Positions 1 through 64,000 of a stretch of 64,000 nucleotides of DNA are shown one piece after another. Source of the stretch: a virus; the IMG/VR virus record IMGVR_UViG_3300027771_000013, positions 1 to 64,000 of that record, one strand, 5' to 3'. Made by a program: the position numbers and the translations under genes. The notes beneath the pieces were generated by a model. It did not search any database, was not told the origin of the DNA, and saw nothing but the letters and a program-made list of their open reading frames with translations. Numbering within the stretch: position 1 is the first letter of the stretch; each line of letters starts with the position of its first letter.

Positions 1-487
1 TTATTGTGGAGCCATTAATAAACCCTGTTCTACTAACGCTATCAAAAGGTATGTCAGCTCGTTCAAAGCTTAATACTAAATTGTTTCCGCTTGTGTTATA
101 AAACTTAATAGTTTTAAAGGAGTCTGCGTCTGAGTTAGTAACGTCCCCTGCTGGATTATGAGTTGCTAAATACTGCGATGAGTTTCCACCTAAAGAAAAT
201 TCAACTTTGTTGTTATGTTGACGTAAAGCCTCAACAATATGCTCAACACCATCAGCTAAATCAATAGTAGACGGACTCTTTGACCCGTGATAACTACCCA
301 TCCCCTTACCATACCCTGAATAAATGTTACCGTAGATATTAGCAGTGCCGCTTGTGACGGTTATAGAGTCTATAAGAGAGCTAGCAGCAACTTGGTTTTC
401 AAACCTTCCGTTAAAGATAGGGGGCACAACAATACCCTCGTCATACACACAAACAGGTTCAATTATGTTAGTTATAATACTGGGCAT
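1..487 (-). CDS. Tail/virion-associated protein, partial (runs off left edge)
   Basis: An open frame starts at ATG 487 (MPSIITNIIEPVCVYDEG) and stays open for 162 codons to the window edge, so only the N-terminal part is visible. The visible part is rich in Ser, Thr, Gly and Asn (for example SGYGKGMGSYHG), as in beta-rich phage tail proteins; no catalytic motif, signal peptide or membrane segment is seen. It lies 15 nt downstream of a lectin-like gene in the leftward tail cluster. Role as part of a tail fibre or spike is inferred from position and composition only. No family was recognised. Confidence 0.6.
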   Translation of the reverse strand, partial: MPSIITNIIEPVCVYDEGIVVPPIFNGRFENQVAASSLIDSITVTSGTANIYGNIYSGYGKGMGSYHGSKSPSTIDLADGVEHIVEALRQHNNKVEFSLGGNSSQYLATHNPAGDVTNSDADSFKTIKFYNTSGNNLVLSFERADIPFDSVSRTGFINGSTI

Positions 488-502
488 TAAATAATTACTC
501 TA

Positions 503-1291
503 TTATTGAACTATCGACCCTACGCCGCATAACGAAGTAGGTGTGGTGTACCATTTTTTACGTTGCTGCTCGAAAACATCACGTTTTTCATCAACAGTTA
601 ACGCAGCATTTATAAACGCCATCTCACAATAAGCGCCTTCAAATATTCTGTCGCTGCCACTAGCAGTATGATTAAACCCGGTAGCCCAACGTGTTCTTGC
701 ATACCCATTAAAATTTAATGAGTCAGATAACTTAAACCCATTGACCCAAAGCTCACTTGTAGCAACGTCGCCAACATGCCATTCCAGTAAGTACGTGTAT
801 GCTTCACCAATGACAATCTCAGTTTCATGCTTAGGGTTACCAAATACTGATTGACCTGTGCCTACAGCAACACTGTTGTACCCGCCGCCTTCATCAATCA
901 TTAGTACATGCTCATTATGAGCATTAGTTAAAATAACTGAATCATTATAATTAGGGCTCCCATCAAAGCCTTTAATATCTAAAACAGCTGTAACAATTGC
1001 TGTGATAGTTCCGGCTTGTGGGATGCCTGCAGTAGGAGTGAAATCTATGTAATCACCACTATTTCCAGTAGCATCAGCTCTATAGGCTGCGTTACGGAAT
1101 TGGGCTACACGTTTTCGTGCTACTCGACGGTTTCCCCATGTAGGCGCTCCAGCTATGATTTCGTGCTCTTGCTGCGTCTTTTGGTCTTTAAGACTTAAAA
1201 TCTTATTGCGATGATCAACTTCACAGGCATCGGGTAAACTGAAATCAAACCAGTTCACCAGGGGTAAATCATCTAATGTAGTGATAGCCAT
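503..1291 (-). CDS. Concanavalin A/LamG-like tail protein
   Basis: 262 residues. The C-terminal two thirds have the signature of a LamG/concanavalin A-like jelly roll: alternating beta-strand stretches, then LLEWHVGDVATSELWVNGF and a closing strand near CEMAFINAALTVDEKRDVFE, typical of carbohydrate-binding modules that report area or strain of a surface ligand. The N-terminal WFDFSLPDACEV stretch may attach it to the particle. No signal peptide, as expected for a virion part. It lies in the leftward tail cluster next to other fibre-like genes, so a receptor-binding role is likely but inferred. The exact family is not certain without a profile search. Confidence 0.6.
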   Translation of the reverse strand: MAITTLDDLPLVNWFDFSLPDACEVDHRNKILSLKDQKTQQEHEIIAGAPTWGNRRVARKRVAQFRNAAYRADATGNSGDYIDFTPTAGIPQAGTITAIVTAVLDIKGFDGSPNYNDSVILTNAHNEHVLMIDEGGGYNSVAVGTGQSVFGNPKHETEIVIGEAYTYLLEWHVGDVATSELWVNGFKLSDSLNFNGYARTRWATGFNHTASGSDRIFEGAYCEMAFINAALTVDEKRDVFEQQRKKWYTTPTSLCGVGSIVQ

Positions 1292-1350
1292 ATTGTTTTC
1301 GTAACCTTAGCTAAATAGCTGTAATAAAAATGTAGGTATATGGATGCCCA

Positions 1351-1614
1351 TCACCTTATAAAATCGCCGTGTTTTTGTTGTGCAAAGCCTTCTAAGTTAC
1401 CGACTCTTTCAGACAAAAAGATAATGCTTTGCATGGCCTCTAAATGCTGCTCTTCGCAGTTAGCCAACTTGTCCTCTGTATGTTGTATTCGATTGTTAAG
1501 GGAAGAAACATGTTTTGCTTCAAGGGCGTTATGCCCTTTCCACAAAATAACCATGCCACCAGCTAACGCAATAACCATTGCAGAAGCAATTTCAATGACT
1601 TCTAATTCAATCAT
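1351..1614 (-). CDS. Membrane-anchored coiled-coil protein, spanin-like candidate
   Basis: 87 residues. One N-terminal hydrophobic segment (about residues 9-26, IASAMVIALAGGMVILW) is followed by a long charged helix with heptad-like spacing (about 30-75). This N-in, C-out layout is that of inner-membrane spanin subunits (Rz-like), which link inner and outer membrane in the last step of lysis. It starts 2 nt after the stop of the upstream holin-like gene, so both are likely translated together. No nested Rz1-type lipoprotein was identified, so assignment to lysis stays tentative; a small membrane accessory protein is the alternative. Confidence 0.45.
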   Translation of the reverse strand: MIELEVIEIASAMVIALAGGMVILWKGHNALEAKHVSSLNNRIQHTEDKLANCEEQHLEAMQSIIFLSERVGNLEGFAQQKHGDFIR

Positions 1615-1616
1615 TA

Positions 1617-1868
1617 CTAGCTTTCTTTGTTTTTAGCGTTACGAAAGTTTTGTGCAAGCAAATTAACAAACATTTGTACACCAGGGACTGCTTTTTGTAC
1701 TTTTACTGGAACCCATGCTGCTAATGCTGCACCACCGCCCATTGTGGACAAAATAGTTAATAATATATCTACATAATCCCAACGATGTAACGTACCAGTT
1801 TCTTCTAAGCTTTGGCCAAAACACGCTAAAGGCGCTGCTACAAGTATTGCTATTAATACTGCTTTCAT
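1617..1868 (-). CDS. Small protein with two hydrophobic segments, holin-like candidate
   Basis: 83 residues. An N-terminal signal-like hydrophobic stretch (residues 1-18, MKAVLIAILVAAPLACFG) is followed by a second one at about 34-55 (ILLTILSTMGGGAALAAW) and a basic tail (FRNAKNKES). Size, two hydrophobic segments and position beside a spanin-like gene suggest a holin or related lysis membrane protein. The start is supported by GAGGAA 7-12 nt upstream. The first segment might instead be a cleaved signal; a Cys at its end (LAC) does not fit a good lipobox. The assignment is by layout only. Confidence 0.45.
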   Translation of the reverse strand: MKAVLIAILVAAPLACFGQSLEETGTLHRWDYVDILLTILSTMGGGAALAAWVPVKVQKAVPGVQMFVNLLAQNFRNAKNKES

Positions 1869-2163
1869 TGATATTTCCTCAATAATTTTAATAAGTAATA
1901 AATAAGTAAAGCGTTAGGGCTTTACCCACACCGTAGATGGAATCACCTCCTCGACTTACATAAATAAATAAGTTATATGCCAATATCAGCACACAACAGT
2001 GACTGTAAATCATCAGTTTTTATTTTTCTGAAGAAATTTTTATTTTCTGGAAAGAGCCACTATTCGTGGCTAGAGAAAAGAACGTTTTTATTAATAATAA
2101 GCGTTGATAGGCACTACTAGAGAGCGCCTAACGAAGATGTTTATCAGGTATAGCGTTTGTTGC
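1869..2163. other. Non-coding stretch with hairpins and an orphan Shine-Dalgarno-like sequence
   Basis: No convincing gene. Two inverted repeats are present: AGCCAC-TATTC-GTGGCT at 2056-2072, and a longer-looped AGGC...GCCT pair around 2110-2130. On the minus strand 1942-1951 reads AGGAGGTGAT, a 10-nt perfect match to the 16S rRNA anti-SD, but no normal start codon follows at a usable distance; the next candidate is a GTG 14 nt on that opens a five-codon frame. T-rich runs flank the hairpins, so this may be the 3' end of the leftward tail transcript plus a leader for the lysis genes. Confidence 0.4.
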
Positions 2164-2388
2164 CTACCTATCCCAAGATGCCACACGCCGCTTTTCAGTG
2201 TAATACGCGTCTTCACAATGATCTTCTCCTAGAAAACCATCAATTACCTTACGAAAGGTCCCCCAAGCAGGTCGATTACGTAAACGATAAGCCCTAGAGC
2301 TGGTGGTTTCATCAGGATTACCCGCCAAAACAATGACGTTAAAGCCTTGCGTTAACCAAATCAGTACTCTAAATAGATACTTTTTCAT
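2164..2388 (-). CDS. Small conserved phage protein of unknown function
   Basis: 74 residues. After a hydrophobic N-terminus (MKKYLFRVLIWLTQGFNVIVLAG) comes the pattern NPDETTSSRAYRLRNRPAW and a C-terminal H-C-x-x-A-Y-x-x-E-x-x-R stretch. I recognise this as a small protein found in many tailed-phage genomes near lysis and tail genes, with a conserved DETxSSRAxR core; its function is unknown to me. Its start overlaps the stop of the upstream methyltransferase-like gene by 20 nt, so the two are translationally coupled. It may associate with the membrane through its N-terminus. Confidence 0.65.
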   Translation of the reverse strand: MKKYLFRVLIWLTQGFNVIVLAGNPDETTSSRAYRLRNRPAWGTFRKVIDGFLGEDHCEDAYYTEKRRVASWDR

Positions 2389-3064
2389 GCCGAACCTCTT
2401 TCGTATTAAAACATTGGTATACCATTCGGTTGCTTGTTGGATCGCTTTCTATTTCGCGCTTTTCATGCCGGTTAATAGTAAACCCTGCATGCCACAGCAA
2501 ATGATACATTTCAGGTATTCCTCTTTTAGGTTCTGTAGCTTGGAGTATTAGCGCTGCATTAGGCTTAAGAATTCTTTTTAACTGCGCAATATACTCTTTA
2601 GCCACCATGCGTTTATTACTGGCTAAAATGTTTGTTTTACCAGCAACTCCCATTAAATCTATATCAAAAATAACAGCGTCAAAACGCTTATTAGTTTTAT
2701 TTACGTAGTGGTACATATTGTCCACTTCAATAGTAAGAGAAATATGCGACATAATTGATTGATAAAAACTGACTAATTCAGGCAACAGCTCAACAGTAGT
2801 AACATTACCGTGCTTAACGGCTGCTTCACTAGTATTCCCAAACCCTAAACCACATACAAGTATTTCATTATTTGTACCTTGTAGATTTGCGTAGTCAACT
2901 AAATGGCACTTCCAATGCCCACCAATCATAATAACTTTATTGTTTTTTTCCCACAATAATTGCCCATTTTTAACTAATATTTTTAAGCTGTAATTTTCAT
3001 GCACTGTTTCAAACAAAGTACTGTCAGCAACACTTTCGTATTTTTTATCTGTAGCTGCGTCCAT
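2369..3064 (-). CDS. Spermidine synthase-like / class I SAM-dependent transferase
   Basis: 231 residues with a Rossmann-type transferase core. Motif I is ILVCGLGFGNTSEAA (about residues 68-82), followed by the acidic end of strand 2 in VTTVELLPELV, and FDAVIFDIDLMG (about 128-139), where spermidine synthases carry the catalytic Asp. The order and spacing resemble spermidine/spermine synthases (aminopropyl transfer from decarboxylated SAM) more than DNA methyltransferases: no NPPY or PC motif is present. It begins directly at the stop of the DUF4376-like gene. In this late cluster it could modify a virion component or be an auxiliary metabolic enzyme in polyamine supply for DNA packaging. Substrate is unknown. 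Confidence 0.65.
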   Translation of the reverse strand: MDAATDKKYESVADSTLFETVHENYSLKILVKNGQLLWEKNNKVIMIGGHWKCHLVDYANLQGTNNEILVCGLGFGNTSEAAVKHGNVTTVELLPELVSFYQSIMSHISLTIEVDNMYHYVNKTNKRFDAVIFDIDLMGVAGKTNILASNKRMVAKEYIAQLKRILKPNAALILQATEPKRGIPEMYHLLWHAGFTINRHEKREIESDPTSNRMVYQCFNTKEVRHEKVSI

Positions 3065-3448
3065 TTAAAAAGCCCACGTAGTTGAGTCAAAGATAGTATT
3101 GTCGTCAAATACAGGCAGTGTTGCTTTTAAGCTTGTTGTATACGCATGTAAATTTAAAGACCGTGTACCTCTAGCTACTAAAACAATGTCGTACAGTTCT
3201 TGTAATTGCGGTTTAGTCAACGTTAGTAAAGTGTTATCTGATAGCGTCCAATCTAACGTTACAATGTTTAATGAATCCCACAACAATAATGCATTGCTCA
3301 TACGAGATTCTGCTTTTTCGTTGCAATCAACTGTCACTGTTCCTTCACTAAAAGTAATTTCAACAGGGGTAGTTTCTTTATCATCTCTAATTTTATTAAG
3401 GAGGTTTCTTTGCTCCACTACTTTAGCGGCATTTAAACGTAAATTCAT
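3065..3448 (-). CDS. DUF4376-like tail-associated protein
   Basis: 127 residues. The C-terminal half has the pattern of DUF4376, a domain often found in phage tail fibre or fibre-assembly proteins: W-T-L-S-D-N-T-L-L-T-L-T followed by a helix with two LxxxxxxARGTRSLNLHAYTTSLK-type turns, here ending in LPVFDDNTIFDST. No membrane segment. The start overlaps the end of the upstream gene by 4 nt and its stop abuts the spermidine-synthase-like gene, so it is one unit of a tight leftward operon. A role in tail fibre assembly or as a virion-bound part is inferred from the family's usual context. Confidence 0.55.
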   Translation of the reverse strand: MNLRLNAAKVVEQRNLLNKIRDDKETTPVEITFSEGTVTVDCNEKAESRMSNALLLWDSLNIVTLDWTLSDNTLLTLTKPQLQELYDIVLVARGTRSLNLHAYTTSLKATLPVFDDNTIFDSTTWAF

Positions 3449-3852
3449 ACTGCAGGGACCTCAATAGTCACGGGTAAATACAAAGGATGGCTAAGTTCAA
3501 GTATATAGTTACCTACTAAATCGGCTGTAAAAGTAATTGATCCATCGTATTCTTCTTCTGTTTCGCCCAACACTGTTAATACAGTACCTTCAGGCAAAAA
3601 AGATAAAGAAAAACAATCTTCCCCATCTGCTGTAATTGACAGTTTATTAAAAATATAAGGGATGTCTTCTTTACTGACTACTTCAGTCAAACTGTCGTTT
3701 AAACGATCCTTTGAAGTGTATGCACCATCAAAAGTTGCTCTGCCTTCATCTATATTGTTAACTGGGTTACTTGCATCACCATCTGCTACCCATAATAATT
3801 GTTTTGTCGTAGTAGAAAAAACACTCATTTTTTTATTGTTGTGCAATGACAT
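3445..3852 (-). CDS. Hypothetical tail-cluster protein with Ig-like C-terminus
   Basis: 135 residues from the ATG at 3852, chosen because it forms a TAATG overlap with the stop of the upstream gene; an in-frame upstream ATG at 3894 would add 14 residues from within that gene. The C-terminal half (SFLPEGTVLTVLG, then YDGSITFTADLVGNYILELSH and a final PVTIEVPAV) reads as a small Ig-like or carbohydrate-module beta-sandwich, a common decoration of phage structural proteins. The N-terminus is polar. A structural or accessory role is inferred; the family is not recognised. Confidence 0.6.
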   Translation of the reverse strand: MSLHNNKKMSVFSTTTKQLLWVADGDASNPVNNIDEGRATFDGAYTSKDRLNDSLTEVVSKEDIPYIFNKLSITADGEDCFSLSFLPEGTVLTVLGETEEEYDGSITFTADLVGNYILELSHPLYLPVTIEVPAV

Positions 3853-4202
3853 TATTTTTTGCCTCCCATAAATATGCCTGTGCCTGCATTCCATGTTGCA
3901 TAGTGATCACCATATCCACCATTAAAGCCACTTGCTTTAGAGCCTGACCAAGTATCATGAACTTTTACAGCCCATCGAAAACGTATTTGACTTTTGTTTT
4001 CACACTCAGCCAAACTAAAAGTTGTCCATTCACTGCCTTTTAAGTTTACATACTCAAACTGGTCTCCACCGCATGAATAACCGCTACCAACAGTGCCCAC
4101 TTCCTTAACTACTTTTTGATCTCGAACAATCCATTGGTTGAGGGCTTGATCGTAATCTTCTAAATATAATATTACTTGTATTGCTTCAGTTTGACTTGCC
4201 AT
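3852..4202 (-). CDS. Hypothetical protein downstream of the tail tip gene
   Basis: 116 residues, rich in Gly, Trp and Tyr towards the C-terminus (DTWSGSKASGFNGGYGDHY), no signal peptide or membrane segment. It begins 23 nt after the stop of the giant tip protein and shares a TAATG junction with the next gene, so it belongs to the same transcript. Aromatic- and glycine-rich C-termini of this kind occur in small proteins that cap or assist tail fibres, but no family was recognised, and the role is not known. Confidence 0.6.
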   Translation of the reverse strand: MASQTEAIQVILYLEDYDQALNQWIVRDQKVVKEVGTVGSGYSCGGDQFEYVNLKGSEWTTFSLAECENKSQIRFRWAVKVHDTWSGSKASGFNGGYGDHYATWNAGTGIFMGGKK

Positions 4203-4225
4203 AAAGATCTCTTAATAGTTTTTTA

Positions 4226-7200
4226 TCACATTCCCGGACTTCGATACCCGTACGCTTTTCCAAATACATCGAAAGTAAATTGAATAGCAAAAGATGTTGA
4301 TTCATGTGCATCACTAAAATCCAACGATGCTGTTGTACCAATATCCCATTCCACGGTATTACCGTTTAGCTCTCTTACTCGTTGTTCACTTTGCCCAATA
4401 GTTGTGATTACTTGAGGCACAAAAATAGAGTTATCGGCTATTTCTAACGTATCGACAGTTAGTTTAGCGATATAAGTAGTTTTATTTTCAGGCGTAATTT
4501 GGCCTATAAAAGGTGGGGTGCGATCAAAAACAACGTTGTCAACAATTGCTGTTGAACTAACAGTGTAAAAACTACTGTCAACAAAAAATACTAAATTAAC
4601 AACAGTTTCTGTTGTGTGGATTAAAACATCGTTGTGATAGTAATAAATTTTATTATCTTTATAAGCTACCGCAAACGTATCATCTACAGCTACTGTAACA
4701 AATACCTGACTATTAGTGACTGGGCTTCTTAATGGAGAACTATTTTCAAAAATTTTTCCTTGTTCTCCATTTATATACCAACAATGATCAATACCCTCAT
4801 AGCTTAGGTTACTGCTTGGGTCTGCGTTTAACCCAAGCATGTAACTTCCTGCGATTCTTTTTGTTTTAAACTTTACGTAACAACCTTTTTCATAAGAGTA
4901 ATCACTGTACGCTTGTGCGTTCCACCCGTTTGTGCCACTTTTTGTAATAACGCCATTGTCATCAACAATTACGCCGCCCAATGCATCGGAAGACGATGTA
5001 GTCCAAGCAATACTTCCTGCGTCAGAACCTTGATCACCTTGATCACCTTGTATAATAAATTCTGTAACTGTAGACCAACCTGAGTTACTCCAATTACCAA
5101 AGTTAACGCTATACTTAGTCTCAGACCTATACGTAATCTTACCTGTTTCAAAATAAGCAATATCTGCCCAACCAAAAGGAACCGTTTCTGTAGTTCCGTT
5201 AAACGCTCCTCCTGTTGGAGTGTTAGGAGCTGCGCTTCCAATTGTTACGTTTTTATACACATAAGATATATAAGAGCCATCGTTACCATTAAAGTAATCA
5301 ACGTTAAATTCAGGGGTTACCCCGTCAGAGATAAGAACAGTATTGTCTGCCCCGTCATTTACAGTGACTGTTCCGTTACCGTTATCTAGTACTGTAGGTA
5401 TAGGCGCGTTACCACCATCTGATATAGTTATTGAACCGTTTTGCCCAGTTATAGTGTAAGAACCCCCTCCAATATCAGCTACTGTAGGAATGTCTCCTGT
5501 GTCTCCTTTAACACCTTGTATAAGTGACCAAGTATAATCACCAGGAGTATTTGATTCTGCATCGGTTGTTTTATTGTAAGCCAACCCTATGTAAGGTTTT
5601 CCAATAGGGCTGTCGTTTAATCCAGTACCTACGTTATCGTCGGCATATTTTATCCATGTGTATACAGGATCGCCTTGTGCGCCTTTTACTAATACCCAAC
5701 TATAATCACTGTAGGTTGTACTATCAGTTTCAGTAGTATCAGCATACGTACCTAAATACGTTGCGTTTGCAAAAATAGAAGTATTAAAATTTACGCTACC
5801 ATCGGCTGAAGTCGCCCAAGCTGTATGAAAGTAAGCTGAATCACCCTGTACAGAGAATCCTCGATATCCTCGTGGTCCTTCAGGGCCTTTTATTAAAGAC
5901 CAATTCCACGACTCACTGTCTTCCGATGCATCAGCTTCTGTTTCATCAGTGTACGTACCTATATACGTTGCATCTGTCGCACTTGTTGTACTAAAATCAT
6001 CACCAGTAGCACTTGTGGCATACGCAACATGAAAGTACATTGATGTTCCATGTACAACTGTACCAGGATCTCCTTTTGGGCCTTGAATTAAAGACCACGT
6101 ATAATCAGCAGCATTAGTTGATTCATTAGCAGTTGATTTATTGTACGCCAGCCCTATCCAAAATTTGCCAGTAGGTAAATCAGCAAGCCCAGTGCCAGAG
6201 GCATCATCGCCGTATTTAATCCAAGTATAAAGTGAGTTGCCGTCTGGCCCTCTTACTCCAACGTTACCTGTAGGCGCAAACATTACACTGTCAAAAGTGT
6301 ATGCGTAACCTGTTGAATGTTGACTACTATCAACATAGAGCGTTTGGTCAGGAGCTGTTATCGTAGTGTGTAACAGCGTTTCATTCATATAATAACGCAC
6401 AACTGAATTATCATATGCAATAGTGAAAATATCATTAACTGAGCGATTTTCTAGCCAGATTCGCTGATCCTCTATATCTGCTAGGTGTGCTCTTTCCGGA
6501 TTCATTACCCAAAACCCATTTTCAAAAATAGATAAATTGCCGTCCCAGCGTAGATAAAAAACAAAATCAATCTTGTTATAACTTGCGCCATCAGCAGGAT
6601 CAGTAGTTAACCCTACCATTATGCTTTTATTTATTGTTAAAGAACGAAAGCTCATATAACAAGCGCCTTGATACCCAACAGTGCTGTATGCTTGGGAATC
6701 CCAGGCAGGAGGTGTAGGAGGTGTAGGAGGTGTATTCTCTACAAAAGTTTTTCTAAGTTGCCCTTGATCGTTAACTTCCATTCCATCTAATTGCCAATCT
6801 AATTGGCCACCAAGAGCGCCGCCATCTCCAGTATCGCCTTTAGACCCAACATACTTAACGTACGTTAATGCGCTTGGAATACTGACAGGTACGCTACCAG
6901 ACCACTCATAAAAATTAACAAACTCATGTCCTGCAACATAAGAAAAACTTGCATTATCACCAGCAACGCTCGTTGCATAGATAGCAATAACGCCAGAGTC
7001 AGTAGGAGTATCTCCGTTGTCACCAATGTATTTTACAAAACCAGAATCAAATACATCATCCCCTATAGTAGGTGCTACGCCTGTGTACTCATAGTATTTA
7101 ATAAACTTTAAATTTACTGAAGGAGTAAAACTTGCATTAAGCCCACTTACATTTTCAGCGTAAGCAATAATTAAACTTGAGCTTGTACCGTTGTCTCCTC

Positions 7201-10200
7201 TAATTTTTGCCCAAGTGTAATCTGCTGCAGTGGCAGAATCTGTTATTTCGTCATCAGTGTAGCTACCAATGTAAGTAGCGCCTGCAGGAGATTGATTAAA
7301 GTTTGCGCCTGCATCACTAGTTCCGTAAGCTAAATGTAAATACGCACTTACGCCTGGATTACCATCAGAGTATTCAATACCTTTTTCAGGCACAAACTTA
7401 GCAGCTGCACCATATGTATATGACGCAGCATTACCAGCTTTTGTGCCTGATCTTACGTATAAATCTCCGACAGTAAATGCATCTTGCCAAGAACTTGACC
7501 CATCGACACTGTACTGCAATTTAACAGATGTGCCATTAACTCCGGGAGTAGGCGCAAAATAATCTACGCCAAGTTCTGGCATAGCGCCATCAGCAGGAAG
7601 CGAAAATACATGCACTTCGTAAAATACGCCACCATCATTACTTGATGACCATATACTAATTTCATTAGCGCCAGCAATTAAGTTAGTTGCCGTAAACGCG
7701 TAAAATTGTGTAACTTCATCAGGTCCTGACATTGTGCCTAAATCAACGCTGTTTAAGCCAACATGAATATCCCCTTCTGCGTCACGCGCTTTAACTTTTA
7801 TTAAGCACTTTCCACTAATAGCAGAAGTAAAAGTTAATTTATCTCCGCCCGCATAATTTGTGTTTGTTTGAAAAAAATTAGCGCCTTTCCATGAAAATAT
7901 AGAAGGATCTACTGCGTCAACACCATCAGCACCATCATTAATAATAATTGATTGTCCATCATTAAACGTAACTGTTGTTACGCCGTTTGCAGTTTCCGTT
8001 GCAGATAAAAGAACGCTAGTGCCTTCAACACCCGCTCTTACTTTAGTCAAGGTTTGTTCTTTAGTAATACTAAAAGCAACGCCAGAAGCACGCTTTCCTG
8101 TAATAGTGTATGTCACAGAAGCAACATCAGTTGTCATATTAGTATGCTCACTAACTAAAGCAGCATTAGCCCCTGATCCAGTAATAGCGCTGCCTAAAGC
8201 AATGCCTGTTGGAACGGCAGAGATTGTGTAATGACTTTTAGCCGATCCTACGCCGTCATAATCTAGCTCATTGACACCTTCATACACTCTAATTTCTGTG
8301 CCTGAATTGGCATAACTACTTACAACACCCGTGTCATTTGCAGGAATTGCATGCGCTTCATTTGCTAAAACAATCGTTAATGCTGATTCAACTTCTTTAG
8401 TAATTTCTAAGTTTTTAATCAGTAAAGGACGCGTACCAAGATCGCTCCAATTTAATATCTGGGCACTAACAACTACTGCGCCAGCGGGAACAACATAATC
8501 GTATTCAACAGTTGTCCATGAATCGATGACGCTTGCGTTAGCAATAATTTGTGTGTACCCAGGCACGCCAGGATTATTACTTAGTCCTTTTACATCAGGC
8601 AGTGATGCGTCTTGTGTTGTTTCTAAATAAATCTTGTCACTGGGTAACGCTACATTGTCTTGGATCATACGTAAGTACAATCCACCGCTACCCGTTTCGC
8701 CGTCAATGTCTGCAACAGTTTTATAACTAAACCGTATTTTGTAAGTTTGATTTTCTTGTACTTTAAAAGCAGGAAAAACAACCGCAAGACTACCGTCTGT
8801 ATCACTCTTTAACACAAGCGCATTTTCTGTAGCGTCGTAAGAAATATTATCGCGTGTTGCGCTTCTACTGCCTTGTGCACGATCGACCCATTGCGCCGAA
8901 CTAAAGCCACTCTCACCTTGTACACCTGGCTTAAGGCCAAAAATTGTAAACGTATCAGTATCTAAAATAGCCGCATTATTGTCTTCTGTAAGTTCAACAG
9001 TAACAATAACAGGTAAATCACTGTGCGCATTAGGCGGTGTATAAGCATAAGTTGCAGAAGTACTGCTGGCTTGCACAGAAACGCCGTTAACTTTAAAAGT
9101 GTATTTTGCAACGCCTACAACGTTAACTGGAGTAGCTGTTATTGTAAAAGCTGCGCTAGGTACGGGCGTAGTGCCATCAGCTGCATAAGTGATTGCTTGT
9201 TTAGGCGAAGTCAAAGAAACACTTCTAGCGTTACTAACAGTACCGTCAGTTCCGACAAAACGAACAAACGTTGCAGCAGTTACTAGCGCATCAGATAAAG
9301 CAGGTACATCATCTACCCATTCAACAAAACTTACCCAGACTTGATCATCATTATGAGCAAAAGAAGTTTGGCCTACAACGCCACTACCATCTTTAGAATA
9401 AACAGCTACAACACCAGAGTTAACAGCAGGGTCACCGTCTTCCCCGATAAATCGTACGTATCCGCCGGCATAAACACTATCGGATATGTCATTAACAGCT
9501 GCTCCAGTGGACTCAACATACTTAATGAATTTTAAAGTACCTTGAGTAAAACTTTTGTCTTGTCCGTTAGTTCCTGAAGCATAAGCAATTTTAACGCTAC
9601 CTGCGACGCCGGGCGTACCATCATTAATAATTATTTCACTGGCATCACTAAACGTAACTACTGTTACGCCATTAGTTGTTGCAGTGTTAGTAATTGTAAT
9701 GCCTGCAGCGCCGCGCTGACTAAAAATATCCCAGTACGTGTTGGGGATGTTTGTACCAGTCGGATCAGTATCAGTATCTGTTCCTAAATGCACTAAAATA
9801 CAAATATAGATTTGGTCGTTAAAAGAAACCATATCACCAAGTACATAGTCCAATGCGTCATTGTGTAGACCACGATATGCATTACGTGTAGCAGAATCTT
9901 CAGGCAACCCTGTACCGCTTATGTCAGCCCACTCTTGAGAAGTATTAGCTATTGAATCCCCAAGAACTCCAGATTCTATCAGAGGAGTAGGTGGAACAAG
10001 AACGCCATCGCCATTATAGTATCCGGGAATATAAATACCAATTCCACTGGCTTGTACTACACCGGCTTTATCTATTTGCCAACCAGTTTTAAGCTCATCG
10101 TCCCAATCGGTAGACGAAATTTTATCTTTAATTTTAGCGTTAGTAATAGAAGCGTTGGCAATCTTTCCTTCAGTAATATTTCCGTCAGTTATCATAGCTG

Positions 10201-11134
10201 CAACAATAGTAGCGTCTGCAATAACAGCTGAATTAATATATACCGCACCATCGTCAACAATAAAAGGAACTATACTATTATCTGCTGAACCGCCAGGATG
10301 CGTTATAGCAAAACGATCTGCATTAACAATAAACGTAGATGTGGCAGTTGCATCATATGCTTCACTGTATAAACCAAAGCCTGCGACATTTCCGTCAACA
10401 TCAAGTTTAACTGAGTATTGAGCAGTTAGACCGTCTTCTCCCGCAACAGTATTTTGTAATACTTCTATAGAAGAAAATTGTCCGTTATAACTAGACTGAA
10501 GAGTGTTTACGCTTGTCGCTACAGCTTCATACTGCGCTGCTCTTGTAGTAGCTTCTGAAGCTATTACTGCCGTAACTGCAGCGTTTTCATCGCTAACGGC
10601 AGAAAGTAATGAAGCCGTAGCAATTTCATACGAAGATCGACGGTCAATTTCGTCAACTAAATCAGTTGCTGTTACAGTAATTTGATTAATAGTTGAATTA
10701 AGCGATGAAGATAACAAGCTGCTATTAATTTGCCCTGACAGCAACTGAATCATTTGAGTAGTAGTAGGAATAGTTGTTGCTACAGCAGGTCCAATTAGCT
10801 CGCCTCTTGTGCCAATAACTGAATGCACTTCTACCCAGTAATACCAAGTTTCTGGTAAATACGCTTCGGCCCCATTTTCTTCGGCTGCTGTTATTTGATC
10901 AAAATAAGTATTGCCAGTAACTACTGCTAGATTAGTTTTTAAAAGCTCATCATTAATAGCACTGCGATAAAGCACTGTGTACGCCACAGCTTCAGGATTA
11001 CTCGCTGAGTAATCCCATTCAATTCTAATACCTCCTAGTACAGGAGTAGCACTAATTCCTAGTGGATTGCTTGGATCTCCCGGTTGAATAACATTAGAGC
11101 TGTAACCTGACCCAGTACCACAATATAAAACCAT
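4226..11134 (-). CDS. Giant J-like tail tip / receptor-binding protein (2302 aa)
   Basis: A fibronectin type III-like domain (about residues 20-115, with IRIEWDY and WYYWVEVHS) leads into a segment like DUF1983 of lambda J-type tip proteins (about 145-375; FIVNADRFAIT, FIVDDGAVYINSAVI, then a helical NITEGKIANASITNAKI stretch). The rest is modular: collagen-like GxxG turns, at least four related modules of the form YFHxAYATS...ATYIGTYTD...DYSWxLIKG, two or three YTWIKYxDD...IGLAYNK...SLIQG modules, and two diverged lectin/SPRY-like domains (about 1450-1625 and 2040-2210). It ends in a short beta-rich domain. Its role in host recognition is inferred. J-like organisation is unusual for a short-tailed N4 relative. 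The gene heads the tail operon; its upstream region carries a hairpin on the other strand. Confidence 0.8.
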   Translation of the reverse strand: MVLYCGTGSGYSSNVIQPGDPSNPLGISATPVLGGIRIEWDYSASNPEAVAYTVLYRSAINDELLKTNLAVVTGNTYFDQITAAEENGAEAYLPETWYYWVEVHSVIGTRGELIGPAVATTIPTTTQMIQLLSGQINSSLLSSSLNSTINQITVTATDLVDEIDRRSSYEIATASLLSAVSDENAAVTAVIASEATTRAAQYEAVATSVNTLQSSYNGQFSSIEVLQNTVAGEDGLTAQYSVKLDVDGNVAGFGLYSEAYDATATSTFIVNADRFAITHPGGSADNSIVPFIVDDGAVYINSAVIADATIVAAMITDGNITEGKIANASITNAKIKDKISSTDWDDELKTGWQIDKAGVVQASGIGIYIPGYYNGDGVLVPPTPLIESGVLGDSIANTSQEWADISGTGLPEDSATRNAYRGLHNDALDYVLGDMVSFNDQIYICILVHLGTDTDTDPTGTNIPNTYWDIFSQRGAAGITITNTATTNGVTVVTFSDASEIIINDGTPGVAGSVKIAYASGTNGQDKSFTQGTLKFIKYVESTGAAVNDISDSVYAGGYVRFIGEDGDPAVNSGVVAVYSKDGSGVVGQTSFAHNDDQVWVSFVEWVDDVPALSDALVTAATFVRFVGTDGTVSNARSVSLTSPKQAITYAADGTTPVPSAAFTITATPVNVVGVAKYTFKVNGVSVQASSTSATYAYTPPNAHSDLPVIVTVELTEDNNAAILDTDTFTIFGLKPGVQGESGFSSAQWVDRAQGSRSATRDNISYDATENALVLKSDTDGSLAVVFPAFKVQENQTYKIRFSYKTVADIDGETGSGGLYLRMIQDNVALPSDKIYLETTQDASLPDVKGLSNNPGVPGYTQIIANASVIDSWTTVEYDYVVPAGAVVVSAQILNWSDLGTRPLLIKNLEITKEVESALTIVLANEAHAIPANDTGVVSSYANSGTEIRVYEGVNELDYDGVGSAKSHYTISAVPTGIALGSAITGSGANAALVSEHTNMTTDVASVTYTITGKRASGVAFSITKEQTLTKVRAGVEGTSVLLSATETANGVTTVTFNDGQSIIINDGADGVDAVDPSIFSWKGANFFQTNTNYAGGDKLTFTSAISGKCLIKVKARDAEGDIHVGLNSVDLGTMSGPDEVTQFYAFTATNLIAGANEISIWSSSNDGGVFYEVHVFSLPADGAMPELGVDYFAPTPGVNGTSVKLQYSVDGSSSWQDAFTVGDLYVRSGTKAGNAASYTYGAAAKFVPEKGIEYSDGNPGVSAYLHLAYGTSDAGANFNQSPAGATYIGSYTDDEITDSATAADYTWAKIRGDNGTSSSLIIAYAENVSGLNASFTPSVNLKFIKYYEYTGVAPTIGDDVFDSGFVKYIGDNGDTPTDSGVIAIYATSVAGDNASFSYVAGHEFVNFYEWSGSVPVSIPSALTYVKYVGSKGDTGDGGALGGQLDWQLDGMEVNDQGQLRKTFVENTPPTPPTPPAWDSQAYSTVGYQGACYMSFRSLTINKSIMVGLTTDPADGASYNKIDFVFYLRWDGNLSIFENGFWVMNPERAHLADIEDQRIWLENRSVNDIFTIAYDNSVVRYYMNETLLHTTITAPDQTLYVDSSQHSTGYAYTFDSVMFAPTGNVGVRGPDGNSLYTWIKYGDDASGTGLADLPTGKFWIGLAYNKSTANESTNAADYTWSLIQGPKGDPGTVVHGTSMYFHVAYATSATGDDFSTTSATDATYIGTYTDETEADASEDSESWNWSLIKGPEGPRGYRGFSVQGDSAYFHTAWATSADGSVNFNTSIFANATYLGTYADTTETDSTTYSDYSWVLVKGAQGDPVYTWIKYADDNVGTGLNDSPIGKPYIGLAYNKTTDAESNTPGDYTWSLIQGVKGDTGDIPTVADIGGGSYTITGQNGSITISDGGNAPIPTVLDNGNGTVTVNDGADNTVLISDGVTPEFNVDYFNGNDGSYISYVYKNVTIGSAAPNTPTGGAFNGTTETVPFGWADIAYFETGKITYRSETKYSVNFGNWSNSGWSTVTEFIIQGDQGDQGSDAGSIAWTTSSSDALGGVIVDDNGVITKSGTNGWNAQAYSDYSYEKGCYVKFKTKRIAGSYMLGLNADPSSNLSYEGIDHCWYINGEQGKIFENSSPLRSPVTNSQVFVTVAVDDTFAVAYKDNKIYYYHNDVLIHTTETVVNLVFFVDSSFYTVSSTAIVDNVVFDRTPPFIGQITPENKTTYIAKLTVDTLEIADNSIFVPQVITTIGQSEQRVRELNGNTVEWDIGTTASLDFSDAHESTSFAIQFTFDVFGKAYGYRSPGM
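6711..6737. repeat. Short tandem repeat encoding PPT repeats
   Basis: Three copies of the 9-nt unit GGAGGTGTA lie in tandem inside the giant tip gene. On the coding (minus) strand they encode a Pro-Pro-Thr repeat (PPTPPTPP) that forms a hinge just before the first lectin-like domain. Such a unit can change copy number by slippage without shifting the frame, altering linker length. Confidence 0.8.
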
Positions 11135-11206
11135 AACTCACTCACAAATTAAAATCATTTGGAGTGTTATACCTAAAGCAAAAATACTTTTCTTATCTTT
11201 TCTCAT

Positions 11207-11225
11207 GGGGCCTCCGGCCCCTTTT
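11207..11225 (+). terminator. Hairpin plus T-run in the divergent intergenic region
   Basis: A perfect 6-bp stem, GGGGCC-TCC-GGCCCC, followed by TTTT on the plus strand: the form of an intrinsic terminator. It sits in the 137-nt gap between the leftward tip gene and the first rightward gene, where no plus-strand gene ends, which is odd. On the minus strand the triloop is GGA, the loop of N4 early promoters, followed on the plus side by TTTTATGC; so a promoter role for rightward transcription is an alternative. No GGA start follows. Confidence 0.5.
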
Positions 11226-11271
11226 ATGCAAAATTATAAATACGATTACTAACTTACTTTTAAGGACTTTT

Positions 11272-11493
11272 ATGACCGCTCCTATTACCTCTGATGCTGC
11301 TAATTATGTATGGGCATCTCATGTTTATCTAGATCACCCATTGCCTTTAAACTTTCGAGATTGGAACCAAAGACAACTTGAAGATTACTGCCTGCACAAC
11401 AGCTGGCTGCGGTTTCATTTTACAAATGGCAAAGCAGCGTTTAACGCAATTGCTGAACTCGCTGCACTAAAAGTATCTCCCAACCCACAATAA
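11272..11493 (+). CDS. Small hypothetical protein ahead of the integration genes
   Basis: 73 residues from ATG 11272, chosen over an in-frame upstream ATG at 11164 because AAGGA lies 6 nt before it and the upstream stretch contains a strong hairpin. The sequence (FRDWNQRQLEDYCLHNSWLRFHF) is helical and aromatic, without a membrane segment or a clear helix-turn-helix. It is the first gene of the rightward excisionase-integrase unit, 31 nt before the next start. It may take part in control of integration, but nothing in it proves that. Confidence 0.6.
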   Translation: MTAPITSDAANYVWASHVYLDHPLPLNFRDWNQRQLEDYCLHNSWLRFHFTNGKAAFNAIAELAALKVSPNPQ

Positions 11494-11524
11494 GCCGTAT
11501 TATCTTGATTTTAAAGGAATTATT

Positions 11525-11839
11525 ATGCAACAAGAATGGATTAACTTAGCCAAATACCTTACCGACGGTGGTTACACAAAAAATCAATTTGAATTTTGGA
11601 AACGTCACCGTAAAAACCCTTTAGTACTTGGCAATCATTACGTATCAGGGTCTAATGGCAGTTCAGTTAACATAAGGAGCATGGATCAATGGTGGAGCGA
11701 AGGTGGCCCGTATGTATCGACAATAAACGTGGAAAGCCGCGCGTCAGAATCTACAAAGGTGGCGGTAAACTTGTCTTCAACAAAACGCTCGATGTCAACA
11801 TTAACACCAAAAGTGGTATCGCCGAAGCGATTAGGCTAA
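11525..11839 (+). CDS. Excisionase-like (Xis) DNA-binding protein
   Basis: 104 residues. The first ~60 have the form of a small winged-helix recombination directionality factor: EWINLAKYLTDGGYTKNQFEFW, a basic turn, LGNHYVSGSNGSSVNI as the wing, and MDQWW closing the domain, like DUF1233/Xis proteins. It starts after AAGGAATTATT. The last 50 residues overlap the integrase start by 151 nt in another frame and look like read-through sequence without a fold. Position just before the integrase agrees with a directionality factor that turns Int toward excision. Alternatively it may be the N-terminal domain of the integrase joined by a frameshift; an AAGGAG before the integrase start argues against that. 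Confidence 0.6.
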   Translation: MQQEWINLAKYLTDGGYTKNQFEFWKRHRKNPLVLGNHYVSGSNGSSVNIRSMDQWWSEGGPYVSTINVESRASESTKVAVNLSSTKRSMSTLTPKVVSPKRLG

Positions 11840-12843
11840 GAGACGAAGTTAAGCACCGACTTAAGTTTGGTATTGCACTAAGACAAGAAGAAGTTACTCA
11901 AGTGCATCTATTTCATATCGCTGCACAAGAGTACCTCGATGAACTAGGCGGCGCTTATTCCACCCATTTAGACTACGAAGGCATCATTAACGGCTGGTGG
12001 TTGCCTGTATTTGGTAAGTGCTTAACCGAAGAAATTACTACAAAGGAAATCAAAAAAGTATTAGATGCTCGGCAAGTTGCTGGTCGTAAAGTGTCCCGCA
12101 AACGTAAAAAGAACGCGTTAATTCCGTTGCGCGGAATATTTAATCATTTAGACATCAAACCAAACCCTGCTGATTTTCATCTCAAGAAAAGCGACGAAGA
12201 CCAGAAAAAGCCTGTGGAACGTTATTTACCCGAAGAGCGCAGTCGTTTGTTGTCTGCGCTTAAAGGTGAGCAGTTAGTTTACTTTGCAATACTCTTGGGT
12301 TGTGGACTTAGACCTGCTGGCGAGGTTTTAGCGCTGCAGTGGAAAGATTATAACGGTAAGCAATTGCACGTCAGCAAGACGATTACACGGCGTCGAATGA
12401 AGTATTCAACTAAAACTTACGTATCTCGTAAAGTTGCTGTGCCTACTTGGGTACAAGAAATACTCAACCAGCACCCTACTCGTTTTAAGAACAGTTATAT
12501 CTTCTTAAACAAGTTTGATAGTTTTTACTGTGATGCCGATAATTTCAATAAAGAGTGGAAGCTTGCGCATACGGCTACCGATACTGCGTATCGCGTACCG
12601 TATACGTGCCGCCATACACGGGCAGCAGAGTTATTGTCCATAGGAATTGCACCCGCAGAAGCGGCGAAACAATTAGGCCACTCATTGCAGATGTTTTTAG
12701 ACACGTATTCAGAATTTATTGACGAATATTGCTCAGAACAAGACCCTTTGAGGTTTGAAGGCATAGCGCCTCAAATTCAAAAACAGTCCCAAAACAGTCC
12801 CAAAACCGAAGTTGTTCCCATTGGGAATAAAAAAGGAATGTAA
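11689..12843 (+). CDS. int: Tyrosine recombinase (phage integrase)
   Basis: 384 residues. An arm-binding-like basic N-terminus (RGKPRVRIYKGG) and a SAM-like core-binding region (about 70-165) are followed by the catalytic domain. Catalytic residues seen: R208 in LLGCGLRPAGEVLAL, K242 in the beta-hairpin, Y305-x-x-R308 (Tyr in place of the usual first His of HxxR), H331 in LGHS, and the nucleophile Y340 in DTYSEF. It catalyses site-specific recombination between attP and attB. The ATG at 11689 has AAGGAG 9 nt upstream, inside the excisionase-like frame. A 23-nt tRNA 3'-end sequence lies 25 nt after the stop, the usual place for attP. Integrases are not part of textbook N4-like genomes. Confidence 0.93.
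   Translation: MVERRWPVCIDNKRGKPRVRIYKGGGKLVFNKTLDVNINTKSGIAEAIRLRDEVKHRLKFGIALRQEEVTQVHLFHIAAQEYLDELGGAYSTHLDYEGIINGWWLPVFGKCLTEEITTKEIKKVLDARQVAGRKVSRKRKKNALIPLRGIFNHLDIKPNPADFHLKKSDEDQKKPVERYLPEERSRLLSALKGEQLVYFAILLGCGLRPAGEVLALQWKDYNGKQLHVSKTITRRRMKYSTKTYVSRKVAVPTWVQEILNQHPTRFKNSYIFLNKFDSFYCDADNFNKEWKLAHTATDTAYRVPYTCRHTRAAELLSIGIAPAEAAKQLGHSLQMFLDTYSEFIDEYCSEQDPLRFEGIAPQIQKQSQNSPKTEVVPIGNKKGM
12781..12802. repeat. Tandem repeat at the integrase 3' end (possible arm site)
   Basis: Two perfect copies of the 11-nt unit AAACAGTCCCA end the integrase gene, 66 nt before the attP core. Integrase arm-type sites are short direct repeats flanking the core, so this pair is a candidate on one side; it also encodes the NSPK-like tail of the protein, so it could simply be coding sequence. 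Confidence 0.4.
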
Positions 12844-12867
12844 ATCAACGACTTAGCACTTGACAAA

Positions 12868-12890
12868 TGGCGGACCGGACGGGACTCGAA
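12868..12890 (-). other. attP core: 3' end of a tRNA gene
   Basis: Read on the minus strand this 23-nt stretch is exactly the last 23 nt of a tRNA: T-loop TTCGAGT (7), T-stem 3' half CCCGT (5), acceptor 3' half CCGGTCC (7), discriminator G, then CCA. The matching 5' halves are absent upstream, so it is not a tRNA gene but a copied end, as found in attP sites that restore the target tRNA after integration. It lies 25 nt after the integrase stop. The target would be a host tRNA starting GGACCGG; the isotype cannot be told from this part. Confidence 0.85.
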
Positions 12891-13114
12891 GCTGCTTTTA
12901 CCCTTTTCAGCACAGTACAACAAACCTTAAAAACCCATATATAACAACAGCATAGGCTTCCTGCCCTGTGCTGCAATTTGCTCATTCATTTTCCAATCGT
13001 CCCAGAAACAGTTCCAGAAATAACATTCTGGCCTGTAATTGTGGCCGCTCAAAATTCTTCCAGAAAACTTATTAGGCGCTTGATAGTGTCGCTAACCCAA
13101 AAAAAGGAACTCTT
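12891..13114. other. attP flank / leader without a gene
   Basis: No gene is seen. The stretch holds three direct copies of CCAGAAA (13002-13008, 13014-13020, 13060-13066; two of them within TTCCAGAAA) and an inverted TTCTGG at 13026-13031, plausible integrase or excisionase arm-type sites on this side of the core. It ends with a good ribosome binding site (AAAAAAGGAACTCTT) for the next gene. Confidence 0.45.
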
Positions 13115-13606
13115 ATGTTTAAAGATTTATCGCAGCTGTGCGAAAACAGCCCTAATTGCCTTAACCAAAAAACCCTAGAAACGCTTTATTGCGAACAATG
13201 TACTTATATAGATACCCCAATACAGCTGTGCGAAGAAGATTACCGCTCAGATGCTCGTTTTGAAAATTACGAATTCGCTGTAGAAACTCCCGTTTCTGAA
13301 GCACGCCCCGCACCTGAATTTCTCAAAGCAGCTGCTGGCCACATGGAAGATCGTGCAACTACGTACGACAACCCAGCTGGTGAACGTTCTATGGCTGCTG
13401 CAGTGGCTGCATTTAACGCAGTTACTGGCGATGGTGAAATGAACAGTGAAGAACGTGGTTGGATATTCATGACTTTATTAAAAGCTGTACGTACACAACA
13501 AGGGGGTTATCGAGAAGATAACTACGAAGACGGTGCTGCGTATTTTGCATTAAGTGGTGAAGCCGCTTCAGCTAATCGAGTTGCACCTACTTCTACTCTT
13601 TCTTAA
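13115..13606 (+). CDS. DUF6378-domain protein
   Basis: 163 residues. The C-terminal 100 residues match the DUF6378 pattern seen in many phages: AAGHMEDRATTYDNPAGERS, then SEERGWIFMTLLKAVRTQQG and NYEDGAAYFALSGEAA. The N-terminus has two Cys pairs (CENSPNC, CEQC) that could bind metal. The family's function is unknown to me; it often sits next to replication or nucleotide-metabolism genes. AAGGAA precedes the ATG, and the next gene follows after 8 nt, so it opens the replication operon. Cytoplasmic. Confidence 0.75.
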   Translation: MFKDLSQLCENSPNCLNQKTLETLYCEQCTYIDTPIQLCEEDYRSDARFENYEFAVETPVSEARPAPEFLKAAAGHMEDRATTYDNPAGERSMAAAVAAFNAVTGDGEMNSEERGWIFMTLLKAVRTQQGGYREDNYEDGAAYFALSGEAASANRVAPTSTLS

Positions 13607-13614
13607 GGATTCTT

Positions 13615-14577
13615 ATGACTGCTTATACAGGCACAACTAGTGTCCCTTTATCAGTGGCGGTATTCCTAGCTACTGATCATTACGATCACGACCCTAACAC
13701 TATCTCTGCTACTCGATTATTGAAATCAGTGCGGCAAACAGTGCTTTCGGCCAGAGTGCCAGAAGAAGAAGCTAATACTGACTTAATAAGCTTATTCAAG
13801 TCACGTATTGGAACTGCAATTCATGACGGTATTGAAAAAGCCTGGTTAGGTGACTATCAAAACGCTATGCGTCTTTTAGGGCACGCAGACAAAGTAATTC
13901 AACGCGTCAAAGTTAACCCAACTGAGGTAGGGCCTGACGATATACCCATTTACATGGAACAGCGGTACTACAAAACTTTTCAAGGCAAACGTTTATCTGG
14001 AAAAGTAGATTTTATCTGTAATGGCCGACTTGAAGATTTTAAATCAACAGGTACATACACATGGAATGCTGAGAATAAAGATAAAGACTATCAGCTACAA
14101 GGCAGTATTTATCGCTGGTTAGCTCCAGAGGTGATAACTGAAAATGTATTTGCTATTCAATTTTTGTTTACAGATTGGAAACCTGCATTTGCAGCAAATG
14201 ATCCTAAGTACCCTGCTAGTCCAGTAATGGAACGTCTAATTCCGCTTATGTCTCTTGAAGAAACTGAACGCTATGTAAGTGAAAAAATAGCGCTCATTAA
14301 TAAATTAGAGCATGCCGCTGATGAAGACATTCCATTGTGTACTGACCATGAATTATGGAGGCGTGCACCTGTATATAAATACTTTAAAAATCCTGCTAAG
14401 ACTAGTCGCAGTACTAAAAACTTTACTAGCTCAGCTGAAGCGTACATGCGCCTTCATGAAGACGGCAATGTAGGGATTGTTAAAGAGATACCTGGGAAAG
14501 TCATTGCGTGTAACTACTGCAGTGCATATCCAGTGTGCAAACAAAAAGATTCTTATTTAGCCAATGGCTCACTCTAA
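13615..14577 (+). CDS. RecB-like PD-(D/E)XK nuclease with Cys cluster
   Basis: 320 residues. The nuclease core reads GTAIHDGIEKAW (about residues 72-83), GKVDFICNGRLEDFKST (about 133-149; Asp, Asp and Lys of the PD-(D/E)XK site) and QLQGSIYRWL (QxxxY helix). One Cys in IPLCTDHELW and three in IACNYCSAYPVC near the C-terminus give a Cas4/AddB-like four-cysteine set that could hold an iron-sulfur cluster. It belongs to a RecB-family nuclease found in N4-like replication blocks (gp44-type), where an exonuclease acts in DNA replication or recombination. It is followed after 15 nt by the ATPase-primase gene. Confidence 0.85.
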   Translation: MTAYTGTTSVPLSVAVFLATDHYDHDPNTISATRLLKSVRQTVLSARVPEEEANTDLISLFKSRIGTAIHDGIEKAWLGDYQNAMRLLGHADKVIQRVKVNPTEVGPDDIPIYMEQRYYKTFQGKRLSGKVDFICNGRLEDFKSTGTYTWNAENKDKDYQLQGSIYRWLAPEVITENVFAIQFLFTDWKPAFAANDPKYPASPVMERLIPLMSLEETERYVSEKIALINKLEHAADEDIPLCTDHELWRRAPVYKYFKNPAKTSRSTKNFTSSAEAYMRLHEDGNVGIVKEIPGKVIACNYCSAYPVCKQKDSYLANGSL

Positions 14578-14592
14578 ATTAAGGAAGATTAA

Positions 14593-16746
14593 ATGAACAA
14601 CCGATTAAAGCCTGTATCAGAGATGGAATTTCATCCTATACAGGAAAAGTTAGTAAATATTCTTTGTGAAAAAACTCAGAATACCAACCCACTGTTTTTC
14701 CGAATCTCAGTGTCATATTACTTTGCAACTGTCGCTGCAATGATGCGAGCCAATGTAGCTACTTTAGATGGTGGTGATGTACCTATCAACATGTACACCG
14801 TAAACCTGTCTACTTCAGGCAGCGGAAAAGGTGTGTCTACTAACTTTATGGAAGAAAAGATTATTAACCAGTTTGAGCATAATTTTATGCAAACAACTAT
14901 GCCCTTAATAGCACAACAAAACTTACCTGTAATTGCCAATCAACGTGCCATTAAAAAAAGCACTGACCCTGACGATGAGCTTGCTCGTTTACAAAATGAG
15001 TATGTTGACATAGGTGATTTTGTTTACAGTTTTGACTCAGGCTCAGCACCTGCAATTAAAGCTGCTCGCCACAAATGCTTATTAGCAAGTGTAGGCTCAT
15101 TAAACTTACAGATTGATGAGATTGGCTCTAATCTAACTGGGAACGTAGATGCGCTTAACGCATTCTTAGAATTATTTGACGTTGGTAAAATCAAAGGGAA
15201 ATTAACTAAAAACAGTAGTGATAATAAACGAGTAGAAGAAATTAAAGGGGCTACACCAACTAACATGATGTTATTTGGTACTCCTAGTCGTCTACTTAAC
15301 GGTGGTAAAGCAGAAGATGAGTTTTACAGTATGCTGGACACAGGTTATTCACGCCGCTGTTTCTTTGGTTATGCCAGAGGACACACACGTAACAATAATA
15401 AAACGCCCGAAGAAATCCTTAAGCAACGTACAAACAATACTACTAGCGCTGATATAGAAGCTATTTCTGACGCTATAGGTAAATTAGCTGACCCAACATA
15501 TGTTAATAAATCTATAGCTGTTTCTGAACAAGTAACATTACTACTAATTGAATACCAATTAAATTGCGAGCGATTAGCAGACGAGTTACCTGAACATGAA
15601 GAGATGAAAAAAGCAGAGCTATCTCACCGTTGGTGGAAAGCATTAAAACTTGCTGGAGCTTACGCATTTATTGATGATGCAATTGAATTAACTGAAGATC
15701 ACATTTATTACGCAATAAAACTAGCCGAAGAATCAGGTACAGCGTTTGGAAATCTACTTACCCGTGATAGACCTTACGTTAAATTAGCTAAGTATATTGC
15801 TAATGTGAACAGAAGCATTACTCAAGCTGACTTAGTCGAAGACTTGCCTTTTTACCGTGGAGCAGCATCTCAAAAAACAGAGATGATGCAATTAGCTATT
15901 GCTTACGGGTATCAAAACAATATTTTGATTAAGAAATCTTTTGTAGATGGTATTGAGTTTTTACGTGGAGAGTCTCTCACTGCAACGAACTTAGAGGAAA
16001 TGCGAGTAAGTTACAGTTCTGATATTGCCAAGGGCTATAAAAATGAAACTGCTCCTTTTGATCAGTTACATTTACTAACTCAAAGTGCAGGAATGCACTG
16101 GGTAAATCATCATTTAGTTAATGGACACCGAAAAGAAGAAAACGTATTAACTGGTTTTAATATGATAGTTATTGACGTAGATAAAGGCGTAAATTTATCT
16201 ACTGCTCAAATGCTATTAAAAGATTATAAAGCGTTGTTTTACACAACAAAGCGACATACAGAAGCAGAACATCGTTTTCGTATTGTTATGCCTATTAATT
16301 ATGAATTAAAACTAGATGCAAAAGAATACAAAGAATTTATGAGCAATTTGTTTCAATGGCTTCCTTTTGAAGTTGACGAAGCAACTAATCAACGTGCTAG
16401 AAAATGGCTGTCAAATAATGGTCCTTATTATTATCAAGATGGCGATGTTTTAGACATCTTACCGTTCATACCTAAAACCAGTAAAAATGAAAAGCTTAAA
16501 GAGAAATTTAAAGATCAAAAATCTTTAGACAACCTTGAACGCTGGGTCATTAACAACACTGGTGATGGCAATCGCAATAATCAATTACTGCGATACGCCT
16601 ATGTATTAGTAGACGCAGGCTACGACTTTGAAGGAATACGTCAACGTGTCACTTCACTAAACGACAAGCTCGTAGACAAACTAGATGAAGCTGAAATATT
16701 AGGCACCATTATGGTTACTGTAGGCAAAAAACTCTCTTCTATCTAA
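14593..16746 (+). CDS. ATPase-primase fusion (N4 gp43-like replication protein)
   Basis: 717 residues in two parts. The N-terminal half is a DUF3987-like ATPase: Walker A STSGSGKGVST (73-83), Walker B near LQIDEIGSNL, and FGTPSRLLNGG. The C-terminal half is an archaeo-eukaryotic-type primase: MIVIDVDKG (D528 and D530 as metal ligands), TTKRHTEAEHRFRIVMP as the His-containing motif, DEATNQRARKWLS, then a PriCT-like helical end (TGDGNRNNQLLRYAYVLVDAG). The protein likely unwinds or remodels DNA and makes primers for the phage polymerase. It is the N4 gp43-type essential replication gene by length and position. A terminator follows 11 nt after the stop. Confidence 0.8.
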   Translation: MNNRLKPVSEMEFHPIQEKLVNILCEKTQNTNPLFFRISVSYYFATVAAMMRANVATLDGGDVPINMYTVNLSTSGSGKGVSTNFMEEKIINQFEHNFMQTTMPLIAQQNLPVIANQRAIKKSTDPDDELARLQNEYVDIGDFVYSFDSGSAPAIKAARHKCLLASVGSLNLQIDEIGSNLTGNVDALNAFLELFDVGKIKGKLTKNSSDNKRVEEIKGATPTNMMLFGTPSRLLNGGKAEDEFYSMLDTGYSRRCFFGYARGHTRNNNKTPEEILKQRTNNTTSADIEAISDAIGKLADPTYVNKSIAVSEQVTLLLIEYQLNCERLADELPEHEEMKKAELSHRWWKALKLAGAYAFIDDAIELTEDHIYYAIKLAEESGTAFGNLLTRDRPYVKLAKYIANVNRSITQADLVEDLPFYRGAASQKTEMMQLAIAYGYQNNILIKKSFVDGIEFLRGESLTATNLEEMRVSYSSDIAKGYKNETAPFDQLHLLTQSAGMHWVNHHLVNGHRKEENVLTGFNMIVIDVDKGVNLSTAQMLLKDYKALFYTTKRHTEAEHRFRIVMPINYELKLDAKEYKEFMSNLFQWLPFEVDEATNQRARKWLSNNGPYYYQDGDVLDILPFIPKTSKNEKLKEKFKDQKSLDNLERWVINNTGDGNRNNQLLRYAYVLVDAGYDFEGIRQRVTSLNDKLVDKLDEAEILGTIMVTVGKKLSSI

Positions 16747-16757
16747 ATCACATCTGT

Positions 16758-16778
16758 GGGGACTCCGTCCCCTTTTTT
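16758..16778 (+). terminator. Intrinsic terminator after the ATPase-primase gene
   Basis: GGGGAC-TCC-GTCCCC, a 6-bp GC-rich stem with a triloop, followed directly by TTTTTT, 11 nt after a plus-strand stop codon. A good intrinsic terminator. Like the hairpin near 11.2 kb, its loop is GGA on the minus strand, so a promoter role has to be excluded, but the T-run and position favour termination. Confidence 0.75.
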
Positions 16779-16807
16779 GCAAAACTATTCAATTAATTGG
16801 AGACATC

Positions 16808-17557
16808 ATGTCAACTCATATAAATGACCACCTAGTTTTATTAGGCGGCAAATCCACAACTGGGAAATCACATTCCCTTATGGGATTACAAAACCCAGAA
16901 GGCGTAATGTATTTAAATTGCGAGGCAGGTAAACGATTACCGTTTCCAGCTAAATTTTTAAAAGGTCCTGACGGAAACGTAGGATTTACCATTACTGATC
17001 CATTCCAAGTTTATGAAGCGTTTGAACGCGCAGAAACAATGCCTGACGTACACACTATCGTTATTGATTCACTTACCTATCTTATGGATATGTACGAATC
17101 TGACTACGTATTACCGTCAACGAATGGCATGAAAGCTTGGGGCGAATTTGCACAATACTTTAAAAACCTTATGCAAAAGCATGTCGCTAAATCTAGCAAA
17201 GCAGTGATCTTTACTGCCCATGTTTTAGACAATTTAAACGAATCTGAACACGTAATGGAAACAAAAGTTCCCATTAAAGGTTCACTTAAAAATAATGGGA
17301 TTGAAAGTTACTTTTCAACCGTTATTTCTTCTAAGAAAGTAAAGCTAAAAGATTTAGAACCTTACGAATCTGACTTACTTACTATCTCAGAAGAAGAACA
17401 ACTTCTTGGCTTCAAATATGTTTTTCAAACTAAGTTGACTGAAACAACAGTTAATGAACGTTTACGTGGCCCAGTAGGATTGTTCACCACCAAAGAAACG
17501 TTCGTTGACAATAACGTACAACACATCATCAATCGCCTAAACGAATATTACGTTTAA
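16808..17557 (+). CDS. RecA-like (Sak4-type) ATPase, N4 gp42-like
   Basis: 249 residues. Walker A is GGKSTTGKS (13-21), Walker B is HTIVIDSLTYLMD (about 79-91), and VIFTAHVLDNL gives a RecA/KaiC-like sensor. This is the single-domain AAA_24/Sak4 fold used in phage recombination and strand annealing with SSB. In N4 the gene next to SSB has the same layout and is needed for DNA replication. It is followed by SSB after 25 nt, suggesting joint action on single-stranded DNA. Start ATG after TTGGAGACATC. Confidence 0.85.
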   Translation: MSTHINDHLVLLGGKSTTGKSHSLMGLQNPEGVMYLNCEAGKRLPFPAKFLKGPDGNVGFTITDPFQVYEAFERAETMPDVHTIVIDSLTYLMDMYESDYVLPSTNGMKAWGEFAQYFKNLMQKHVAKSSKAVIFTAHVLDNLNESEHVMETKVPIKGSLKNNGIESYFSTVISSKKVKLKDLEPYESDLLTISEEEQLLGFKYVFQTKLTETTVNERLRGPVGLFTTKETFVDNNVQHIINRLNEYYV

Positions 17558-17582
17558 GCACAATTAACCCAAGGAAATAATT

Positions 17583-18317
17583 ATGACAAACCCATTTGCA
17601 AACTTAGCAGAAACAGAAACTGAAACTGACTACATTCCAAGTAGCGGTCCATTAGAATCAGGTATCTACGAAGGTATCATTACTATGGCGTACAAAGGCA
17701 TAAGCAAAGCTGGCGCTGCGTTTATGGCGTTAACTATTGATAGTAACGGTCGCTCTCACTCTGAGAAAGTGTACGTCACATCAGGTAACGCAAAAGGCAA
17801 CAAAGCGACTTACACTGACAAAAAGTCAGGTAAAGAGAAGGCATTGCCAGGCTACTTACTTGGTAGCGCGTTTGCTAACTTAGCAGGCGACAAAAAAATT
17901 CAGGATCTTGCTACAGAAGAAAAAATCGTTAACATCTACGATTATGAGCAGAAAAAAGAATTGCCTACTAAAGTCGACGTCTTCATTGACTTACTGGATT
18001 CACCCATCATTGTTGGTTTAGTTAAAACCATTGAAGATGAACGTAAAGCTAATGACTCAGGCATTTATGAAGCTACTGGCGAAACTAGACAGCAAACCCA
18101 AATCAATAAAGTATTTAGAGCAAGTGATCGTAAAACTGTTGCTGAAGCAATGGTAAAAGATTCTGCTGCTACTTACATTGATAACTGGGAAAAACGTTAC
18201 ACAGGTACTTTAAAAGATAATTCTAAAGGTACTTCAGGTGTAGCAGGTGCTCCAAGAACTAATGTAGTTGCTGCTGCTGGAAGCGCAGCTAAACCATCTC
18301 AGAGTCTTTGGGGATAG
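17583..18317 (+). CDS. ssb: Single-stranded DNA-binding protein (N4 SSB-like)
   Basis: 244 residues. The central part (GIYEGIITMAYKGISKAGA, GYLLGSAFANLAG, TKVDVFIDLLDSP) follows the N4-like SSB family rather than bacterial OB-fold SSB; the end is a Gly/Ala-rich linker closing in AAKPSQSLWG, a short conserved-type tip instead of the acidic DDDIPF tail. N4 SSB binds single-stranded DNA in replication and recombination, helps RNAP II at middle promoters and activates host RNA polymerase at late promoters; the same roles are inferred here. AAGGAAATAATT precedes the ATG; the resolvase gene overlaps its stop. Confidence 0.82.
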   Translation: MTNPFANLAETETETDYIPSSGPLESGIYEGIITMAYKGISKAGAAFMALTIDSNGRSHSEKVYVTSGNAKGNKATYTDKKSGKEKALPGYLLGSAFANLAGDKKIQDLATEEKIVNIYDYEQKKELPTKVDVFIDLLDSPIIVGLVKTIEDERKANDSGIYEATGETRQQTQINKVFRASDRKTVAEAMVKDSAATYIDNWEKRYTGTLKDNSKGTSGVAGAPRTNVVAAAGSAAKPSQSLWG

Positions 18318-18892
18318 TGGCTAAATTAGACGTCGTAGGATTTGACCCCTCTTTGAATAATTGGGGAGTAGCACGAGGTATTTACTGCACTGAGAGCCAA
18401 AGTCTTGAGATCTTGGAGCTCGATGTTATCAAGCCTGTTCTTCCAACTGGAAAACAGGTAAGACAAAACAGTAAAGACCTTCAAGCCGCTCTGCAATTAT
18501 CAAAAGGGGCCTCTATGCATTCTAAAGGCGCTGACGCAATCTTTATAGAAGTTCCCATTGGTAGCCAATCGGCTAGAGCAATGGCTTCTTACGGTATTTG
18601 CGTTGGCGTATTAGGATGCTTACGAAGTAATGGAGTACCTTTTTTTGAGGTTACTCCCACCGAGGTAAAGTTAGCCACTGTAGGATCTAAAACCGCATCT
18701 AAAACTGAAATGATTGAATGGGGAACTACTCACCAGCCACAAGCACCTTGGCCAACCCGTAAAGTTAAAGGCGTTGAACAAGTAATAACAGGCAAAGCTG
18801 AACATATGGCTGATGCTATTGGTGCTATTAAAGCAGGGACTCAATTAGATCTTTTTAATCAATTAACTACCTTATTAAACAACAGGAAATAA
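18317..18892 (+). CDS. RuvC-like Holliday junction resolvase
   Basis: 191 residues from GTG 18317, whose G is the last base of the SSB stop (TAGTG junction) with GGGG just upstream; an in-frame TTG at 18308 is possible. RNase H-fold acidic residues are in VVGFDPSLNNWG (Asp), AIFIEVPIGSQSARAM (Glu) and AEHMADAIGAIKAG (Asp near the end), with the Lys-rich VGSKTASKTEMIEWG between, as in phage RuvC-like nucleases. It would resolve branched replication intermediates before packaging. It follows SSB as in many podophages. Confidence 0.85.
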   Translation: MAKLDVVGFDPSLNNWGVARGIYCTESQSLEILELDVIKPVLPTGKQVRQNSKDLQAALQLSKGASMHSKGADAIFIEVPIGSQSARAMASYGICVGVLGCLRSNGVPFFEVTPTEVKLATVGSKTASKTEMIEWGTTHQPQAPWPTRKVKGVEQVITGKAEHMADAIGAIKAGTQLDLFNQLTTLLNNRK

Positions 18893-18894
18893 TT

Positions 18895-19167
18895 ATGTTA
18901 GTCGTACTTAAACAAGCTGAAATTGAGCTGGCTATTACCAGCTATATGGCAGCACAAGGTATTTCTAGGCCGGTGACGGCTATGGAATTTACTGCAGGAA
19001 GAGGATCATCCGGCATATCTGCTGATGTTCGCTTTGACCCAATTGCCAGTTCTATTCAAGAAAATTGCAAAGAGCCTACTGCAAATACAGTAATGCCTAG
19101 CGCAATACCAGGGACTGTAACAGAAGACGAATTAGGTGATGCATCTAATAGTCTTTTTAGTCATTAA
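18895..19167 (+). CDS. Small conserved phage protein (FTAGRG family)
   Basis: 90 residues, 2 nt after the resolvase stop. The first half (LKQAEIELAITSYMAAQGIS, then AMEFTAGRGSSGISADVRF) is a helix followed by beta strands. I recognise the FTAGRGxxGxxADV pattern from small phage proteins commonly next to RuvC or polymerase genes; function unknown. The second half is low complexity and ends acidic. ACAGGAAATAATT precedes the ATG. Cytoplasmic, probably DNA-replication associated by neighbourhood only. Confidence 0.7.
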   Translation: MLVVLKQAEIELAITSYMAAQGISRPVTAMEFTAGRGSSGISADVRFDPIASSIQENCKEPTANTVMPSAIPGTVTEDELGDASNSLFSH

Positions 19168-19169
19168 AT

Positions 19170-19358
19170 ATGGGTATCATTAAGGATGCCCTGCAATTTA
19201 TATTTTCATTTATTGCAGCCGCATTACTTGTAGCATTAGGCACAGCAATCCTGATATTTGGTGGAGCCATTATGTCTGGCCTTACCCTACTAGCAGGATT
19301 GCTGTTTATTATTGTTATTGTGGCTTTTGTTATTAAAGCAGCGCTATCGGGAGATTAA
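19170..19358 (+). CDS. Small membrane protein (two transmembrane helices)
   Basis: 62 residues, almost all hydrophobic: helices at about 9-32 (FIFSFIAAALLVALGTAILIF) and 36-58 (LTLLAGLLFIIVIVAFVIKA), with short charged ends. It starts 2 nt after the previous stop without a clear SD, so translation is probably coupled. Its end overlaps the end of the opposing vRNAP gene by 4 nt. Function unknown; a superinfection or membrane-modifying protein, or a holin, would fit the size but nothing distinguishes them. Confidence 0.65.
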   Translation: MGIIKDALQFIFSFIAAALLVALGTAILIFGGAIMSGLTLLAGLLFIIVIVAFVIKAALSGD

Positions 19359-22300
19359 TCTCCGTCTATAGCGTCAATTAATAACTGCATTGTAATTGCA
19401 TCGTCCCAGGTATCTATAAGCTCAAACGCACCGGCACCAAACGGATTAGCAAGCTTTTCAGTAATGACAGAGTCTAATACACTTTGCATTGCTGGGAAGT
19501 AAGCTTCCAACATTGCTAAACCAAACGCTCTTGCTGGACTTTCTCTAAACAAGTTAAAAATAGTTTTCTGTATACGTATGTAGTATTTAGTAAACCAAAT
19601 TAACCCAGTGTCATTTAAGTACTGCAATGCTCTGTGTTGGGGAATATCATAGTTTACAAACGAATCTTGTGCCCTACTCATTGCATCTACTCTTGATAAA
19701 GGATTCTTTCTACGAGTAGTAAGATGCTCAACTAAAATTAGTCGCCCAATAAAATCACTGTATTGCGTGGCTTTATGCATTACTTTATACGTTACAGTAT
19801 CATGTGTCATTAAAACGTTTTTAACACCTGTTTTAATTGCATTGGGAACTAAACGCGTTTTTCTATCAATAGATTCCATTAGTTGGGATTTCATTGAATA
19901 TGGATCTTCTACAGAATTCACATCTTCTACAATAGTTTGATACAAGCCTGCCGAAACCAACTCATGTACTGGGTTCCTTTCTAAAGCGTCTTCAAGACGA
20001 ACAATACTCTGCTCAACTTCTCTTTTCATGTCGCCAGCAAAATACCCTGTTTCAACCTTACTTTTTAACGCAAACAAACTTTTTTCGTCTCTCTCATACT
20101 TAACTGTATTGATAAAGCCTTTTACATGCCCAGAAATAATTTTATTTATTGACACACCTGTCCAAGCAAGTAATGTTACATTGCTCGACAAGTTACCAAT
20201 AAACGTAACTAAGTTTTTAATAACTAAAATATCTTTAACTACGCCTACAATTTCTTGCCAAACATCTTCAGTTTGTCTAATTCGTAATTGAGACACACCT
20301 AACCCATTTGCTATACCAATAATGACTTGTTCACTTATTTTTCGTTGATCTTCTTCTGTAGGCTTCCAAGGAAGCAAACTATTTATTGCATCAGACAATC
20401 CTAATGCACGCTTTTTGTACCCATCAGTAATTGAATATTTGCGATACCCAAAAGTCATGTTGAACACATCATTTTTAATAAACATGGCATTACCGCCCCA
20501 AACGCGTTTTATTTCACGCTTAGTTGCTGTAGGCATAAGTCTAAATGCTTCCGCAATCTCTGGATCTGAACTGCTTGCACTAAAGTTTATATAGTCTTTA
20601 GGATTTTTTACGTAGTCTTCTTCGTACTGTTTGTGATGCGCATTAACAACTTGATTGTTAATATCTTCAGAGCCTGCCTTATCAAACACATTACTAGCCA
20701 TTGCTCCCAGTACTTGGTCAATGCGAGTGTCTGGGTTAAAAATAACTTCTTTAGTAGACTCCAACATAAGTTGACGCCATCCAGTAATATCACCTTTAGG
20801 ATTAAATATTGGAGCTAGTCTAGTTTCTCTATCCGATTGTGGCGTATAGTTTTCAGGTCGTGTCAGTAACGCATTACGTTTATCTTCTTTACGCTTTGTA
20901 ATACGTGCTGTTTCATTTACATTTATTGTGCCCAAACTATCTTTGCCCGCTAAACTACCTGCTGAACGTTTTCCTGTAGTAGACATAATTCCACTGACAA
21001 CTTTAACTAGCCCAAGACCTTTTGCTGTGTATAAATACTGTTCTTCGCTAGTAGTGTCATCTTTATCTTTGCCTAACTTACTATCAAAAACTTTAACGTA
21101 TCCAGCTTTTTCGAGTTGTTCCCCGGTAACAGCGTCTGCAATCCTTAAATCAATATTCTGGTCGTATATTTCTTTAACATACCCTTTTCTCATAAGTGTA
21201 GGGTCGTTATTAAACGCAGTTGTTAATGCTTCCTCTTGCATAGCTTGATGCTGTCTTAACGTATACTCTACACCGTTTTCGTTAACTTCTGGACGAGTAC
21301 GCTCTTGAACAAATAACTCACGCAACGTTTCTTTTTTCGTTTCTGCTAAATATTTAATAGCGTATAAAGACACCAATGGATTAAGTATTTCAACGGCCAC
21401 TGCCTGATCTTGTGCAGACACGGTATTTTTAAATCCAGCTAGCATTGCTATCTGATGTACGTTTTGAGCTTGATTTTCATGCGTATGGGAAGAAACCATA
21501 TGGTCAGCCAAATCTTTAGCTGCACTTAAATACCATAAACGATAAGTACCTGTTAACTGACTTTCCATTTCTTTAATAGCGTTATTCAGTTCTATTCCGT
21601 CTTCTGCGAATAAGCTTTCCATTTCAGCTATAGTGCGATTAGTAAATAACATTGCTGCGTCAGTACGTAAAAAGTCAGTTACTGCTCTTGATTGCTTGTC
21701 CGTCAGTGACGTATACGCAGCTCTTGCTACGTTAGCTACCTGTGTTTTTATTGCTTGACGACTTTGAGTATGTCTATTCCCTAAGTTTAACAACGTATGT
21801 AATACTTGATTGTTTTCAGTACGCCCTTGCATATCAGTCAACATAGACATAAATACGCCTTGTTTACCTTCTGATAATTGATTGCGTACTTTTTTAATTA
21901 CCTCTATAACTTCTTGGCCTCTGTTTTCTAAAACCACTTCACCTACTTTGCCCAATGCTTGCACTACAACAGCGTTTGAGTTTTTTATTTTGTCAGACGT
22001 CAATGCCTTAACTAAGTTATTTCGTCCTTTATTTACCAAAGCCTCTATAGTGTCTTCAGCAGTCTCTGTTACTGTCTTACTTCGCTGTAAACGCAATGCT
22101 TCTTTCTTACGCTGTGTGGCTAAAGATCTTGCAAGCGTAATTAAACGAACATCTTGTGTTTCTGCACGGTTAGTGCGCGTAATTACTCGACGTAAATTAG
22201 CCATTAGCCTGGCAATAAGCGCAGCAGCTTTTTCATACAATGACATTGAAACATCACTGTCTGTTGTTTGTGCAACAGGCAATGCAGCTAAAGCGTTACT

Positions 22301-25300
22301 TAACGGTTCATACGCTACAGCTAACGCACCAAATTGACTAAGGAAGTCTGATTTACTTTCCTTGCTAGATCTACGTTCAGCAGTAAAAATAAAGGCATAA
22401 ATTTCTTTAGCTCTACCCATATCGCCGTCATAAAAATCATCAGGTGATAATGCGTTTCTAGCTTCTTCATACAAATCAAACAATTCGTTTTGCGCCAAAG
22501 AAGAGCTTGTCTCCATCGAAGTCTGTAAAGCTTGTTCAACTGCTTGTAACGTATAAGCTTCTTGGTCAGTTAATCTCAAAGCACCAAGTGCTTTTGATGT
22601 AAATGGCTTTGTTTTATTTAGTAACGATTGAATAAACACATCTGTAGCATGAGCAGGAGACGCTCTTTCTGCTTCAGCCTGGAATATGCCGTATGCGCCG
22701 TAAACAGTTTCAACTACTGACTGTAGAGCGTCTCTCATTCGTGCTGTGTGCTTTAACGAAGCACCCCTACCCGTTTTATCAGCCAACGCTTCAAAGACGC
22801 GTCTATGGCTAAAGCTAACTGGATCAGAGCTTTCTTGCTTACTAATCTTTTGTTTTGTAGTGGTGGTATTTTGTGATCCACCATTTTCTGTTTGACTAAA
22901 GATAATTGAAGTATTTGCCAACACAATAGCTACTGCGTTATCCGCTTTAGTGCTGTCTTTAATGTTTAGTCCGGCAAACAAAATATCTTTAATTGCTTTT
23001 ATAAATCCTTGTAGGCCCGTAATATTGTCTGTTTCTGTTGGTAGTGCATTACGGTAAGTAATGTTTGCTAACACTTCTCTTTGAAAGCGTTCATTTGTAA
23101 GTCCCCAAGACATTAATTCATCGACGTCTTGTGTGGCATTTCCAAAGTCTTTCAAGTCGTTGTCTGCAATATACTGCTTAGCTTTTTTACGTACTTTCTC
23201 TAAATTAGCTACTGCTTCATTAACAATTCGATCACTTTTGCTTAATACAGTATTGGCTTTTTTAGCTAACTTAGCCGCTTGCTTAGCAGAGAATACGCGT
23301 GTTTTAACTGTTGCATGCAGTAGTTCATGCATCGCCAATTCAGGTGACACATTAGACTGGACCAGGCTAGCGCCTTTGATATACAAAACACCTTGGTTAT
23401 TATCTGCATTTGCGTCAAACCACCCTAATGCATTTTCAAACCCAGCTGGGATTTCTGTTTCAGTTGTAATGTAAACAACCCGAATGTCCCTGTTAATCTT
23501 TTTATTAATTGCAGGGATAAGGCGGCTATATGCTTTTTCCGTAGCAGATACTTCTACACCTGATTTCATTACCCGTTTAAGCTGATCAATCAATGCACCA
23601 GCATTAAGATCTTTAGGTGCTATTGACTCAAACCATCGTACTAACTGTTCATTAGCAGGTGTAATAGGCGTGCCTACTTGATCGCCACTTACACTGTCTG
23701 ATGGCATAGAAGGAGGGCTTTTCTTTTGTGTTGCAGATGGATTCAGAATACCTTCAGGAGCTTTTGCTACTAATGGCGCACCTAAAACCATCAGGCGGGC
23801 TTCTATTGCTGCTTTTTGCTCAGCTGTTGGAGCATAACTTGCCCCTTCAAAATTGTACTGGTTTACCGCACGTACTGTGTACAAGTACTGCAGCTTAGCA
23901 ATTTCAGCATCTTTAGCAACTTGTTCAGTCTCTGCCAACACTGTATTAGCTACTTCACCTCCAGTAATGTCTTCTAAAGAGTTATCTCGTTTAAGCAACT
24001 TTTCAAGTAACGCGTCCATCGCTATTTGAATTTCTTTTGAAAACTCAGGATGCTGATCAACAAACTCTTCAAAGCTTTTATTAGTGCGTGCAGCGCCTTC
24101 GTAGATTTCAGTAGGTAATGAGTATTCAAGTAACCCATCAAACGTTTCTTTATTAAGCGCTTTTGCACCCGCTATTATATTAGCAATAGATAAGCCCAAC
24201 GCATCGTGAATATTTAATGCAGGCATCATTCCATATACTGTAGAAGCAATTCCGCTATCTTGAGCGTGAATCCCACCAATTGTTGTTGCAGCACCTGGTG
24301 GCAGTTGCACAGTTTTTTGTGCTCGCCCTTTCATACTATTTTTAGATTTAGTTGTTGAATTATTTGTCGGTATTTTATTTTTAAAATTGGTAATTACGTT
24401 GTATGCCAGATCCGTTGCTGCAGCTAAACGCGGCTTTTGCTTTGACATTCTTAAGCCTGCGGCTACGTTACCTGACTGCTTTGACATTCTAGTATGCGTA
24501 GTCGGTTCCATCGAAGAAATTTGCTCGACGATAGCTTGCTCTTCTTCCAAAGTAAGGTCATGTAAAGGATTTTGTCCTTTAGTACTTTCTATCTCACCAT
24601 TTGCTACTTTTGTATCAATAAGCTGCTGTCGCAACAAAGTGTATGCTAAATCGTACTGTGCATGAGCAACTTCAGTAGCACTGCCCATTTGATTTCTTAC
24701 AGAGACGACTTCATCAAAGTTCTCTTCTAGCAACAACGACATGCTAGGTCTAATTGCGTTCCATAAGTTAAATGTTGCTCTATCGTATTGCGACGTTGTA
24801 AGAGCAGTTTCTAACGCTTGCTCAAACGACATATTGACGTTTAAGCCTCTAATAGCCTGGGTCGGTTGAATGAACACATTCACTTGAGTCAAAATATCTG
24901 TTAAAGCACCTTTATCTTGATCTTTAACTGCTTGAGTAATCTGCTTACTGTAGGTATCTAAAATGTCACTAGCCATTGCTGCAAAGGCTTTATCTGCACC
25001 TGCACCAAACATCAAAGGTGTTAAAGGACTTTTGAGTAATTTACGGCCTTCTGAAGTAACTTGATGTTGCCCATCTTCATTCTTAATGATGTCAGGCATG
25101 AAAGAAAACATCGCTGTAATAACATCTTTATTTCTTTCTACTGCCCATGCTTTAATATCGTCATTTGGATCTACTGGGTTCAGTAAATATTGGTGTAACA
25201 GCTTTTCTAGTTTATCAGCGGCTTTTTCGTAGAAGTCTTGCCCTTCTTCTTTGTATTCAGCAAAATTTTCATGCACAGAATCTTGTGTAAAGAACCCAAA

Positions 25301-28300
25301 TGCTTCGCCAAACTCTAATAAGTTTGCGCCTAATTGTGCATGTAATAACGCAGGTCCATTAGCTACACCATCAACTTCGCCCATGATATTAGCTTCAAAC
25401 GGCTTACCATTAGCTTCTTTATATTTTGCCCACTGAAGTAATGCATCGAGGCCAGCAGCTTCATTGCTGCCTATATAATTAAGCAATGTCTGTCTTTCTT
25501 GTGGTGATACAGTAAACGAATTCAATCCCAGGCTAACAATAGCAAGTGCAGCTTTAGCTTCAGCAGACTCCATTTCTTTTTCTAAGTTAGCAATCGTGTC
25601 TGCATTTTTAAAGTTTTCAATTTTTACGCCTAAGTTCTGTGCAACACTTAACTTAAACATATCAATCAAATGCTTGTCTTTATCAGTACCGTCAAAAGCT
25701 ATTTGTACTTTATAGTCAGACAACCCAATAAAATGCCTAACTAATTTACTGCTTTGTGGGTTAATAGCATTTTGCTCAAAGCCAGCTCGTTGAATTACCC
25801 AAATCTTTGCTTGTAAGTAAAACGGTGTTTCTAGTCCATCATCTTCTAATTCTAATAATTCTTTCCACTCTGTAAGCTGCGACAAATCTCGTTCAATACT
25901 TTCGTTAACAGCACGTTGTTTAATAGCGTCTGTTACATGCAAAGCAGTATTTTCTATGTCTACCCAACCCATCATCTGCTTAGTAAAATCATCACCAAAC
26001 TGTTCAAGCAAAGTAACCATATCTTGCTTCATTTGCCACGCATGACTATTTGAAGAATTGACTCGCTCTTGTAGTACTTTAGGTGTTTTTTGCAAACTGT
26101 TCTTAGGCTGTTTTTGAGCGTTATTTTTAGCAGCTAGCGTTGGAAATACTTTTGCGCTTTCAGCCCCGAATAACTTAGCAAACATCATCGTTGCGCCTTT
26201 AACTTTGTCTGTTAAATCGCCTAACTGAGGGAGTCCTGCTTCTGTGGTTTGCGGTACATCAATTAAAGGCGCTACGCGTTGGCCCGTTGTGTAATCTCTG
26301 CGTAAACGGTACGCAGTAATAATGCCTTCTTGATCTTTCAGACTACTTAATGGAACACCGGTAGCTGCTGCATACTCAGCTTGTGTAAACTGGCGTTGCT
26401 CTAAAATACCTTCTGATAACAATAAAGCAACCGCATGGTTACCCATTGATGTCGCTAACGTGCTTAACGTGTCTTTAGGCGCATTCTTTCTTGCTTTAAG
26501 GCCCAGCATTTGTGCAACGTTGTTACCTATCTCATTTTGCGTGTATTTATCTAACTGCCAACCTTCTCCGTATATAGTCTGGGCTTGGCTCGTCAATGCA
26601 TCATTAGTGCTGTCGTCATCAACACGAATAAGCGATAAAACTTCTTGTTGTGTACTGTATCCACTGTCATTAATACGCTCAGCTAAATATTGAAAAGCTG
26701 CTGTAGTAATAGCATCTTCTACATTACCTTCTAACTGCCCATTAGCATCAACAAAATATCTAAGCTTGTCTCTCCAATTAGGTACACCGTCAACATCTCG
26801 CATATTGCCAGAAACTTTGCCTCTCCAGGCTTTGGCATATTGCGCTAAAGCAAAAAGTAAACTCTTATTTTCAGCCGTTAATTCAGCATTGCCTGTGTAA
26901 GTGGCTAAAATATTTGCAGCTTTATCTCTAGTCTCTGCAGTTACTTCATCTTTAGCAGGCGCAAATAAAGACAAAAAGTTCTTTTGTCCAATAAAAGCTC
27001 GCTTAGTTATATCAGTCGCATTAGTCTTTGCTTGATATATCCATTGCTGAACAATGTTTCGTTCTTTAAATGGCTTATCAACATCTTCTTCTAGCATTAC
27101 CGAACTTAGTATTTCTACACGGCCTGTTTCTTCGTTTACTTCTTCAGTAGGATTTTCTAATTCGTCTATTAAATTATAAATAAACGTTTCTTCATTAATC
27201 TCTGTACTTTCTTGCGCCACCTGCTCTTGCACTGACTCCGGCTGCGCCTGTGTCACTGCTTCGGCAGTTGTTGCATCACTCACTTGCTCATTATCTTGTG
27301 GTGCTGGCTGATCTTGTACGGGCGCTTGTACAACGTCTGTTGCAACAGGCTCAACTGGTGTAGTTACTGTTTCATTTTGTGTAGTAGTCGCCGCAGTCGC
27401 TTGTCCGTCATCGACGGAAACCGACGCAGGCTCTACTTGTGCATCTGCTGTAGAAGCACTCTCTTGTGGTACTTCTTGCTGTGTTTCAGTAGCTGCCGCT
27501 ACCTGTTCGGCTGAAGCCGAGACAGGTGCAGGCTGCGTTGCTAAAGTGCCGTCTGCGTTAAAATTTAAATCAATGGCTGCATCAATTTGTCTGTCCATTG
27601 CTTTTATAGCTTGAACTTCTTCGATTACATCTTTAACAATGTTTTTCTGTCTGCCTTCAAACGTTAATGTATTAAGAGCTTTGGCATTGGCAGGCTTTGT
27701 TGCTGAAGTTGTCCATTCATTGGAACCTTCTGCCGTTTTATAAACATATTGAGTAGTACGTTGACCTTGTGCTCCCGAAGCTAAGTAGGCTGCGTTTCCT
27801 TGCTCAACTGCTTTGGCTTTACTGCGATGCCCACTTAACCAGCTCTTAATGTCTTTTTGTTCTTTAACTGCTGATGTTTGGTCGTTAAGACGAACAGCTG
27901 TAGCAATGCGTTGGGCATAAGAAGTTAATCCTTTCTTCTTACCGTCTTTAACGTCTTGACCAACTTCACTAGTAGGCGCTTCTAATAAAGAATTTAGATA
28001 CTCGTTTTGTTGTACGGTAAAGCCAGTAATATTGCTGTTTAATAACTTTTGTGCACGCTCAGGCGTAGCAGCTTCTTCGTTAGCCAACATAAAGCTAATA
28101 GATTGTTGTGCTGCTGTAGCTTTTTGCTCAGAAGATGAGTCTTCTTTATCAATGATTGAATCAGCGCTTTCAATTGCTTCAATGGTTACTCGATTACCTG
28201 CATTATTTTGTTCGGTTTTAACTTCACCTAACGTAGTAATTAAGTTGTTCATTTCTTTCAAAGGCTTGCCAGCTAAAAATGCTTCGTCTGCTCGAATACT

Positions 28301-30406
28301 TTCTTCAAGCTCTACACCTTTTGTCGCTAGAACTTTTGCGCTTGCTTGATACTGGGCACGCTGCGCTTTAAGAGTGGCACGTTTTTCTTCTTTAGATAAC
28401 TCAGGATCGCCTTCATCACGAATAATTTTATTTTGATTCTTTTTCTGCTCTACTAAAGCTTGTCGTGCGGCTTTTAATTTCGCTTTTTTATCACGTATTG
28501 TTACTTTATTAACCGTATTAATCTTTTCAGACAAATCTTTAATCTGGGTATCAATATCAGCAACCAAAGTATTGAGTTGCGTTGTTGTTTCAGTAACTTC
28601 TGTTTCAGTAAGCTCTGGGTTTTTTAAACGGATTCGCAGCGCATTAGCTGCTTGAGCAGGATTATACGTGGCTGATTCAGGGTTAATTAAAGCGTCTATA
28701 TCTCCTGATTGTATTGCCATTACTGTTTCAGTTGCTACTGCTGCTCTATCTGAAGATTGCTGTGCATTAACTTTTTTTGCAGTTTCAGTATTTCCAGTTA
28801 GTGCTGTGTACACTGCACCGGGTCCAGACACACCAATACCGCCCATAGTACCTAAAGTAGTATTGACGAATATATCTTTACCGTCTAATGGCTTACCGCT
28901 TAATGATGATTTTTGTTCAGCAACTGCTTGCAGTCCTTCTGTTGCGCCTTCAACTAACGCACTAGCAGGTGCCTTAAGTACGGTTGCTCCACGATCTGCT
29001 AATTTTCTAGTAATACTCGCTGTGTAATCAGCAGCCATATTAGACGACATAGCTTTTGGTTTTTTCCACGTTCTTAATAGTGTGGCATCACCGATATAAG
29101 ATGCTGCTGCCCAAGTTAGCCCCCAAGCAGCCATTTCTTCCATCTCGTCTTGCGTAGGATCAGCACCGTCATTATTTTTACGGTACTCAATCATGCCTTT
29201 GTCAAAAACATCTACGCCTTGTGCCATTACTGATGCGGCCAGTAATGGGCTTGCAATAACACCTAATCCAAGATCAGCTGATGATTGTGCTACAAGATCA
29301 ACAACAGCTCTTTTGTTATTTAATAGTACGTTTGTACCGCCTTTTAACAGCTCAGCACTTACTTTAGCTGCTGTCCATGCTGTTGCTAAATGTTCACTAG
29401 CAGTATCACCAGCTTCGTATTGAGCAAGTAGCTCTTCACGACTTTGCTTAGTTGAGTCCCATGTTTCTGCAGCTTCTTTCGCTGCTTTTCCAGCGTTATC
29501 TCCGCGTGCCACTCCTGCATAAATAGGCTCAATAGTTGCAGTGTTGTCTGCTTTTTCTTTTCTTAAATCATCAACCCATTGAAGCACTTCTCTAGTTGAA
29601 CGATTACGTTTAGTAGCAGGGCGTCGGGTAACTTCTTTACCTTCATATGTACGCTCCAAAATAGCTGACTCTTCTGCAGTTAATGCAGGCGGCGCATTTG
29701 GATCTTCAAGATCATTAAAGGGTATAGAAGGATCAAGAATGTTAGCAGTACGTTCTGCATTACGAGAAGCTATATAAGCATTTCGATCTTTTTCTTTTTT
29801 GTACAATGCTTTAGTGCTGTCACTTATAATAGATAAATAATCTGTTTCCGCCAAAGTCTCATTTGCGTTTGCAACAGCGGCAGTTATTCTACCTACACCT
29901 TCTACGACATTTGCAGCTACTTCTTTTGTGCCACCCCAAAAGCTGCCTCGCTCATCTCTAGTCTGCCAGGCTTTAGCGTCTACAGCATCTCTGTTTGCTA
30001 TTAGCGCTTCCATTCCTGCTACATTATTTTGCGCGTTCTGTAAATTGAATTGAGACACATCACTGGCTTTGAGCATGTTACCTGCTTTAACGTAATCGTT
30101 AATTGATGCGTAATCTGTAACATTAGCAGAAGGTAAAACAGGTGCCGGAGTGTTTTCGTAAAATTTAAATTCTGGCTCAGTGTAAGAAGAAGGATAACTT
30201 TCTGATTGCGGTCTTTGCGGAGAGTTAGGAACCAATGCTTGCTTTGCACGAGCCAGGTTATCTACAGTTAAAGTACCTAGTTGAATAGGATCATTGCTAG
30301 ATGGCGACAACGCAGCCAACTGAACTGCTTTAGTCTGTGTTGCTGTGTTTACTAAATTAGCTTTAGGCGCTAACGCCGCCAACACTTTTTCTGTAGGTGT
30401 AGTCAT
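19355..30406 (-). CDS. Virion-encapsidated RNA polymerase (N4 vRNAP-like, 3683 aa)
   Basis: Single-subunit RNA polymerase motifs lie mid-protein: an NPQSSKLVRHFIG segment (about 1548-1560) at the TxxGR region, motif A GEVDGVANG (D1679), motif B R1788-x3-K1792-x7-F1800-G, and motif C HAQD (2047) to NIHDALG (D2068). Spacing A to B Lys (113) and A to C (389) is close to N4 vRNAP (111 and 392, as I recall). F1800 replaces the usual Tyr. About 958-1070 is a Pro/Gln/Glu-rich linker before the polymerase. HELLH at 2360-2364 with later DELMSWGLTNERFQ looks like a metallopeptidase domain. The C-terminal ~1300 residues match the region N4 needs for packaging. It is ejected with the DNA and transcribes early genes. 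Leftward, last gene of the capsid operon. Confidence 0.95.
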   Translation of the reverse strand: MTTPTEKVLAALAPKANLVNTATQTKAVQLAALSPSSNDPIQLGTLTVDNLARAKQALVPNSPQRPQSESYPSSYTEPEFKFYENTPAPVLPSANVTDYASINDYVKAGNMLKASDVSQFNLQNAQNNVAGMEALIANRDAVDAKAWQTRDERGSFWGGTKEVAANVVEGVGRITAAVANANETLAETDYLSIISDSTKALYKKEKDRNAYIASRNAERTANILDPSIPFNDLEDPNAPPALTAEESAILERTYEGKEVTRRPATKRNRSTREVLQWVDDLRKEKADNTATIEPIYAGVARGDNAGKAAKEAAETWDSTKQSREELLAQYEAGDTASEHLATAWTAAKVSAELLKGGTNVLLNNKRAVVDLVAQSSADLGLGVIASPLLAASVMAQGVDVFDKGMIEYRKNNDGADPTQDEMEEMAAWGLTWAAASYIGDATLLRTWKKPKAMSSNMAADYTASITRKLADRGATVLKAPASALVEGATEGLQAVAEQKSSLSGKPLDGKDIFVNTTLGTMGGIGVSGPGAVYTALTGNTETAKKVNAQQSSDRAAVATETVMAIQSGDIDALINPESATYNPAQAANALRIRLKNPELTETEVTETTTQLNTLVADIDTQIKDLSEKINTVNKVTIRDKKAKLKAARQALVEQKKNQNKIIRDEGDPELSKEEKRATLKAQRAQYQASAKVLATKGVELEESIRADEAFLAGKPLKEMNNLITTLGEVKTEQNNAGNRVTIEAIESADSIIDKEDSSSEQKATAAQQSISFMLANEEAATPERAQKLLNSNITGFTVQQNEYLNSLLEAPTSEVGQDVKDGKKKGLTSYAQRIATAVRLNDQTSAVKEQKDIKSWLSGHRSKAKAVEQGNAAYLASGAQGQRTTQYVYKTAEGSNEWTTSATKPANAKALNTLTFEGRQKNIVKDVIEEVQAIKAMDRQIDAAIDLNFNADGTLATQPAPVSASAEQVAAATETQQEVPQESASTADAQVEPASVSVDDGQATAATTTQNETVTTPVEPVATDVVQAPVQDQPAPQDNEQVSDATTAEAVTQAQPESVQEQVAQESTEINEETFIYNLIDELENPTEEVNEETGRVEILSSVMLEEDVDKPFKERNIVQQWIYQAKTNATDITKRAFIGQKNFLSLFAPAKDEVTAETRDKAANILATYTGNAELTAENKSLLFALAQYAKAWRGKVSGNMRDVDGVPNWRDKLRYFVDANGQLEGNVEDAITTAAFQYLAERINDSGYSTQQEVLSLIRVDDDSTNDALTSQAQTIYGEGWQLDKYTQNEIGNNVAQMLGLKARKNAPKDTLSTLATSMGNHAVALLLSEGILEQRQFTQAEYAAATGVPLSSLKDQEGIITAYRLRRDYTTGQRVAPLIDVPQTTEAGLPQLGDLTDKVKGATMMFAKLFGAESAKVFPTLAAKNNAQKQPKNSLQKTPKVLQERVNSSNSHAWQMKQDMVTLLEQFGDDFTKQMMGWVDIENTALHVTDAIKQRAVNESIERDLSQLTEWKELLELEDDGLETPFYLQAKIWVIQRAGFEQNAINPQSSKLVRHFIGLSDYKVQIAFDGTDKDKHLIDMFKLSVAQNLGVKIENFKNADTIANLEKEMESAEAKAALAIVSLGLNSFTVSPQERQTLLNYIGSNEAAGLDALLQWAKYKEANGKPFEANIMGEVDGVANGPALLHAQLGANLLEFGEAFGFFTQDSVHENFAEYKEEGQDFYEKAADKLEKLLHQYLLNPVDPNDDIKAWAVERNKDVITAMFSFMPDIIKNEDGQHQVTSEGRKLLKSPLTPLMFGAGADKAFAAMASDILDTYSKQITQAVKDQDKGALTDILTQVNVFIQPTQAIRGLNVNMSFEQALETALTTSQYDRATFNLWNAIRPSMSLLLEENFDEVVSVRNQMGSATEVAHAQYDLAYTLLRQQLIDTKVANGEIESTKGQNPLHDLTLEEEQAIVEQISSMEPTTHTRMSKQSGNVAAGLRMSKQKPRLAAATDLAYNVITNFKNKIPTNNSTTKSKNSMKGRAQKTVQLPPGAATTIGGIHAQDSGIASTVYGMMPALNIHDALGLSIANIIAGAKALNKETFDGLLEYSLPTEIYEGAARTNKSFEEFVDQHPEFSKEIQIAMDALLEKLLKRDNSLEDITGGEVANTVLAETEQVAKDAEIAKLQYLYTVRAVNQYNFEGASYAPTAEQKAAIEARLMVLGAPLVAKAPEGILNPSATQKKSPPSMPSDSVSGDQVGTPITPANEQLVRWFESIAPKDLNAGALIDQLKRVMKSGVEVSATEKAYSRLIPAINKKINRDIRVVYITTETEIPAGFENALGWFDANADNNQGVLYIKGASLVQSNVSPELAMHELLHATVKTRVFSAKQAAKLAKKANTVLSKSDRIVNEAVANLEKVRKKAKQYIADNDLKDFGNATQDVDELMSWGLTNERFQREVLANITYRNALPTETDNITGLQGFIKAIKDILFAGLNIKDSTKADNAVAIVLANTSIIFSQTENGGSQNTTTTKQKISKQESSDPVSFSHRRVFEALADKTGRGASLKHTARMRDALQSVVETVYGAYGIFQAEAERASPAHATDVFIQSLLNKTKPFTSKALGALRLTDQEAYTLQAVEQALQTSMETSSSLAQNELFDLYEEARNALSPDDFYDGDMGRAKEIYAFIFTAERRSSKESKSDFLSQFGALAVAYEPLSNALAALPVAQTTDSDVSMSLYEKAAALIARLMANLRRVITRTNRAETQDVRLITLARSLATQRKKEALRLQRSKTVTETAEDTIEALVNKGRNNLVKALTSDKIKNSNAVVVQALGKVGEVVLENRGQEVIEVIKKVRNQLSEGKQGVFMSMLTDMQGRTENNQVLHTLLNLGNRHTQSRQAIKTQVANVARAAYTSLTDKQSRAVTDFLRTDAAMLFTNRTIAEMESLFAEDGIELNNAIKEMESQLTGTYRLWYLSAAKDLADHMVSSHTHENQAQNVHQIAMLAGFKNTVSAQDQAVAVEILNPLVSLYAIKYLAETKKETLRELFVQERTRPEVNENGVEYTLRQHQAMQEEALTTAFNNDPTLMRKGYVKEIYDQNIDLRIADAVTGEQLEKAGYVKVFDSKLGKDKDDTTSEEQYLYTAKGLGLVKVVSGIMSTTGKRSAGSLAGKDSLGTINVNETARITKRKEDKRNALLTRPENYTPQSDRETRLAPIFNPKGDITGWRQLMLESTKEVIFNPDTRIDQVLGAMASNVFDKAGSEDINNQVVNAHHKQYEEDYVKNPKDYINFSASSSDPEIAEAFRLMPTATKREIKRVWGGNAMFIKNDVFNMTFGYRKYSITDGYKKRALGLSDAINSLLPWKPTEEDQRKISEQVIIGIANGLGVSQLRIRQTEDVWQEIVGVVKDILVIKNLVTFIGNLSSNVTLLAWTGVSINKIISGHVKGFINTVKYERDEKSLFALKSKVETGYFAGDMKREVEQSIVRLEDALERNPVHELVSAGLYQTIVEDVNSVEDPYSMKSQLMESIDRKTRLVPNAIKTGVKNVLMTHDTVTYKVMHKATQYSDFIGRLILVEHLTTRRKNPLSRVDAMSRAQDSFVNYDIPQHRALQYLNDTGLIWFTKYYIRIQKTIFNLFRESPARAFGLAMLEAYFPAMQSVLDSVITEKLANPFGAGAFELIDTWDDAITMQLLIDAIDGD

Positions 30407-30447
30407 TTAAAAAACTCATTGTAAAATAAAAGAATAGAATTGTTTAT

Positions 30448-31809
30448 TTATTTATTAGTTGACCTATAAATGTCTTCTAGAGCCCTTGCCCTGTTTTGAT
30501 ATTTCGTAAGCACCGCACTCTTCGCTTCTCTATTGGATGCGTCTTCTATTGCATTCGTTTTTGTTCTATCATTTACAATCGTGTTACGCTCTTCTAACGC
30601 TAGATTATTCCTTACATAATCACTTGCTGATTCTTCAAAAGCTTTCGTTAAATCACCTTCTTTCAAATTTTCAGTGGTCCTACCGTTGTTAGCCATCATA
30701 TTATTAAGCGCTCTGACACCAATCGCGTTTAGCTCTCCTTGAGTAAAATCTACGTAAGGTTTAGTATCTTTTGTAGTTGTTATGCCATTTTTTGTAGTAG
30801 CTACAGGAATAATTGTGTCTTTCAACGTTTTTAAGTTAGTGTTAATAAGTTCTAAAGGGTTATCAGCCCAAAACTCATATGGATTAACATCAAATCCACT
30901 ATTTATAAATGCTTCTTTTAGGTTCGACGCATCACTTATATTTTGTATGTTGTTTCTATTAAAGCCGTGGTTTAAATTAAACGTAGTTTGCGCTTGTTCA
31001 TCTTGTTGGTCAGATAAAATTCTAGCGTTTACTGCAGTTTGTTCTAAGCCAGCAACTTCAGAGGTGTAATTAGCATTTTCTTCGGAAGTAAGACCACGAG
31101 AATCTGCAAAAGCAGATCCAATCGGCTCACCAACGTTCATACGGTCTTTCGCTAAAATACTTGAGTCATTAGCAACAGCAAGTCTAATATCACGTTCTGT
31201 TAACCCGTCGTTAATCCCATTCTGAATTATATTTTGTAACGTAGATGTACTGTTACGCTGGGTAGTTTTTTCTTCTTCAACTCGTCTTGTCTCTTCAGCA
31301 GCGGTGTACTCATTTGTTAATGCCCCTAAATTACTTAACTTAGGGTTAGCTGCAGTAAGTTCTGCAACAGCGGGATCATCATTACCCGCAATAGCTGATC
31401 TAAACTGCTCAATAATCGGTTGCTCAGCTTTGTCACGTACATTTTTGTCGTACGTAACACCTGCGTTAAACTCGCCTCGTGCGCTAGTCATTGCATTATT
31501 AAAGCCATTTAGAGCAACGTCTTGATCAATATCACGTCCGTATTGTCCTAACTGATTCTGTACAGCACCAGATGCTTGCGCCTCCGCTAACTGTTCAGGG
31601 CTCATTTGATTTAAAAACTGTTTGTAAGCCAATGTATTGTTATCAGTTCTAATGCCTGTGTTGTCTTCACGGCGCTTTACTTCGTTGTCTAGCACGCCAT
31701 TAATAGCGTTGCTGCCGCCAGTAAAGTTTGTACTTGCTGCAGTAAATAAGTCAGCACCTACAGCGGCATTACCCGCACCTTGTGTAACGTTTCTCCAAGT
31801 AATAGGCAT
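30448..31809 (-). CDS. Internal virion / ejection protein
   Basis: 453 residues, mostly predicted helix with many Asn, Gln and Thr, no membrane segment. The N-terminus MPITWRNV followed by a Gly/Ala-rich stretch resembles internal virion proteins of podoviruses. It lies between the vRNAP gene and a second small internal protein gene, the place of N4 structural genes just upstream of gp50. Likely packaged with vRNAP and ejected. It starts 1 nt after the upstream stop. Assignment is by position and style, not by a specific motif. Confidence 0.65.
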   Translation of the reverse strand: MPITWRNVTQGAGNAAVGADLFTAASTNFTGGSNAINGVLDNEVKRREDNTGIRTDNNTLAYKQFLNQMSPEQLAEAQASGAVQNQLGQYGRDIDQDVALNGFNNAMTSARGEFNAGVTYDKNVRDKAEQPIIEQFRSAIAGNDDPAVAELTAANPKLSNLGALTNEYTAAEETRRVEEEKTTQRNSTSTLQNIIQNGINDGLTERDIRLAVANDSSILAKDRMNVGEPIGSAFADSRGLTSEENANYTSEVAGLEQTAVNARILSDQQDEQAQTTFNLNHGFNRNNIQNISDASNLKEAFINSGFDVNPYEFWADNPLELINTNLKTLKDTIIPVATTKNGITTTKDTKPYVDFTQGELNAIGVRALNNMMANNGRTTENLKEGDLTKAFEESASDYVRNNLALEERNTIVNDRTKTNAIEDASNREAKSAVLTKYQNRARALEDIYRSTNK

Positions 31810-31810
31810 A

Positions 31811-32446
31811 TTAATTCATCCCGTTTTGTTGCATGTAAGACTCTACAGATTGTGCATCTGCATCTGCTGCTACACGCGCAGTTTGTCTATCTTTAAGCTG
31901 CGTGTTGTAGCTAGCTGTTTGTGCGCCCCAGTTTTTGTTAAATTGGCGTTTATCTTCAGCAAAACTCTTTTTAGCTAAACTGTATTGCTTCATACCTACG
32001 CCTAATTGGCCAATACCTACTAATGCTTTAAGTGACTGCATACCGTACGCAGGACCGTATTCTCCGGAACCTGCATCTTTTTTGCCAAACATAAAATCGC
32101 CTACTTTACCCATACGACTTCTTTCAGCAATAGAATTTGATCCACCGAAATCAAAGTTACCAAAATCGTAACTATCTGCAGTATTTTGCGTACCCAGGTT
32201 GATCTTATCTAGCATGGTAGGAGCTTGCCCAAATGAGTTTGGATCAAATGAAGGTGAAGCAGTCCCTCCAAATCCTAAAGCCGCTTGCTGATTATTGTAA
32301 TCGTAGTTTTGGCCATAGTTTGTTAACCCCAAGCTTTGATACCCGTTGTTAGACAGTGCATAATTTGAGCCATTAGCGCCGTTTATTGGGCTACTGCCTT
32401 GGCCAAAATTCATTGAATCAATATAATTTAGTGGCTTATTTGCCAT
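31811..32446 (-). CDS. Internal virion protein (Asn/Gly-rich N-terminus)
   Basis: 211 residues. The first ~110 are low complexity, rich in Asn, Gly, Ser, Tyr (NYGQNYDYNNQQAALGFGG) and probably disordered; then LKALVGIGQLGVGMKQYSLAKKSFAEDKRQFNKNWGAQTASYNTQLKDRQ is an amphipathic coiled helix typical of podoviral internal core or ejection proteins (T7 gp14-like style, with Gly-rich hydrophobic patch then KxxFxxDKxxxNxNW). It is tightly linked to both neighbours in the virion operon. Role in the ejection channel is inferred. Confidence 0.65.
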   Translation of the reverse strand: MANKPLNYIDSMNFGQGSSPINGANGSNYALSNNGYQSLGLTNYGQNYDYNNQQAALGFGGTASPSFDPNSFGQAPTMLDKINLGTQNTADSYDFGNFDFGGSNSIAERSRMGKVGDFMFGKKDAGSGEYGPAYGMQSLKALVGIGQLGVGMKQYSLAKKSFAEDKRQFNKNWGAQTASYNTQLKDRQTARVAADADAQSVESYMQQNGMN

Positions 32447-32464
32447 AACTTCTTCCTCTGTTTG

Positions 32465-34879
32465 TTACACGCTTAGTGATAAGTCTAATGACGCGTCTAC
32501 GTAATTCTCAATCATGTGGTACGATATTGTTCCAATATTTCCAGCATGTATTGTTCTCCCATAAAACTCTGTTGGTGTTTCATTTGGGAGTGTTAACGGA
32601 ACTGTCCCTATTAAACTATAAGTATCTAAAAGTTTCTGAGGTTCTAGCTCTGCCATCAAATCATCTAACGTATCTTGTTTTTCTTCGGCTAATAACTGAA
32701 AAGCATCCCGTTCTTTTAACAGATCAGTAAAGTCATCTTTTAAGACATAATTAGCGCCAGAAACCATATTGCTAGATAACATAAGCAAATATTTCGCTGC
32801 GGCCACATTTGCTTTAGTCACTTCGCCTAACAGCTGAAATTGGCGAGTAACTAAAGCGACAATAGCAATAATCCAAGCAGCTTCTATACCGATTGCTTTA
32901 ACAACAAAACGCGCTATATACCCTAAAAGAATTTGCATTACTACAATTTTCACAATCAGAATTGCCACTGCTGCCCAGCCTGCAGCTACAGCAGCGACTA
33001 TTTGTGGTTGCATAGTGATAACAGCAATGACGATAGCAATAATTGTAATAATGGCTTTGAAGACACTTCGTTGATACCATTTTATTTTTTCAACAATATG
33101 TGCAGCTGTTATAATTTGATAAGAGCGAAAATAAAGATGCTCTCTTTGAATCATATTGAAATTTTGTCTAACCAGCTCCATGTCCATAGGCGCAATCATT
33201 TTTGATAGATTGGCTTGTGTCCATTTGTTGTTGTAGGCTGAGTACGCCTGGTTAACGTTAATCAAGACCACTTCTTCATATAATGTAGGCGTAATTTGGT
33301 GCTGATAAAGAAAAGACGGCCTGTCCCCAGTCGGGTTTAATGCGTTAAGGTATGTTCTGCGAGTGCCTACATTACCAATGTAATCTCCACTGTTAAGAAC
33401 AATTATGCGAGCGTACTCACCAACTTCACCTATTACTCCAGAGCGAGTTTCAAAATTAAGTGCCAACATGCGTAACTTGGTTTTAAAATCTGCGTCTGCC
33501 CACGTATGGTAAATTGTTGCGGCAAGAGGAAGACTGAACCACCTACCCGGTGGAGTAGGTACAAAAGGTAATTTAGCGTTAAACATTCGCTTAAAGTACA
33601 AAAACAAATATTTAAGTTCTTCTTGCTCCGTCGTGTCCATATTAGGAGCCATCATTAAAACAGCGTAGTCAATTTTATTTGCATCTGGGTTTGAATTTAT
33701 TGCTGTCCCTAATGCGTCAAAAGTTGTGCCCAGTTTTTCAACTAATTTAACGCTAGTGTCGTATGCGGGTGTCCCCTCTAATGCTGGATTAGTTTGGTCA
33801 ACACCATTTTTACGTATATGAACAATTGGGAAATACGTTGCAGTTGATGAGTAAAACGGTACGCTACTAGTGGCTAAAAACGGACGGGCTTCTTCTGTAA
33901 TAGGTTCTAAACGTGCAGGAGGACTCCCTGCAAAATCAGGATAGTAAGTAATGTATTTAACTACTAAGACATTAGTATCTGGATGGTTATAACTATATTT
34001 AAACTGAATAGCGTCTTTACTGATAGTATCAAACTGCCCAGGCTCAGTAACCGGCACTGTATCGTACGCACTGACAGAGAAGTCCAAAATAATACTTTGT
34101 TCAAACCGTACATTACTTTCATCTATCCAAAAGTAATGTACTTCAGCACCGTCAACTTCATTAACTCCATCACGATATTCAACTTGTTCACCAACACTTA
34201 GGGCATTTATCGCCATTTGTTGAGCTAAAGTAAGACCACCCGCCGCAGTGGGAAGCGTATTGGCAAGAGGCGCATTTTTAGCAAACTTAGGTGGCTCATC
34301 TCTTTGAGTAGCCGCATCTTCAGGATCTATATTGTAAGTAGAAACTACTTTGTGTAAGTAGACCGGCTCACCATTAGTGCCGAGTAACGTCGGCAATAAA
34401 TTAGTGTTTACATCATAATTTAACGTGTCATACACATGCTGCCACACTAAATGGTCATGACTTAACGCACTAAAAAATGCGTACTCAATATCAAAAGCAT
34501 TGTTTAAAATACCGTCTGCAGTTACGTAGAATGCGTCTAACGTTTCTTGTGTGTAAGTAGGATGATCTTGTTGAATGAAGTACAAAGCAGCTTGAACATA
34601 CTTTGCATTATAATCAATTGTATTAAGCGCATACCCAGAATTCCAAGATTCAGGCAGACCCCAGTAATAGTTCCCATTCTTAGCATATGTATACCCTTGC
34701 TCAAACTGATACGAAGGGCCGTTGGCCATGCCAGTAATAAGATTTTCTGGGATGTCCTGATTAAAACGTATCGCTGTATATAACGATTTTTTTAATGTTT
34801 CGGGTAATTGGTTGTCGTCAAAAAACCTATCAACTGTACTAAATAAATGTAATTTTTTCTTGCTGCCAAATGCACCCAC
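32465..34879 (-). CDS. Large structural / ejection protein with hydrophobic hairpin (804 aa)
   Basis: A soluble N-terminal region of ~590 residues is followed by strongly hydrophobic segments at about 600-690 (AIITIIAIVIAVITM, WAAVAILIVKIVVMQILL, AAWIIAIVALV) and a helical acidic C-terminus (LLAEEKQDTLDDLMAELE). Proteins of this kind in N4-like virions may enter the host inner membrane during ejection; that role is inferred. It is conserved in N4-like genomes at this position between the coiled-coil virion protein and the small internal proteins, as far as I recall. The start codon is 12 nt after the stop of the upstream gene. Confidence 0.65.
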   Translation of the reverse strand: MGAFGSKKKLHLFSTVDRFFDDNQLPETLKKSLYTAIRFNQDIPENLITGMANGPSYQFEQGYTYAKNGNYYWGLPESWNSGYALNTIDYNAKYVQAALYFIQQDHPTYTQETLDAFYVTADGILNNAFDIEYAFFSALSHDHLVWQHVYDTLNYDVNTNLLPTLLGTNGEPVYLHKVVSTYNIDPEDAATQRDEPPKFAKNAPLANTLPTAAGGLTLAQQMAINALSVGEQVEYRDGVNEVDGAEVHYFWIDESNVRFEQSIILDFSVSAYDTVPVTEPGQFDTISKDAIQFKYSYNHPDTNVLVVKYITYYPDFAGSPPARLEPITEEARPFLATSSVPFYSSTATYFPIVHIRKNGVDQTNPALEGTPAYDTSVKLVEKLGTTFDALGTAINSNPDANKIDYAVLMMAPNMDTTEQEELKYLFLYFKRMFNAKLPFVPTPPGRWFSLPLAATIYHTWADADFKTKLRMLALNFETRSGVIGEVGEYARIIVLNSGDYIGNVGTRRTYLNALNPTGDRPSFLYQHQITPTLYEEVVLINVNQAYSAYNNKWTQANLSKMIAPMDMELVRQNFNMIQREHLYFRSYQIITAAHIVEKIKWYQRSVFKAIITIIAIVIAVITMQPQIVAAVAAGWAAVAILIVKIVVMQILLGYIARFVVKAIGIEAAWIIAIVALVTRQFQLLGEVTKANVAAAKYLLMLSSNMVSGANYVLKDDFTDLLKERDAFQLLAEEKQDTLDDLMAELEPQKLLDTYSLIGTVPLTLPNETPTEFYGRTIHAGNIGTISYHMIENYVDASLDLSLSV

Positions 34880-34891
34880 AGATATTTACCT

Positions 34892-36259
34892 TTAAACGCC
34901 GATACCTGTTTTGAGTTTTCCGATTACTGAACCAACATCTGTGTCATCTAATTGATTATTTGCGTTAGCTTGTGTACCTTCGTCTGTTACACGTCGAGTA
35001 TTCCAAGTATCTACTAGTATCTTCGCAGCTTTTTGTTCGGCGTCTCGTGCATACCCATTAGTTTGCGCAACATACAAAGCGTTTTGTTTTCCTAATACGC
35101 TGCTAGCACTAATATTTGTTCCCAGTGTTTGAGCTTGTTCTGTAGCTTTCTTCTGGCCCAGTAATGCAGTCTCCGCCATAATGCGCAGCTCTTGTTGCAT
35201 TAACGTATCAAACTCTGCTTTAAGCTTACAAGCGGTAGACTCTGATACTGCTTCTTCAGCAATTGCGTTTAATATTCTTTGTGCAACTAACGAAGTCTCT
35301 TGGCTTATTTTCAGAGATTGCCCGTCTACCATTAATTTATCAGCGTCTAGTTTTGCGACTTTGCTTGCTGATAACAAAATTTCTTTATGTGCAATATCTT
35401 TTTGATAGCCTATAGTTAATGATTCGTTAGCTAAGTTGTTAGTTATACGATCTTGAAGTATTTCAGCTTCTTTTAATAAGATGCTTGCTTCACCAGTCAT
35501 TTTTTCTAACTGTTTCGGTAACATCTCTTCAACTTCAAACTCAATCTTAGTAACTTGCGCTTCTTGTATAGCCACTTCTGCAACTGCATTTTGAACGCCT
35601 TGTACAGCAATGTTCTTTTCAGCAGTTAATTTAGCTACTTCTACAGGAATAACGTCTGTTGTTTCTAAAGTAACTTTCGCAGCTTGTGCTGTGCTTAACA
35701 CAGTATCAGCGTCTACTTTTAGTTCTTGCGCCGCGACTAACGTAGCTTCAATAACTACTTTATCTTTTTGCGCATCGAGCATTGCGCCAGCTTTAGGCAC
35801 GTTTAAAACTTCTGCTGTAGCCATAGCAATCTGACTATCGACTAAATCTTCGTCTTTATTTAACTTACTGACTTGTGCAGTAACTAACCCTTCTTCAACG
35901 ACTACCTTAGATGCTTGCGCATCAATTAATGCGCCTTGTTTAGGTATGTTAAGTAACTCTGCTTGAACAACTGACACTTGCTCTTGTATTAATAATTCTT
36001 CTGTTATTGAATTAGTTCTTTTTTGGATTACTAAAGCAATGTCTGCTTCAATCTTTTCACTTTGTAATACAAAACTAAGTGACTTTTCTAAGACTGCATT
36101 AATAGCGCCCAGATAGACCTGAGAATACTCAGGGCCTCGAATTCTATTTTTCGAGTACTCCTGATCAAGGTGCGAAGATACAGACCGCATTAATACGTCA
36201 AAGACTCCATTTCCGTCTTTTAATTGCGCGTCTGTTAAATCTTGTATCTGGATAGCCAT
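34892..36259 (-). CDS. N4 gp54-like coiled-coil virion protein
   Basis: 455 residues. The N-terminus has the pattern I know from N4-like gp54-type proteins: [18 protein letters not shown], then [18 protein letters not shown]. Residues 80-370 are almost entirely helical with many Ala, Glu, Val and Lys, and weak internal repeats (for example [22 protein letters not shown] and [22 protein letters not shown]-type units, about 35 residues apart). A long coiled-coil virion protein, perhaps lining the portal or ejection apparatus. It ends in a short polar tail. Confidence 0.75.
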
Positions 36260-36286
36260 TAATGCCGCCTTAAAAAATCAATTGGT

Positions 36287-36856
36287 TTATACGTACTCAG
36301 TTGTTCCTGATGCCATTGCTTGGCGCTGTGCTAAATCATGCAATTCTTTCGCTGTTAAATCAGACAAAAATTCAATTGAAAACTCTTTTACAAGCTTTCC
36401 TTGACGAGTTCGTTGTCCACGACCATTTGTTTCTGTAGTGAACACTTGGCATTTACGCTCTTCAATGGCGTTTAATATAATCTGTGGTACATGCCACTCT
36501 TTGCCGTAAGGAACGTATTTTTTAACTTGCCCTAACAATGTATTACCTACTGAAAAGGTTTCACCTTGCCATTCACGTTTATTCGGATTCATACACGCTA
36601 TACGTACACGTTGTAATTTGGATGCTGCTTTCTTAATCTTTTGTCGACGTTGTCCCGGTGTTAACGTTACAGTACTTTCATTAACAGGTTGGGCTACAAC
36701 TTCTTTTACGTCTTTTGCTTCTAGTACTTCAGCAATCTTAGCGGCTAATTTTTCATGTCCAATAGCGGGATGATATTTAAGGCCAAGTACATCTGCTCGT
36801 GCTTTTAATACATCTAATTGACTTACTTCTTGCTCTTCATTACTTAGTTCGTTCAT
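36287..36856 (-). CDS. Structural protein with LEM/SAP-like N-terminus
   Basis: 189 residues. Residues 14-48 (LDVLKARADVLGLKYHPAIG... AAKIAEVLEA) form a helix-extended-loop-helix (HeH/LEM-like) domain; the middle is basic (RRQKIKKAASKLQRVRI), and the C-terminal part (REWQGETFSVGN, KYVPYGKEWHVPQIILNAIEE) is beta-rich. It follows the major capsid gene with a terminator between, the position of N4 gp55. Such small proteins often bind the capsid or DNA. Precise role unknown. Confidence 0.6.
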   Translation of the reverse strand: MNELSNEEQEVSQLDVLKARADVLGLKYHPAIGHEKLAAKIAEVLEAKDVKEVVAQPVNESTVTLTPGQRRQKIKKAASKLQRVRIACMNPNKREWQGETFSVGNTLLGQVKKYVPYGKEWHVPQIILNAIEERKCQVFTTETNGRGQRTRQGKLVKEFSIEFLSDLTAKELHDLAQRQAMASGTTEYV

Positions 36857-36883
36857 TGCGGAACATCTCCGATAACAGAATTT

Positions 36884-36912
36884 AAAAAAACCTCCTCCCC
36901 GAAGGGAGAAGG
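36884..36912 (-). terminator. Intrinsic terminator just after the major capsid gene
   Basis: On the minus strand CCTTCTCCC-TTCG-GGGAGGAGG is followed by TTTTTTT: a long GC-rich stem with a stable UUCG loop and a strong T-run, 15 nt after the capsid stop. It should end or thin out transcription between capsid and downstream virion genes, giving more capsid mRNA than vRNAP mRNA. Confidence 0.9.
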
Positions 36913-36926
36913 CTTAAGGGTTTTAC

Positions 36927-38372
36927 TTATACTGTCGCTGCAGTTAAGATTTTTGCGATACGCTCAGGACGCTCTAACAAAAATCCGTAGTACCATTTAA
37001 TTGACATAAAGCCAGTCTCGCCGTACGGATCATTACGATCTGCAGTAGCTTCGCCTGGTTTTTTATGTGTGATTTTAAACTTGACAGTTTGGCCGTCAGT
37101 TTGAAATCCAATGGTTGAAAATGCTTCACTGCCTACACACAACATTGGGAAAACATCAATTTTTCCACCCGTTTCGTATGCAGTAGTTTGAGCGCCAGCA
37201 TTAGCTCCACCAGCTGCGTAGCTCATCATTTCAGGAACAACAACAATGCGGAAGTTATCGATAGTACCGATTTCTCCATTTACAGTAGTGCCGCCGCCTG
37301 CGTAATGTTGCACAGGAATAAACGCTGCATTGCCAAAGTTATCTTGCATTGCTTTCAACGTAGGAATTAACTCAGAACCTACGTATAAAACACGACAAGC
37401 AGCAACAGTTTTAGTGTCTACCATACGCGTACCAGTAAACATTTTGGTTTGCTTAGGCGTACGGTTGTTGTCTAGCTCGATAGATAAACGAATTAAATCA
37501 CCGTATGAAACAACGTCAGTAGAATCAACAGTAGCAGTACTAGTAGCATCACCGGCGTAACGAACAACACCTGCAGAGTTAAGAAGATCTATTTGTAACG
37601 TATCTTCAGTAGTCTCAGTTGCAGCGTTAACCATTTCACGCGTAATGTGCATGAGTAAGTCTTCATCACTATCAAAGTCTAAAGACTCTTGAGTGTACTC
37701 ATCGAAAAAGCCTTGCTTCTCGATAGAACCTTCAATATCAATACGCTTGTGACCAACACGGTTAACACGTCCACCATTTTCAGTAAGACTTGGTAACTTA
37801 CCTGCAATAACACCTGGATCTTTAGAAGAACCGTACAAGTTACCGCCTTGTGGTACAGCAGCGTTTTCAACTACAACAGTAACGGAACCGCTATCAACAG
37901 CAGTTTTCCAATCATTGTAGTTAGCTTCTGTAGCGCCAAGACCACCTACTGAAACAGGTGATTTAGCCCATTCATAAACAACAGCTTCTGCAGCAGTTAA
38001 AGCGTTACCTGCACTTGAACCATTACCTACGAAATACGCAGTGTTAGCAGCGCTACCAGGCTCTGAACTAATTGAAGGACTAGTGACCGCAATAGTCACA
38101 TCAAAACCAGCAGCAACAGCACCGGCAGCATCAATACCTTGATCATTAATGTTTGCGTCATCAAGAATTGGTAAGTAATGGAACTTCTTGATTTTTTTAC
38201 CCATGTTTTTAGGTAAGTTTACAGAATTCGACAAAGGCATAAAATACTGCTCTTTGCGCGCTTCCATAAGCGCTTTTTTCTCGTACTTATCAGTACGAAT
38301 TTGACTGCCTATACCTGACGCTACTGCGCCACCGCCGCTTACATTAGCGGGATCGTTATATCCTTGTGCCAT
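36927..38372 (-). CDS. Major capsid protein (N4 gp56-like)
   Basis: 481 residues. The N-terminal [20 protein letters not shown] with [23 protein letters not shown], the central [19 protein letters not shown] with [19 protein letters not shown], and the late [22 protein letters not shown] ending are the signature of N4-like HK97-fold capsid proteins (N4 gp56 is somewhat shorter at ~400). It forms the T=9-like head in N4. It sits between the scaffold-like gene and a strong terminator, as expected for the most highly expressed late gene. AGGTGAT precedes the start. No cleavage site or prohead protease gene is seen. Confidence 0.88.
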
Positions 38373-38387
38373 GATTAATCACCTATC

Positions 38388-39572
38388 TCATAAGAATTTT
38401 GCGTTGAATTGTTTTTCAAATTCATCGTCGGATAAAGCTAAATACGAATAGTCTTGTTTAGCTTTTGCTTTGGGAGCACCGGCCTTTGTCGGGCTAGCAG
38501 CTCGCTTCTTGTCTTTCAGGTTTACATCTTTAACAGCGGGTTTCGCTACAGAAAGGATTTTTTGCGCAGGAGTCGTTTTGGGTTCTACTTTAGCCTGGCT
38601 AAGGTTCAAGTGATCAAATCCGCCTTCTTTGTCAATTTTATCGCCTACTGAGTGATACGCTTCTATATCTGATAAACCTTCTAAGCGCCCAAACATCCGT
38701 TCTTTATCGACCTGCTGACTGATAGTGTCATAAATGCCATTAGCGACTTGGTCATTGATGATTTTCAGCAGTTGGGGTGACTCTCGAACTTGCAGTTTGC
38801 TTTTGTTGTCCCATTTATCACCGACTATTTCTAACGTAGTAGAAAAAGTTGGTGTGTCTTGAATCACAGAAATAACTTCGTCAAAAGCCAGCTCTGCATC
38901 ATCTACTGTGTGCTTACTTGGGGCGTAGTCAGCATCAGCATCTTGGTCTATATCTAAAGGATCGATGTTGCTGTCTTTTAACAGCTTTGCGATTGCCTTC
39001 GGGTTTTTCTGATCAATATCAATTAAGAAATTGAGTTTATCTTCACTGAGGAGTTCGTTCTTTTCCAACAGCTTCATTAACTTAAGATTCGGTTTTAAAG
39101 CCGCCATCTTTTTATTGTAATTCGCACCCATTTGCATGAGCTGTATAACGTCATCAGGATCTGTAACAGTCATTTCTTTGCCGTTAGCTTTAAACGGCGC
39201 TGTAACAGCAGTGAAAAAATCATCAGTATTATGTGCAGCTTGAGTTTCTTTTTCTGCAGTTTCTTCTTCTAATGTTTCTTCAGGCAGTTCTTCTTTTAAT
39301 GCATCTGAATCTTCAGTGACGTCATCTTCGCTATCGGCTTCGGCTTCGCCCGCCTCTGCGTCAGATACGTCCGGCTCATCTAGTGTATTTTCTTTTTCTT
39401 CTTCGCTTTCGACTTCTTCAGCTTCAGCTTCAGGACGAAAGTCGTCAAAAGATGTTGTGTCCGGCATATCGACTAAATTCATAGCCTCTTCGTCAGACAT
39501 ATTTAGATAATCGGTAATTTGCGCATCAACAGACGGCTTTTCGCCATCAGTAGTTTCATTAGTATCCAACAT
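38388..39572 (-). CDS. Scaffolding-like acidic protein (N4 gp57-like)
   Basis: 394 residues. The first 120 are strongly acidic and Glu-rich (EAEAEEVESEEEKENTLDEP); then comes the conserved block FKANGKEMTVTDPDDVIQLM and NYNKKMAALKPNLKLMKLLEKN, followed by LLSEDKLNFLIDIDQKNPKAI. The C-terminus is Lys/Ala/Pro-rich (KKRAASPTKAGAPKAKAKQDY), as in scaffolds that bind capsid protein through a basic end. Directly upstream of the capsid gene, so a scaffold role is likely. N4 literature sometimes calls this gene tape measure, which the sequence here does not support. Confidence 0.7.
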   Translation of the reverse strand: MLDTNETTDGEKPSVDAQITDYLNMSDEEAMNLVDMPDTTSFDDFRPEAEAEEVESEEEKENTLDEPDVSDAEAGEAEADSEDDVTEDSDALKEELPEETLEEETAEKETQAAHNTDDFFTAVTAPFKANGKEMTVTDPDDVIQLMQMGANYNKKMAALKPNLKLMKLLEKNELLSEDKLNFLIDIDQKNPKAIAKLLKDSNIDPLDIDQDADADYAPSKHTVDDAELAFDEVISVIQDTPTFSTTLEIVGDKWDNKSKLQVRESPQLLKIINDQVANGIYDTISQQVDKERMFGRLEGLSDIEAYHSVGDKIDKEGGFDHLNLSQAKVEPKTTPAQKILSVAKPAVKDVNLKDKKRAASPTKAGAPKAKAKQDYSYLALSDDEFEKQFNAKFL

Positions 39573-39573
39573 C

Positions 39574-39915
39574 CTAGTTCAACGCCTCCGCATGCAGCTC
39601 TGCTAACGTATCTTCATCGTCAGTAACAGCTCTAACAGCCATTTCTGCGCGCATTTGTACAATACGAAAATAGCTAGATAACCCACTAATGGCTAACATC
39701 TGATTATCAATTTCTTTTTGTGCTTCATCAGATTGCTGCGTATGGTCACCTTTTAAATGCACAAGACGAATAGCCTCATCTTTAAAATAGCTATCAGCGA
39801 TTAATTCTTGAAAATCTGCATTAGATTCTAAACGCTCTATGCACTTTCCTAATTTAATAAAAGCTTGTGCTTGTTGAATACTAAATTCAATTTCGTTAAT
39901 TTGTTGTTGCGACAT
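39574..39915 (-). CDS. Small helical protein between portal and scaffold genes
   Basis: 113 residues, wholly helical and charged (QQQINEIEFSIQQAQAFIKL, then KDEAIRLVHLKGDHTQQSDE), with no membrane segment. It ends 1 nt before the start of the scaffold-like gene and follows the portal gene by 77 nt, the place of N4 gp58. Could help in portal or scaffold assembly; no family feature shows it. Confidence 0.65.
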   Translation of the reverse strand: MSQQQINEIEFSIQQAQAFIKLGKCIERLESNADFQELIADSYFKDEAIRLVHLKGDHTQQSDEAQKEIDNQMLAISGLSSYFRIVQMRAEMAVRAVTDDEDTLAELHAEALN

Positions 39916-39992
39916 AAAATACCTTTTTTATCATTGCTTGCTAGTTGATAAAAACGTTATAACGTATGCTTTTTCTTTTTTCTGGCTTATTT

Positions 39993-42134
39993 TCATTTAT
40001 CCGCTAAATATTTATCTAAAGCGGAGTTTTCCATATTCAAAACGTGCTCTTCGCGTTTAAGTTCAATATTTCCTTGCGATTGTGCTTTTTGTTTTTCTAA
40101 ATCACGTTCTTGTTTTACGCCAGATTCTTGTTCAATAAAATCTAAGTTTTTCTGATCAGTATCACTTGTTAAGTTTTCTGCTTTAGTTGCATCTAGCATT
40201 CCACCCGCTTCACGCTCTTCAGCACGCGCGTATTCACTGGCTACTTGCGCTTTAAGTAATTCGACTTGTAACTGTTTTGCTTCTTGTTCTAACGGATCAG
40301 GTTCTGGCTGATAGTTTTCTAACTTTTCAGCTAAGTCGGGCATTTTGCGTAATCTAGCTATGTCAGAAAGCACCATTCGACGAATAACAGGATCCTCATT
40401 AGGTCCAACGGTCTGTAACATGAAAGACAGTTCTTGCGCTTTAGCATTGTCTTCTTCAGCTGTGCTAATAGATAAACTTAAGTCAATGTGGCCACCTAAA
40501 TCGTCACGGCGTACAGGAACAAATTGTTCGTTAGTTACCCGCACAATTTCTTCTTCATCTAAGAATTCTGCGTTCATACTCATGATTTTTCGACCGCATT
40601 CCACTAACCCTTCAGCTAAGCGGCGTAAAATGCCAGATTCTCGTTTAGATGCGGCGTCTAACACGCCATTTACACCCGTAGCAGTGTCACCTAACGATGA
40701 ACCAGATAAACCGCTTTGAGAGAATGCTTGTACACCGGTTAATGACTCTGCTTCCATGTTTTGTAAATTCAACATGTACTGTGCAGACATAGGTATTTCA
40801 GGATACGTGTGCATGTGAAAAGCCTGGCGTGGATCGACGTTCGCATTGAACTCGTAATCTTGGCCACGCTGGAATTTTCGGTAATTAGAAGTATCTAAAG
40901 CATCTTTGCGAGTACCCATTTGGCCATTGGCCGAACGCGCCATAATATCAATCATGCCTCTAGTAACTGCGCCAGAGATTTTTTGGTTTTCTTCTAGTAG
41001 ATGACCATCTGGTTCACCGTGCACTCTTCGACGTACTGGTAAATACTGTACTTTGACAAACGGTAGTTTTTTATCAGGGAACGGGCTTTCTTCCATACGG
41101 ATTAAAGTATTGCCTACCCAAGAAGATACAAAGGGGACTAACGGCTCGTCTTTACCGTTAATTGCCCAATATCCCCAGTATTCATACATGATTAGCTGTT
41201 TACGAGGGTCATCTAAGAACGTAAACGATGAGTCGTCTTCAACAGTATGATCGGGATGGCTTAACACTGAAGAGTCACTGATTTGAATCTGATCTAGGTT
41301 TTCGTATTTATTGTCTTTACGTAAATCCGCTAAGCATGTTTCTGAGCTGTATATAATAAACTTAGCGTTGTCTAGCTTACCTATACAGGTTGGATCAACA
41401 ATAATATTGCGGTAATCACAAACATCTAATGTAGGTTGATTAACAATTGTCTGCATCTCTGTGACTACTTCACCGCCTACAATAATAGGACGTAAAGGAA
41501 CGCCTGCTTCCATAGACATAGCACAAGCTTGTTGTAATTCTTCAGGAACCTCTAGCGCATACGTAGACGGGTCTTGTTCTTTCATGACCTTCAGTTCTTG
41601 TATAACGCCTTCCATTTCTGGGTCTGGCTGAAATTCAATGACAGGAATGTTTTTTTCTACTTCTTCTTCTTCAAATTCCCAACCGACTCGAACAATAACA
41701 GTACCTTCGTCTACTGCTGTTCGTACATACGAATCAATAAAATCCACTTTATCGATCTTTTGGTTAATTTGATGATTGAGTAACAGCTTATTCTGAATAG
41801 CAGCTTCTCTGTCTTCCCAGGTAACAGGCTTTGCGTCAAACAAATCGTAAGTATTAAGAAACGGCTCTGAAAGTGAGGCATAGCGCCATTCTGCTTGTTT
41901 ACGAATTAACTGTGGTACGTGTTTTGAACGCCCTTCGCCTGAGTTGATCTTAGCTGTACCCGTTACGTTAAGGTTATCTAGCCATTTATCTACACGGGAT
42001 ATTTGATGTTTATGAGACACATCAGCATTGGTTAAATCTTGTTTTAAGTCTTGTAATGACGGCGGATTCTTCCAATCCGTCAATGACTTTGCTTCTGTAT
42101 CCAAGGGTTGGTTATTATCAACAACTTGATTCAT
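39993..42134 (-). CDS. Portal protein (N4 gp59-like)
   Basis: 713 residues, close to the N4 portal (~760). Signature segments: PQLIRKQAEWRYASLSEPFL near residues 70-90, WEDREAAIQNKLLLNHQIN, YRNIIVDPTCIGKLDNAKFI, EYWGYWAINGKDEP, and GVQAFSQSGLSGSSLGDTATG near 480, followed by RLAEGLVECGRKIMSMNAEFL. The C-terminal 130 residues are a charged, Gln/Glu/Lys-rich helix that would form the portal barrel. It makes the dodecameric vertex through which DNA is packed and ejected. It lies downstream of terminase and adaptor genes in the leftward late operon. Confidence 0.88.
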   Translation of the reverse strand: MNQVVDNNQPLDTEAKSLTDWKNPPSLQDLKQDLTNADVSHKHQISRVDKWLDNLNVTGTAKINSGEGRSKHVPQLIRKQAEWRYASLSEPFLNTYDLFDAKPVTWEDREAAIQNKLLLNHQINQKIDKVDFIDSYVRTAVDEGTVIVRVGWEFEEEEVEKNIPVIEFQPDPEMEGVIQELKVMKEQDPSTYALEVPEELQQACAMSMEAGVPLRPIIVGGEVVTEMQTIVNQPTLDVCDYRNIIVDPTCIGKLDNAKFIIYSSETCLADLRKDNKYENLDQIQISDSSVLSHPDHTVEDDSSFTFLDDPRKQLIMYEYWGYWAINGKDEPLVPFVSSWVGNTLIRMEESPFPDKKLPFVKVQYLPVRRRVHGEPDGHLLEENQKISGAVTRGMIDIMARSANGQMGTRKDALDTSNYRKFQRGQDYEFNANVDPRQAFHMHTYPEIPMSAQYMLNLQNMEAESLTGVQAFSQSGLSGSSLGDTATGVNGVLDAASKRESGILRRLAEGLVECGRKIMSMNAEFLDEEEIVRVTNEQFVPVRRDDLGGHIDLSLSISTAEEDNAKAQELSFMLQTVGPNEDPVIRRMVLSDIARLRKMPDLAEKLENYQPEPDPLEQEAKQLQVELLKAQVASEYARAEEREAGGMLDATKAENLTSDTDQKNLDFIEQESGVKQERDLEKQKAQSQGNIELKREEHVLNMENSALDKYLADK

Positions 42135-42228
42135 GCTTTAAGGCTCTTTATAGTTTTAGTGTGCTCTTTAGATATAGTCGCAGAGTAAAAAAATTTATTC
42201 TGGTGAAATGTTAAGTACAAGACTTTGT

Positions 42229-42432
42229 TTACTCATCTACTAACAAAGAAATTTTCAATCGTTCTAGCATTCCCACAATTTCATCGACAGTAAACAGCTC
42301 GCAATCAACTGCCGTATGTACTGCGTCAAATAAGTGGAACTCAAACTTAACGTAATCTTGATTAGCTTCTTCGAGTATTTTTTGGTCAAGTTTTTCCTGC
42401 ATTTTTTCAGCTAACTCAGCAATCTTATCCAC
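42229..42432 (-). CDS. Small acidic helical protein
   Basis: 67 residues from GTG 42432, preceded by GGAGG 10 nt upstream and overlapping the end of the phosphoesterase gene by 8 nt; an in-frame ATG 174 nt upstream lies deep inside that gene and is less likely. Sequence: VDKIAELAEKMQEKLDQKIL then a hydrophobic-acidic helix ending LERLKISLLVDE. No known family. A small helical protein between packaging and portal genes; role unknown. Confidence 0.55.
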   Translation of the reverse strand: MDKIAELAEKMQEKLDQKILEEANQDYVKFEFHLFDAVHTAVDCELFTVDEIVGMLERLKISLLVDE

Positions 42433-43618
42433 GATCAGCAGCCTCCATAGTTGGTGGTGTAACAGTGGCTCGACAAACTTCATCACCTGTTGCGTTATAA
42501 GTAATAACGTGTGCTGCGCGTCGCGCAACATACCCACCTCTAGCTGCATACGCATCGCGTGAAGATAATGTTGGATGACGTTCAACAACTGCTCCACCAA
42601 ACTCATCTTGAATTTTTTCTGCGTGATGGTAGTGCCCAGTATGGATATAACAGTTTTTAGCTCTGCCCCACATATCTCGATAACGAGGTTCTGATGAAAA
42701 TAGCCCTGCTAATTTATTGTTTCCCATCTTGTGTCCGTGATGGAATCCGAGCATCGTACGACCATGCAAGTAGGCGTAGAAAGGAAACTCAGTGTCATCA
42801 ACATCAAGGCGATCATTTTTTGCATAGATTTTCTTCATTGATTTACGTACCCAAACACTGGACGCTAAATCGTGGTTACCTTCACACACTAACAATCTCA
42901 CTCGTTTGTGCTTAGTCAGTAATTTTTCGATAGTCCACATGATTACATCGAGGCTTAGCTCAGCAAGTTTGCCAAAACGGGTATCGGCATCGAGTAAGTG
43001 GCGGTTCATAGGGGTAACAGCGTCTAACCCATCCCAATGCAAGTAATCTCCTTGGATATTAAGAATGGCTAACTCACTGTCAGGTGTACCCAACATCATT
43101 TGCTCGATTGCGTGCAAAAACGTTGCTGAAGCTATTTCAGTATCCCATTCTTCCCCACACTCAGCAGACCAGGCATACATGCCTAAGTGGTAATCGGTTA
43201 ATGTGTAGAGTGAAAGTAGCTCTTGCTTTACTTTTTTAGGGGCTTTGACTTTTGGTGCGGGACGTACACTGAATGTCTCTAACACTTCACTTAATGCTTC
43301 AACACGTTGTGTATCAATGTCTGTTTTAACCCATTGAATACCAATCGTGCCGTCTTCTTTGTAAAGTGTTGAAGTACCTTTAACGTAATGACTGTTTGGA
43401 GCAACATGATTCATGTCATTTTCAGGTGAGTAGCCTTTTCGTGCTGCATACGCACGCGCTGATTGCTCTGCCCTGTCAACATTACGCTGATTCATGTTGA
43501 GCTCTCGAGCGACCGCTGGTTTGTTACCACATTTAAGCATCGTTTCTAGGATGCGAATCCTACGTTGATGTACAACGGGATCAGCTAAATCAATAAGCTT
43601 TTGAATGTCATTACGCAA
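42425..43618 (-). CDS. HTH-calcineurin-like phosphoesterase
   Basis: 397 residues. The N-terminus holds a helix-turn-helix (CGNKPAVARELNMNQRNVDRA, residues 29-49) and the stretch HYVKGTSTLYKEDGTIGIQW seen in phage proteins of this type. The C-terminal half is a calcineurin-like metallophosphoesterase: TDYHLG, NIQGDYLHWDG, VCEGNHDLAS, FHHGHKMG and HTGHYHH supply the five metal-ligand motifs. It could act on DNA ends or nucleotides, or remove a host signal nucleotide; substrate unknown. Position between adaptor and portal genes suggests a packaging-linked job. Starts 42 nt after the adaptor stop. Confidence 0.85.
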   Translation of the reverse strand: MRNDIQKLIDLADPVVHQRRIRILETMLKCGNKPAVARELNMNQRNVDRAEQSARAYAARKGYSPENDMNHVAPNSHYVKGTSTLYKEDGTIGIQWVKTDIDTQRVEALSEVLETFSVRPAPKVKAPKKVKQELLSLYTLTDYHLGMYAWSAECGEEWDTEIASATFLHAIEQMMLGTPDSELAILNIQGDYLHWDGLDAVTPMNRHLLDADTRFGKLAELSLDVIMWTIEKLLTKHKRVRLLVCEGNHDLASSVWVRKSMKKIYAKNDRLDVDDTEFPFYAYLHGRTMLGFHHGHKMGNNKLAGLFSSEPRYRDMWGRAKNCYIHTGHYHHAEKIQDEFGGAVVERHPTLSSRDAYAARGGYVARRAAHVITYNATGDEVCRATVTPPTMEAADRG

Positions 43619-43660
43619 AATAAACTCCAGTGTTATTAGTATTGTTGATGTACTTAGGTG

Positions 43661-44395
43661 CTATACCCAACCACGGTCTTGTAATTTTGTACTCTCTCTT
43701 GCAGTGTCTACTTGCATACCTGCTGCATTTAGCACTTGGCAAGCACGTTCAAATTTAGCCATGTAATTGTTGCCTTCATGCGCTTCGCCGCTAAACCCAA
43801 GTGGGGTAACAACGCGTGCAGCAATGTAAGCCAGCAGTGCTTCTAAATGGGTGACAGGCAAATCAATACTGGCAGTAGTTGGATCTTGTAATGCCGTCTC
43901 TGTATTAATCGGCACATGATTAGCTCTGTAAATGACAGTTAAAGTTGTCACTGGTGTTCCAGAAGCACGTTTCAAATCAGTAGGCACTAATAACGTGTTG
44001 TATGAAGTTGCACGTACAGCACCAAGGTGCGCTTCTTTATTAAAAGGTATTTCGCACCCATCGTTATCTAACACACGTTCTATTTTCATTACATCATCAA
44101 GAAAAGGCTCAGCAGCAGTGTCTTGAATGTATTGATCTGTGCCATTATTACTGACTGCTTTAATTTTGGTTAACACATAAGTGGAACGGCCATCGAGGGA
44201 TAACGTTAACGTTCCTTCGCGCAACAAAAACCGTTTATGTAACTCCGTCAATCCTAATCGTACCGAGGGCAATATCTTTACAGCGGCCACTTTGTTATTG
44301 TCAACATCTTCAGTGCCAGCACTGATTTCAGTACTAACAAAGAGTTGTTGAAACTCGCCAAACGTTAAATGATCGAGAATGTCTTGTAATGTCAT
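43661..44395 (-). CDS. Head-tail adaptor / connector protein (N4 gp67-like)
   Basis: 244 residues. Starts MTLQDILDHLTFGEFQQLFV and ends with a helix LPVTHLEALLAYIAARVVTP followed by NYMAKFERACQVL, the pattern of podoviral head-tail connectors (T7 gp11-like style, with an N-terminal LxDxLxxLSxGELSNL-type helix). N4-like genomes have a ~30-kDa connector gene next to the large terminase (gp67 in N4), as here. Likely forms the ring under the portal. No enzyme motif. Confidence 0.7.
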   Translation of the reverse strand: MTLQDILDHLTFGEFQQLFVSTEISAGTEDVDNNKVAAVKILPSVRLGLTELHKRFLLREGTLTLSLDGRSTYVLTKIKAVSNNGTDQYIQDTAAEPFLDDVMKIERVLDNDGCEIPFNKEAHLGAVRATSYNTLLVPTDLKRASGTPVTTLTVIYRANHVPINTETALQDPTTASIDLPVTHLEALLAYIAARVVTPLGFSGEAHEGNNYMAKFERACQVLNAAGMQVDTARESTKLQDRGWV

Positions 44396-44408
44396 GTCAA
44401 TAAAGTCC

Positions 44409-46013
44409 TTAAACTACGTATGATGAAATAGAGTGTGAGTCTTGTTCTGTTTCCATGCCCCAAATACCGTCTTCGTCGGCCTGCATCTCGCTAATTTCTG
44501 ACGGCTTCCACACAGTTAACTGCGAAAGCATCGTAATTGTGTCAAGGAAATCATCGCTTCTGCTGCGGAATCCGCCAGGAGACACTAAACACAACTCGTT
44601 CATAGCCTCTAATAAAATAGGGTCTGCTTTTTTCTCTTTTGGAAAATATATTTTTCGTGCTTTAAACATTGGCTGAATAGTGCTGTTAAATCGCTCGTGC
44701 TTTTTGCCACCAAGTGAACGAATGCCAGGGTTATTAGTATTGCCGCTACTCGATAGCGGAAAATAAATATTACGAGACATCATTTCGTTTTGAATCCACG
44801 GTATGAACCCGCCCTGCTGTCCGTTAACTTCAATACCTACACCTTGTGGGCGGTATTTTTGGGAAAGCCTAAACAAATCATTAACTGTTTTATCCATTAA
44901 CTGTCTTTCTAATACGCCGTCTACCCAAAGCCAATCGCCTACATTGTTGTATGCCCAGACGCTTATAGCGGAATAATCAGCGGCTTCTTTTTGGCTAACA
45001 GCAAAATCAGTTGTTATGTAGAAATTAAACTTATGCTGATTTTTTAGTACGCTGTCTATCGAGTACCAACCAATATCACCATCAAGGATTGAACGATCTT
45101 CGTCTGACATAATTCGTAACATCAATTCTTGGTTAAACGTGTCAACGCGCCCAATCTTTACGGCTTTCTCGTACTGTCGTTTTACATAAGCGTAATCAAA
45201 TCGGTCTGGCCAACTGCTTCTAAAATCTTCTTTTGAACAAGGAAATTCTTCGCACACTGGAAATACGTTAACGGCCCAGGCACCTGACTCAACGGCTTTG
45301 TACAACGGGTCTCTTGCGTTAAACGGCGTACCTGACCAAATAATCATGTTTTTAGTAGGATGCAGTGCGTAATCTACAGCTTTATAAATCGTATCTTCTA
45401 TAGAAGCGATAACTGTTGGTGATCGAGCGTCTTCATCACTTACTAAATCATCTAACACTGCAAGTACTGGGCGTGTGCCCAATTCTTTTGCTCCCCGTAC
45501 ACCCGTTTTTGCGCCGTAACCTTTTACAATAAATGTATTGCCATCTGCGTTTGTAAATTCCCAACGGACGTCAGTAAACCTGATTTTAATAATATATTCT
45601 TGCAAAAATTCAGAGTTTTCATAACGGAATTCTAAGTTCTTTCGCATGTTCTTAACGCCGTTATCAATGGAGTCAGAAACGTAAATAGCCAGTGAGATAG
45701 GACCGAAACCAGGTATCTCACCGTAAGTACCAATAAACAAAAACAGGTATTCGCCCATGACTGTTGTTTTGGCAATTCCTCGATGACAAAGGTTAGCTAC
45801 GCGTGCGCCATTTTCTGTCAAAGTGTCTAACATCTTGTAATGCACTAACGGCGTTTTGTGTTCTTCGCCTTGCACACCGTTCACTAATTTAATAAACGTA
45901 ACGAATTCCAATGCAAACGTACTGGGCACATAATTCTTGTTGTTGTTGTAATCAACTTTTGCAAGATGTTCTTCTACACCCAGCGCTTCTGCAAAATCAA
46001 ATTCATCACTCAT
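44409..46013 (-). CDS. terL: Terminase large subunit (N4 gp68-like)
   Basis: 534 residues from ATG 46013, chosen because it overlaps the upstream stop as ATGAGTGA; an ATG four codons earlier is possible. ATPase: a deviant Walker A CHRGIAKTT (76-84), Walker B LAVLDDL (184-190), coupling-type WSGTPF. Nuclease: FYITTDFAVS with D336, and a late acidic RSDDFLDTITML. It cuts concatemers and pumps DNA into the head through the portal. It is the N4-type terminase by length and by its neighbours. Confidence 0.93.
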   Translation of the reverse strand: MSDEFDFAEALGVEEHLAKVDYNNNKNYVPSTFALEFVTFIKLVNGVQGEEHKTPLVHYKMLDTLTENGARVANLCHRGIAKTTVMGEYLFLFIGTYGEIPGFGPISLAIYVSDSIDNGVKNMRKNLEFRYENSEFLQEYIIKIRFTDVRWEFTNADGNTFIVKGYGAKTGVRGAKELGTRPVLAVLDDLVSDEDARSPTVIASIEDTIYKAVDYALHPTKNMIIWSGTPFNARDPLYKAVESGAWAVNVFPVCEEFPCSKEDFRSSWPDRFDYAYVKRQYEKAVKIGRVDTFNQELMLRIMSDEDRSILDGDIGWYSIDSVLKNQHKFNFYITTDFAVSQKEAADYSAISVWAYNNVGDWLWVDGVLERQLMDKTVNDLFRLSQKYRPQGVGIEVNGQQGGFIPWIQNEMMSRNIYFPLSSSGNTNNPGIRSLGGKKHERFNSTIQPMFKARKIYFPKEKKADPILLEAMNELCLVSPGGFRSRSDDFLDTITMLSQLTVWKPSEISEMQADEDGIWGMETEQDSHSISSYVV

Positions 46014-46188
46014 CGTTATAATCAAACTCTAACTGGATGTTTTTCAATTCCGCAGGCGTATTAATGATCTTTTGCGCGCTGCAGTCAGCGTCTACACATT
46101 CAATAAGCGACGTTAAGTCAGTAATCGGCACTGGATCACCAAAAATGCACTCATGTGCGACTAAATGCACCCGTTCTTCTGTTTTCAT
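46006..46188 (-). CDS. Small conserved protein coupled to terminase
   Basis: 60 residues: MKTEERVHLVAHECIFGDP then an acidic middle and end (IQLEFDYNDE). It has three Cys but no clear metal site. Its stop overlaps the terminase start (ATGAGTGA), and it begins 15 nt after the upstream gene's stop, so all three are one coupled unit. Too short for a full small terminase; role unknown. Confidence 0.6.
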   Translation of the reverse strand: MKTEERVHLVAHECIFGDPVPITDLTSLIECVDADCSAQKIINTPAELKNIQLEFDYNDE

Positions 46189-46203
46189 AAAATTCCTTGT
46201 TAT

Positions 46204-46896
46204 TTATTCTTCTTCTGTTACTGCGTTTTCAATAACTAACCCTGAATGTGCAATGTCTTGTGCTGTACTAACGCCCGCTTCCAAAGCCAAACGTTGCTGT
46301 GCGACTAATTCCATCGTGGACTGACGCAATGCTGCAATTGAGCTGTCTTTTTTGACGCCAATTTCCAACTCAATCTTTTTATTCTCTGGTTGTTTAAGGT
46401 GTGTCAGTAAAGAGTTAGCCGCATCACTACGTACTTTTTCACTATTCGCTGTAGTCATTAACTCAGCTTGAGTATTCAACGCTTTTTGAAATAAATCTTG
46501 ATTAAGTACCCAAGTAGGTACTAAAGATTGCTCTAAAATTAAATTAACTAATTTAGATTTGTTGTACGCAGTAACGTAGCTGGCTATATCTTTAGGCTCG
46601 ACGCCTTGGGAAGTGAATCGCTTAATTTTTTCAGGAAAAGTTAAGCTGTATGCTTTAATATTTGTCATCCCAGCTAATTTATGGGATACGTACTTGACCG
46701 CATCTATATAGTTTGGCAGTTTAAACCTACCTTCACTCATAACACGGGTGTAACTAATTAAGTTCTCACGATAAGCCTCATACATTTCTGGATCGGCAAG
46801 CGTGGTATTAATTTTCTTTATTAATTCGGCGTTAACAGACTTCTTCACCTTTGCAGGCAAAGCATCTTTAAATTGTTCAGTAGTTAACGGAGTCAT
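46204..46896 (-). CDS. Probable small terminase subunit (N4 gp69-like)
   Basis: 230 residues, mainly helical. The N-terminal half (LPAKVKKSVNAELIKKINTT and SEGRFKLPNYIDAVKYVSHKL then GVEPKDIASYVTAYNKSKLVNL) looks like a DNA-binding or oligomer domain, and the C-terminal half is a coiled helix, as in small terminases. In N4-like genomes a protein of this kind sits upstream of the large subunit. The call is by position and layout; no decisive motif. Confidence 0.6.
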   Translation of the reverse strand: MTPLTTEQFKDALPAKVKKSVNAELIKKINTTLADPEMYEAYRENLISYTRVMSEGRFKLPNYIDAVKYVSHKLAGMTNIKAYSLTFPEKIKRFTSQGVEPKDIASYVTAYNKSKLVNLILEQSLVPTWVLNQDLFQKALNTQAELMTTANSEKVRSDAANSLLTHLKQPENKKIELEIGVKKDSSIAALRQSTMELVAQQRLALEAGVSTAQDIAHSGLVIENAVTEEE

Positions 46897-46983
46897 TTAC
46901 GCGTCTCAATAATTAATATATCGGGAGCGTATAAGTAAAAAAATAAGTTTTCTTGGTTTTTTTATTGTTTAAAAGAAAGTATT

Positions 46984-47424
46984 TTATTTACTGCGAATAA
47001 TTAACTGCCACTCTTGCGCTTCATCCCCTAACACTTTCATTAAGTCAGTAAACGCTTTTCTTGAAGATTGCACACCCATAAAAGATTTGCCTTTAGGATC
47101 TTGCATCGGCGCAAGCTTTAATCCAACAGCAATGCACCCGTGTAATTGACTTGGCCAATTCGCAGGATGGATCATTATGAAAGTTCGGCCGGAAACATTC
47201 GTCACTTCCCAACCACTGGTAAACTTACCACCACTACTTCGAGTAACCACACCACTCTTTCTTTGTCGTAACGTATACGTACCTTCCGGTATGCAGCTCA
47301 CCATCGTTTCGTTATTTACCCAGGGACGTTCGACGGTGTAATACCGAAACCCAGAAGGTCCCACCATCTCCCCGAACGTACCAAAATCAAAATGTGCGTT
47401 TCTTTCTAATAATATTGTTTTCAT
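46984..47424 (-). CDS. DUF5675 protein, L,D-transpeptidase-like; possible lysis enzyme
   Basis: 146 residues. The pattern FGEMVGPSGFRYYTVERPW, NNETMVSCIPEGTYTL, GWEVTNVSGRTFIMIHPANW and LHGCIAVG is that of DUF5675. The spacing of the His (IHPANW) and the Cys in HGCIAVG resembles the YkuD L,D-transpeptidase active site, suggesting a peptidoglycan-acting enzyme; this is inference. No signal peptide. It is the first gene of the leftward packaging block and faces the early region; in the linear genome it may be the last gene before the right end. Confidence 0.7.
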   Translation of the reverse strand: MKTILLERNAHFDFGTFGEMVGPSGFRYYTVERPWVNNETMVSCIPEGTYTLRQRKSGVVTRSSGGKFTSGWEVTNVSGRTFIMIHPANWPSQLHGCIAVGLKLAPMQDPKGKSFMGVQSSRKAFTDLMKVLGDEAQEWQLIIRSK

Positions 47425-47741
47425 GGCAGTAACTATCCATGACTTCCTTGTACTTTTCTGATGTTTTAAGAAGTGCCGCTATATAAATACGCTTCTCATA
47501 CAACATTTTTAAATAGGGGTATGAAACAACGTGTACGTTTTTACGGCGCTAATCACCGGATATAAAGACCTTATATGGTAAGACCAACCTTAGTAATCTA
47601 AGAAAGGGTAAAATCTTTTATAATCCTATATGAATCAAGTACTTATCTTTTGGATAAATACCTCAGATGGTCTGTAGCTTGTGCTTCCAGCACGTTAATG
47701 GTCTAATACACCACTACCACAGACCACATATGGAACATGTT
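47425..47741. other. Divergent intergenic region, probable genome-end / early-late junction
   Basis: 317 nt without a convincing gene; an in-frame extension of the next gene upward to 47667 is possible but has no ribosome site. Several AT-rich boxes (CTATATAAATA at 47481, TATAAAGACC near 47574, TTTTATAATCC near 47613, the last a good -10 shape) could serve host-type promoters in either direction. No TTGC-type hairpin was found here. In N4 the terminal repeat separates terminase-side genes from the first early genes, so the linear ends may lie in or near this gap. Confidence 0.4.
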
Positions 47742-48107
47742 ATGAATGAACAGCCTAAACACGTAACACCAATGGTATCGAGCGTATGGTGTGAGAAGAA
47801 TGAAAAGACTATATATATGAAATTCTATGTAACCCATAAAGAACATATAGAAATAGCCCAGTCGCTTGGGGATTCAGCAGTATTGCTTTACATGTACTAC
47901 TTAAGAATGGCGTCGACTACTCATCCAGTGATTACAGATGATCTTGCCGCCCAAAGCCTGGGCTGGAACGCCCGTAAAGTGGCTCGTTATCGTCAATCAT
48001 TAACCAAAGATAACTGGTACAGGGAAATTAAGTACACCCGACCCGGTGGTAGTCGAGGTGTTGAGTACCATATTGGTAAAGAAGCTGTTAGGCACAGTTA
48101 TATATAA
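47742..48107 (+). CDS. Winged-helix DNA-binding protein, first rightward early gene
   Basis: 121 residues from ATG 47742 (MNEQPKHVTPM); ATGs at 47730 and 47667 are in frame and the start is uncertain, as none has a strong SD. Residues ~45-115 form a winged-helix domain: SAVLLYMYYLRMAST, ITDDLAAQSLGWNARKVARYRQSL (recognition helix) and a basic wing REIKYTRPGGSRGVEYHIG, as in RepA/MarR-type phage regulators. It could control early transcription or lysogeny; no target is known. It lies alone before a 280-nt non-coding stretch. Confidence 0.7.
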   Translation: MNEQPKHVTPMVSSVWCEKNEKTIYMKFYVTHKEHIEIAQSLGDSAVLLYMYYLRMASTTHPVITDDLAAQSLGWNARKVARYRQSLTKDNWYREIKYTRPGGSRGVEYHIGKEAVRHSYI

Positions 48108-48188
48108 CCACTTGCCTTTACTGGCTCCCGCTGACGCTGCGCCAGCAGCAGGCAAGCGGAGACAGGATTAAAAAAATACCAGACTGTT

Positions 48189-48212
48189 GCGGCTTCCTGC
48201 CGCTATATAGGA
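48189..48212 (+). promoter_or_regulatory. Variant hairpin followed by GGA (possible vRNAP promoter)
   Basis: GCGGC-TTCCT-GCCGC, a 5-bp GC stem with 5-nt loop, then TATATA and GGATTT. It resembles the early hairpin promoters but loop and spacing differ (5-nt loop, 11 nt to GGA), so it is listed as a weaker candidate. The nearest gene downstream starts 175 nt on. Confidence 0.35.
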
Positions 48213-48333
48213 TTTAAAAATAATAATTTTGAGCAGGTTTTTGAGAAATTTCATATTTGGGTACGAGTTTAGTACTGACAAGACACTAAAACAAAACACT
48301 GACCTACCCCCCCTATCATCTCTGAGCACACAC

Positions 48334-48352
48334 CGCCGTGCGGCGAGGGATG
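48334..48352 (+). promoter_or_regulatory. Hairpin early promoter candidate (vRNAP type)
   Basis: CGCC-GTGC-GGCG followed by AGGGAT and GGACAATT. The distance from loop end to GGA is exactly 10 nt, as in the other early-region copies; the 4-bp stem and GTGC loop are the least typical of the set. Predicted start G at 48352, 34 nt before the next gene. Confidence 0.55.
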
Positions 48353-48385
48353 GACAATTCCGTCCTACTCCGGAGTATAAGTATC

Positions 48386-48571
48386 ATGATGAAAGCACTA
48401 TCAACCATGTGGTCAACACTAGAAATGTTATTCTTAGGCGTCCACTCTTTCGCTGAAGCATTCAAAGAAACTGGCGACATCGTCCTCGGTGAAGTCCAAG
48501 AGCTATCAGCTCAACAGCAACGCGACCATGCTGCTAAACTACAAGCAGACATCAGCGCACTCAATGCGTAA
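48386..48571 (+). CDS. Small early protein, helical
   Basis: 61 residues (MMKALSTMWSTLEMLFLGVH then a charged helix AQQQRDHAAKLQADISALNA). The first ATG of a tandem pair is used; CGGAG lies 11 nt upstream within a palindrome. Hydrophobic-amphipathic N-terminus, charged helical C-terminus, no known family. It fills a single-gene early cassette between a hairpin promoter candidate and an intrinsic terminator. Early N4 genes of this size often encode host take-over proteins; no such function can be shown here. Confidence 0.6.
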   Translation: MMKALSTMWSTLEMLFLGVHSFAEAFKETGDIVLGEVQELSAQQQRDHAAKLQADISALNA

Positions 48572-48607
48572 TACCTTACTCAGTCCTTCAATGGGCTGGG
48601 TATTTTT
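48570..48607 (+). terminator. Intrinsic terminator of first early cassette
   Basis: AATACC outer and CAGTCC-TTCAAT-GGGCTG inner stems closed by GGTATT and a run of five T. It begins inside the stop codon of the small early gene. Confidence 0.8.
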
Positions 48608-48780
48608 CCTACTACACACAAGTACACACACTCAAGATAGACAGTACATAGACAGAAAGAGTACATCTTTACTCCCTGATTCAGTGTTATCTCAGTGTTT
48701 TACTCAATCCCTTACCTATCTAGTTCTAACTCCGATACACCTGTTATCTATTCCTGCTTAGCGATACCTATCCGATACAT

Positions 48781-48800
48781 TGTGCTTACGCACATGAATG
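48781..48800 (+). promoter_or_regulatory. Hairpin early promoter candidate (vRNAP type)
   Basis: TGTGC-TTAC-GCACA, a perfect 5-bp stem with 4-nt loop (GTAA on the template strand), then TGAAT and GGAATG. Loop end to GGA is 10 nt; predicted start G at 48800. SD AGGTT/GGAGG and the next gene follow within 41 nt. Confidence 0.7.
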
Positions 48801-48840
48801 GAATGTATGCAGTGTGTATACATAACTTATGGAGGTTCCC

Positions 48841-49149
48841 ATGGAATCAGTTACAACAGGTTCGTACGTCACTTACAAAGACGTACCTCACATCATAGTC
48901 GCTGATAGTGGGAACTTAGTTAAGATCCTTAATCCATTAAAGGGTCAAGACAAGTTGCAAGTTAAGCGGGTTAACGTACGTCCTATGGCTATAGAGCCTA
49001 GCCGTTCTATTAGTTACCGGGATCGTATGTTCTTGGTTACTGTAAAGAACACCATCATTAGTCTTACTAGTGGGCGTGTTGTGTTTACAGATGCTAATAA
49101 TGGCAACCGTAAAGCTATCTTAGCTGCGGCTCAATCTAGTCAAGCATAA
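48841..49149 (+). CDS. Small early protein with KOW/SH3-like fold
   Basis: 102 residues from ATG 48841, with GGAGG 5 nt upstream (an in-frame ATG at 48829 overlaps that SD and is rejected). The sequence is beta-rich: VTTGSYVTYKDVPHIIVADS, VKILNPLKGQDKLQVKRVNV, a shape like small KOW or Tudor-type barrels that bind RNA, RNA polymerase or DNA. No exact family. It is the only gene of its cassette, between a hairpin promoter and a UUCG terminator. A regulator of host transcription is a reasonable but unproven guess. Confidence 0.65.
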   Translation: MESVTTGSYVTYKDVPHIIVADSGNLVKILNPLKGQDKLQVKRVNVRPMAIEPSRSISYRDRMFLVTVKNTIISLTSGRVVFTDANNGNRKAILAAAQSSQA

Positions 49150-49150
49150 G

Positions 49151-49172
49151 CCAACCTTCGGGTTGGTTTTTT
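49151..49172 (+). terminator. Intrinsic terminator (UUCG loop)
   Basis: CCAACC-TTCG-GGTTGG followed by TTTTTT, 2 nt after the preceding stop codon. Textbook intrinsic terminator. Confidence 0.92.
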
Positions 49173-49197
49173 AATCCCTGAATAATAGGCAGTTCTA

Positions 49198-49217
49198 TGT
49201 GCTTGCGCACAAGCATG
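49198..49217 (+). promoter_or_regulatory. Hairpin early promoter candidate (vRNAP type)
   Basis: TGTGC-TTGC-GCACA, then AGCAT and GGATGTT. Same stem as the copy at 48781, loop GCAA on the template strand, 10 nt from loop to GGA; predicted start G at 49217. It lies 25 nt after a strong terminator and 46 nt before the next gene. Confidence 0.72.
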
Positions 49218-49262
49218 GATGTTATTACCCAACTCAATCAACCAATCATAGGAGTGTAATTT

Positions 49263-49367
49263 ATGGGCTTACTGGATCTATTTATATACGGAGACATTGT
49301 TACGCATCTACTGATGTTACTAACCATTGTCCTTACTTTATGCATATTTCACGCACTTGGAGATTAA
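49263..49367 (+). CDS. Tiny membrane protein (34 aa)
   Basis: 34 residues: MGLLDLFIYGDIVTHLLMLL then a hydrophobic helix ending FHALGD. One transmembrane segment (about 13-30). AGGAG lies 7 nt before the ATG and the stop is 2 nt before the next start, so it is likely a real, translated gene despite its size. It is the first gene of a two-gene early cassette. Function unknown; small early membrane proteins in phages sometimes block superinfection or lysis, but nothing here shows that. Confidence 0.6.
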   Translation: MGLLDLFIYGDIVTHLLMLLTIVLTLCIFHALGD

Positions 49368-49369
49368 CC

Positions 49370-49651
49370 ATGCAAATACATGAAAGTTGTTTACCTGTTA
49401 TCCACGCTTTGAATAACGGTGAGATCAGTGAAGAAATCATTATGGCTAGCGCAGCTGGCTGGTATCTAGGCACTATTCAAAGGGACTTAGAATACGGTTA
49501 CTTACTGCCTTACTCAAGAGACACTGATTACATGAGTAAGAAGCAAGCTGAAGATTACTACCAGTATGTCTCAGTGCCAGCAACAGAAGATCATGAACAC
49601 GATGATCGTGAAGCTGACTGTAACGCTGCAGATGCAGGGCTCTACGCATAA
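49370..49651 (+). CDS. Small acidic early protein
   Basis: 93 residues from ATG 49370, with GGAG 7 nt upstream overlapping the end of the tiny membrane gene. Sequence: helical N-terminus (CLPVIHALNNGEISEEIIMA), aromatic middle (LEYGYLLPYSRDTDYMSKKQ), and a strongly acidic, His-rich C-terminus (EDHEHDDREADCNAAD). No family known to me. An acidic, DNA-mimic-like tail is possible. Ends a cassette closed by a terminator. Confidence 0.65.
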   Translation: MQIHESCLPVIHALNNGEISEEIIMASAAGWYLGTIQRDLEYGYLLPYSRDTDYMSKKQAEDYYQYVSVPATEDHEHDDREADCNAADAGLYA

Positions 49652-49656
49652 AGATT

Positions 49657-49691
49657 AAGACTTGATCCTTCATGGGATTAGGTCTTTTTTT
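49657..49691 (+). terminator. Intrinsic terminator
   Basis: AAGAC and TGATCC-TTCAT-GGGAT stems with a closing GGTCTT and seven T on the plus strand, just after the acidic early gene. A hairpin promoter candidate starts at the very end of its T-run. Confidence 0.85.
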
Positions 49692-49710
49692 ACGCTTGCG
49701 CGTGAGGGTG
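49692..49710 (+). promoter_or_regulatory. Hairpin early promoter candidate (vRNAP type)
   Basis: ACGC-TTGC-GCGT, then GAGGGT and GGAATT; 10 nt from loop to GGA, predicted start G at 49710. It abuts the T-run of the previous terminator, so it can only serve the two genes downstream. Confidence 0.68.
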
Positions 49711-49764
49711 GAATTCTTGCTGATTAGCGCACGAATTAACTAAACCATCTTACGGGAGAGCGTT

Positions 49765-50007
49765 ATGAACACTTACTTGCACGCAGTTGGCGAACTAATG
49801 GGTGGCGCAAAACTTGATCATGTTGTCGATGCATTTAGACGTCGAGAAATGACAGATTTCTGTGTCACAAATAACCCACGTAAAACTAACGTGGACTACG
49901 CAACCTTTGTTGCAGAGCGTACTGAATATGAGCTAGTCATTGACACTATGGCGTTAAGACTGACTGAAATACACGATGAAATACAGGAGGTTCAGCATGA
50001 TTTATAA
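49765..50007 (+). CDS. Small early protein, helical
   Basis: 80 residues. GGGAG precedes the ATG by 6 nt. Two helical stretches (LMGGAKLDHVVDAFRRREM and ERTEYELVIDTMALRLTEIH) and an acidic end. It overlaps the next start by 11 nt, so both are translated from one mRNA. No family recognised. Part of a two-gene early cassette behind a hairpin promoter candidate. Confidence 0.65.
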   Translation: MNTYLHAVGELMGGAKLDHVVDAFRRREMTDFCVTNNPRKTNVDYATFVAERTEYELVIDTMALRLTEIHDEIQEVQHDL

Positions 50008-50179
50008 CGGATACCGTACTAAAGCAATTAAACCTATGGCTACACGTCCTCACAAAGCCGTGAGAGAAGTTACCAACGCTGTTAAGGCCATTGACCTAGC
50101 GCTTAGCATCTTGTCTATAACAGCCATAGGCTTCGCTTTATATGTTGCAGCTTTGCATTTCATGCCAGTACCTATTTAA
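49997..50179 (+). CDS. Small membrane protein, early
   Basis: 60 residues from ATG 49997, preceded by AGGAGG 6 nt upstream; an in-frame ATG at 49976 would lie inside the previous gene and lacks an SD. Basic N-terminus (YRTKAIKPMATRPHKAVREV) and one C-terminal transmembrane helix (about 34-55, LALSILSITAIGFALYVAAL). Topology would be N-in, with the short end outside. Function unknown; tail-anchored membrane protein of the early region. Confidence 0.65.
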   Translation: MIYNGYRTKAIKPMATRPHKAVREVTNAVKAIDLALSILSITAIGFALYVAALHFMPVPI

Positions 50180-50190
50180 CAATTAACTAA

Positions 50191-50219
50191 AGCACTGCCC
50201 TAACGGGTAGGCTTTTTTT
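50191..50219 (+). terminator. Intrinsic terminator
   Basis: AGC and CTGCCC-TAAC-GGGTAG stems closed by GCT and seven T, 12 nt after the preceding stop. One A bulges and one G-T pair is present; still a good terminator. Confidence 0.85.
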
Positions 50220-50228
50220 CTTTCTAAG

Positions 50229-50260
50229 TGCACACCCATATTCAAGTGCACACACCCAAT
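50229..50260. repeat. Direct repeat AAGTGCACAC upstream of an early promoter
   Basis: AAGTGCACACCCA is followed 18 nt later by AAGTGCACACACCCA. A related CAAGTACACACACTCAAG lies near 48615, also between a terminator and a hairpin promoter candidate. The CA-rich repeats are the only shared element of these otherwise empty spacers; they could be protein-binding sites. Confidence 0.5.
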
Positions 50261-50322
50261 CAAAACCACACGCATCAGACAGCTCGTAGGTAGTCACTTT
50301 TGTGCTAGCGACGGTAGATTGT

Positions 50323-50343
50323 TTGCTGTTGCCAGCAAGATAG
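50323..50343 (+). promoter_or_regulatory. Hairpin early promoter candidate (vRNAP type)
   Basis: TTGCTG-TTGC-CAGCAA, the longest stem (6 bp) of the set, then GATA and GGATTTG; 10 nt from loop to GGA; predicted start G at 50343, 43 nt before the next gene. Confidence 0.72.
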
Positions 50344-50385
50344 GATTTGTTTGTCCGGTCTTTAACTATTCATTGGAGAATAACT

Positions 50386-50568
50386 ATGACTATAGCATTC
50401 GTAAGGGAATCTCGTCCCTCAGAGCTTGACTTTGCTACCGATTATTCGGAGTACTTGTATCAAGAAGAAGATGCTGCTGAAGCAGTAATGTTTGACTACG
50501 ACTTTGATGTCGCTATGGACAAACATATAGAGAATTTAGAAAAGCAAGAGCATTTTGCTTACGCATAA
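50386..50568 (+). CDS. Very acidic small early protein
   Basis: 60 residues from ATG 50386 with GGAGAA 6-11 nt upstream. Highly acidic (FATDYSEYLYQEEDAAEAVM, then DYDFDVAMDKHIENLEKQEH). Such small acidic phage proteins often mimic DNA and block host nucleases or regulators, but that is only a style argument. It stands between a hairpin promoter candidate and a weak hairpin (GCCC-AATTTC-GGGC at 50588-50601). Confidence 0.65.
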   Translation: MTIAFVRESRPSELDFATDYSEYLYQEEDAAEAVMFDYDFDVAMDKHIENLEKQEHFAYA

Positions 50569-50635
50569 AAATGGCAAGTCTTTATCCGCCCAATTTCGGG
50601 CATTTCATCATTAATTAATTATAAGGAATATCACT

Positions 50636-50908
50636 ATGGGCTATAACTCTAATCCGGTTGCTACTATCGAACGCGCTGCACCAGTTGCTTATGTAAATTG
50701 TGCTCTTGGACGTATCGATGGCCAAACTACTGCAAAAGTAGGCGCTTTGAACTTACTAGCAACCAATCCTACGCATGTTCGTATTATTGAACGTTGTTCT
50801 GATGCTGACCCGGTTAAAGCCGCTGAAGCTATCGCAGAGCTTAAAAACAAGCTAGTTTTGACATTTAAGATGGCTAACGGCACTTCAAGTGCTGCAGTAG
50901 ACTTCTAA
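50636..50908 (+). CDS. Small conserved-type early protein
   Basis: 90 residues: AAPVAYVNCALGRIDGQTTA then LATNPTHVRIIERCSDADPV, a helix AAEAIAELKNKLVLTF, and a short end SAAVDF. A balanced alpha/beta composition indicates a folded protein. AAGGAATATCACT precedes the ATG. No promoter hairpin lies in the short gap before it, so it is probably read through from the upstream cassette; a strong terminator follows. Family and function not recognised. Confidence 0.65.
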   Translation: MGYNSNPVATIERAAPVAYVNCALGRIDGQTTAKVGALNLLATNPTHVRIIERCSDADPVKAAEAIAELKNKLVLTFKMANGTSSAAVDF

Positions 50909-50925
50909 ATCAAAGTTACTTGGGG

Positions 50926-50961
50926 CCTACTACTTTAATTAGTAGTAGGTCAATCTTTTTT
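50926..50961 (+). terminator. Intrinsic terminator (9-bp perfect stem)
   Basis: CCTACTACT-TTAATT-AGTAGTAGG then TCAATCTTTTTT; a perfect 9-bp stem with T-run 5 nt further on, 17 nt after the preceding stop. Confidence 0.8.
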
Positions 50962-51105
50962 CAGCTAATACACCTTAGTATTATCGTTAGTGAATAAAGT
51001 TCCAAAAATATTAGCCTTCTTGTTATCTGTTTGTTAACCTGTAGGCCTACGTAGGTAAGCGTAGGTAAAAATACTTAATTAGTTAGAAAATAATGGATCT
51101 TTTCT

Positions 51106-51396
51106 ATGAGTAGCAAGAATATATCGTTTTTCAACGACAATAATAAAACTAAACCCGCTCCAAAAGCCTATTTAAATCTTTGGCTCCCTACAGGACACAA
51201 TGATAGTCGAAGAAAGTTAGGGTCTATAGCGTTACGAGGTAACTCGGCTGCTGAAAAAGACTTAATAGATTGGCTACAAGAAGACCCATCTCGCGTTGGC
51301 TTATTACTGTCTAAGTTAACTATGGATTTTCAAGAAGCAGCGCCAGCTGCAGCATCCGGCTTTGACCTTTCGCTTGAAGCAACTGTAAAAACTTAA
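51106..51396 (+). CDS. Small early protein (KAYLNLWLP family style)
   Basis: 96 residues. N-terminal polar, then PKAYLNLWLPTGHNDSRRKL and GSIALRGNSAAEKDLIDWLQ, with an Ala-rich, acidic C-terminus. Proteins with the YLNLWxP...RKLGxIxLR pattern occur in early regions of N4-like and other phages, as far as I recall, without known function. The spacer before it contains two palindromes (GTAGGCCTAC, CCTACGTAGG) and a doubled CGTAGGTAA around 51040-51070, but no TTGC hairpin. Weak SD. Confidence 0.65.
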   Translation: MSSKNISFFNDNNKTKPAPKAYLNLWLPTGHNDSRRKLGSIALRGNSAAEKDLIDWLQEDPSRVGLLLSKLTMDFQEAAPAAASGFDLSLEATVKT

Positions 51397-51511
51397 ACAC
51401 AGTTATACCTGTATTTAATCACCCTAACTTCGGTTAGTCGCAGCGTTGTGCCTTTAAAAAGTGCAATCGTTTGTGTCTGTTTAATCCACTCGCTCCGCTA
51501 CGTCCCTTAAA

Positions 51512-51530
51512 CAGCTTGCGCTGAAGAATG
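51512..51530 (+). promoter_or_regulatory. Hairpin promoter candidate before the RNAP genes
   Basis: CAGC-TTGC-GCTG followed by AAGAAT and GCCTTTGG. Loop, stem and 10-nt distance fit the early-region copies, but the start would be GCC rather than GGA. It lies 71 nt before the first RNAP subunit gene. A CTAAC-TTCG-GTTAG hairpin around 51424-51437, without a T-run, precedes it. Confidence 0.55.
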
Positions 51531-51600
51531 CCTTTGGCTGGGCGCTTATATCCTAACACTCTCATTCATCTGTATTTACTTAACCGGTAAAGGTAATCCT

Positions 51601-52536
51601 ATGTCTCAGATAAGTACTGTTACGCAACACGTTGTTGATCCGTATGAACAACAACAAGAGATTGAATACGCTTATTCAACTAAATTTATTGATCAAAAGA
51701 TCCGCAAAGAAATTCTTGCTTGTCCTGACACTGCCCTGCGCATCACCACTGGCGTACGCCTGTTAGAAGATTGGCTTAAAGATACCTATTACCCCAGCAA
51801 AAATGCCCGACTTGCTCAGATTAAAGACATGGATTTACATGCTTTAGTGGTACAAGTTTTCACTGGCATTGCTTATCTGCAAGTACCTACTTTATTTGTC
51901 TCTATTACCGCTGCATTAGCTAGTCGACTTAAGTTTGATGACAAACGCGACAGCATTATGACTATTGCGGAGATAGTAGCCGTTCTATGCCATACCGATG
52001 CGTATGACATCTACAAAGAGAGCGAATTTAGCGGCTTAAAACTGGTTTCTTGTATAGTTTTATCTGACAGCTTAAAAGATACCATCAACCACGCTGTTTA
52101 CATGCCACCAATGGTTGCACCACCTGTGCCTATCACCTCTAATTATGAAAGTGCTTACTTATCCTATAACGACTCATTGTTACTAGGACGTGAGAACTCT
52201 CATGACAAAGACATTTGTTTAGACGTTATTAACATCCAAAACCAAGTGCCTTTAACGCTTAACTTTGCGTTTTTAGCTGCTGTGCCTGAAGCACCGACAC
52301 ATCCGCTAGATACCTTAGAAAAGACAACGTTATGGGACACCTTCCTAGAACAAAGTCGTAGCGTGTATCAACTGATGCGCAAAAACGGTAATCGGTTCTG
52401 GATGACGTACAAAACAGACACAAGAGGCAGACTTTATGCACAGGGTTATCACATTAACCCACAAGGTACGCCTTACAAGAAAGCCATGCTCCAACTGGCT
52501 GATTGTGAGCATGTCACTGGAGTACCTACGACCTAA
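51601..52536 (+). CDS. Phage RNA polymerase, small subunit (N4 gp15-like)
   Basis: 311 residues: the N-terminal part of a T7-type RNA polymerase, ending just past the TxxGR motif (DTRGR at 273-277, then INPQGTPYKKAMLQLADCE). It lacks motifs A, B and C, which are in the next gene. In N4, RNAP II is a heterodimer of two such proteins (gp15, 269 aa; gp16, 404 aa) that transcribes middle genes. The stop TAA is followed 21 nt later, in the same frame, by the start of the second subunit. AAAGGTAAT precedes the ATG. Confidence 0.9.
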   Translation: MSQISTVTQHVVDPYEQQQEIEYAYSTKFIDQKIRKEILACPDTALRITTGVRLLEDWLKDTYYPSKNARLAQIKDMDLHALVVQVFTGIAYLQVPTLFVSITAALASRLKFDDKRDSIMTIAEIVAVLCHTDAYDIYKESEFSGLKLVSCIVLSDSLKDTINHAVYMPPMVAPPVPITSNYESAYLSYNDSLLLGRENSHDKDICLDVINIQNQVPLTLNFAFLAAVPEAPTHPLDTLEKTTLWDTFLEQSRSVYQLMRKNGNRFWMTYKTDTRGRLYAQGYHINPQGTPYKKAMLQLADCEHVTGVPTT

Positions 52537-52557
52537 TTACACTATACGGAGAAAAAC

Positions 52558-53808
52558 ATGGAAGCATTTACCGGATGGCAATACTTACTTATCGACATCG
52601 CTAATCAATACGGATTAGACAAAGAAACGTTTGACGTGCGAATAGCATGGACTGCAGACAACATCAAAGAGTTAGAAAAGATAGCTCACAACAAAGAATG
52701 GAAAGAAAAGCCGTTGTATCTCGCTGCTGTAATGGCATTGCGTGAAGTGCAAAAAGGCAAACCCACAGGGCATTTAGTAGGGTTTGATGCCGTGTGTTCA
52801 GGCATGCAAATCATGTCTGCCCTTACCGGGTGTGAAAAAGGTGCTGCCGCTACTGGGTTAATTAGTACTGGCGAAAGACCGGATGCATACACGTATGTCA
52901 CCAACACTATGTCTAAGATGCTAGGCACTGCATTGCCGCAAGGACGTACAATGGCCAAAGAAGCCACAATGACTTGCCTGTACGGGTCAAAGAAAGAACC
53001 GGTTCGCATCTTTGGTAAAGACACAGATGAATTAAATGTGTTTTACAAAGCATTGTATGCAGTTGCACCCGGTGCTTGCCACTTGTTAGAAGACTTAGTT
53101 AACTCGTGGATACCGTACAGCAAACTCCATGAATGGGTATTGCCAGATGGATTTAACGCACGGTGTAAAGTTTACGTACAACAAAAGAAACGTATCGAAG
53201 TTGATGAACTTAATCATTCACGATTTGAGTACATTTACTACGATAACGAGGGCGAGGAAAAAGGATTAAAGAACGCAGCCAATGTTATTCATAGCATTGA
53301 TGCCTATATCCTTCGCTCGTTGATACGTCGATGCAGTTATGACATTGACGTCGTCAACTCAGCTTTGTCTTGTATTACGTATGAAATGCTTCAACGCAGC
53401 GTGTTTAATCAACCTGCATCCGCTGGGCAATCTAAAGAACCTGAAGTACAAAAATACATCGATTTATACGCCAGTACGGGTGTAGCAGACATTGTTATCT
53501 TAGAACACCTTGCCGTTACTGACTTTGCTGACTTAAGCACTGCACATTTACGCGCATTGACCAGTGTTTTGGACACGCTGCAAACACACGATCCTTTCCC
53601 TGTTGTCACTATTCACGATGACTTCAAATGTCACGTCAACAACATGAATCACTTACGCAAACACTATAGAAACATCTTAGCTGATCTTGCTAATGGCACC
53701 GTTATTGACGCCATTCTCAATGAACTTCAAGACACTGCCATTACTTACACCAAACGAAGTGAGGGACTGGCACAAAAAATCATGAAAAGTGAATACTCAT
53801 TGAGCTAA
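52558..53808 (+). CDS. Phage RNA polymerase, large catalytic subunit (N4 gp16-like)
   Basis: 416 residues with all catalytic motifs of a T7-type polymerase: motif A GFDAVCSGMQ (D77), motif B R130-x3-K134-x7-Y142-G, and motif C IHDDFK (D354), preceded by VIHSIDAYILRSL. Together with the upstream subunit it forms the middle-gene RNA polymerase. CGGAG lies 6 nt before the ATG, so it has its own ribosome site. The two genes are in the same frame, separated by one stop and seven codons, so one mutation would rejoin them. Confidence 0.92.
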   Translation: MEAFTGWQYLLIDIANQYGLDKETFDVRIAWTADNIKELEKIAHNKEWKEKPLYLAAVMALREVQKGKPTGHLVGFDAVCSGMQIMSALTGCEKGAAATGLISTGERPDAYTYVTNTMSKMLGTALPQGRTMAKEATMTCLYGSKKEPVRIFGKDTDELNVFYKALYAVAPGACHLLEDLVNSWIPYSKLHEWVLPDGFNARCKVYVQQKKRIEVDELNHSRFEYIYYDNEGEEKGLKNAANVIHSIDAYILRSLIRRCSYDIDVVNSALSCITYEMLQRSVFNQPASAGQSKEPEVQKYIDLYASTGVADIVILEHLAVTDFADLSTAHLRALTSVLDTLQTHDPFPVVTIHDDFKCHVNNMNHLRKHYRNILADLANGTVIDAILNELQDTAITYTKRSEGLAQKIMKSEYSLS

Positions 53809-53826
53809 CTTGGATAAAACCTGCAT

Positions 53827-53857
53827 AACGGACTCCGTCCGTTGTGTAGTGTTTTTT
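53827..53857 (+). other. Strong hairpin after the RNAP genes (terminator or promoter)
   Basis: AACGGAC-TCC-GTCCGTT, 7-bp stem; the template strand loop is GGA closed by C-G, as in the N4 P2 promoter. Six T come 8 nt after the stem, too far for a standard terminator; an alternative outer stem TGCATAA/TTATGCA spans the T-run. It lies 18 nt after the RNAP stop and 40 nt before the next gene. Termination, or a hairpin promoter for the middle genes, are both possible. Confidence 0.5.
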
Positions 53858-53883
53858 ATGCACTTTATGTAATAGGAATAACT

Positions 53884-54258
53884 ATGAGCAAGATACTTAA
53901 TAATAATTTAAAAGTTTGTATTGTATGTGAATCACCCACAGATTTATCCACTAACAAACTATGTGGCTTGTGTACAACCAAACAACAAAGCGGTTTATTA
54001 GCCGTAATAGGTGTTAATACGCACTTAAATGACAGTGAATTAGACCGTGTACACGTTGATGAAAAAAACTGGGATACCTCACCTTATTTTAAAAGGGGTG
54101 GTAAATATACCCACGTTCCAATTGCTGTTTTACATCACAACATGGAAGCTGAAAGTAATTACCTGCTACCCAATGACTACATTGTTGTTAAAAACGACAT
54201 GATAGAGCTGTTAGATCAAATGACGCATGAAGATTACGCTGTAGAGTATCTACATTAA
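53884..54258 (+). CDS. Hypothetical protein with Cys-x2-Cys zinc-like site
   Basis: 124 residues from ATG 53884 (MSKIL), preceded by AGGAATAACT; an in-frame ATG at 53842 has no SD. Residues 12-30 hold CIVCESPTDLSTNKLCGLC, a two-pair Cys arrangement that fits a zinc ribbon. The remainder is alpha/beta with an acidic end. Zinc-ribbon proteins just after RNAP genes may act in transcription, but this is only context. First gene after the RNAP pair. Confidence 0.65.
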   Translation: MSKILNNNLKVCIVCESPTDLSTNKLCGLCTTKQQSGLLAVIGVNTHLNDSELDRVHVDEKNWDTSPYFKRGGKYTHVPIAVLHHNMEAESNYLLPNDYIVVKNDMIELLDQMTHEDYAVEYLH

Positions 54259-54343
54259 GCTGTAAAACTTCTTACCGATATTCTAAGTATCAGCATTTCC
54301 CCTTTTTTGACTATACGCATCCGATATACGGAGATCATTTTGT

Positions 54344-54559
54344 ATGCGAGTAAAAACGTTTAATTATGAGACTGTTAAGCACTTAATGCTGACACAGCCA
54401 GCCAGTTTATACCCTAAGCACCACGCAACATCTGAAGTTGTGGTACATGCCACAGCACAATTACCCATTACAGACACTAACGATTTACTCGCTATTTTAG
54501 CGATGTATCGCAACAGTCTGTTACAAGCCGAGGACATTAAACATGTACACAAACACTAG
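54344..54559 (+). CDS. Small hypothetical protein before DNA ligase
   Basis: 71 residues, helical in the C-terminal half (TNDLLAILAMYRNSLLQAEDI). ATACGGAG lies 10 nt before the ATG. Its last 17 nt overlap the start of the ligase gene, so ligase translation is coupled to it. The end is His/Lys-rich. No family recognised. Confidence 0.6.
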   Translation: MRVKTFNYETVKHLMLTQPASLYPKHHATSEVVVHATAQLPITDTNDLLAILAMYRNSLLQAEDIKHVHKH

Positions 54560-55694
54560 TCCATCGGCACACCAGCAGAATTATGTTCGGCTGTTTAAAA
54601 ACCACAACAACGCTATTGGCTTTTGGGAAATATGGACAGAAGCTAACGGCATTTATGTGGCGCAATACGCCAAATCATTAGATGGCACTATTGTTCGCCG
54701 CAGCTTTAAAGCAAAGCCAAAGAATGTAGGCCGTAGCAATGAAACATTGCCTGTCGAGCAAGCGCTATCCGAGCTTAACAGCAAGGTTAAGACCAAACTT
54801 GACAAAGGATACGTCACTTCTTTGCAAGCCGCTAACGCACCGTCTACTAACGCTTTAGGCTTGACGCAACCAATGTTAGCCACTGCATTAGAAAAAGTGA
54901 AAAACAGCAGTATTGATTGGACCACTACCTTTGTACAACCCAAACTGGATGGCCATAGAGCCATGTACCAAGACGGAAAGTTTTACTCACGCAGTGGCCA
55001 AGAATACTCGCTTCCGCACATCGAAAATTACATCAACATCAGTGCATTAAAAAACCTAAAGCTAGATGGAGAGTTGTACATACACGGTATGTCGCTACAA
55101 GACGTTAGCAAAATCATTAAAGCACCGCACAGTGATAAAGCTAAAGCCAAGTTGCAATACCACATTTATGACTCGCCAGACAAAAAGCCGTTTTATCAAC
55201 GTATGCAAGACCTGACTAATGCTTTTTATCACTATAACAACAACTGGCAAGGCGACATTCCTCTTCTATTAGTAGAGACAGTTGCTGTAGACAGTTTAGA
55301 GGCATTAATGACGTTACATAAAACGTATCGCACTGCCGGGTACGAAGGCACGATGCTGCGTTCTAGCAACCAATCGTATGAAGACGGCAAACGCTCTAAA
55401 AACCTTATTAAAGTAAAAGAGTTCCACGACGCTGAGTTCAAAATCATTGGCGTTAAAAAAGGCACACCGTATATCACCCCAAAAGGTACGTTCAATATCC
55501 CAGTATGGTTATGTGAAACACCTGAAGGAAAAGAATTCAATGTGCTTTGCCAAGGAGACATGCATCAACGCCAGTATTACTGGGATAACCAGGAACACTA
55601 CGTCGGTGCAAAGCTAACCGTTAAATACCATTACTTAAGTAAATTAGGCATTCCTCAATTGCCTATCGCCCTTAGATTCCACGAATCCTTTTAA
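54543..55694 (+). CDS. ATP-dependent DNA ligase with WGR-like N-terminal domain
   Basis: 383 residues. Residues ~10-80 resemble a WGR domain (KNHNNAIGFWEIWTEANGIY, SLDGTIVRRSFKAKPKNVG), then the nucleotidyl-transferase domain: motif I QPKLDGHRAM with K134 as the AMP-accepting Lys, motif III LKLDGELYIHG, motif IV GYEGTMLRSS, motif V NLIKVKEF, and an OB-like C-terminal domain (KLTVKYHYLSKLGIP). It seals nicks in replicated DNA. A fused WGR domain is seen in several phage and bacterial ligases and may bind nicked DNA. Confidence 0.9.
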   Translation: MYTNTSPSAHQQNYVRLFKNHNNAIGFWEIWTEANGIYVAQYAKSLDGTIVRRSFKAKPKNVGRSNETLPVEQALSELNSKVKTKLDKGYVTSLQAANAPSTNALGLTQPMLATALEKVKNSSIDWTTTFVQPKLDGHRAMYQDGKFYSRSGQEYSLPHIENYINISALKNLKLDGELYIHGMSLQDVSKIIKAPHSDKAKAKLQYHIYDSPDKKPFYQRMQDLTNAFYHYNNNWQGDIPLLLVETVAVDSLEALMTLHKTYRTAGYEGTMLRSSNQSYEDGKRSKNLIKVKEFHDAEFKIIGVKKGTPYITPKGTFNIPVWLCETPEGKEFNVLCQGDMHQRQYYWDNQEHYVGAKLTVKYHYLSKLGIPQLPIALRFHESF

Positions 55695-55708
55695 AACAGG
55701 AAAAACTT

Positions 55709-55918
55709 ATGAACCCTTTAAAAAGTATTGACATGGATAAGTCATGGAAAGACATGTGCTTAGAATTGCAAGTATCCAATAACCATTTAGCGGCGCAACT
55801 TGATCAGGCTATCGAAAACATTGTAGCTGAGCAAACCGCCAACGCTTTACTGACTCAAAAAATTGAGCATCTTTCAGATTCTGTTCTTAAGTATAAAAAA
55901 ACCTTTGGAGTTAAATGA
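55709..55918 (+). CDS. Small coiled-coil protein
   Basis: 69 residues, one long helix with heptad-like spacing (LELQVSNNHLAAQLDQAIEN, TANALLTQKIEHLSDSVLKY). It starts 14 nt after ligase, with ACAGGAAAAACTT before the ATG, and its stop overlaps the start of the next gene (AAATGATGG). Likely oligomeric; function unknown. It could be a partner of the neighbouring protein. Confidence 0.6.
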   Translation: MNPLKSIDMDKSWKDMCLELQVSNNHLAAQLDQAIENIVAEQTANALLTQKIEHLSDSVLKYKKTFGVK

Positions 55919-56298
55919 TGGGCTTAGATATGACCGTTTGGGCAGAATCCAAACAAATCAATAGTGATGCAGAAAATAATATACGTGAAATAGCTTATTG
56001 GCGTAAACACCCTGCTTTACATAATTACCTGTTTGACAATTTTTCTGATGACGCTTCAAGCGACAATGTCACTCCTATTCTTCTTAACAAAGAAATGGTT
56101 GAAAAAATATTAGTCGACATTAGCAAAGATGTGTACAGCAAAAATAGTCCAGAGGGTTTCTTTTGGGGCCGCAGTCATCAATTTGACGAACCAGAGTATG
56201 TTGAACAAAAAGCCGATGATCTTTCCCAATTTAAAAAAGTTTTAACTGAGTTAGCTGAACCTGACGCTGACAATGTTTTTTATGAAGCCTGGTACTGA
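55915..56298 (+). CDS. Conserved phage protein (GLDM...YWRKH family)
   Basis: 127 residues. MMGLDMTVWAESK at the start, then EIAYWRKHPALHNYLFDNF and GFFWGRSHQFDEPEYVEQKA, followed by a helix. I recognise the MGLDMxxxA...YWRKxxxxHxW pattern from many phage and some bacterial genomes, function unknown to me. Overlaps the coiled-coil gene by 4 nt (ATGA junction); a second ATG one codon in is also possible. Cytoplasmic, middle-gene cluster. Confidence 0.7.
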   Translation: MMGLDMTVWAESKQINSDAENNIREIAYWRKHPALHNYLFDNFSDDASSDNVTPILLNKEMVEKILVDISKDVYSKNSPEGFFWGRSHQFDEPEYVEQKADDLSQFKKVLTELAEPDADNVFYEAWY

Positions 56299-56360
56299 CC
56301 ACTCAGTAACGCGCAAACACCTAATATCTTTTACTAAAACATACTTTTAAGGACCCAACA

Positions 56361-56543
56361 ATGATCGACGAAAAAGAAATCAATGCAATGTTACGCGAAG
56401 GCAAGAACATTAATTATATAGCTGGCGTATTGCAACGACACCCCTCTTCCATTTACCGCCGCTTGTGGGGCGGGAGAAAAGCTCCGCGCAAAATTAGTAA
56501 ACCTGCAATTGAGCCATTAAAAATAGCACGTAAATCTAATTAA
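56361..56543 (+). CDS. Small helix-turn-helix protein
   Basis: 60 residues. INAMLREGKNINYIAGVLQR then HPSSIYRRLWGG is a helix-turn-helix of the IS30/Hin type, followed by a basic tail (RKAPRKISKPAIEPLKIARK). AAGGACCCAACA precedes the ATG. Likely a DNA-binding regulator of middle or late genes, or a lysogeny factor; no operator can be named. It stands beside a second winged-helix gene. Confidence 0.7.
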   Translation: MIDEKEINAMLREGKNINYIAGVLQRHPSSIYRRLWGGRKAPRKISKPAIEPLKIARKSN

Positions 56544-56561
56544 AAAGGAAGTTATCTTACT

Positions 56562-56867
56562 ATGCAAGCCACTCTAATACGCAGCAGAAGTAGAAGTGTA
56601 TCTAACGCAGTGAATAAAGCGCTTAAAGATAAATTGTTGTTAGTTGTAAATGAAGACCCTGGCTTATCTTCAAGCAAGTACGCCGAGATTTGCCAAAAAC
56701 GCCCTTCAGACATTAACAAATTACTTAAAGGACTTGCTACAGATGGGGTTGTTTATTCAACACCACAAACAAACGGTACGCACTCATGGTACTTAAACAC
56801 ACTCGATCACAAAAACCGCAGAACTAAATTGTTATGTCGGCCTTGGGATATTAACGTACTTAATTAA
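56562..56867 (+). CDS. Winged-helix DNA-binding protein
   Basis: 101 residues. A basic N-terminus (RSRSRSVSNAVNKALKDKLL) precedes a winged helix: SSKYAEICQKRPSDINKLLK as recognition region and a wing around DGVVYSTPQTNGTHSWYLN. AAGGAAGTTATCTT lies before the ATG. It is 18 nt after the other helix-turn-helix gene, so both share an mRNA. Likely regulator; specific role unknown. Confidence 0.7.
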   Translation: MQATLIRSRSRSVSNAVNKALKDKLLLVVNEDPGLSSSKYAEICQKRPSDINKLLKGLATDGVVYSTPQTNGTHSWYLNTLDHKNRRTKLLCRPWDINVLN

Positions 56868-56878
56868 GGAGCCTACTA

Positions 56879-57682
56879 ATGGCCACTATTCGATTAAATA
56901 ACGAGCTTAGAAAAAGATTAAAAAACAAATTTAGTCAGCACTACAACGTAGTTAACCCAGCACCGTGTGTTGACCAAAACAATATTCCTTTTATAAGAAC
57001 AGCTATTGATCGAATGCCTGCTCAGAAATGGTTAAAAGAAACGCATGCGTCAGATTCTTACCAAAGCTATAGAAACAATATTCGATTTGTTAGCCGCAGT
57101 CATAACGTAGGCATATACAACGAAAGTAAAATTAAAGCATTTCATAAGTCTCCTTTTACAGCAGAAAATTACATGAAAATCATAAAAGAAGACTTTGAAA
57201 AAATTCTTTTTTTAGTCAATCACACTGATAGTAAAATGCATTCTAGAATAGTTATCATAGAAATAGATTTTGGTACGATAGAGCCACTTAACTTAGTCTT
57301 TCCTAATGAAATGGCAGCCCCAAAAAACAAATACGACGCTAGGGAAATTGCTTTACAACTAGAAGAATTTCTCGAAAAAGACAAAGAATTGCTTGAGGGT
57401 ATTCTTATTCCTTGTGCAAAAGAACAAATTGAAGCAGCTGAAAAAAAGCAAAACATAACAGAAAAGTTTGAAGTTTTACTTGCTACCTGCACAACAGTTA
57501 ATCAAGTAATAAAAGCGTATCCAGAAGCGATTCATTTACTTGAACGTGAAGAACGCACAAAACTTGAAACAAAAATTAAAAGACCTGCAAATAACCGCAT
57601 ACCTATTGACTTCGATTTAGGAGAAACCAATCTTATTCTCGAAGCCAAAGCTATCGCATTAATTAATAATGAATATATTTAA
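56879..57682 (+). CDS. Hypothetical middle-gene protein
   Basis: 267 residues, mixed alpha/beta, no membrane segment. The N-terminus (ATIRLNNELRKRLKNKF) is basic; a helical, charged part follows (REIALQLEEFLEKDKELLEG, then KEQIEAAEKKQNITEKFEVL). The C-terminus has HLLEREERTKLETKIKRPAN. The N-terminal and C-terminal patterns recall the Nmad5 domain (nucleotide-modification-associated) found in phages, but I cannot confirm this. AAGGAGCCTACTA precedes the ATG. Located just upstream of the MoxR-VWA pair. Confidence 0.6.
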   Translation: MATIRLNNELRKRLKNKFSQHYNVVNPAPCVDQNNIPFIRTAIDRMPAQKWLKETHASDSYQSYRNNIRFVSRSHNVGIYNESKIKAFHKSPFTAENYMKIIKEDFEKILFLVNHTDSKMHSRIVIIEIDFGTIEPLNLVFPNEMAAPKNKYDAREIALQLEEFLEKDKELLEGILIPCAKEQIEAAEKKQNITEKFEVLLATCTTVNQVIKAYPEAIHLLEREERTKLETKIKRPANNRIPIDFDLGETNLILEAKAIALINNEYI

Positions 57683-57699
57683 CATGGGAATTACTCCAC

Positions 57700-58737
57700 A
57701 TGACCATTACCGTTAACGCAACCCAAGCAACAGCTATGGGACCAGAGTTTTTAAAAGCAAATTTAGTACCTTATATTAAGGGCTCTCCTGCTTGTGGCAA
57801 AAGTTCTATTGTTCGTCAAATAGCTGAAACATATAAATTAAAGCTTATTGATTTACGCTTATCACAATGTGACCCAACTGATTTGTTGGGCTTTCCTTCT
57901 ATTAACAATGAAAAAACTAAAGCTGGTTATGTACCAATGGAAATGTTTCCTGTTGAAGGCGATCCTATTCCTGAAAATTACAACGGATGGCTACTCTTTT
58001 TAGACGAATTCAATGGTGCTGATAGCGCAACTCAAAAAGCAGCTTACAAACTTGTATTAGACCAAATGGTCGGTAATCACAAGTTACATGAAAAATGCAA
58101 AATAATGGCAGCAGGTAACTTAGCAACAGACAATGCGTTAGTTGAAGAGCTGTCTACAGCTTTGCAGTCACGCTTTGTCCACATGGAACTAAGCACTTGT
58201 CCCAAAGCTTGGGCTGAGTGGGCTGCTGAAGCAAATATTGATCATAGAATTATGTCTTACATCCGTTTTAAACCTGACATGCTTTACACCTTTAGACCTG
58301 ACCATAGCGATTGCACTTACGCCTCTCCACGTACTTGGGAATTTACAAGTAGATTACTTAAAACTATCGACATAGACACTAACCCAAACGCTTTAGAGTT
58401 AATAACGGGTATTGTGTCAGAAGGTGTAGCAAGAGAATTTCTCAGCTTTTGTAAAATCTACGAAGACTTACCTGTCTTTGCAGACATTATTGCAAACCCT
58501 GAAGAAATGTCAGTACCAACTTCACCTGGCACGTTATACGCACTTATAGGCTCTATAGCCAACAACGTATGTATGAATACCGTTAACCAGGTAATGAAAT
58601 TTGTTAACCGCATTCCAGTATCTTTGTTTGAATTTCAAGTCGTGTGTATACAAGACATGACTCGACGTAACCCAGATATGCGTGATGCAACAGCAATTAA
58701 ACAATGGGGCGTTAATAACGCAGCCGATCTATTTTAA
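57700..58737 (+). CDS. MoxR-type AAA+ ATPase (N4 gp24-like)
   Basis: 345 residues. Walker A GSPACGKSS (28-36), Walker B WLLFLDEFNG (97-106 with D102 and E103), a sensor-1 Asn in IMAAGNLATDN, and an arginine-finger region near LQSRFVHMEL. MoxR ATPases act with VWA-domain partners as metal- or cofactor-dependent remodelling machines; the partner is the next gene (15 nt on). N4-like phages share this ATPase-VWA pair in the middle region. Its task in infection is not known to me. Confidence 0.88.
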   Translation: MTITVNATQATAMGPEFLKANLVPYIKGSPACGKSSIVRQIAETYKLKLIDLRLSQCDPTDLLGFPSINNEKTKAGYVPMEMFPVEGDPIPENYNGWLLFLDEFNGADSATQKAAYKLVLDQMVGNHKLHEKCKIMAAGNLATDNALVEELSTALQSRFVHMELSTCPKAWAEWAAEANIDHRIMSYIRFKPDMLYTFRPDHSDCTYASPRTWEFTSRLLKTIDIDTNPNALELITGIVSEGVAREFLSFCKIYEDLPVFADIIANPEEMSVPTSPGTLYALIGSIANNVCMNTVNQVMKFVNRIPVSLFEFQVVCIQDMTRRNPDMRDATAIKQWGVNNAADLF

Positions 58738-58752
58738 TTCACACGGTGATTT

Positions 58753-59898
58753 ATGCAGACTATGCCAGCTTCTATTGAAGCAACAGAAGAACAGTTAATT
58801 AACGCTCAAAAAGCATTGAACAAAGCTAAGATTCGTATGATGACTTGCGCAGACGTAACATTCTTTACTGCTGTATGTTTTTTTATGGAGCACCGCTTTG
58901 ACACTTCAATGCCTACTGCAGGAACAGATGGGAAACAAATTATATTTAACCCCCATTTCTTTTTAAGTTTAGATGCAGAAGAGCAAGTGTTTTTGTTATT
59001 GCATGAAACTATGCATGTGGCTTTTCTGCATACCCGTAGAGTAGGCAATAAATCTCGAGGACGTTATAACCGTGCAGCTGACTATGTCATCAATTGGTTT
59101 TTAACAAGACTGGGTTTTAAAATGATTGCAGGCGGTCTACTTGACGCCAAATATAGAGATATGAGCACAGATGAAACTTACGAACTGCTAGAAGAAGATC
59201 CTGATGAAGATGCTAAATGTCACATGGACATCATGCCTGACAACAATGATTGTGGTGCAGATAAAGACGACTTAGATGAGATACTTATCAAAGCACATAC
59301 CATTACTAACATGAACAAGAAAAATGCAGGGACATTACCAGAAGAAATTTCAATTTATATCCAAAACTTGTTAGCACCACGATTACCTTGGCACAGAATT
59401 CTAGCCAAATACATGACAGCGCTTGTCAAAAATAATTACAGTTATCGTAAACCTAATAGACGGTTTTTCCCCGAACACATATTACCTACCCGCTCTAGCA
59501 ATGGGTTAGATGATATTACTATGTTTTGCGATACATCAGGTTCAGTAACGCAAAAGAACTTTGACCATGTGTGCGCAGAAACTATGGCTATCTTTAAAAC
59601 TTTAAAGCCTAAGAAATTAACCTTTGTGCAATTTGATACACAGATCAAAAACTCTACCGCATTAAAATCTATAAAAGATTTTTTAGGTGTCAAGTTTACT
59701 GGTAGAGGTGGCACAAGAATCCTTCCTGTACTTGAACAAGCTAAAAAAGAAAAACCTAAGTTGGCTATCATTTTTACTGACGGGCACTTTACAAAAGAAG
59801 ACTTTAACCCAGGCGTTCCAATAATCTGGCTAGTTTACGATAACCAAGATTTTACTTATCCATTTGGTAAAGTAATTCATTATCACTTTGGAGATTAA
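58753..59898 (+). CDS. VWA-domain protein with HExxH motif (N4 gp25-like)
   Basis: 381 residues. The N-terminal part has a zinc-peptidase-like helix LLLHETMHVAFLH (H84-E85-x2-H88), as in DUF2201 proteins; the C-terminal part is a VWA domain with the MIDAS motif CDTSGSV (D260-x-S-x-S), FVQFDTQI and IFTDGHF. It is the partner of the preceding MoxR-type ATPase; such pairs remodel client complexes. The HExxH may bind metal without being an active protease. Start has GGTGATTT upstream. Confidence 0.88.
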   Translation: MQTMPASIEATEEQLINAQKALNKAKIRMMTCADVTFFTAVCFFMEHRFDTSMPTAGTDGKQIIFNPHFFLSLDAEEQVFLLLHETMHVAFLHTRRVGNKSRGRYNRAADYVINWFLTRLGFKMIAGGLLDAKYRDMSTDETYELLEEDPDEDAKCHMDIMPDNNDCGADKDDLDEILIKAHTITNMNKKNAGTLPEEISIYIQNLLAPRLPWHRILAKYMTALVKNNYSYRKPNRRFFPEHILPTRSSNGLDDITMFCDTSGSVTQKNFDHVCAETMAIFKTLKPKKLTFVQFDTQIKNSTALKSIKDFLGVKFTGRGGTRILPVLEQAKKEKPKLAIIFTDGHFTKEDFNPGVPIIWLVYDNQDFTYPFGKVIHYHFGD

Positions 59899-59904
59899 CT
59901 CACA

Positions 59905-61164
59905 ATGTTACTTACATCCGTTGTTCTTACTGAAGACCAACAAAACGCATACAATAAAATAGTTGAATTCATTCTAAGCCCAACTGATAACGTATTCGTT
60001 TTGACAGGTTACGCAGGCACAGGTAAATCTACTTTAATAAGTAAGCTAAAAGAAAACTTCTCTTCACTTATTGCGACTAAAAAACTCATTTCTGGCGTAA
60101 CGCATGAAAGAGAAGAGTTAGCGTTAAACTTTACAGCTACGACTAACAAAGCAGCTGAAGCTTTAGCAAGCATTGTTGATGAAGAAGTCACTACTGTGCA
60201 CTCTTTCTTACAAATACGTATTAAAAAAGATTATCAAACTAATAAATCTGAGCTTAACACTACCAATGTTAAAGAATGTGCTCCTATGGTTTTAGTTGTT
60301 GATGAAGCTAGCTATATAGATAATCAACTTTTAGATGTCATAATGAGTGTAACGGCTAAAGTTAAAGTCATTTTTGTTGGAGACGCTTCTCAACTGACTC
60401 CTGTAAGCCACAAACACTCCCCTGTTTTTGCGCGCAACTGGCCTTCAGCTAAACTTGAAAAAGTAGTTAGACAAGCAGACGGTAATCCTATTATTGAGCT
60501 ATCTCAATCATTTAGGAACGTTGTTAACGGCGGTGATTTCTTTTCTTTTGTTCCTGACGGAAATGCAATTCATCATTTAAATAATGTTGATTTCCTAACA
60601 GCTATACAAGGCGAGTTTTCAAGAAACACTTGGACACAAAAAGATTCAAAAATATTAGCCTGGACTAACAAAACAGTTATTGCGTATAACGAAACTGTTA
60701 ACAAAGTTATCAGTGGATCCTCTGCATTTAGTGCTGGTGATTACGCTATCTGTAATGAATATTTTCCTCGTAGAACAGGAAGAGATTTAAAAACAGGTGA
60801 ATCTGTTTTAATTCATCAAGTTGCTCCTGCTACTGAACACGGTGTCGAGGGGTATCATATTACTCTTTCCGATCGTTACACTCATTTCATGCCTAAAAAC
60901 ATTACCGACAAGCAAAAACGCGTCGCTCAAGCACGAAAAACGAAAGCACTTAGCATCATCGAAGATATCAATAAAAACTGGATCGATCTTCGGGCTGCTT
61001 ACGCTTGCACTATTAATAAAGCGCAAGGCTCTACATATGACGCAGTATTTATTGATTTAGATGACGTTAGCCGTTGTAGAAACCCTAATCAATTAGCACG
61101 CATGTTGTATGTAGCGGTTAGCCGTGCAGCTAAAACCATTTACTTTAAAGGCGACATCGTATGA
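59905..61164 (+). CDS. Dda/RecD-like superfamily 1B DNA helicase
   Basis: 419 residues. Motif I LTGYAGTGKST (about 33-43), Ia-like TATTNKAAEAL, motif II VLVVDEASYID (about 129-139), motif III VIFVGDASQLTPV, motif IV around EVVRQADG-like KVVRQADGNPIIELSQSFR, and a C-terminal UvrD_C_2-type YACTINKAQGSTYDAVFIDL with ARMLYVAVSRA. This is the Dda/RecD2 5'-3' helicase family that works with the phage polymerase. N4-like genomes carry such a helicase in the middle region. 6 nt after the VWA gene; overlaps the next start. Confidence 0.9.
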   Translation: MLLTSVVLTEDQQNAYNKIVEFILSPTDNVFVLTGYAGTGKSTLISKLKENFSSLIATKKLISGVTHEREELALNFTATTNKAAEALASIVDEEVTTVHSFLQIRIKKDYQTNKSELNTTNVKECAPMVLVVDEASYIDNQLLDVIMSVTAKVKVIFVGDASQLTPVSHKHSPVFARNWPSAKLEKVVRQADGNPIIELSQSFRNVVNGGDFFSFVPDGNAIHHLNNVDFLTAIQGEFSRNTWTQKDSKILAWTNKTVIAYNETVNKVISGSSAFSAGDYAICNEYFPRRTGRDLKTGESVLIHQVAPATEHGVEGYHITLSDRYTHFMPKNITDKQKRVAQARKTKALSIIEDINKNWIDLRAAYACTINKAQGSTYDAVFIDLDDVSRCRNPNQLARMLYVAVSRAAKTIYFKGDIV

Positions 61165-61772
61165 TTGCTAAAAATATGCTTGACCGGCAAGTGGCGCATA
61201 AAACTGATCAAGTACTTGAAAGTATTTTTGAAGATGAGCGTAAAAAAGAATATGTTCTCATGCCCCTTACAATGAAAAGAACTCTTTTAGACGCTCTTTT
61301 TGCACCCCAACGAAATTACCTAGATAACATAATGCTTGAGTTACAAACTGCCCAAGCATTGACAGGTAACGGACATGCGTTCAATTACAAAGGAGTTCTT
61401 TACGGTAATGCAGCTGCGCGAGTAAAAGAAAAGAAAATTCCTCACATGCTCAACCCAGAGTTACATTTTAAAATGGATGTGTATTTAAAGGAACAATCGC
61501 GTGTAAACAAAGAGCGTTTATACGCAGTAACAAACTATTTCACTCAAGTCTTTGCTAGAGCGACTACAAAACATGAATTAGAAGTGTTAATCCCAACAAC
61601 TTTGCTTCCTATGATCAACAACTATGAATTCTTTTACCATAAAGATCTTTCTTACCCTGACCAGCTCATGTTTGAAAGTGATAAAGCTTTAGCTGAGTTT
61701 ATTGAAGAAAATAAACAAAATGTACTGTATATCAAACAAATCATGACCGAAAATCTTTTATACCCTTCGTAA
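61161..61772 (+). CDS. Conserved hypothetical between helicase and DNA polymerase
   Basis: 203 residues, mainly helical (MPLTMKRTLLDALFAPQRNY, then YLDNIMLELQTAQALTG), with GVLYGNAAARVKEKKIPHML in the middle and charged ends. It overlaps the helicase stop by 4 nt (ATGA) and ends 12 nt before the polymerase start. Its fixed place between helicase and polymerase suggests a replication accessory; no motif supports a particular activity. Confidence 0.65.
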   Translation: MIAKNMLDRQVAHKTDQVLESIFEDERKKEYVLMPLTMKRTLLDALFAPQRNYLDNIMLELQTAQALTGNGHAFNYKGVLYGNAAARVKEKKIPHMLNPELHFKMDVYLKEQSRVNKERLYAVTNYFTQVFARATTKHELEVLIPTTLLPMINNYEFFYHKDLSYPDQLMFESDKALAEFIEENKQNVLYIKQIMTENLLYPS

Positions 61773-61784
61773 AGCGAGCCAACA

Positions 61785-64000
61785 ATGCGCCATATTCTGT
61801 TTAGTCAATCCGACTCATACCCTATTGCGGTATTAATTAAAGAAGCAGCATTCAATAAAAGTGTTATTGAGCAAACTTATATAACTCCCCTTGCAGACGC
61901 TGGATTAAGCAAAGACGATATGATTGTGTACTCTCTTGAGTACGCACAACATAACAAAGCGCCTGCAGCGTTTATGAAACGTTATTTAACTGAAGAACTT
62001 CTACCGTCTATGAATGAAGTAGGCGTAAAATATATTTTATGCAGTGACGCAAACTACTTTAAAGCACTTACTAAAAATGTTAAATCCGAACCCTGCTTAG
62101 GTTACAAGTACCCTTGTAACATTAAAGGGTATGAACACATGACTGTTGTACTGGGCGTTAATTATAAAACTATTTTATTTAACCCTGCCAATCAACCTAA
62201 AATGGATTTATCCCTTAATACTTTTCAACGAGTTATTAACAACACTTACACTGCACCCGGTGAAGGACTTATTCGTTGTGCTGAGTATCCTAAAACAGTT
62301 CACGACATCCAAACAGCTTTAGACGCACTTGCAGATTTCCCAACTTTATCTTGTGACATTGAAACTTTTTCTTTAAAACACGATAAAGCAGGTATTGCAT
62401 CAATTACTTTTTGTTGGTCAGAGCACGAAGGCATTGCCTTTGCATGCGATTACCAAGCACTGCCTGAGCCAGTAGACGGCATGCACGGACAATACCTTCC
62501 TAACCCAGAAGTAAGGGCGCTTATTAAAGCATTCCTTATTTCTTACACAGGTAGATTGCGTTGGCACAACTGTTCTTTTGACTTAAAAATGCTTATAGCA
62601 GCTTTATGGATGAAAGATTTAGGTGACACCGTAGGATTACTGGAAGGCTTGCACGCTGTAACACAAGCTTACGATGACACTAAAGTCATTGCGTATTTAG
62701 CCACTAACAGCACTGCAGGCAACCATTTGTCGCTTAAAGAACTCGCACATGAGTTTGCAGGTGATTGGGGCATGGGCGCTAACATCACAGACGTACGCCG
62801 TATTCCTTTAGATGTTCTATTAGAATACAACCTCGTTGATGGCTTATGCACTAACTACGTGTACAACAAGTTTTACCCTAAAATGGTAAAAGACCAACAA
62901 CTGGATTTGTACACTAATCTGTTTATGCCCAGTCAGAAAACCATTATTCAAATGGAGCTGACAGGTATGCCGCTGAACCCTGCACGCGTGCAGGAGGTCA
63001 AGGCAGAGCTGGTAGCAATAGAAACAAAAGCTAAAAAAGCTTTAAACAGTCCACTAATTAATGCATTAAATAAACGGCTACAAACAGACGCAAGATCTGC
63101 TGCTAATGCCAAACTAAAAACTAAACAACACCCTATTACAGCGTTTAAGCACGTTGTCTTTAACCCCAACAGTCCGCTGCAATTACAAAAACTTCTTTTT
63201 GAAGAAATGGAATTGCCCGTATTAGACTTTACTAAAACCAAGCAACCCGCTACTGGAGGCAAGACACTAACTAAGTTGCTTAATCATGCAACTAATCCTG
63301 AGTACAAAGAAATACTAGAAAGCCTTGTTAACCTGGCTAAAGTATCAAAAATACTATCTACGTTTATTCCTATCTTTGAAAAAGCTATTAGCCAAGGAAC
63401 AGATGTCGTGTATATCCACGGCAACTTTAACTTAGGCGGTACCGTTTCAGGTCGACTCAGCAGCTCAGATCCTAATTTACAAAACATTCCTTCAGGTTCA
63501 ACGTACGGCAAGCTCATTAAGAGCTGCTTTACAGCACCTAAAGGCTTTGTAATGGCAGGTGCAGATTTTAATTCTTTAGAGGATTACATATCCGCACTTA
63601 CTACCCGGGATCCTAACAAGCTAAAAGTCTACACCGAAGGATATGACGGCCATTGCCTTAGAGCTTTCAGTTACTTTCCTGACCGGCTACCTGGCATTGT
63701 TAACACAGTAGCGTCTATCAACTCTATTGCTAAACAATTCCCTGAAGTCCGCCAAGACAGTAAAGCACCTACATTTGCCTTAACGTACCAAGGTATGTGG
63801 ATTACTTTAATGAATAACTTAGGTTGGACAGAAGAGAAATCTAAAAGTGTTGAAGCTAGCTTCAAAGACTTATACGCCGACTCAATAGAATGGGTTAATC
63901 AAAAATTAATTCAAGCCAGTAGTGATGGTTACGTCACTGTTGCCTTTGGATTGCGCGTACGCACGCCCCTGCTAGGCCAAACGCTTAGAGGCCGTAACAA
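61785..64000 (+). CDS. Family A DNA polymerase (N4 gp39-like), partial at right edge
   Basis: 738 codons are visible and the frame stays open at the right edge. The start is ATG 61785 (MRHILFSQSDS). A 3'-5' exonuclease domain follows an N-terminal ~185-residue region: CDIETFS (D191, E193), WHNCSFDLKML and LLEYNLVDGL. Polymerase motifs: SGRLSSSDPNLQNIPSG, motif A AGADFNSLEDYISAL (D594) and motif B RQDSKAPTFALTYQGM (Arg and Lys of the fingers helix). Motif C (HDE) would lie beyond the edge. It is the replicative polymerase, related to Pol I and T7 gp5. Likely ~870 residues in full by N4 comparison. Confidence 0.93.
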   Translation, partial: MRHILFSQSDSYPIAVLIKEAAFNKSVIEQTYITPLADAGLSKDDMIVYSLEYAQHNKAPAAFMKRYLTEELLPSMNEVGVKYILCSDANYFKALTKNVKSEPCLGYKYPCNIKGYEHMTVVLGVNYKTILFNPANQPKMDLSLNTFQRVINNTYTAPGEGLIRCAEYPKTVHDIQTALDALADFPTLSCDIETFSLKHDKAGIASITFCWSEHEGIAFACDYQALPEPVDGMHGQYLPNPEVRALIKAFLISYTGRLRWHNCSFDLKMLIAALWMKDLGDTVGLLEGLHAVTQAYDDTKVIAYLATNSTAGNHLSLKELAHEFAGDWGMGANITDVRRIPLDVLLEYNLVDGLCTNYVYNKFYPKMVKDQQLDLYTNLFMPSQKTIIQMELTGMPLNPARVQEVKAELVAIETKAKKALNSPLINALNKRLQTDARSAANAKLKTKQHPITAFKHVVFNPNSPLQLQKLLFEEMELPVLDFTKTKQPATGGKTLTKLLNHATNPEYKEILESLVNLAKVSKILSTFIPIFEKAISQGTDVVYIHGNFNLGGTVSGRLSSSDPNLQNIPSGSTYGKLIKSCFTAPKGFVMAGADFNSLEDYISALTTRDPNKLKVYTEGYDGHCLRAFSYFPDRLPGIVNTVASINSIAKQFPEVRQDSKAPTFALTYQGMWITLMNNLGWTEEKSKSVEASFKDLYADSIEWVNQKLIQASSDGYVTVAFGLRVRTPLLGQTLRGRN

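Follow-up and report, generated by a model that had tools for sequence, protein, structure and literature searches.

Phenylalanine at the ribose-reading position of N4-like virion RNA polymerases and its coupling with a histidine at the T7 His784 position

In T7 RNA polymerase the Tyr639 hydroxyl senses the 2'-OH of an NTP that is still in the pre-insertion state; in the Y639F mutant the discrimination between rATP and dATP falls from about 120-140 fold to 5-7 fold (PMC9836923). A second residue, His784, contacts the 2'-OH according to one account (PMC13286181) and enters the minor groove of the hybrid according to another (PMC4551944). When the H784A change is placed on top of Y639F, the T7 enzyme admits bulky 2' groups (PMC4551944; PMC13286181). 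The division of the choice between RNA and DNA building blocks among Tyr639 and His784 of T7-type RNA polymerases has so far been argued from engineered mutants.

The giant virion RNA polymerases (vRNAPs) of N4-like phages include natural variants at the first of these positions. Ceyssens and co-authors, in a 2010 comparison of N4-like phages with LUZ7 and LIT1, named Y678F as the single departure among the motif residues (PMC3715699, supplementary legend) and suggested that it possibly helps to discriminate against dNTPs (PMC3715699). Their remark concerned phages of the LUZ7/LIT1/PEV2 type (PMC3715699). Two roseophages have been reported to retain Y678 (PMC2784036). The phenylalanine state by itself is already known in relatives, and the phage described here is a further, divergent example of it.

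The virion RNA polymerase and its active site

The stretch of DNA that was analysed, here called the window, comprises 64,000 nucleotides of a viral record. An N4 gp50-like vRNAP gene occupies positions 19355..30406 on its minus strand. The ORF, read from 30406 to 19355, is uninterrupted over 3683 codons. Its product matches phrog_2206, "virion RNA polymerase", with E=0 over residues 154-3670, which is nearly the full length, and it matches N4 vRNAP PDB entries with a best E of 3.5e-61. At 3683 aa, and with a full-length family match, it is of the size of the giant proteins of this type (about 3000-3800 aa). None of its 3683 residues is a cysteine, and the absence of cysteine is a trait reported for N4-like vRNAPs (PMC3715699; PMC2784036). 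The C-terminal part has a zincin-like HExxH motif, HELLH, at residues 2360-2364 (23315-23329, minus strand); the C1 domain of N4 vRNAP is reported to contain an HExxH as well (PMC12633501).

The polymerase core is assigned to residues 1448-2200 (23807..26065, minus strand) from an AlphaFold2 model (pLDDT 92.8, pTM 0.90) and Foldseek comparisons. The core has the mini-vRNAP fold: the best Foldseek match is the N4 mini-vRNAP (E 7.5e-23; TM 0.77 to the N4 core), followed by T7 RNAP (E about 2e-9), and the T7 structures matched are elongation complexes.

The catalytic residues of the family are found in columns that are invariant in all 132 non-redundant vRNAP cores of the survey described below. 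They are D1679, the motif A aspartate in EVDGVANGP (25370..25372), R1788 and K1792 of motif B (25031..25045), and D2068, the catalytic aspartate of the motif C pair H2067-D2068 (24203..24208), all on the minus strand. K1554 and R1557 of an NPQSSK..R motif (25736..25747, minus strand) show almost no variation, or none, across the vRNAP alignments; judged by its position, this motif may be equated with the T/DxxGR motif (the T7 R425 region). Tyr678 is also listed among the catalytic residues of N4-type vRNAPs, and here the window enzyme has Phe1800 instead. This tyrosine is not a family-defining residue, since 55 of the 132 members have phenylalanine.

Codon 1800 is TTT, read from 25009 to 25007 on the minus strand. 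Motif B of the window enzyme, GRKLLKSPLTPLMFGAG, that is, R1788-x3-K1792-x7-F1800-G, aligns in phmmer without gaps to N4 vRNAP (RGIAKNPLTITIYGSG), in which the stretch RGIAKNPLTITIYG pairs with the complete motif. In the T7 record the motif is R627-x3-K631-x7-Y639-G640, with the same spacing. The preliminary description of this locus had reported a gapless motif B with a TTT-encoded phenylalanine where T7 has Tyr639 and N4 has Tyr678, and the codon and both alignments agree with it on each point. It had also considered that another tyrosine might be placed at the site. There is none within 18 residues of F1800, so none fills the F1800 slot of the motif, and the arginine and lysine of the motif are invariant. 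Sequencing error at this codon is excluded because phenylalanine is also present in L061 and L062, the nearest relatives in the sample (46% core identity), and in 55 of the 132 non-redundant enzymes.

The probable counterpart of T7 H784 is H2047 (24266..24268, minus strand) in the motif IHAQDS. When the vRNAP alignment is compared with T7 in hhalign, IHAQDS is paired with T7 VHSQDG, which places H2047 on H784, and D2068 is paired with D812. This profile match is local and has a low overall probability, so the equivalence of H2047 and H784 rests mainly on the HxxD that the two proteins share just before motif C. D2050, at the T7 D787 position, and S2051 follow in the same motif (24254..24259, minus strand).

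Phenylalanine, tyrosine and histidine among vRNAPs

Nineteen annotated N4-like phages, N4 and over 200 IMG/VR loci were sampled, and collapsing the sequences at 90% identity left 132 non-redundant vRNAP cores. When the window core protein was used as single query against viral contigs there was no match, and alignment-based scans were needed; a scan of genome contigs for prophages carrying this type of vRNAP found none. Phenylalanine occupies the F1800 column in 55 cores and tyrosine in 77, counts that depend on the loci returned by the scans and are not a census. The preliminary description had called for such a comparison of motif B across N4-like vRNAPs, and its implication that phenylalanine is rare is not supported. 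The residue, noted as early as 2010, is the usual one throughout a large clade; many uncultured phages belong to it, as do LUZ7, LIT1, Littlefix and phCDa, all of them Pseudomonas phages. Tyrosine is found in N4, Pylas, Presley, VCO139, pVa5, RiverRider, Axy12 and Possum.

LUZ7, LIT1 and PEV2 (Schitoviridae, Migulavirinae) resemble the window phage in having phenylalanine at the Y678 position and histidine at the H784 position (PEV2 by report), and they have the giant vRNAP and the motif A/B/C framework in common with it. With F1800 and H2047, the window enzyme is a Phe-type, LUZ7/LIT1-like vRNAP. However, its core is only 27-29% identical, its motif B reads PLM-F where theirs reads AMM-F, and the window phage, unlike this group, has an integrase gene. 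N4 vRNAP (gp50) and its mini-vRNAP are like the window enzyme in fold and motif spacing, in belonging to a giant cysteine-free virion protein and in the C-terminal HExxH, but N4 has Tyr678, Gly at the H784 position and a Phe-Asp motif C where the window enzyme has Phe, His and His-Asp. In the column of T7 H811, which is H2067 in the window (24206-24208), 47 of the 132 cores have phenylalanine and one has tyrosine, N4 being among them; the enzymes without histidine in this column belong mostly to the clade with glycine at the H784 position.

The codons for tyrosine (TAT, TAC) and phenylalanine (TTT, TTC) are one base apart, and all four are seen at the site. Even so, 8 changes suffice to explain the column on a tree whose length is 72.7 substitutions per site, compared with a median of 49 for the 626 core columns, so phenylalanine and tyrosine each look held by selection and not by drift. 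Phenylalanine is retained between Phe enzymes whose identity is as low as 19%. Parsimony requires at least 7-8 changes between the two residues on the best trees, or 4-5 if only well supported branches are counted; the deep part of the tree is weakly resolved, with 31 open forks.

All 55 Phe enzymes have histidine at the T7 H784 position, and 12 of the 77 Tyr enzymes (16%) do. The pairs observed in the 132 cores are Phe+His (55), Tyr+Gly (36, including N4), Tyr+Gln (22) and Tyr+His (12), with Tyr+Ala (3), Tyr+Ser (2), Tyr+Thr (1) and Tyr+Ile (1) being rarer. Phenylalanine with a residue other than histidine does not occur among the 132 non-redundant cores. Five further loci in which both sites are readable fit the pattern, and when the set is collapsed at 40% identity there are 20 Phe+His, 9 Tyr+His and 28 Tyr+other enzymes and none with Phe+other. 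The peptide patterns used to find vRNAP loci lie elsewhere in the protein and include neither site, which means that the search itself did not create the pairing.

The coupling persists after correction for the tree. A Pagel-type comparison of dependent and independent models for Phe/Tyr and His gives LR 35.5 (p=3.7e-7), and on a second tree LR 33.1. Likelihood tests of this kind can be inflated by shared ancestry, and the same test was therefore run on all 609 variable core columns as a null. The H784 column ranks first (LR 35.3); the next column has 23.9 and the 99th percentile is 18.0. H784 is also the top column by plain frequency inside the mixed clade. The S2051 column, in the HxxDS motif, takes third place, and the top dozen also contains positions 1795 and 1797 of motif B. 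Serine is present in the S2051 column (24254-24256) in 52 of the 55 Phe enzymes and in about 6% of the Tyr enzymes, and this column may represent an additional partner of the Phe/His pair. The coupling of phenylalanine with histidine appears to be new; it is unreported in the literature searched.

Phe and His could instead be two markers of one lineage, linked by ancestry alone. Phenylalanine does fall mostly within one large clade, and an independent-pairs sign test is not significant: the few pairs stand at about 3 to 0, with p 0.125-0.5 on one tree and 0.25-1 on the other. As the independent pairs are too few, it is the likelihood model, together with the ranking of columns, that carries the case for coupling. 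The other core columns share the same ancestry, however, and none of them comes near H784. Both sites also vary jointly inside the clade, where Tyr+Gln enzymes are nested among Phe+His enzymes (L144 beside L091, and the group of L119, L100, L107, L130 and L147) and differ at the two positions together. Outside or basal to the clade, L212 and L159 are again Phe+His. For these reasons we doubt that ancestry alone accounts for the pairing.

Possible meaning of the Phe-His pairing

Sugar checking in T7-like RNA polymerases may be carried out by two side chains, the hydroxyl of Tyr639 and His784, the latter situated at the growing end on the side of the 2'-OH and the minor groove. The pair would be partly redundant in vRNAPs, and at least one of them would always be retained. 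The window phage and the LUZ7/LIT1 group would have lost the tyrosine hydroxyl and kept the histidine; N4 and many more would have lost the histidine and kept the tyrosine; no lineage in the sample has lost both. That phenylalanine occurs only where histidine is retained suggests that either residue can cover for the other. We put at roughly 60% the probability that this is a clade-wide natural Tyr-to-Phe exchange at the ribose-reading site, kept only alongside a histidine at the H784 position, with the two acting as partly redundant sugar checks. The coupling would then reflect sugar checking, and the window enzyme would be active with rNTPs. The histidine may be kept for another reason, since the role of H784 in T7 is described differently between papers.

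The active site of the window enzyme corresponds to that of T7 Y639F with H784 kept, the difference being that it is natural and not engineered. As the tyrosine hydroxyl is absent and the histidine is kept, the window enzyme should act like T7 Y639F, with normal transcription from rNTPs and with discrimination against dNTPs probably exerted through His2047 and its neighbours. The combination in T7 Y639F/H784A has no natural counterpart among the 132 vRNAPs. The best reading of these alignments is that nature often uses the equivalent of T7 Y639F and, in this sample, never that of Y639F/H784A.

The preliminary description had offered two explanations for the phenylalanine: looser selection of the sugar, or compensation by a residue elsewhere. 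The sequences favour the second, in a particular form: a histidine accompanies every Phe enzyme and is the strongest correlate in the core. It appears to be a second check that was retained and not a new residue, since T7 itself has both tyrosine and histidine.

The first explanation takes two forms. In one, sugar selection would be relaxed or re-routed onto His784 throughout the clade, dNTPs or 2'-modified nucleotides would be incorporated at rates like those of the engineered enzymes, and this would serve early infection or replication; we regard this as unlikely. In the other, which we also think rather improbable, Phe vRNAPs would, inside the cell, accept appreciable amounts of dNTPs or hypomodified nucleotides, for example in mixed primers for replication. 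The engineered Tyr-to-Phe change cuts the discrimination of T7 RNAP about 20-fold (PMC9836923), both early transcription and replication are reported to need N4 vRNAP (PMC2784036), and phenylalanine is strongly conserved once present, all of which would suit a relaxed choice. The Phe clade, however, always retains the His784 check, which would be unexpected if looseness were the aim. The literature searched holds no report on the activity or sugar selectivity of any Phe vRNAP, nor any biochemical account of LUZ7/LIT1-type enzymes using dNTPs. In bacteria the rNTP pools are larger than the dNTP pools, so a looser choice need not have an effect.

It is very improbable that phenylalanine serves to adjust the mobile loop of motif B or the gating of the template and not sugar choice. 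In favour of such a role, the motif B loop of N4 keeps the site closed before the promoter hairpin is bound (PMC4496689; PMC12633501), T7 Tyr639 acts as a gate by stacking on the template (PMC9836923) and the motif B neighbours 1795 and 1797 correlate with phenylalanine too. But Phe and Tyr stack alike, so that loss of the hydroxyl is not called for, and the position of His784 as the top correlate is left unexplained.

The vRNAP family is a repeated natural experiment, with tyrosine without histidine, histidine without tyrosine, both, and never neither. This natural set allows the question of Tyr639 and His784 to be tested directly. The natural Y639F-like polymerases are also a supply of starting points for the synthesis of 2'-modified RNA.

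The second RNA polymerase and other genes in the window

The middle-gene RNA polymerase subunit RNAP2, which is N4 gp16-like, is encoded at 52558..53808 on the plus strand (PF00940, E=1.3e-19). It is a single-subunit polymerase with vRNAP-like motif B spacing, but it keeps both residues, Tyr142 (52981-52983, plus strand) and His245 (53290-53292, plus strand). Its motif B, RTMAKEATMTCLYG, confirms the earlier statement that the second RNA polymerase of this phage keeps Tyr142. Both the tyrosine and the histidine are present in 86/86 sampled RNAP2 proteins, a control that is partly circular for the histidine and not for the tyrosine, because the histidine was part of one of the two patterns used in the search. 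A probable RNAP1 subunit lies at 51601..52536 on the plus strand, as suggested by its TDTRGR motif and its location upstream of RNAP2; a Pfam search with it gave no match. In another N4-like phage (L310, IMGVR_UViG_3300023202_000034), a group I intron at positions 1266-1526 (Rfam RF00028, 62.9 bits, E=4e-15) splits the RNAP2 gene at motif C, adjoining the codon of the catalytic aspartate.

The integrase of the window phage is of the tyrosine type (11689-12843, plus strand; PF00589, E=2.5e-11). Its presence in an N4-like phage points to a temperate life style, and integrases have been reported in some uncultured N4-like viruses (PMC10654107). No tRNA genes were found within the 64,000 nucleotides. 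A 2302-aa protein encoded at 4226-11134 on the minus strand has tail-tip similarity (PF09327, E=2e-18) and is large for a podovirus-type tail protein.

Follow-up and report, generated by a model that had tools for sequence, protein, structure and literature searches.

Four-base-loop DNA hairpins as probable virion RNA polymerase promoters in the early region of an N4-like phage

The sequence analyzed here (the window) is a 64,000-nt stretch of virus DNA, positions 1 to 64,000 of IMG/VR record IMGVR_UViG_3300027771_000013. It is from a schitovirus, with a giant virion RNA polymerase (vRNAP), a heterodimeric RNAPII, a portal and a terminase. The two RNAPII subunits were identified by profile matches to phrog_2166 (E 7e-88) and phrog_2051 (E 6e-140), respectively. 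The vRNAP contains no cysteine, and its central domain is predicted to fold like N4 mini-vRNAP; the model had a pLDDT of 86, and its best solved matches were the N4 RNAP domain and the mini-vRNAP–P2 complex. The T7-like catalytic residues R424, D559, K670 and D951 are present, with Phe in place of Y678, and D559, K670 and D951 were conserved in 43 of 43 sequences compared. Upstream of the RNAPII genes lies an early region with small hairpins, terminator-like stem-loops and short early genes. The coordinates of these features are collected in Table 1.

Table 1. Hairpins, terminator-like stem-loops and polymerase genes of the window
Feature	Position	Strand	Stem-loop-stem	Predicted +1	Remarks
Further candidate hairpin	47681..47693	+	GTGCT-TCC-AGCAC	47700 (GGTC)	loop 3, spacing 11; class differs from the others
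Candidate vRNAP promoter hairpin	48334..48345	+	CGCC-GTGC-GGCG	48352 (GGAC)	weaker member; alternative registers possible
Terminator-like stem-loop	48577..48602	+			between early cassettes
Predicted vRNAP promoter hairpin	48781..48794	+	TGTGC-TTAC-GCACA	48800 (GGAA)	strict class
Predicted vRNAP promoter hairpin	49198..49211	+	TGTGC-TTGC-GCACA	49217 (GGAT)	strict class
Terminator-like stem-loop	49657..49686	+			between early cassettes
Predicted vRNAP promoter hairpin	49692..49703	+	ACGC-TTGC-GCGT	49710 (GGAA)	strict class; starts 6 nt after a terminator
Terminator-like stem-loop	50195..50210	+			between early cassettes
Predicted vRNAP promoter hairpin	50323..50338	+	TTGCTG-TTGC-CAGCAA	50343 (GGAT)	G-C closing pair
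Further candidate hairpin	50556..50565	+	TGC-TTAC-GCA	50573 (GGCAAG)	3-bp stem
Terminator-like stem-loop	50924..50951	+			between early cassettes
Predicted vRNAP promoter hairpin	51512..51523	+	CAGC-TTGC-GCTG	51530 (GCC)	72 nt upstream of the RNAPII subunit gene, the place of N4 P3
RNAPII subunit 1 (N4 gp15-like)	51601..52536	+
RNAPII subunit 2 (N4 gp16-like)	52558..53808	+
Giant virion RNA polymerase, 3683 aa	19355..30406	-			RNAP domain about residues 1084-2225; presumed reader of the hairpins

To confirm the family of six hairpins proposed in a first-pass annotation, the window was scanned exhaustively. All six were recovered at the positions claimed, each with a 4-nt loop (TTGC in four, TTAC and GTGC in one each) followed by exactly 10 nt and then a G start. 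Single hairpins of this kind are common, with 361 4-nt-loop hairpins with stems of 4 bp or more on the + strand of the window, 13 of them with GG at +10, but the family is not. Four sites fall into one strict class (loop 4, spacing 10, C-G closing pair, T..C loop, G start and T/A at -1) within 48251–51600, a span of 3.35 kb. Because the classes were of our own definition, look-elsewhere shuffles were employed as a guard against circularity; in 1000 dinucleotide-model shuffles, the best of all classes never exceeded two members, and this class never exceeded one. The strict class is absent from the rest of the + strand and was found once on the whole - strand. The hairpins at 50323 and 48334 have the same geometry but fall outside the strict class, and 48334 is weak, with no hairpin at the equivalent place in relative L002 (L numbers denote the relatives compared). 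The first-pass list was also incomplete, as two further candidates were found: a weak one at 50556, of the same class but with a shorter stem, and one at 47681, a triloop followed by 11 nt and then GGTCTAAT, which is kept in the 74% relative L009/L002 (at 5385 in L009 and 6426 in L002).

We next looked for hairpins with preserved spacing in relatives. L009 keeps loop 4 and spacing 10 before orthologous genes, with different stem and loop letters: GCAG-CAAG-CTGC at 6527 is syntenic with the hairpin at 48781, AACGCG-CAAG-CGCGTT at 7162 with that at 49692, and TGCCG-CAAG-CGGCA, before the orthologous gene, with that at 50556. A search for orthologues of every downstream gene failed for most, because the short early genes are lineage-specific. 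Searches of IMG/VR with single window proteins (gp16, RNAP1 and full vRNAP) found nothing or only near relatives, whereas searches with alignments worked.

In about 80 relatives, early regions mostly carried one main geometry per genome, usually triloop+11 (a 3-nt loop and 11 nt to the start); otherwise triloop+10, triloop+9 (N4 and Pylas), tetraloop+9 (Erwinia phage Ea9-2), tetraloop+10 (the window and at least three other lineages) or tetraloop+11. The window thus differs from the family majority by one nucleotide moved from spacer to loop. Triloop+11 gave 146 hits with GG starts in the early regions of about 80 loci, against 2.9 expected, 6 antisense and 8 downstream. Tetraloop+10 families recurred in L081, L084, L087 and L190 (six copies each) and in L083 (three to four copies), and N4's own promoters were recovered at 90, 557 and 4546. 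In about a quarter of the relatives, however, no family exceeded shuffles, and of ten additional genomes, six showed no loop-3/4 family above shuffles, one of these having a possible loop-5 family. Rhizobium RHph_I1_6, Ruegeria V14, Meara, ZC03, Axy04 and Vibrio D283b likewise gave no clear family.

To examine whether hairpin geometry follows the vRNAP, trees of gp16 and vRNAP were inspected, but geometry needs many changes at these distances, so trees alone did not show such a link; we rely instead on close pairs in which the vRNAP appears to have been exchanged. L043, L044 and L085 share 92–93% portal and 85–92% gp16 identity with L045, yet their vRNAP domains are only 32% identical, and promoter spacing is 11 versus 10. 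In an independent case, L041 shares 85–90% portal and 77–83% gp16 identity with L027 and L029, with 33–34% identical vRNAP and spacing again 11 versus 10. DNA similarity is high on both sides of the vRNAP gene and largely lost across it, and two aligned orthologous promoters differ by a 1-nt gap between stem and +1. The first swap is not perfectly clean, as the L043 group has seven sites at spacing 11 and three at spacing 10, and vRNAP replacement does not always change geometry, because pairs with 32–36% identical vRNAP can both be triloop+11. Conversely, all 13 genome pairs with vRNAP identity of 60% or more share geometry, as did both such cases among the ten additional genomes.

Taken together, although no transcript 5' ends are known for this phage and none were found for any tetraloop phage, the hairpins are very likely the early promoters of this schitovirus, read by its own injected vRNAP, supporting the first-pass proposal of cognate vRNAP promoters. 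The repeated hairpin sits some 35–75 nt upstream of successive early genes, several of them after terminators, in the orientation of transcription. Based on N4 biochemistry, it is inferred that host gyrase supercoils the entering DNA, that the inverted repeat extrudes, that the template-strand hairpin (loop mostly GCAA or GTAA, i.e. GNNA in place of N4's GNA) binds the vRNAP, and that the stem-to-start distance acts as a ruler that places +1. Loop length and spacer differ between schitovirus lineages and appear to follow the vRNAP, so that each vRNAP would have its own cognate geometry, here loop 4 and spacer 10. A "tetraloop code" in the sense of base-specific loop reading remains inferred. 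N4's loop-reading residues K114, R119, W129 and D901 were not recovered in the window or most relatives, although that region is gappy and alignment-dependent, and for the same reason a residue-by-residue test of N4 contacts against loop class gave no code; the N4 reading mechanism therefore cannot be carried over.

It is possible, although less likely, that these are vRNAP promoters in which loop length itself is not read, the enzyme sensing only the stem end and the distance to +1 and tolerating loops of 3–5 nt, which would leave a spacer code alone. In keeping with this, the hairpin at 47681 and one L002 hairpin (TGCCG-CAAGA-CGGCA) have other loop lengths in the same genomes, loop letters vary within the window, L009 has CAAG loops at the same geometry, and in the two best swaps only the spacer changes. 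On the other hand, loop length is nearly constant within a genome in families of three to six copies, e.g. in L084 and L087, the sister genomes L026 (4/11) and L035 (3/11) differ in loop length at the same spacing, and loop plus spacer equals 14 in both main classes, as if traded.

Promoter elements for another polymerase, whether phage RNAPII or host RNAP, are very unlikely. The hairpins do lie next to the RNAPII genes and no transcripts have been mapped, but geometry changes with the vRNAP gene while an RNAPII subunit stays 77–92% identical, sigma-70-like sites are almost lacking (none on the + strand and 3 in all versus 12.2 expected), and N4's hairpin promoters, at the same places, belong to vRNAP (PMC4496689). 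Less likely still are RNA-level elements (terminators, 5'UTR stem-loops or processing sites) or chance repeats. Although these are short GC-rich stem-loops near gene starts, and a terminator scan flagged that at 49198 with a weak tail, no T-tract follows them, separate terminators are present, the fixed 10 nt to G is not explained, and the sense-only, early-only enrichment across relatives and the shuffle test also speak against this.

DNA-hairpin promoters were worked out for one enzyme, N4 vRNAP, with a 3-nt loop. A broader reading, which we consider somewhat more likely than not, is that schitovirus vRNAP genes are exchanged as cassettes and the hairpin geometry across the early region is rewritten to match, so that six or more loop/spacer combinations may represent mutually orthogonal polymerase–hairpin pairs, read through recognition elements that differ from N4's, with the tetraloop class evolved repeatedly. 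How several promoters change together with one gene is an evolutionary puzzle. The family-wide loop/spacer codes, and natural pairs differing in vRNAP and promoter spacing but little in the two other genes compared, make the question of how a polymerase reads an extruded hairpin and counts to +1 directly testable by swap experiments. They also offer candidate orthogonal single-subunit polymerase/promoter pairs that work on single-stranded DNA and a simple annotation rule for early promoters in many schitoviruses.

Among known systems, the coliphage N4 promoters P1–P3 (reviewed in PMC4496689) share with the window a small hairpin upstream of early genes, a C-G closing pair, a template loop beginning with G and ending with A, a GG-type start, a promoter before the RNAPII subunit gene and a giant cysteine-free vRNAP. 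N4 has 5–7-bp stems, a 3-nt loop (GAA/GGA) read by K114/R119/W129 and 9 nt from loop to +1, whereas the window has 3–6-bp stems and 4-nt loops (GCAA/GTAA/GCAC) at -14 to -11; the first-pass annotation had placed the N4 hairpin about 11 nt upstream of +1. Predicted template-strand hairpin energies were -1.3 to -5.1 kcal/mol, against -2.7 to -6.1 kcal/mol for N4 P1–P3. They favored the template strand by only 0.4 kcal/mol for six window sites, with no difference for N4 or for 47681 and 48334, and are not used as strand evidence. Predicted hairpin promoters of LUZ7/LIT1 (PMC3715699), Pectobacterium CB1-like phages (PMC6027278) and Klebsiella phage KP8 (PMC6950046) have the same role and place, with 4–5-bp stems in LUZ7/LIT1, but 3-nt loops; our scan puts LUZ7/LIT1 at loop 3 and spacing 11, and the sequences tabulated for KP8 read as loop 3 and spacing 9. 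No published 4-nt loop class was found in the open-access literature searched. In Ea9-2 (KF806588), our scan found two tetraloop hairpins at spacing 9 which, as two copies alone, do not exceed shuffles; these, CCATGC-TTAC-GCATGG at 72 and AACTTGC-TTCC-GCAAGTT at 511, lie close to the positions of N4's P1 and P2 (90 and 557).

The sequence under study lies in a 66,930-base IMG/VR virus record and encodes a vRNAP, portal, terminase and the two RNAPII subunits. The vRNAP contains no cysteine and keeps the equivalents of the catalytic residues D559, K670 and D951. Its central domain was modelled at a pLDDT of 86, with the N4 RNAP domain and the N4 mini-vRNAP-P2 promoter complex as the closest solved structures (E about 1e-30, TM 0.59-0.61). 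The virus is a divergent schitovirus; its vRNAP gene has no near DNA match in the phage collection, and gp16 is at most 47.5% identical to the best-listed named phage. Two partial contigs, labelled L001 and L002 (also fetched as L010/L009; L numbers are our labels for fetched contigs and loci), are 74% identical in RNAP1 and gp16.

Coordinates of features in the window and in related sequences
Sequence	Position	Strand	Feature
Window	4226-11134	-	2302-aa repetitive protein near the start of the record, perhaps a tail fibre or adhesin
Window	19355-30406	-	vRNAP, 3683 aa
Window	47681		Further candidate hairpin, TCC triloop, spacing 11
Window	50556		Further candidate hairpin, 3-bp stem, TTAC loop, GGCAAG start
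Window	51601-52536		RNAPII subunit
Window	52558-53808		RNAPII subunit
L002	about 7568-9930		Loop 4 / spacing 10 with C..G loops (CAAG), mostly AAAA linkers
L057	6414-7551		Possible further class, A-N-A triloop with spacing 12 to GG, three copies with GG starts
L190 (contig of Alteromonas sp. BMJM2, 233 kb)	4957-9828		Schitovirus-like element in a bacterial genome assembly, six TAAC/TATC tetraloop hairpins

The first-pass annotation had described six hairpins, each with a 4-nt loop ending exactly 10 nt before a predicted start, and all six exist as described. Four of these form a strict class, defined by a C-G closing pair, a T..C loop, loop 4, spacer 10 and a G start. To establish how often such a family would arise by chance, 1000 dinucleotide-model shuffles of positions 48251-51600 were examined, and no class of any kind had more than 2 members, although the class definitions are our own and the shuffles use a first-order model. 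The predicted starts lie shortly before genes, terminators separate several cassettes, and sigma-70-like sites are fewer than expected (3 versus 12.2), with none on the coding strand. Two further candidates were identified in addition to the six; the one at 50556 is supported by the syntenic hairpin of L009 before the orthologous gene; the one at 47681 is conserved in L009.

To test the pattern across the family, early regions upstream of gp16 were collected from 80 IMG/VR loci, as well as from named phages. With no assumption about loop letters, the grid of loop length by spacing showed one strong peak at loop 3 / spacing 11 / GG, with 118 sites versus 22 expected for any stem of 5 bp or more, where neighbouring cells have about 30-60; for the C[T..C]G class, the values were 146 versus 2.9. 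The peak vanished antisense (6) and downstream of RNAPII (8), and its consensus is about TGGCC-TNC-GGCCA-Tnnnn-T-GG. Scanning genome by genome usually gave one main class (loop/spacing): 3/11 T-N-C in the majority, including LIT1, LUZ7, pVco-5 and Vibrio 1.026.O; 3/11 A-N-A in Pectobacterium A38 and kin; 3/10 in L021, L027, L029, L033, L045 and Vibrio D466; 3/9 in N4, Pylas and Dinoroseobacter DS-1410Ws-06; 4/10 T-N-N-C in the window, L074, L081, L083, L084, L087 and L190; 4/10 C-N-N-G in L009; 4/11 in L026, L030, L063 and L048; and 4/9 in Ea9-2 (two copies). Some of these labels rest on two or three sites, and about a quarter of the relatives gave no clear family. A possible family with a 5-nt loop and spacing 12 was also seen in L280 (G071), with three copies against a shuffle maximum of 2. 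On the gp16 tree the 4/10 class needs at least four changes, so tetraloops probably arose repeatedly. The closest relative, L002, keeps loop 4 / spacing 10 but with a change of letters at 74% protein identity; its vRNAP gene is not on the part of the contig that was read.

We next examined whether the geometry is linked to the vRNAP. L043, L044 and L085 (spacing 11) and L045 (spacing 10) are close relatives, with portal 92-93% and gp16 85-92% identical, yet their vRNAP domains are 32% identical, against 92-94% within the first group. Similarly, L041 (spacing 11) and L027/L029 (spacing 10) have portal 85-90%, gp16 77-83% and vRNAP 33-34%, while L027 and L029 share 86%. DNA similarity of roughly 80-89% runs up to the vRNAP gene region, is largely lost across it, and resumes after it. 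Two promoters could be aligned across the swaps, one in front of an identical initial sequence GGCGCTTTTGCC and the other with an identical stem, each with a 1-nt gap between stem and start. The L043 group has 7 sites at spacing 11 and 3 at spacing 10, versus 0 and 5 in L045; the L041 group has 16 and 1, versus 0 and 12 in the L027 group. The mixed counts in the L043 group may be a trace of a transition. All 13 pairs with vRNAP identity of 60% or more share geometry, and ten later-fetched genomes held two such cases, both as predicted. This is the strongest evidence that vRNAP is the reader, although it is comparative evidence from two events rather than an experiment, without transcript data. 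In comparisons of L165/L166 with L167/L168 and of L169/L170 with L173/L174, the vRNAP gene behaves as an exchangeable cassette, in that flanking DNA is similar and the gene itself is not; the end of the neighbouring roughly 450-aa gene seems to go with it.

In N4, the promoter hairpin is used by gyrase-driven extrusion, SSB melting of the non-template hairpin, vRNAP contacts with loop and stem, and a ruler to +1 (PMC4496689). We infer the same route here, with a GNNA template loop; the element would work like an N4 vRNAP promoter but departs from the N4 definition in loop length and centre. In the papers examined, which did not extend to the subscription literature, only 3-nt loops are described (PMC3715699, PMC6027278, PMC6950046, PMC4496689). 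The loop begins at -14 in both the 3/11 and 4/10 classes, so the window differs from the family majority by moving one nucleotide from spacer to loop. N4 residues K114, R119 and W129 were not recovered in alignments of the window or most relatives, although that region aligns poorly. The motif-B tyrosine (N4 Y678) is phenylalanine at residue 1800 of the window vRNAP and in 24 of 43 schitovirus vRNAPs in all, and tyrosine in 19.
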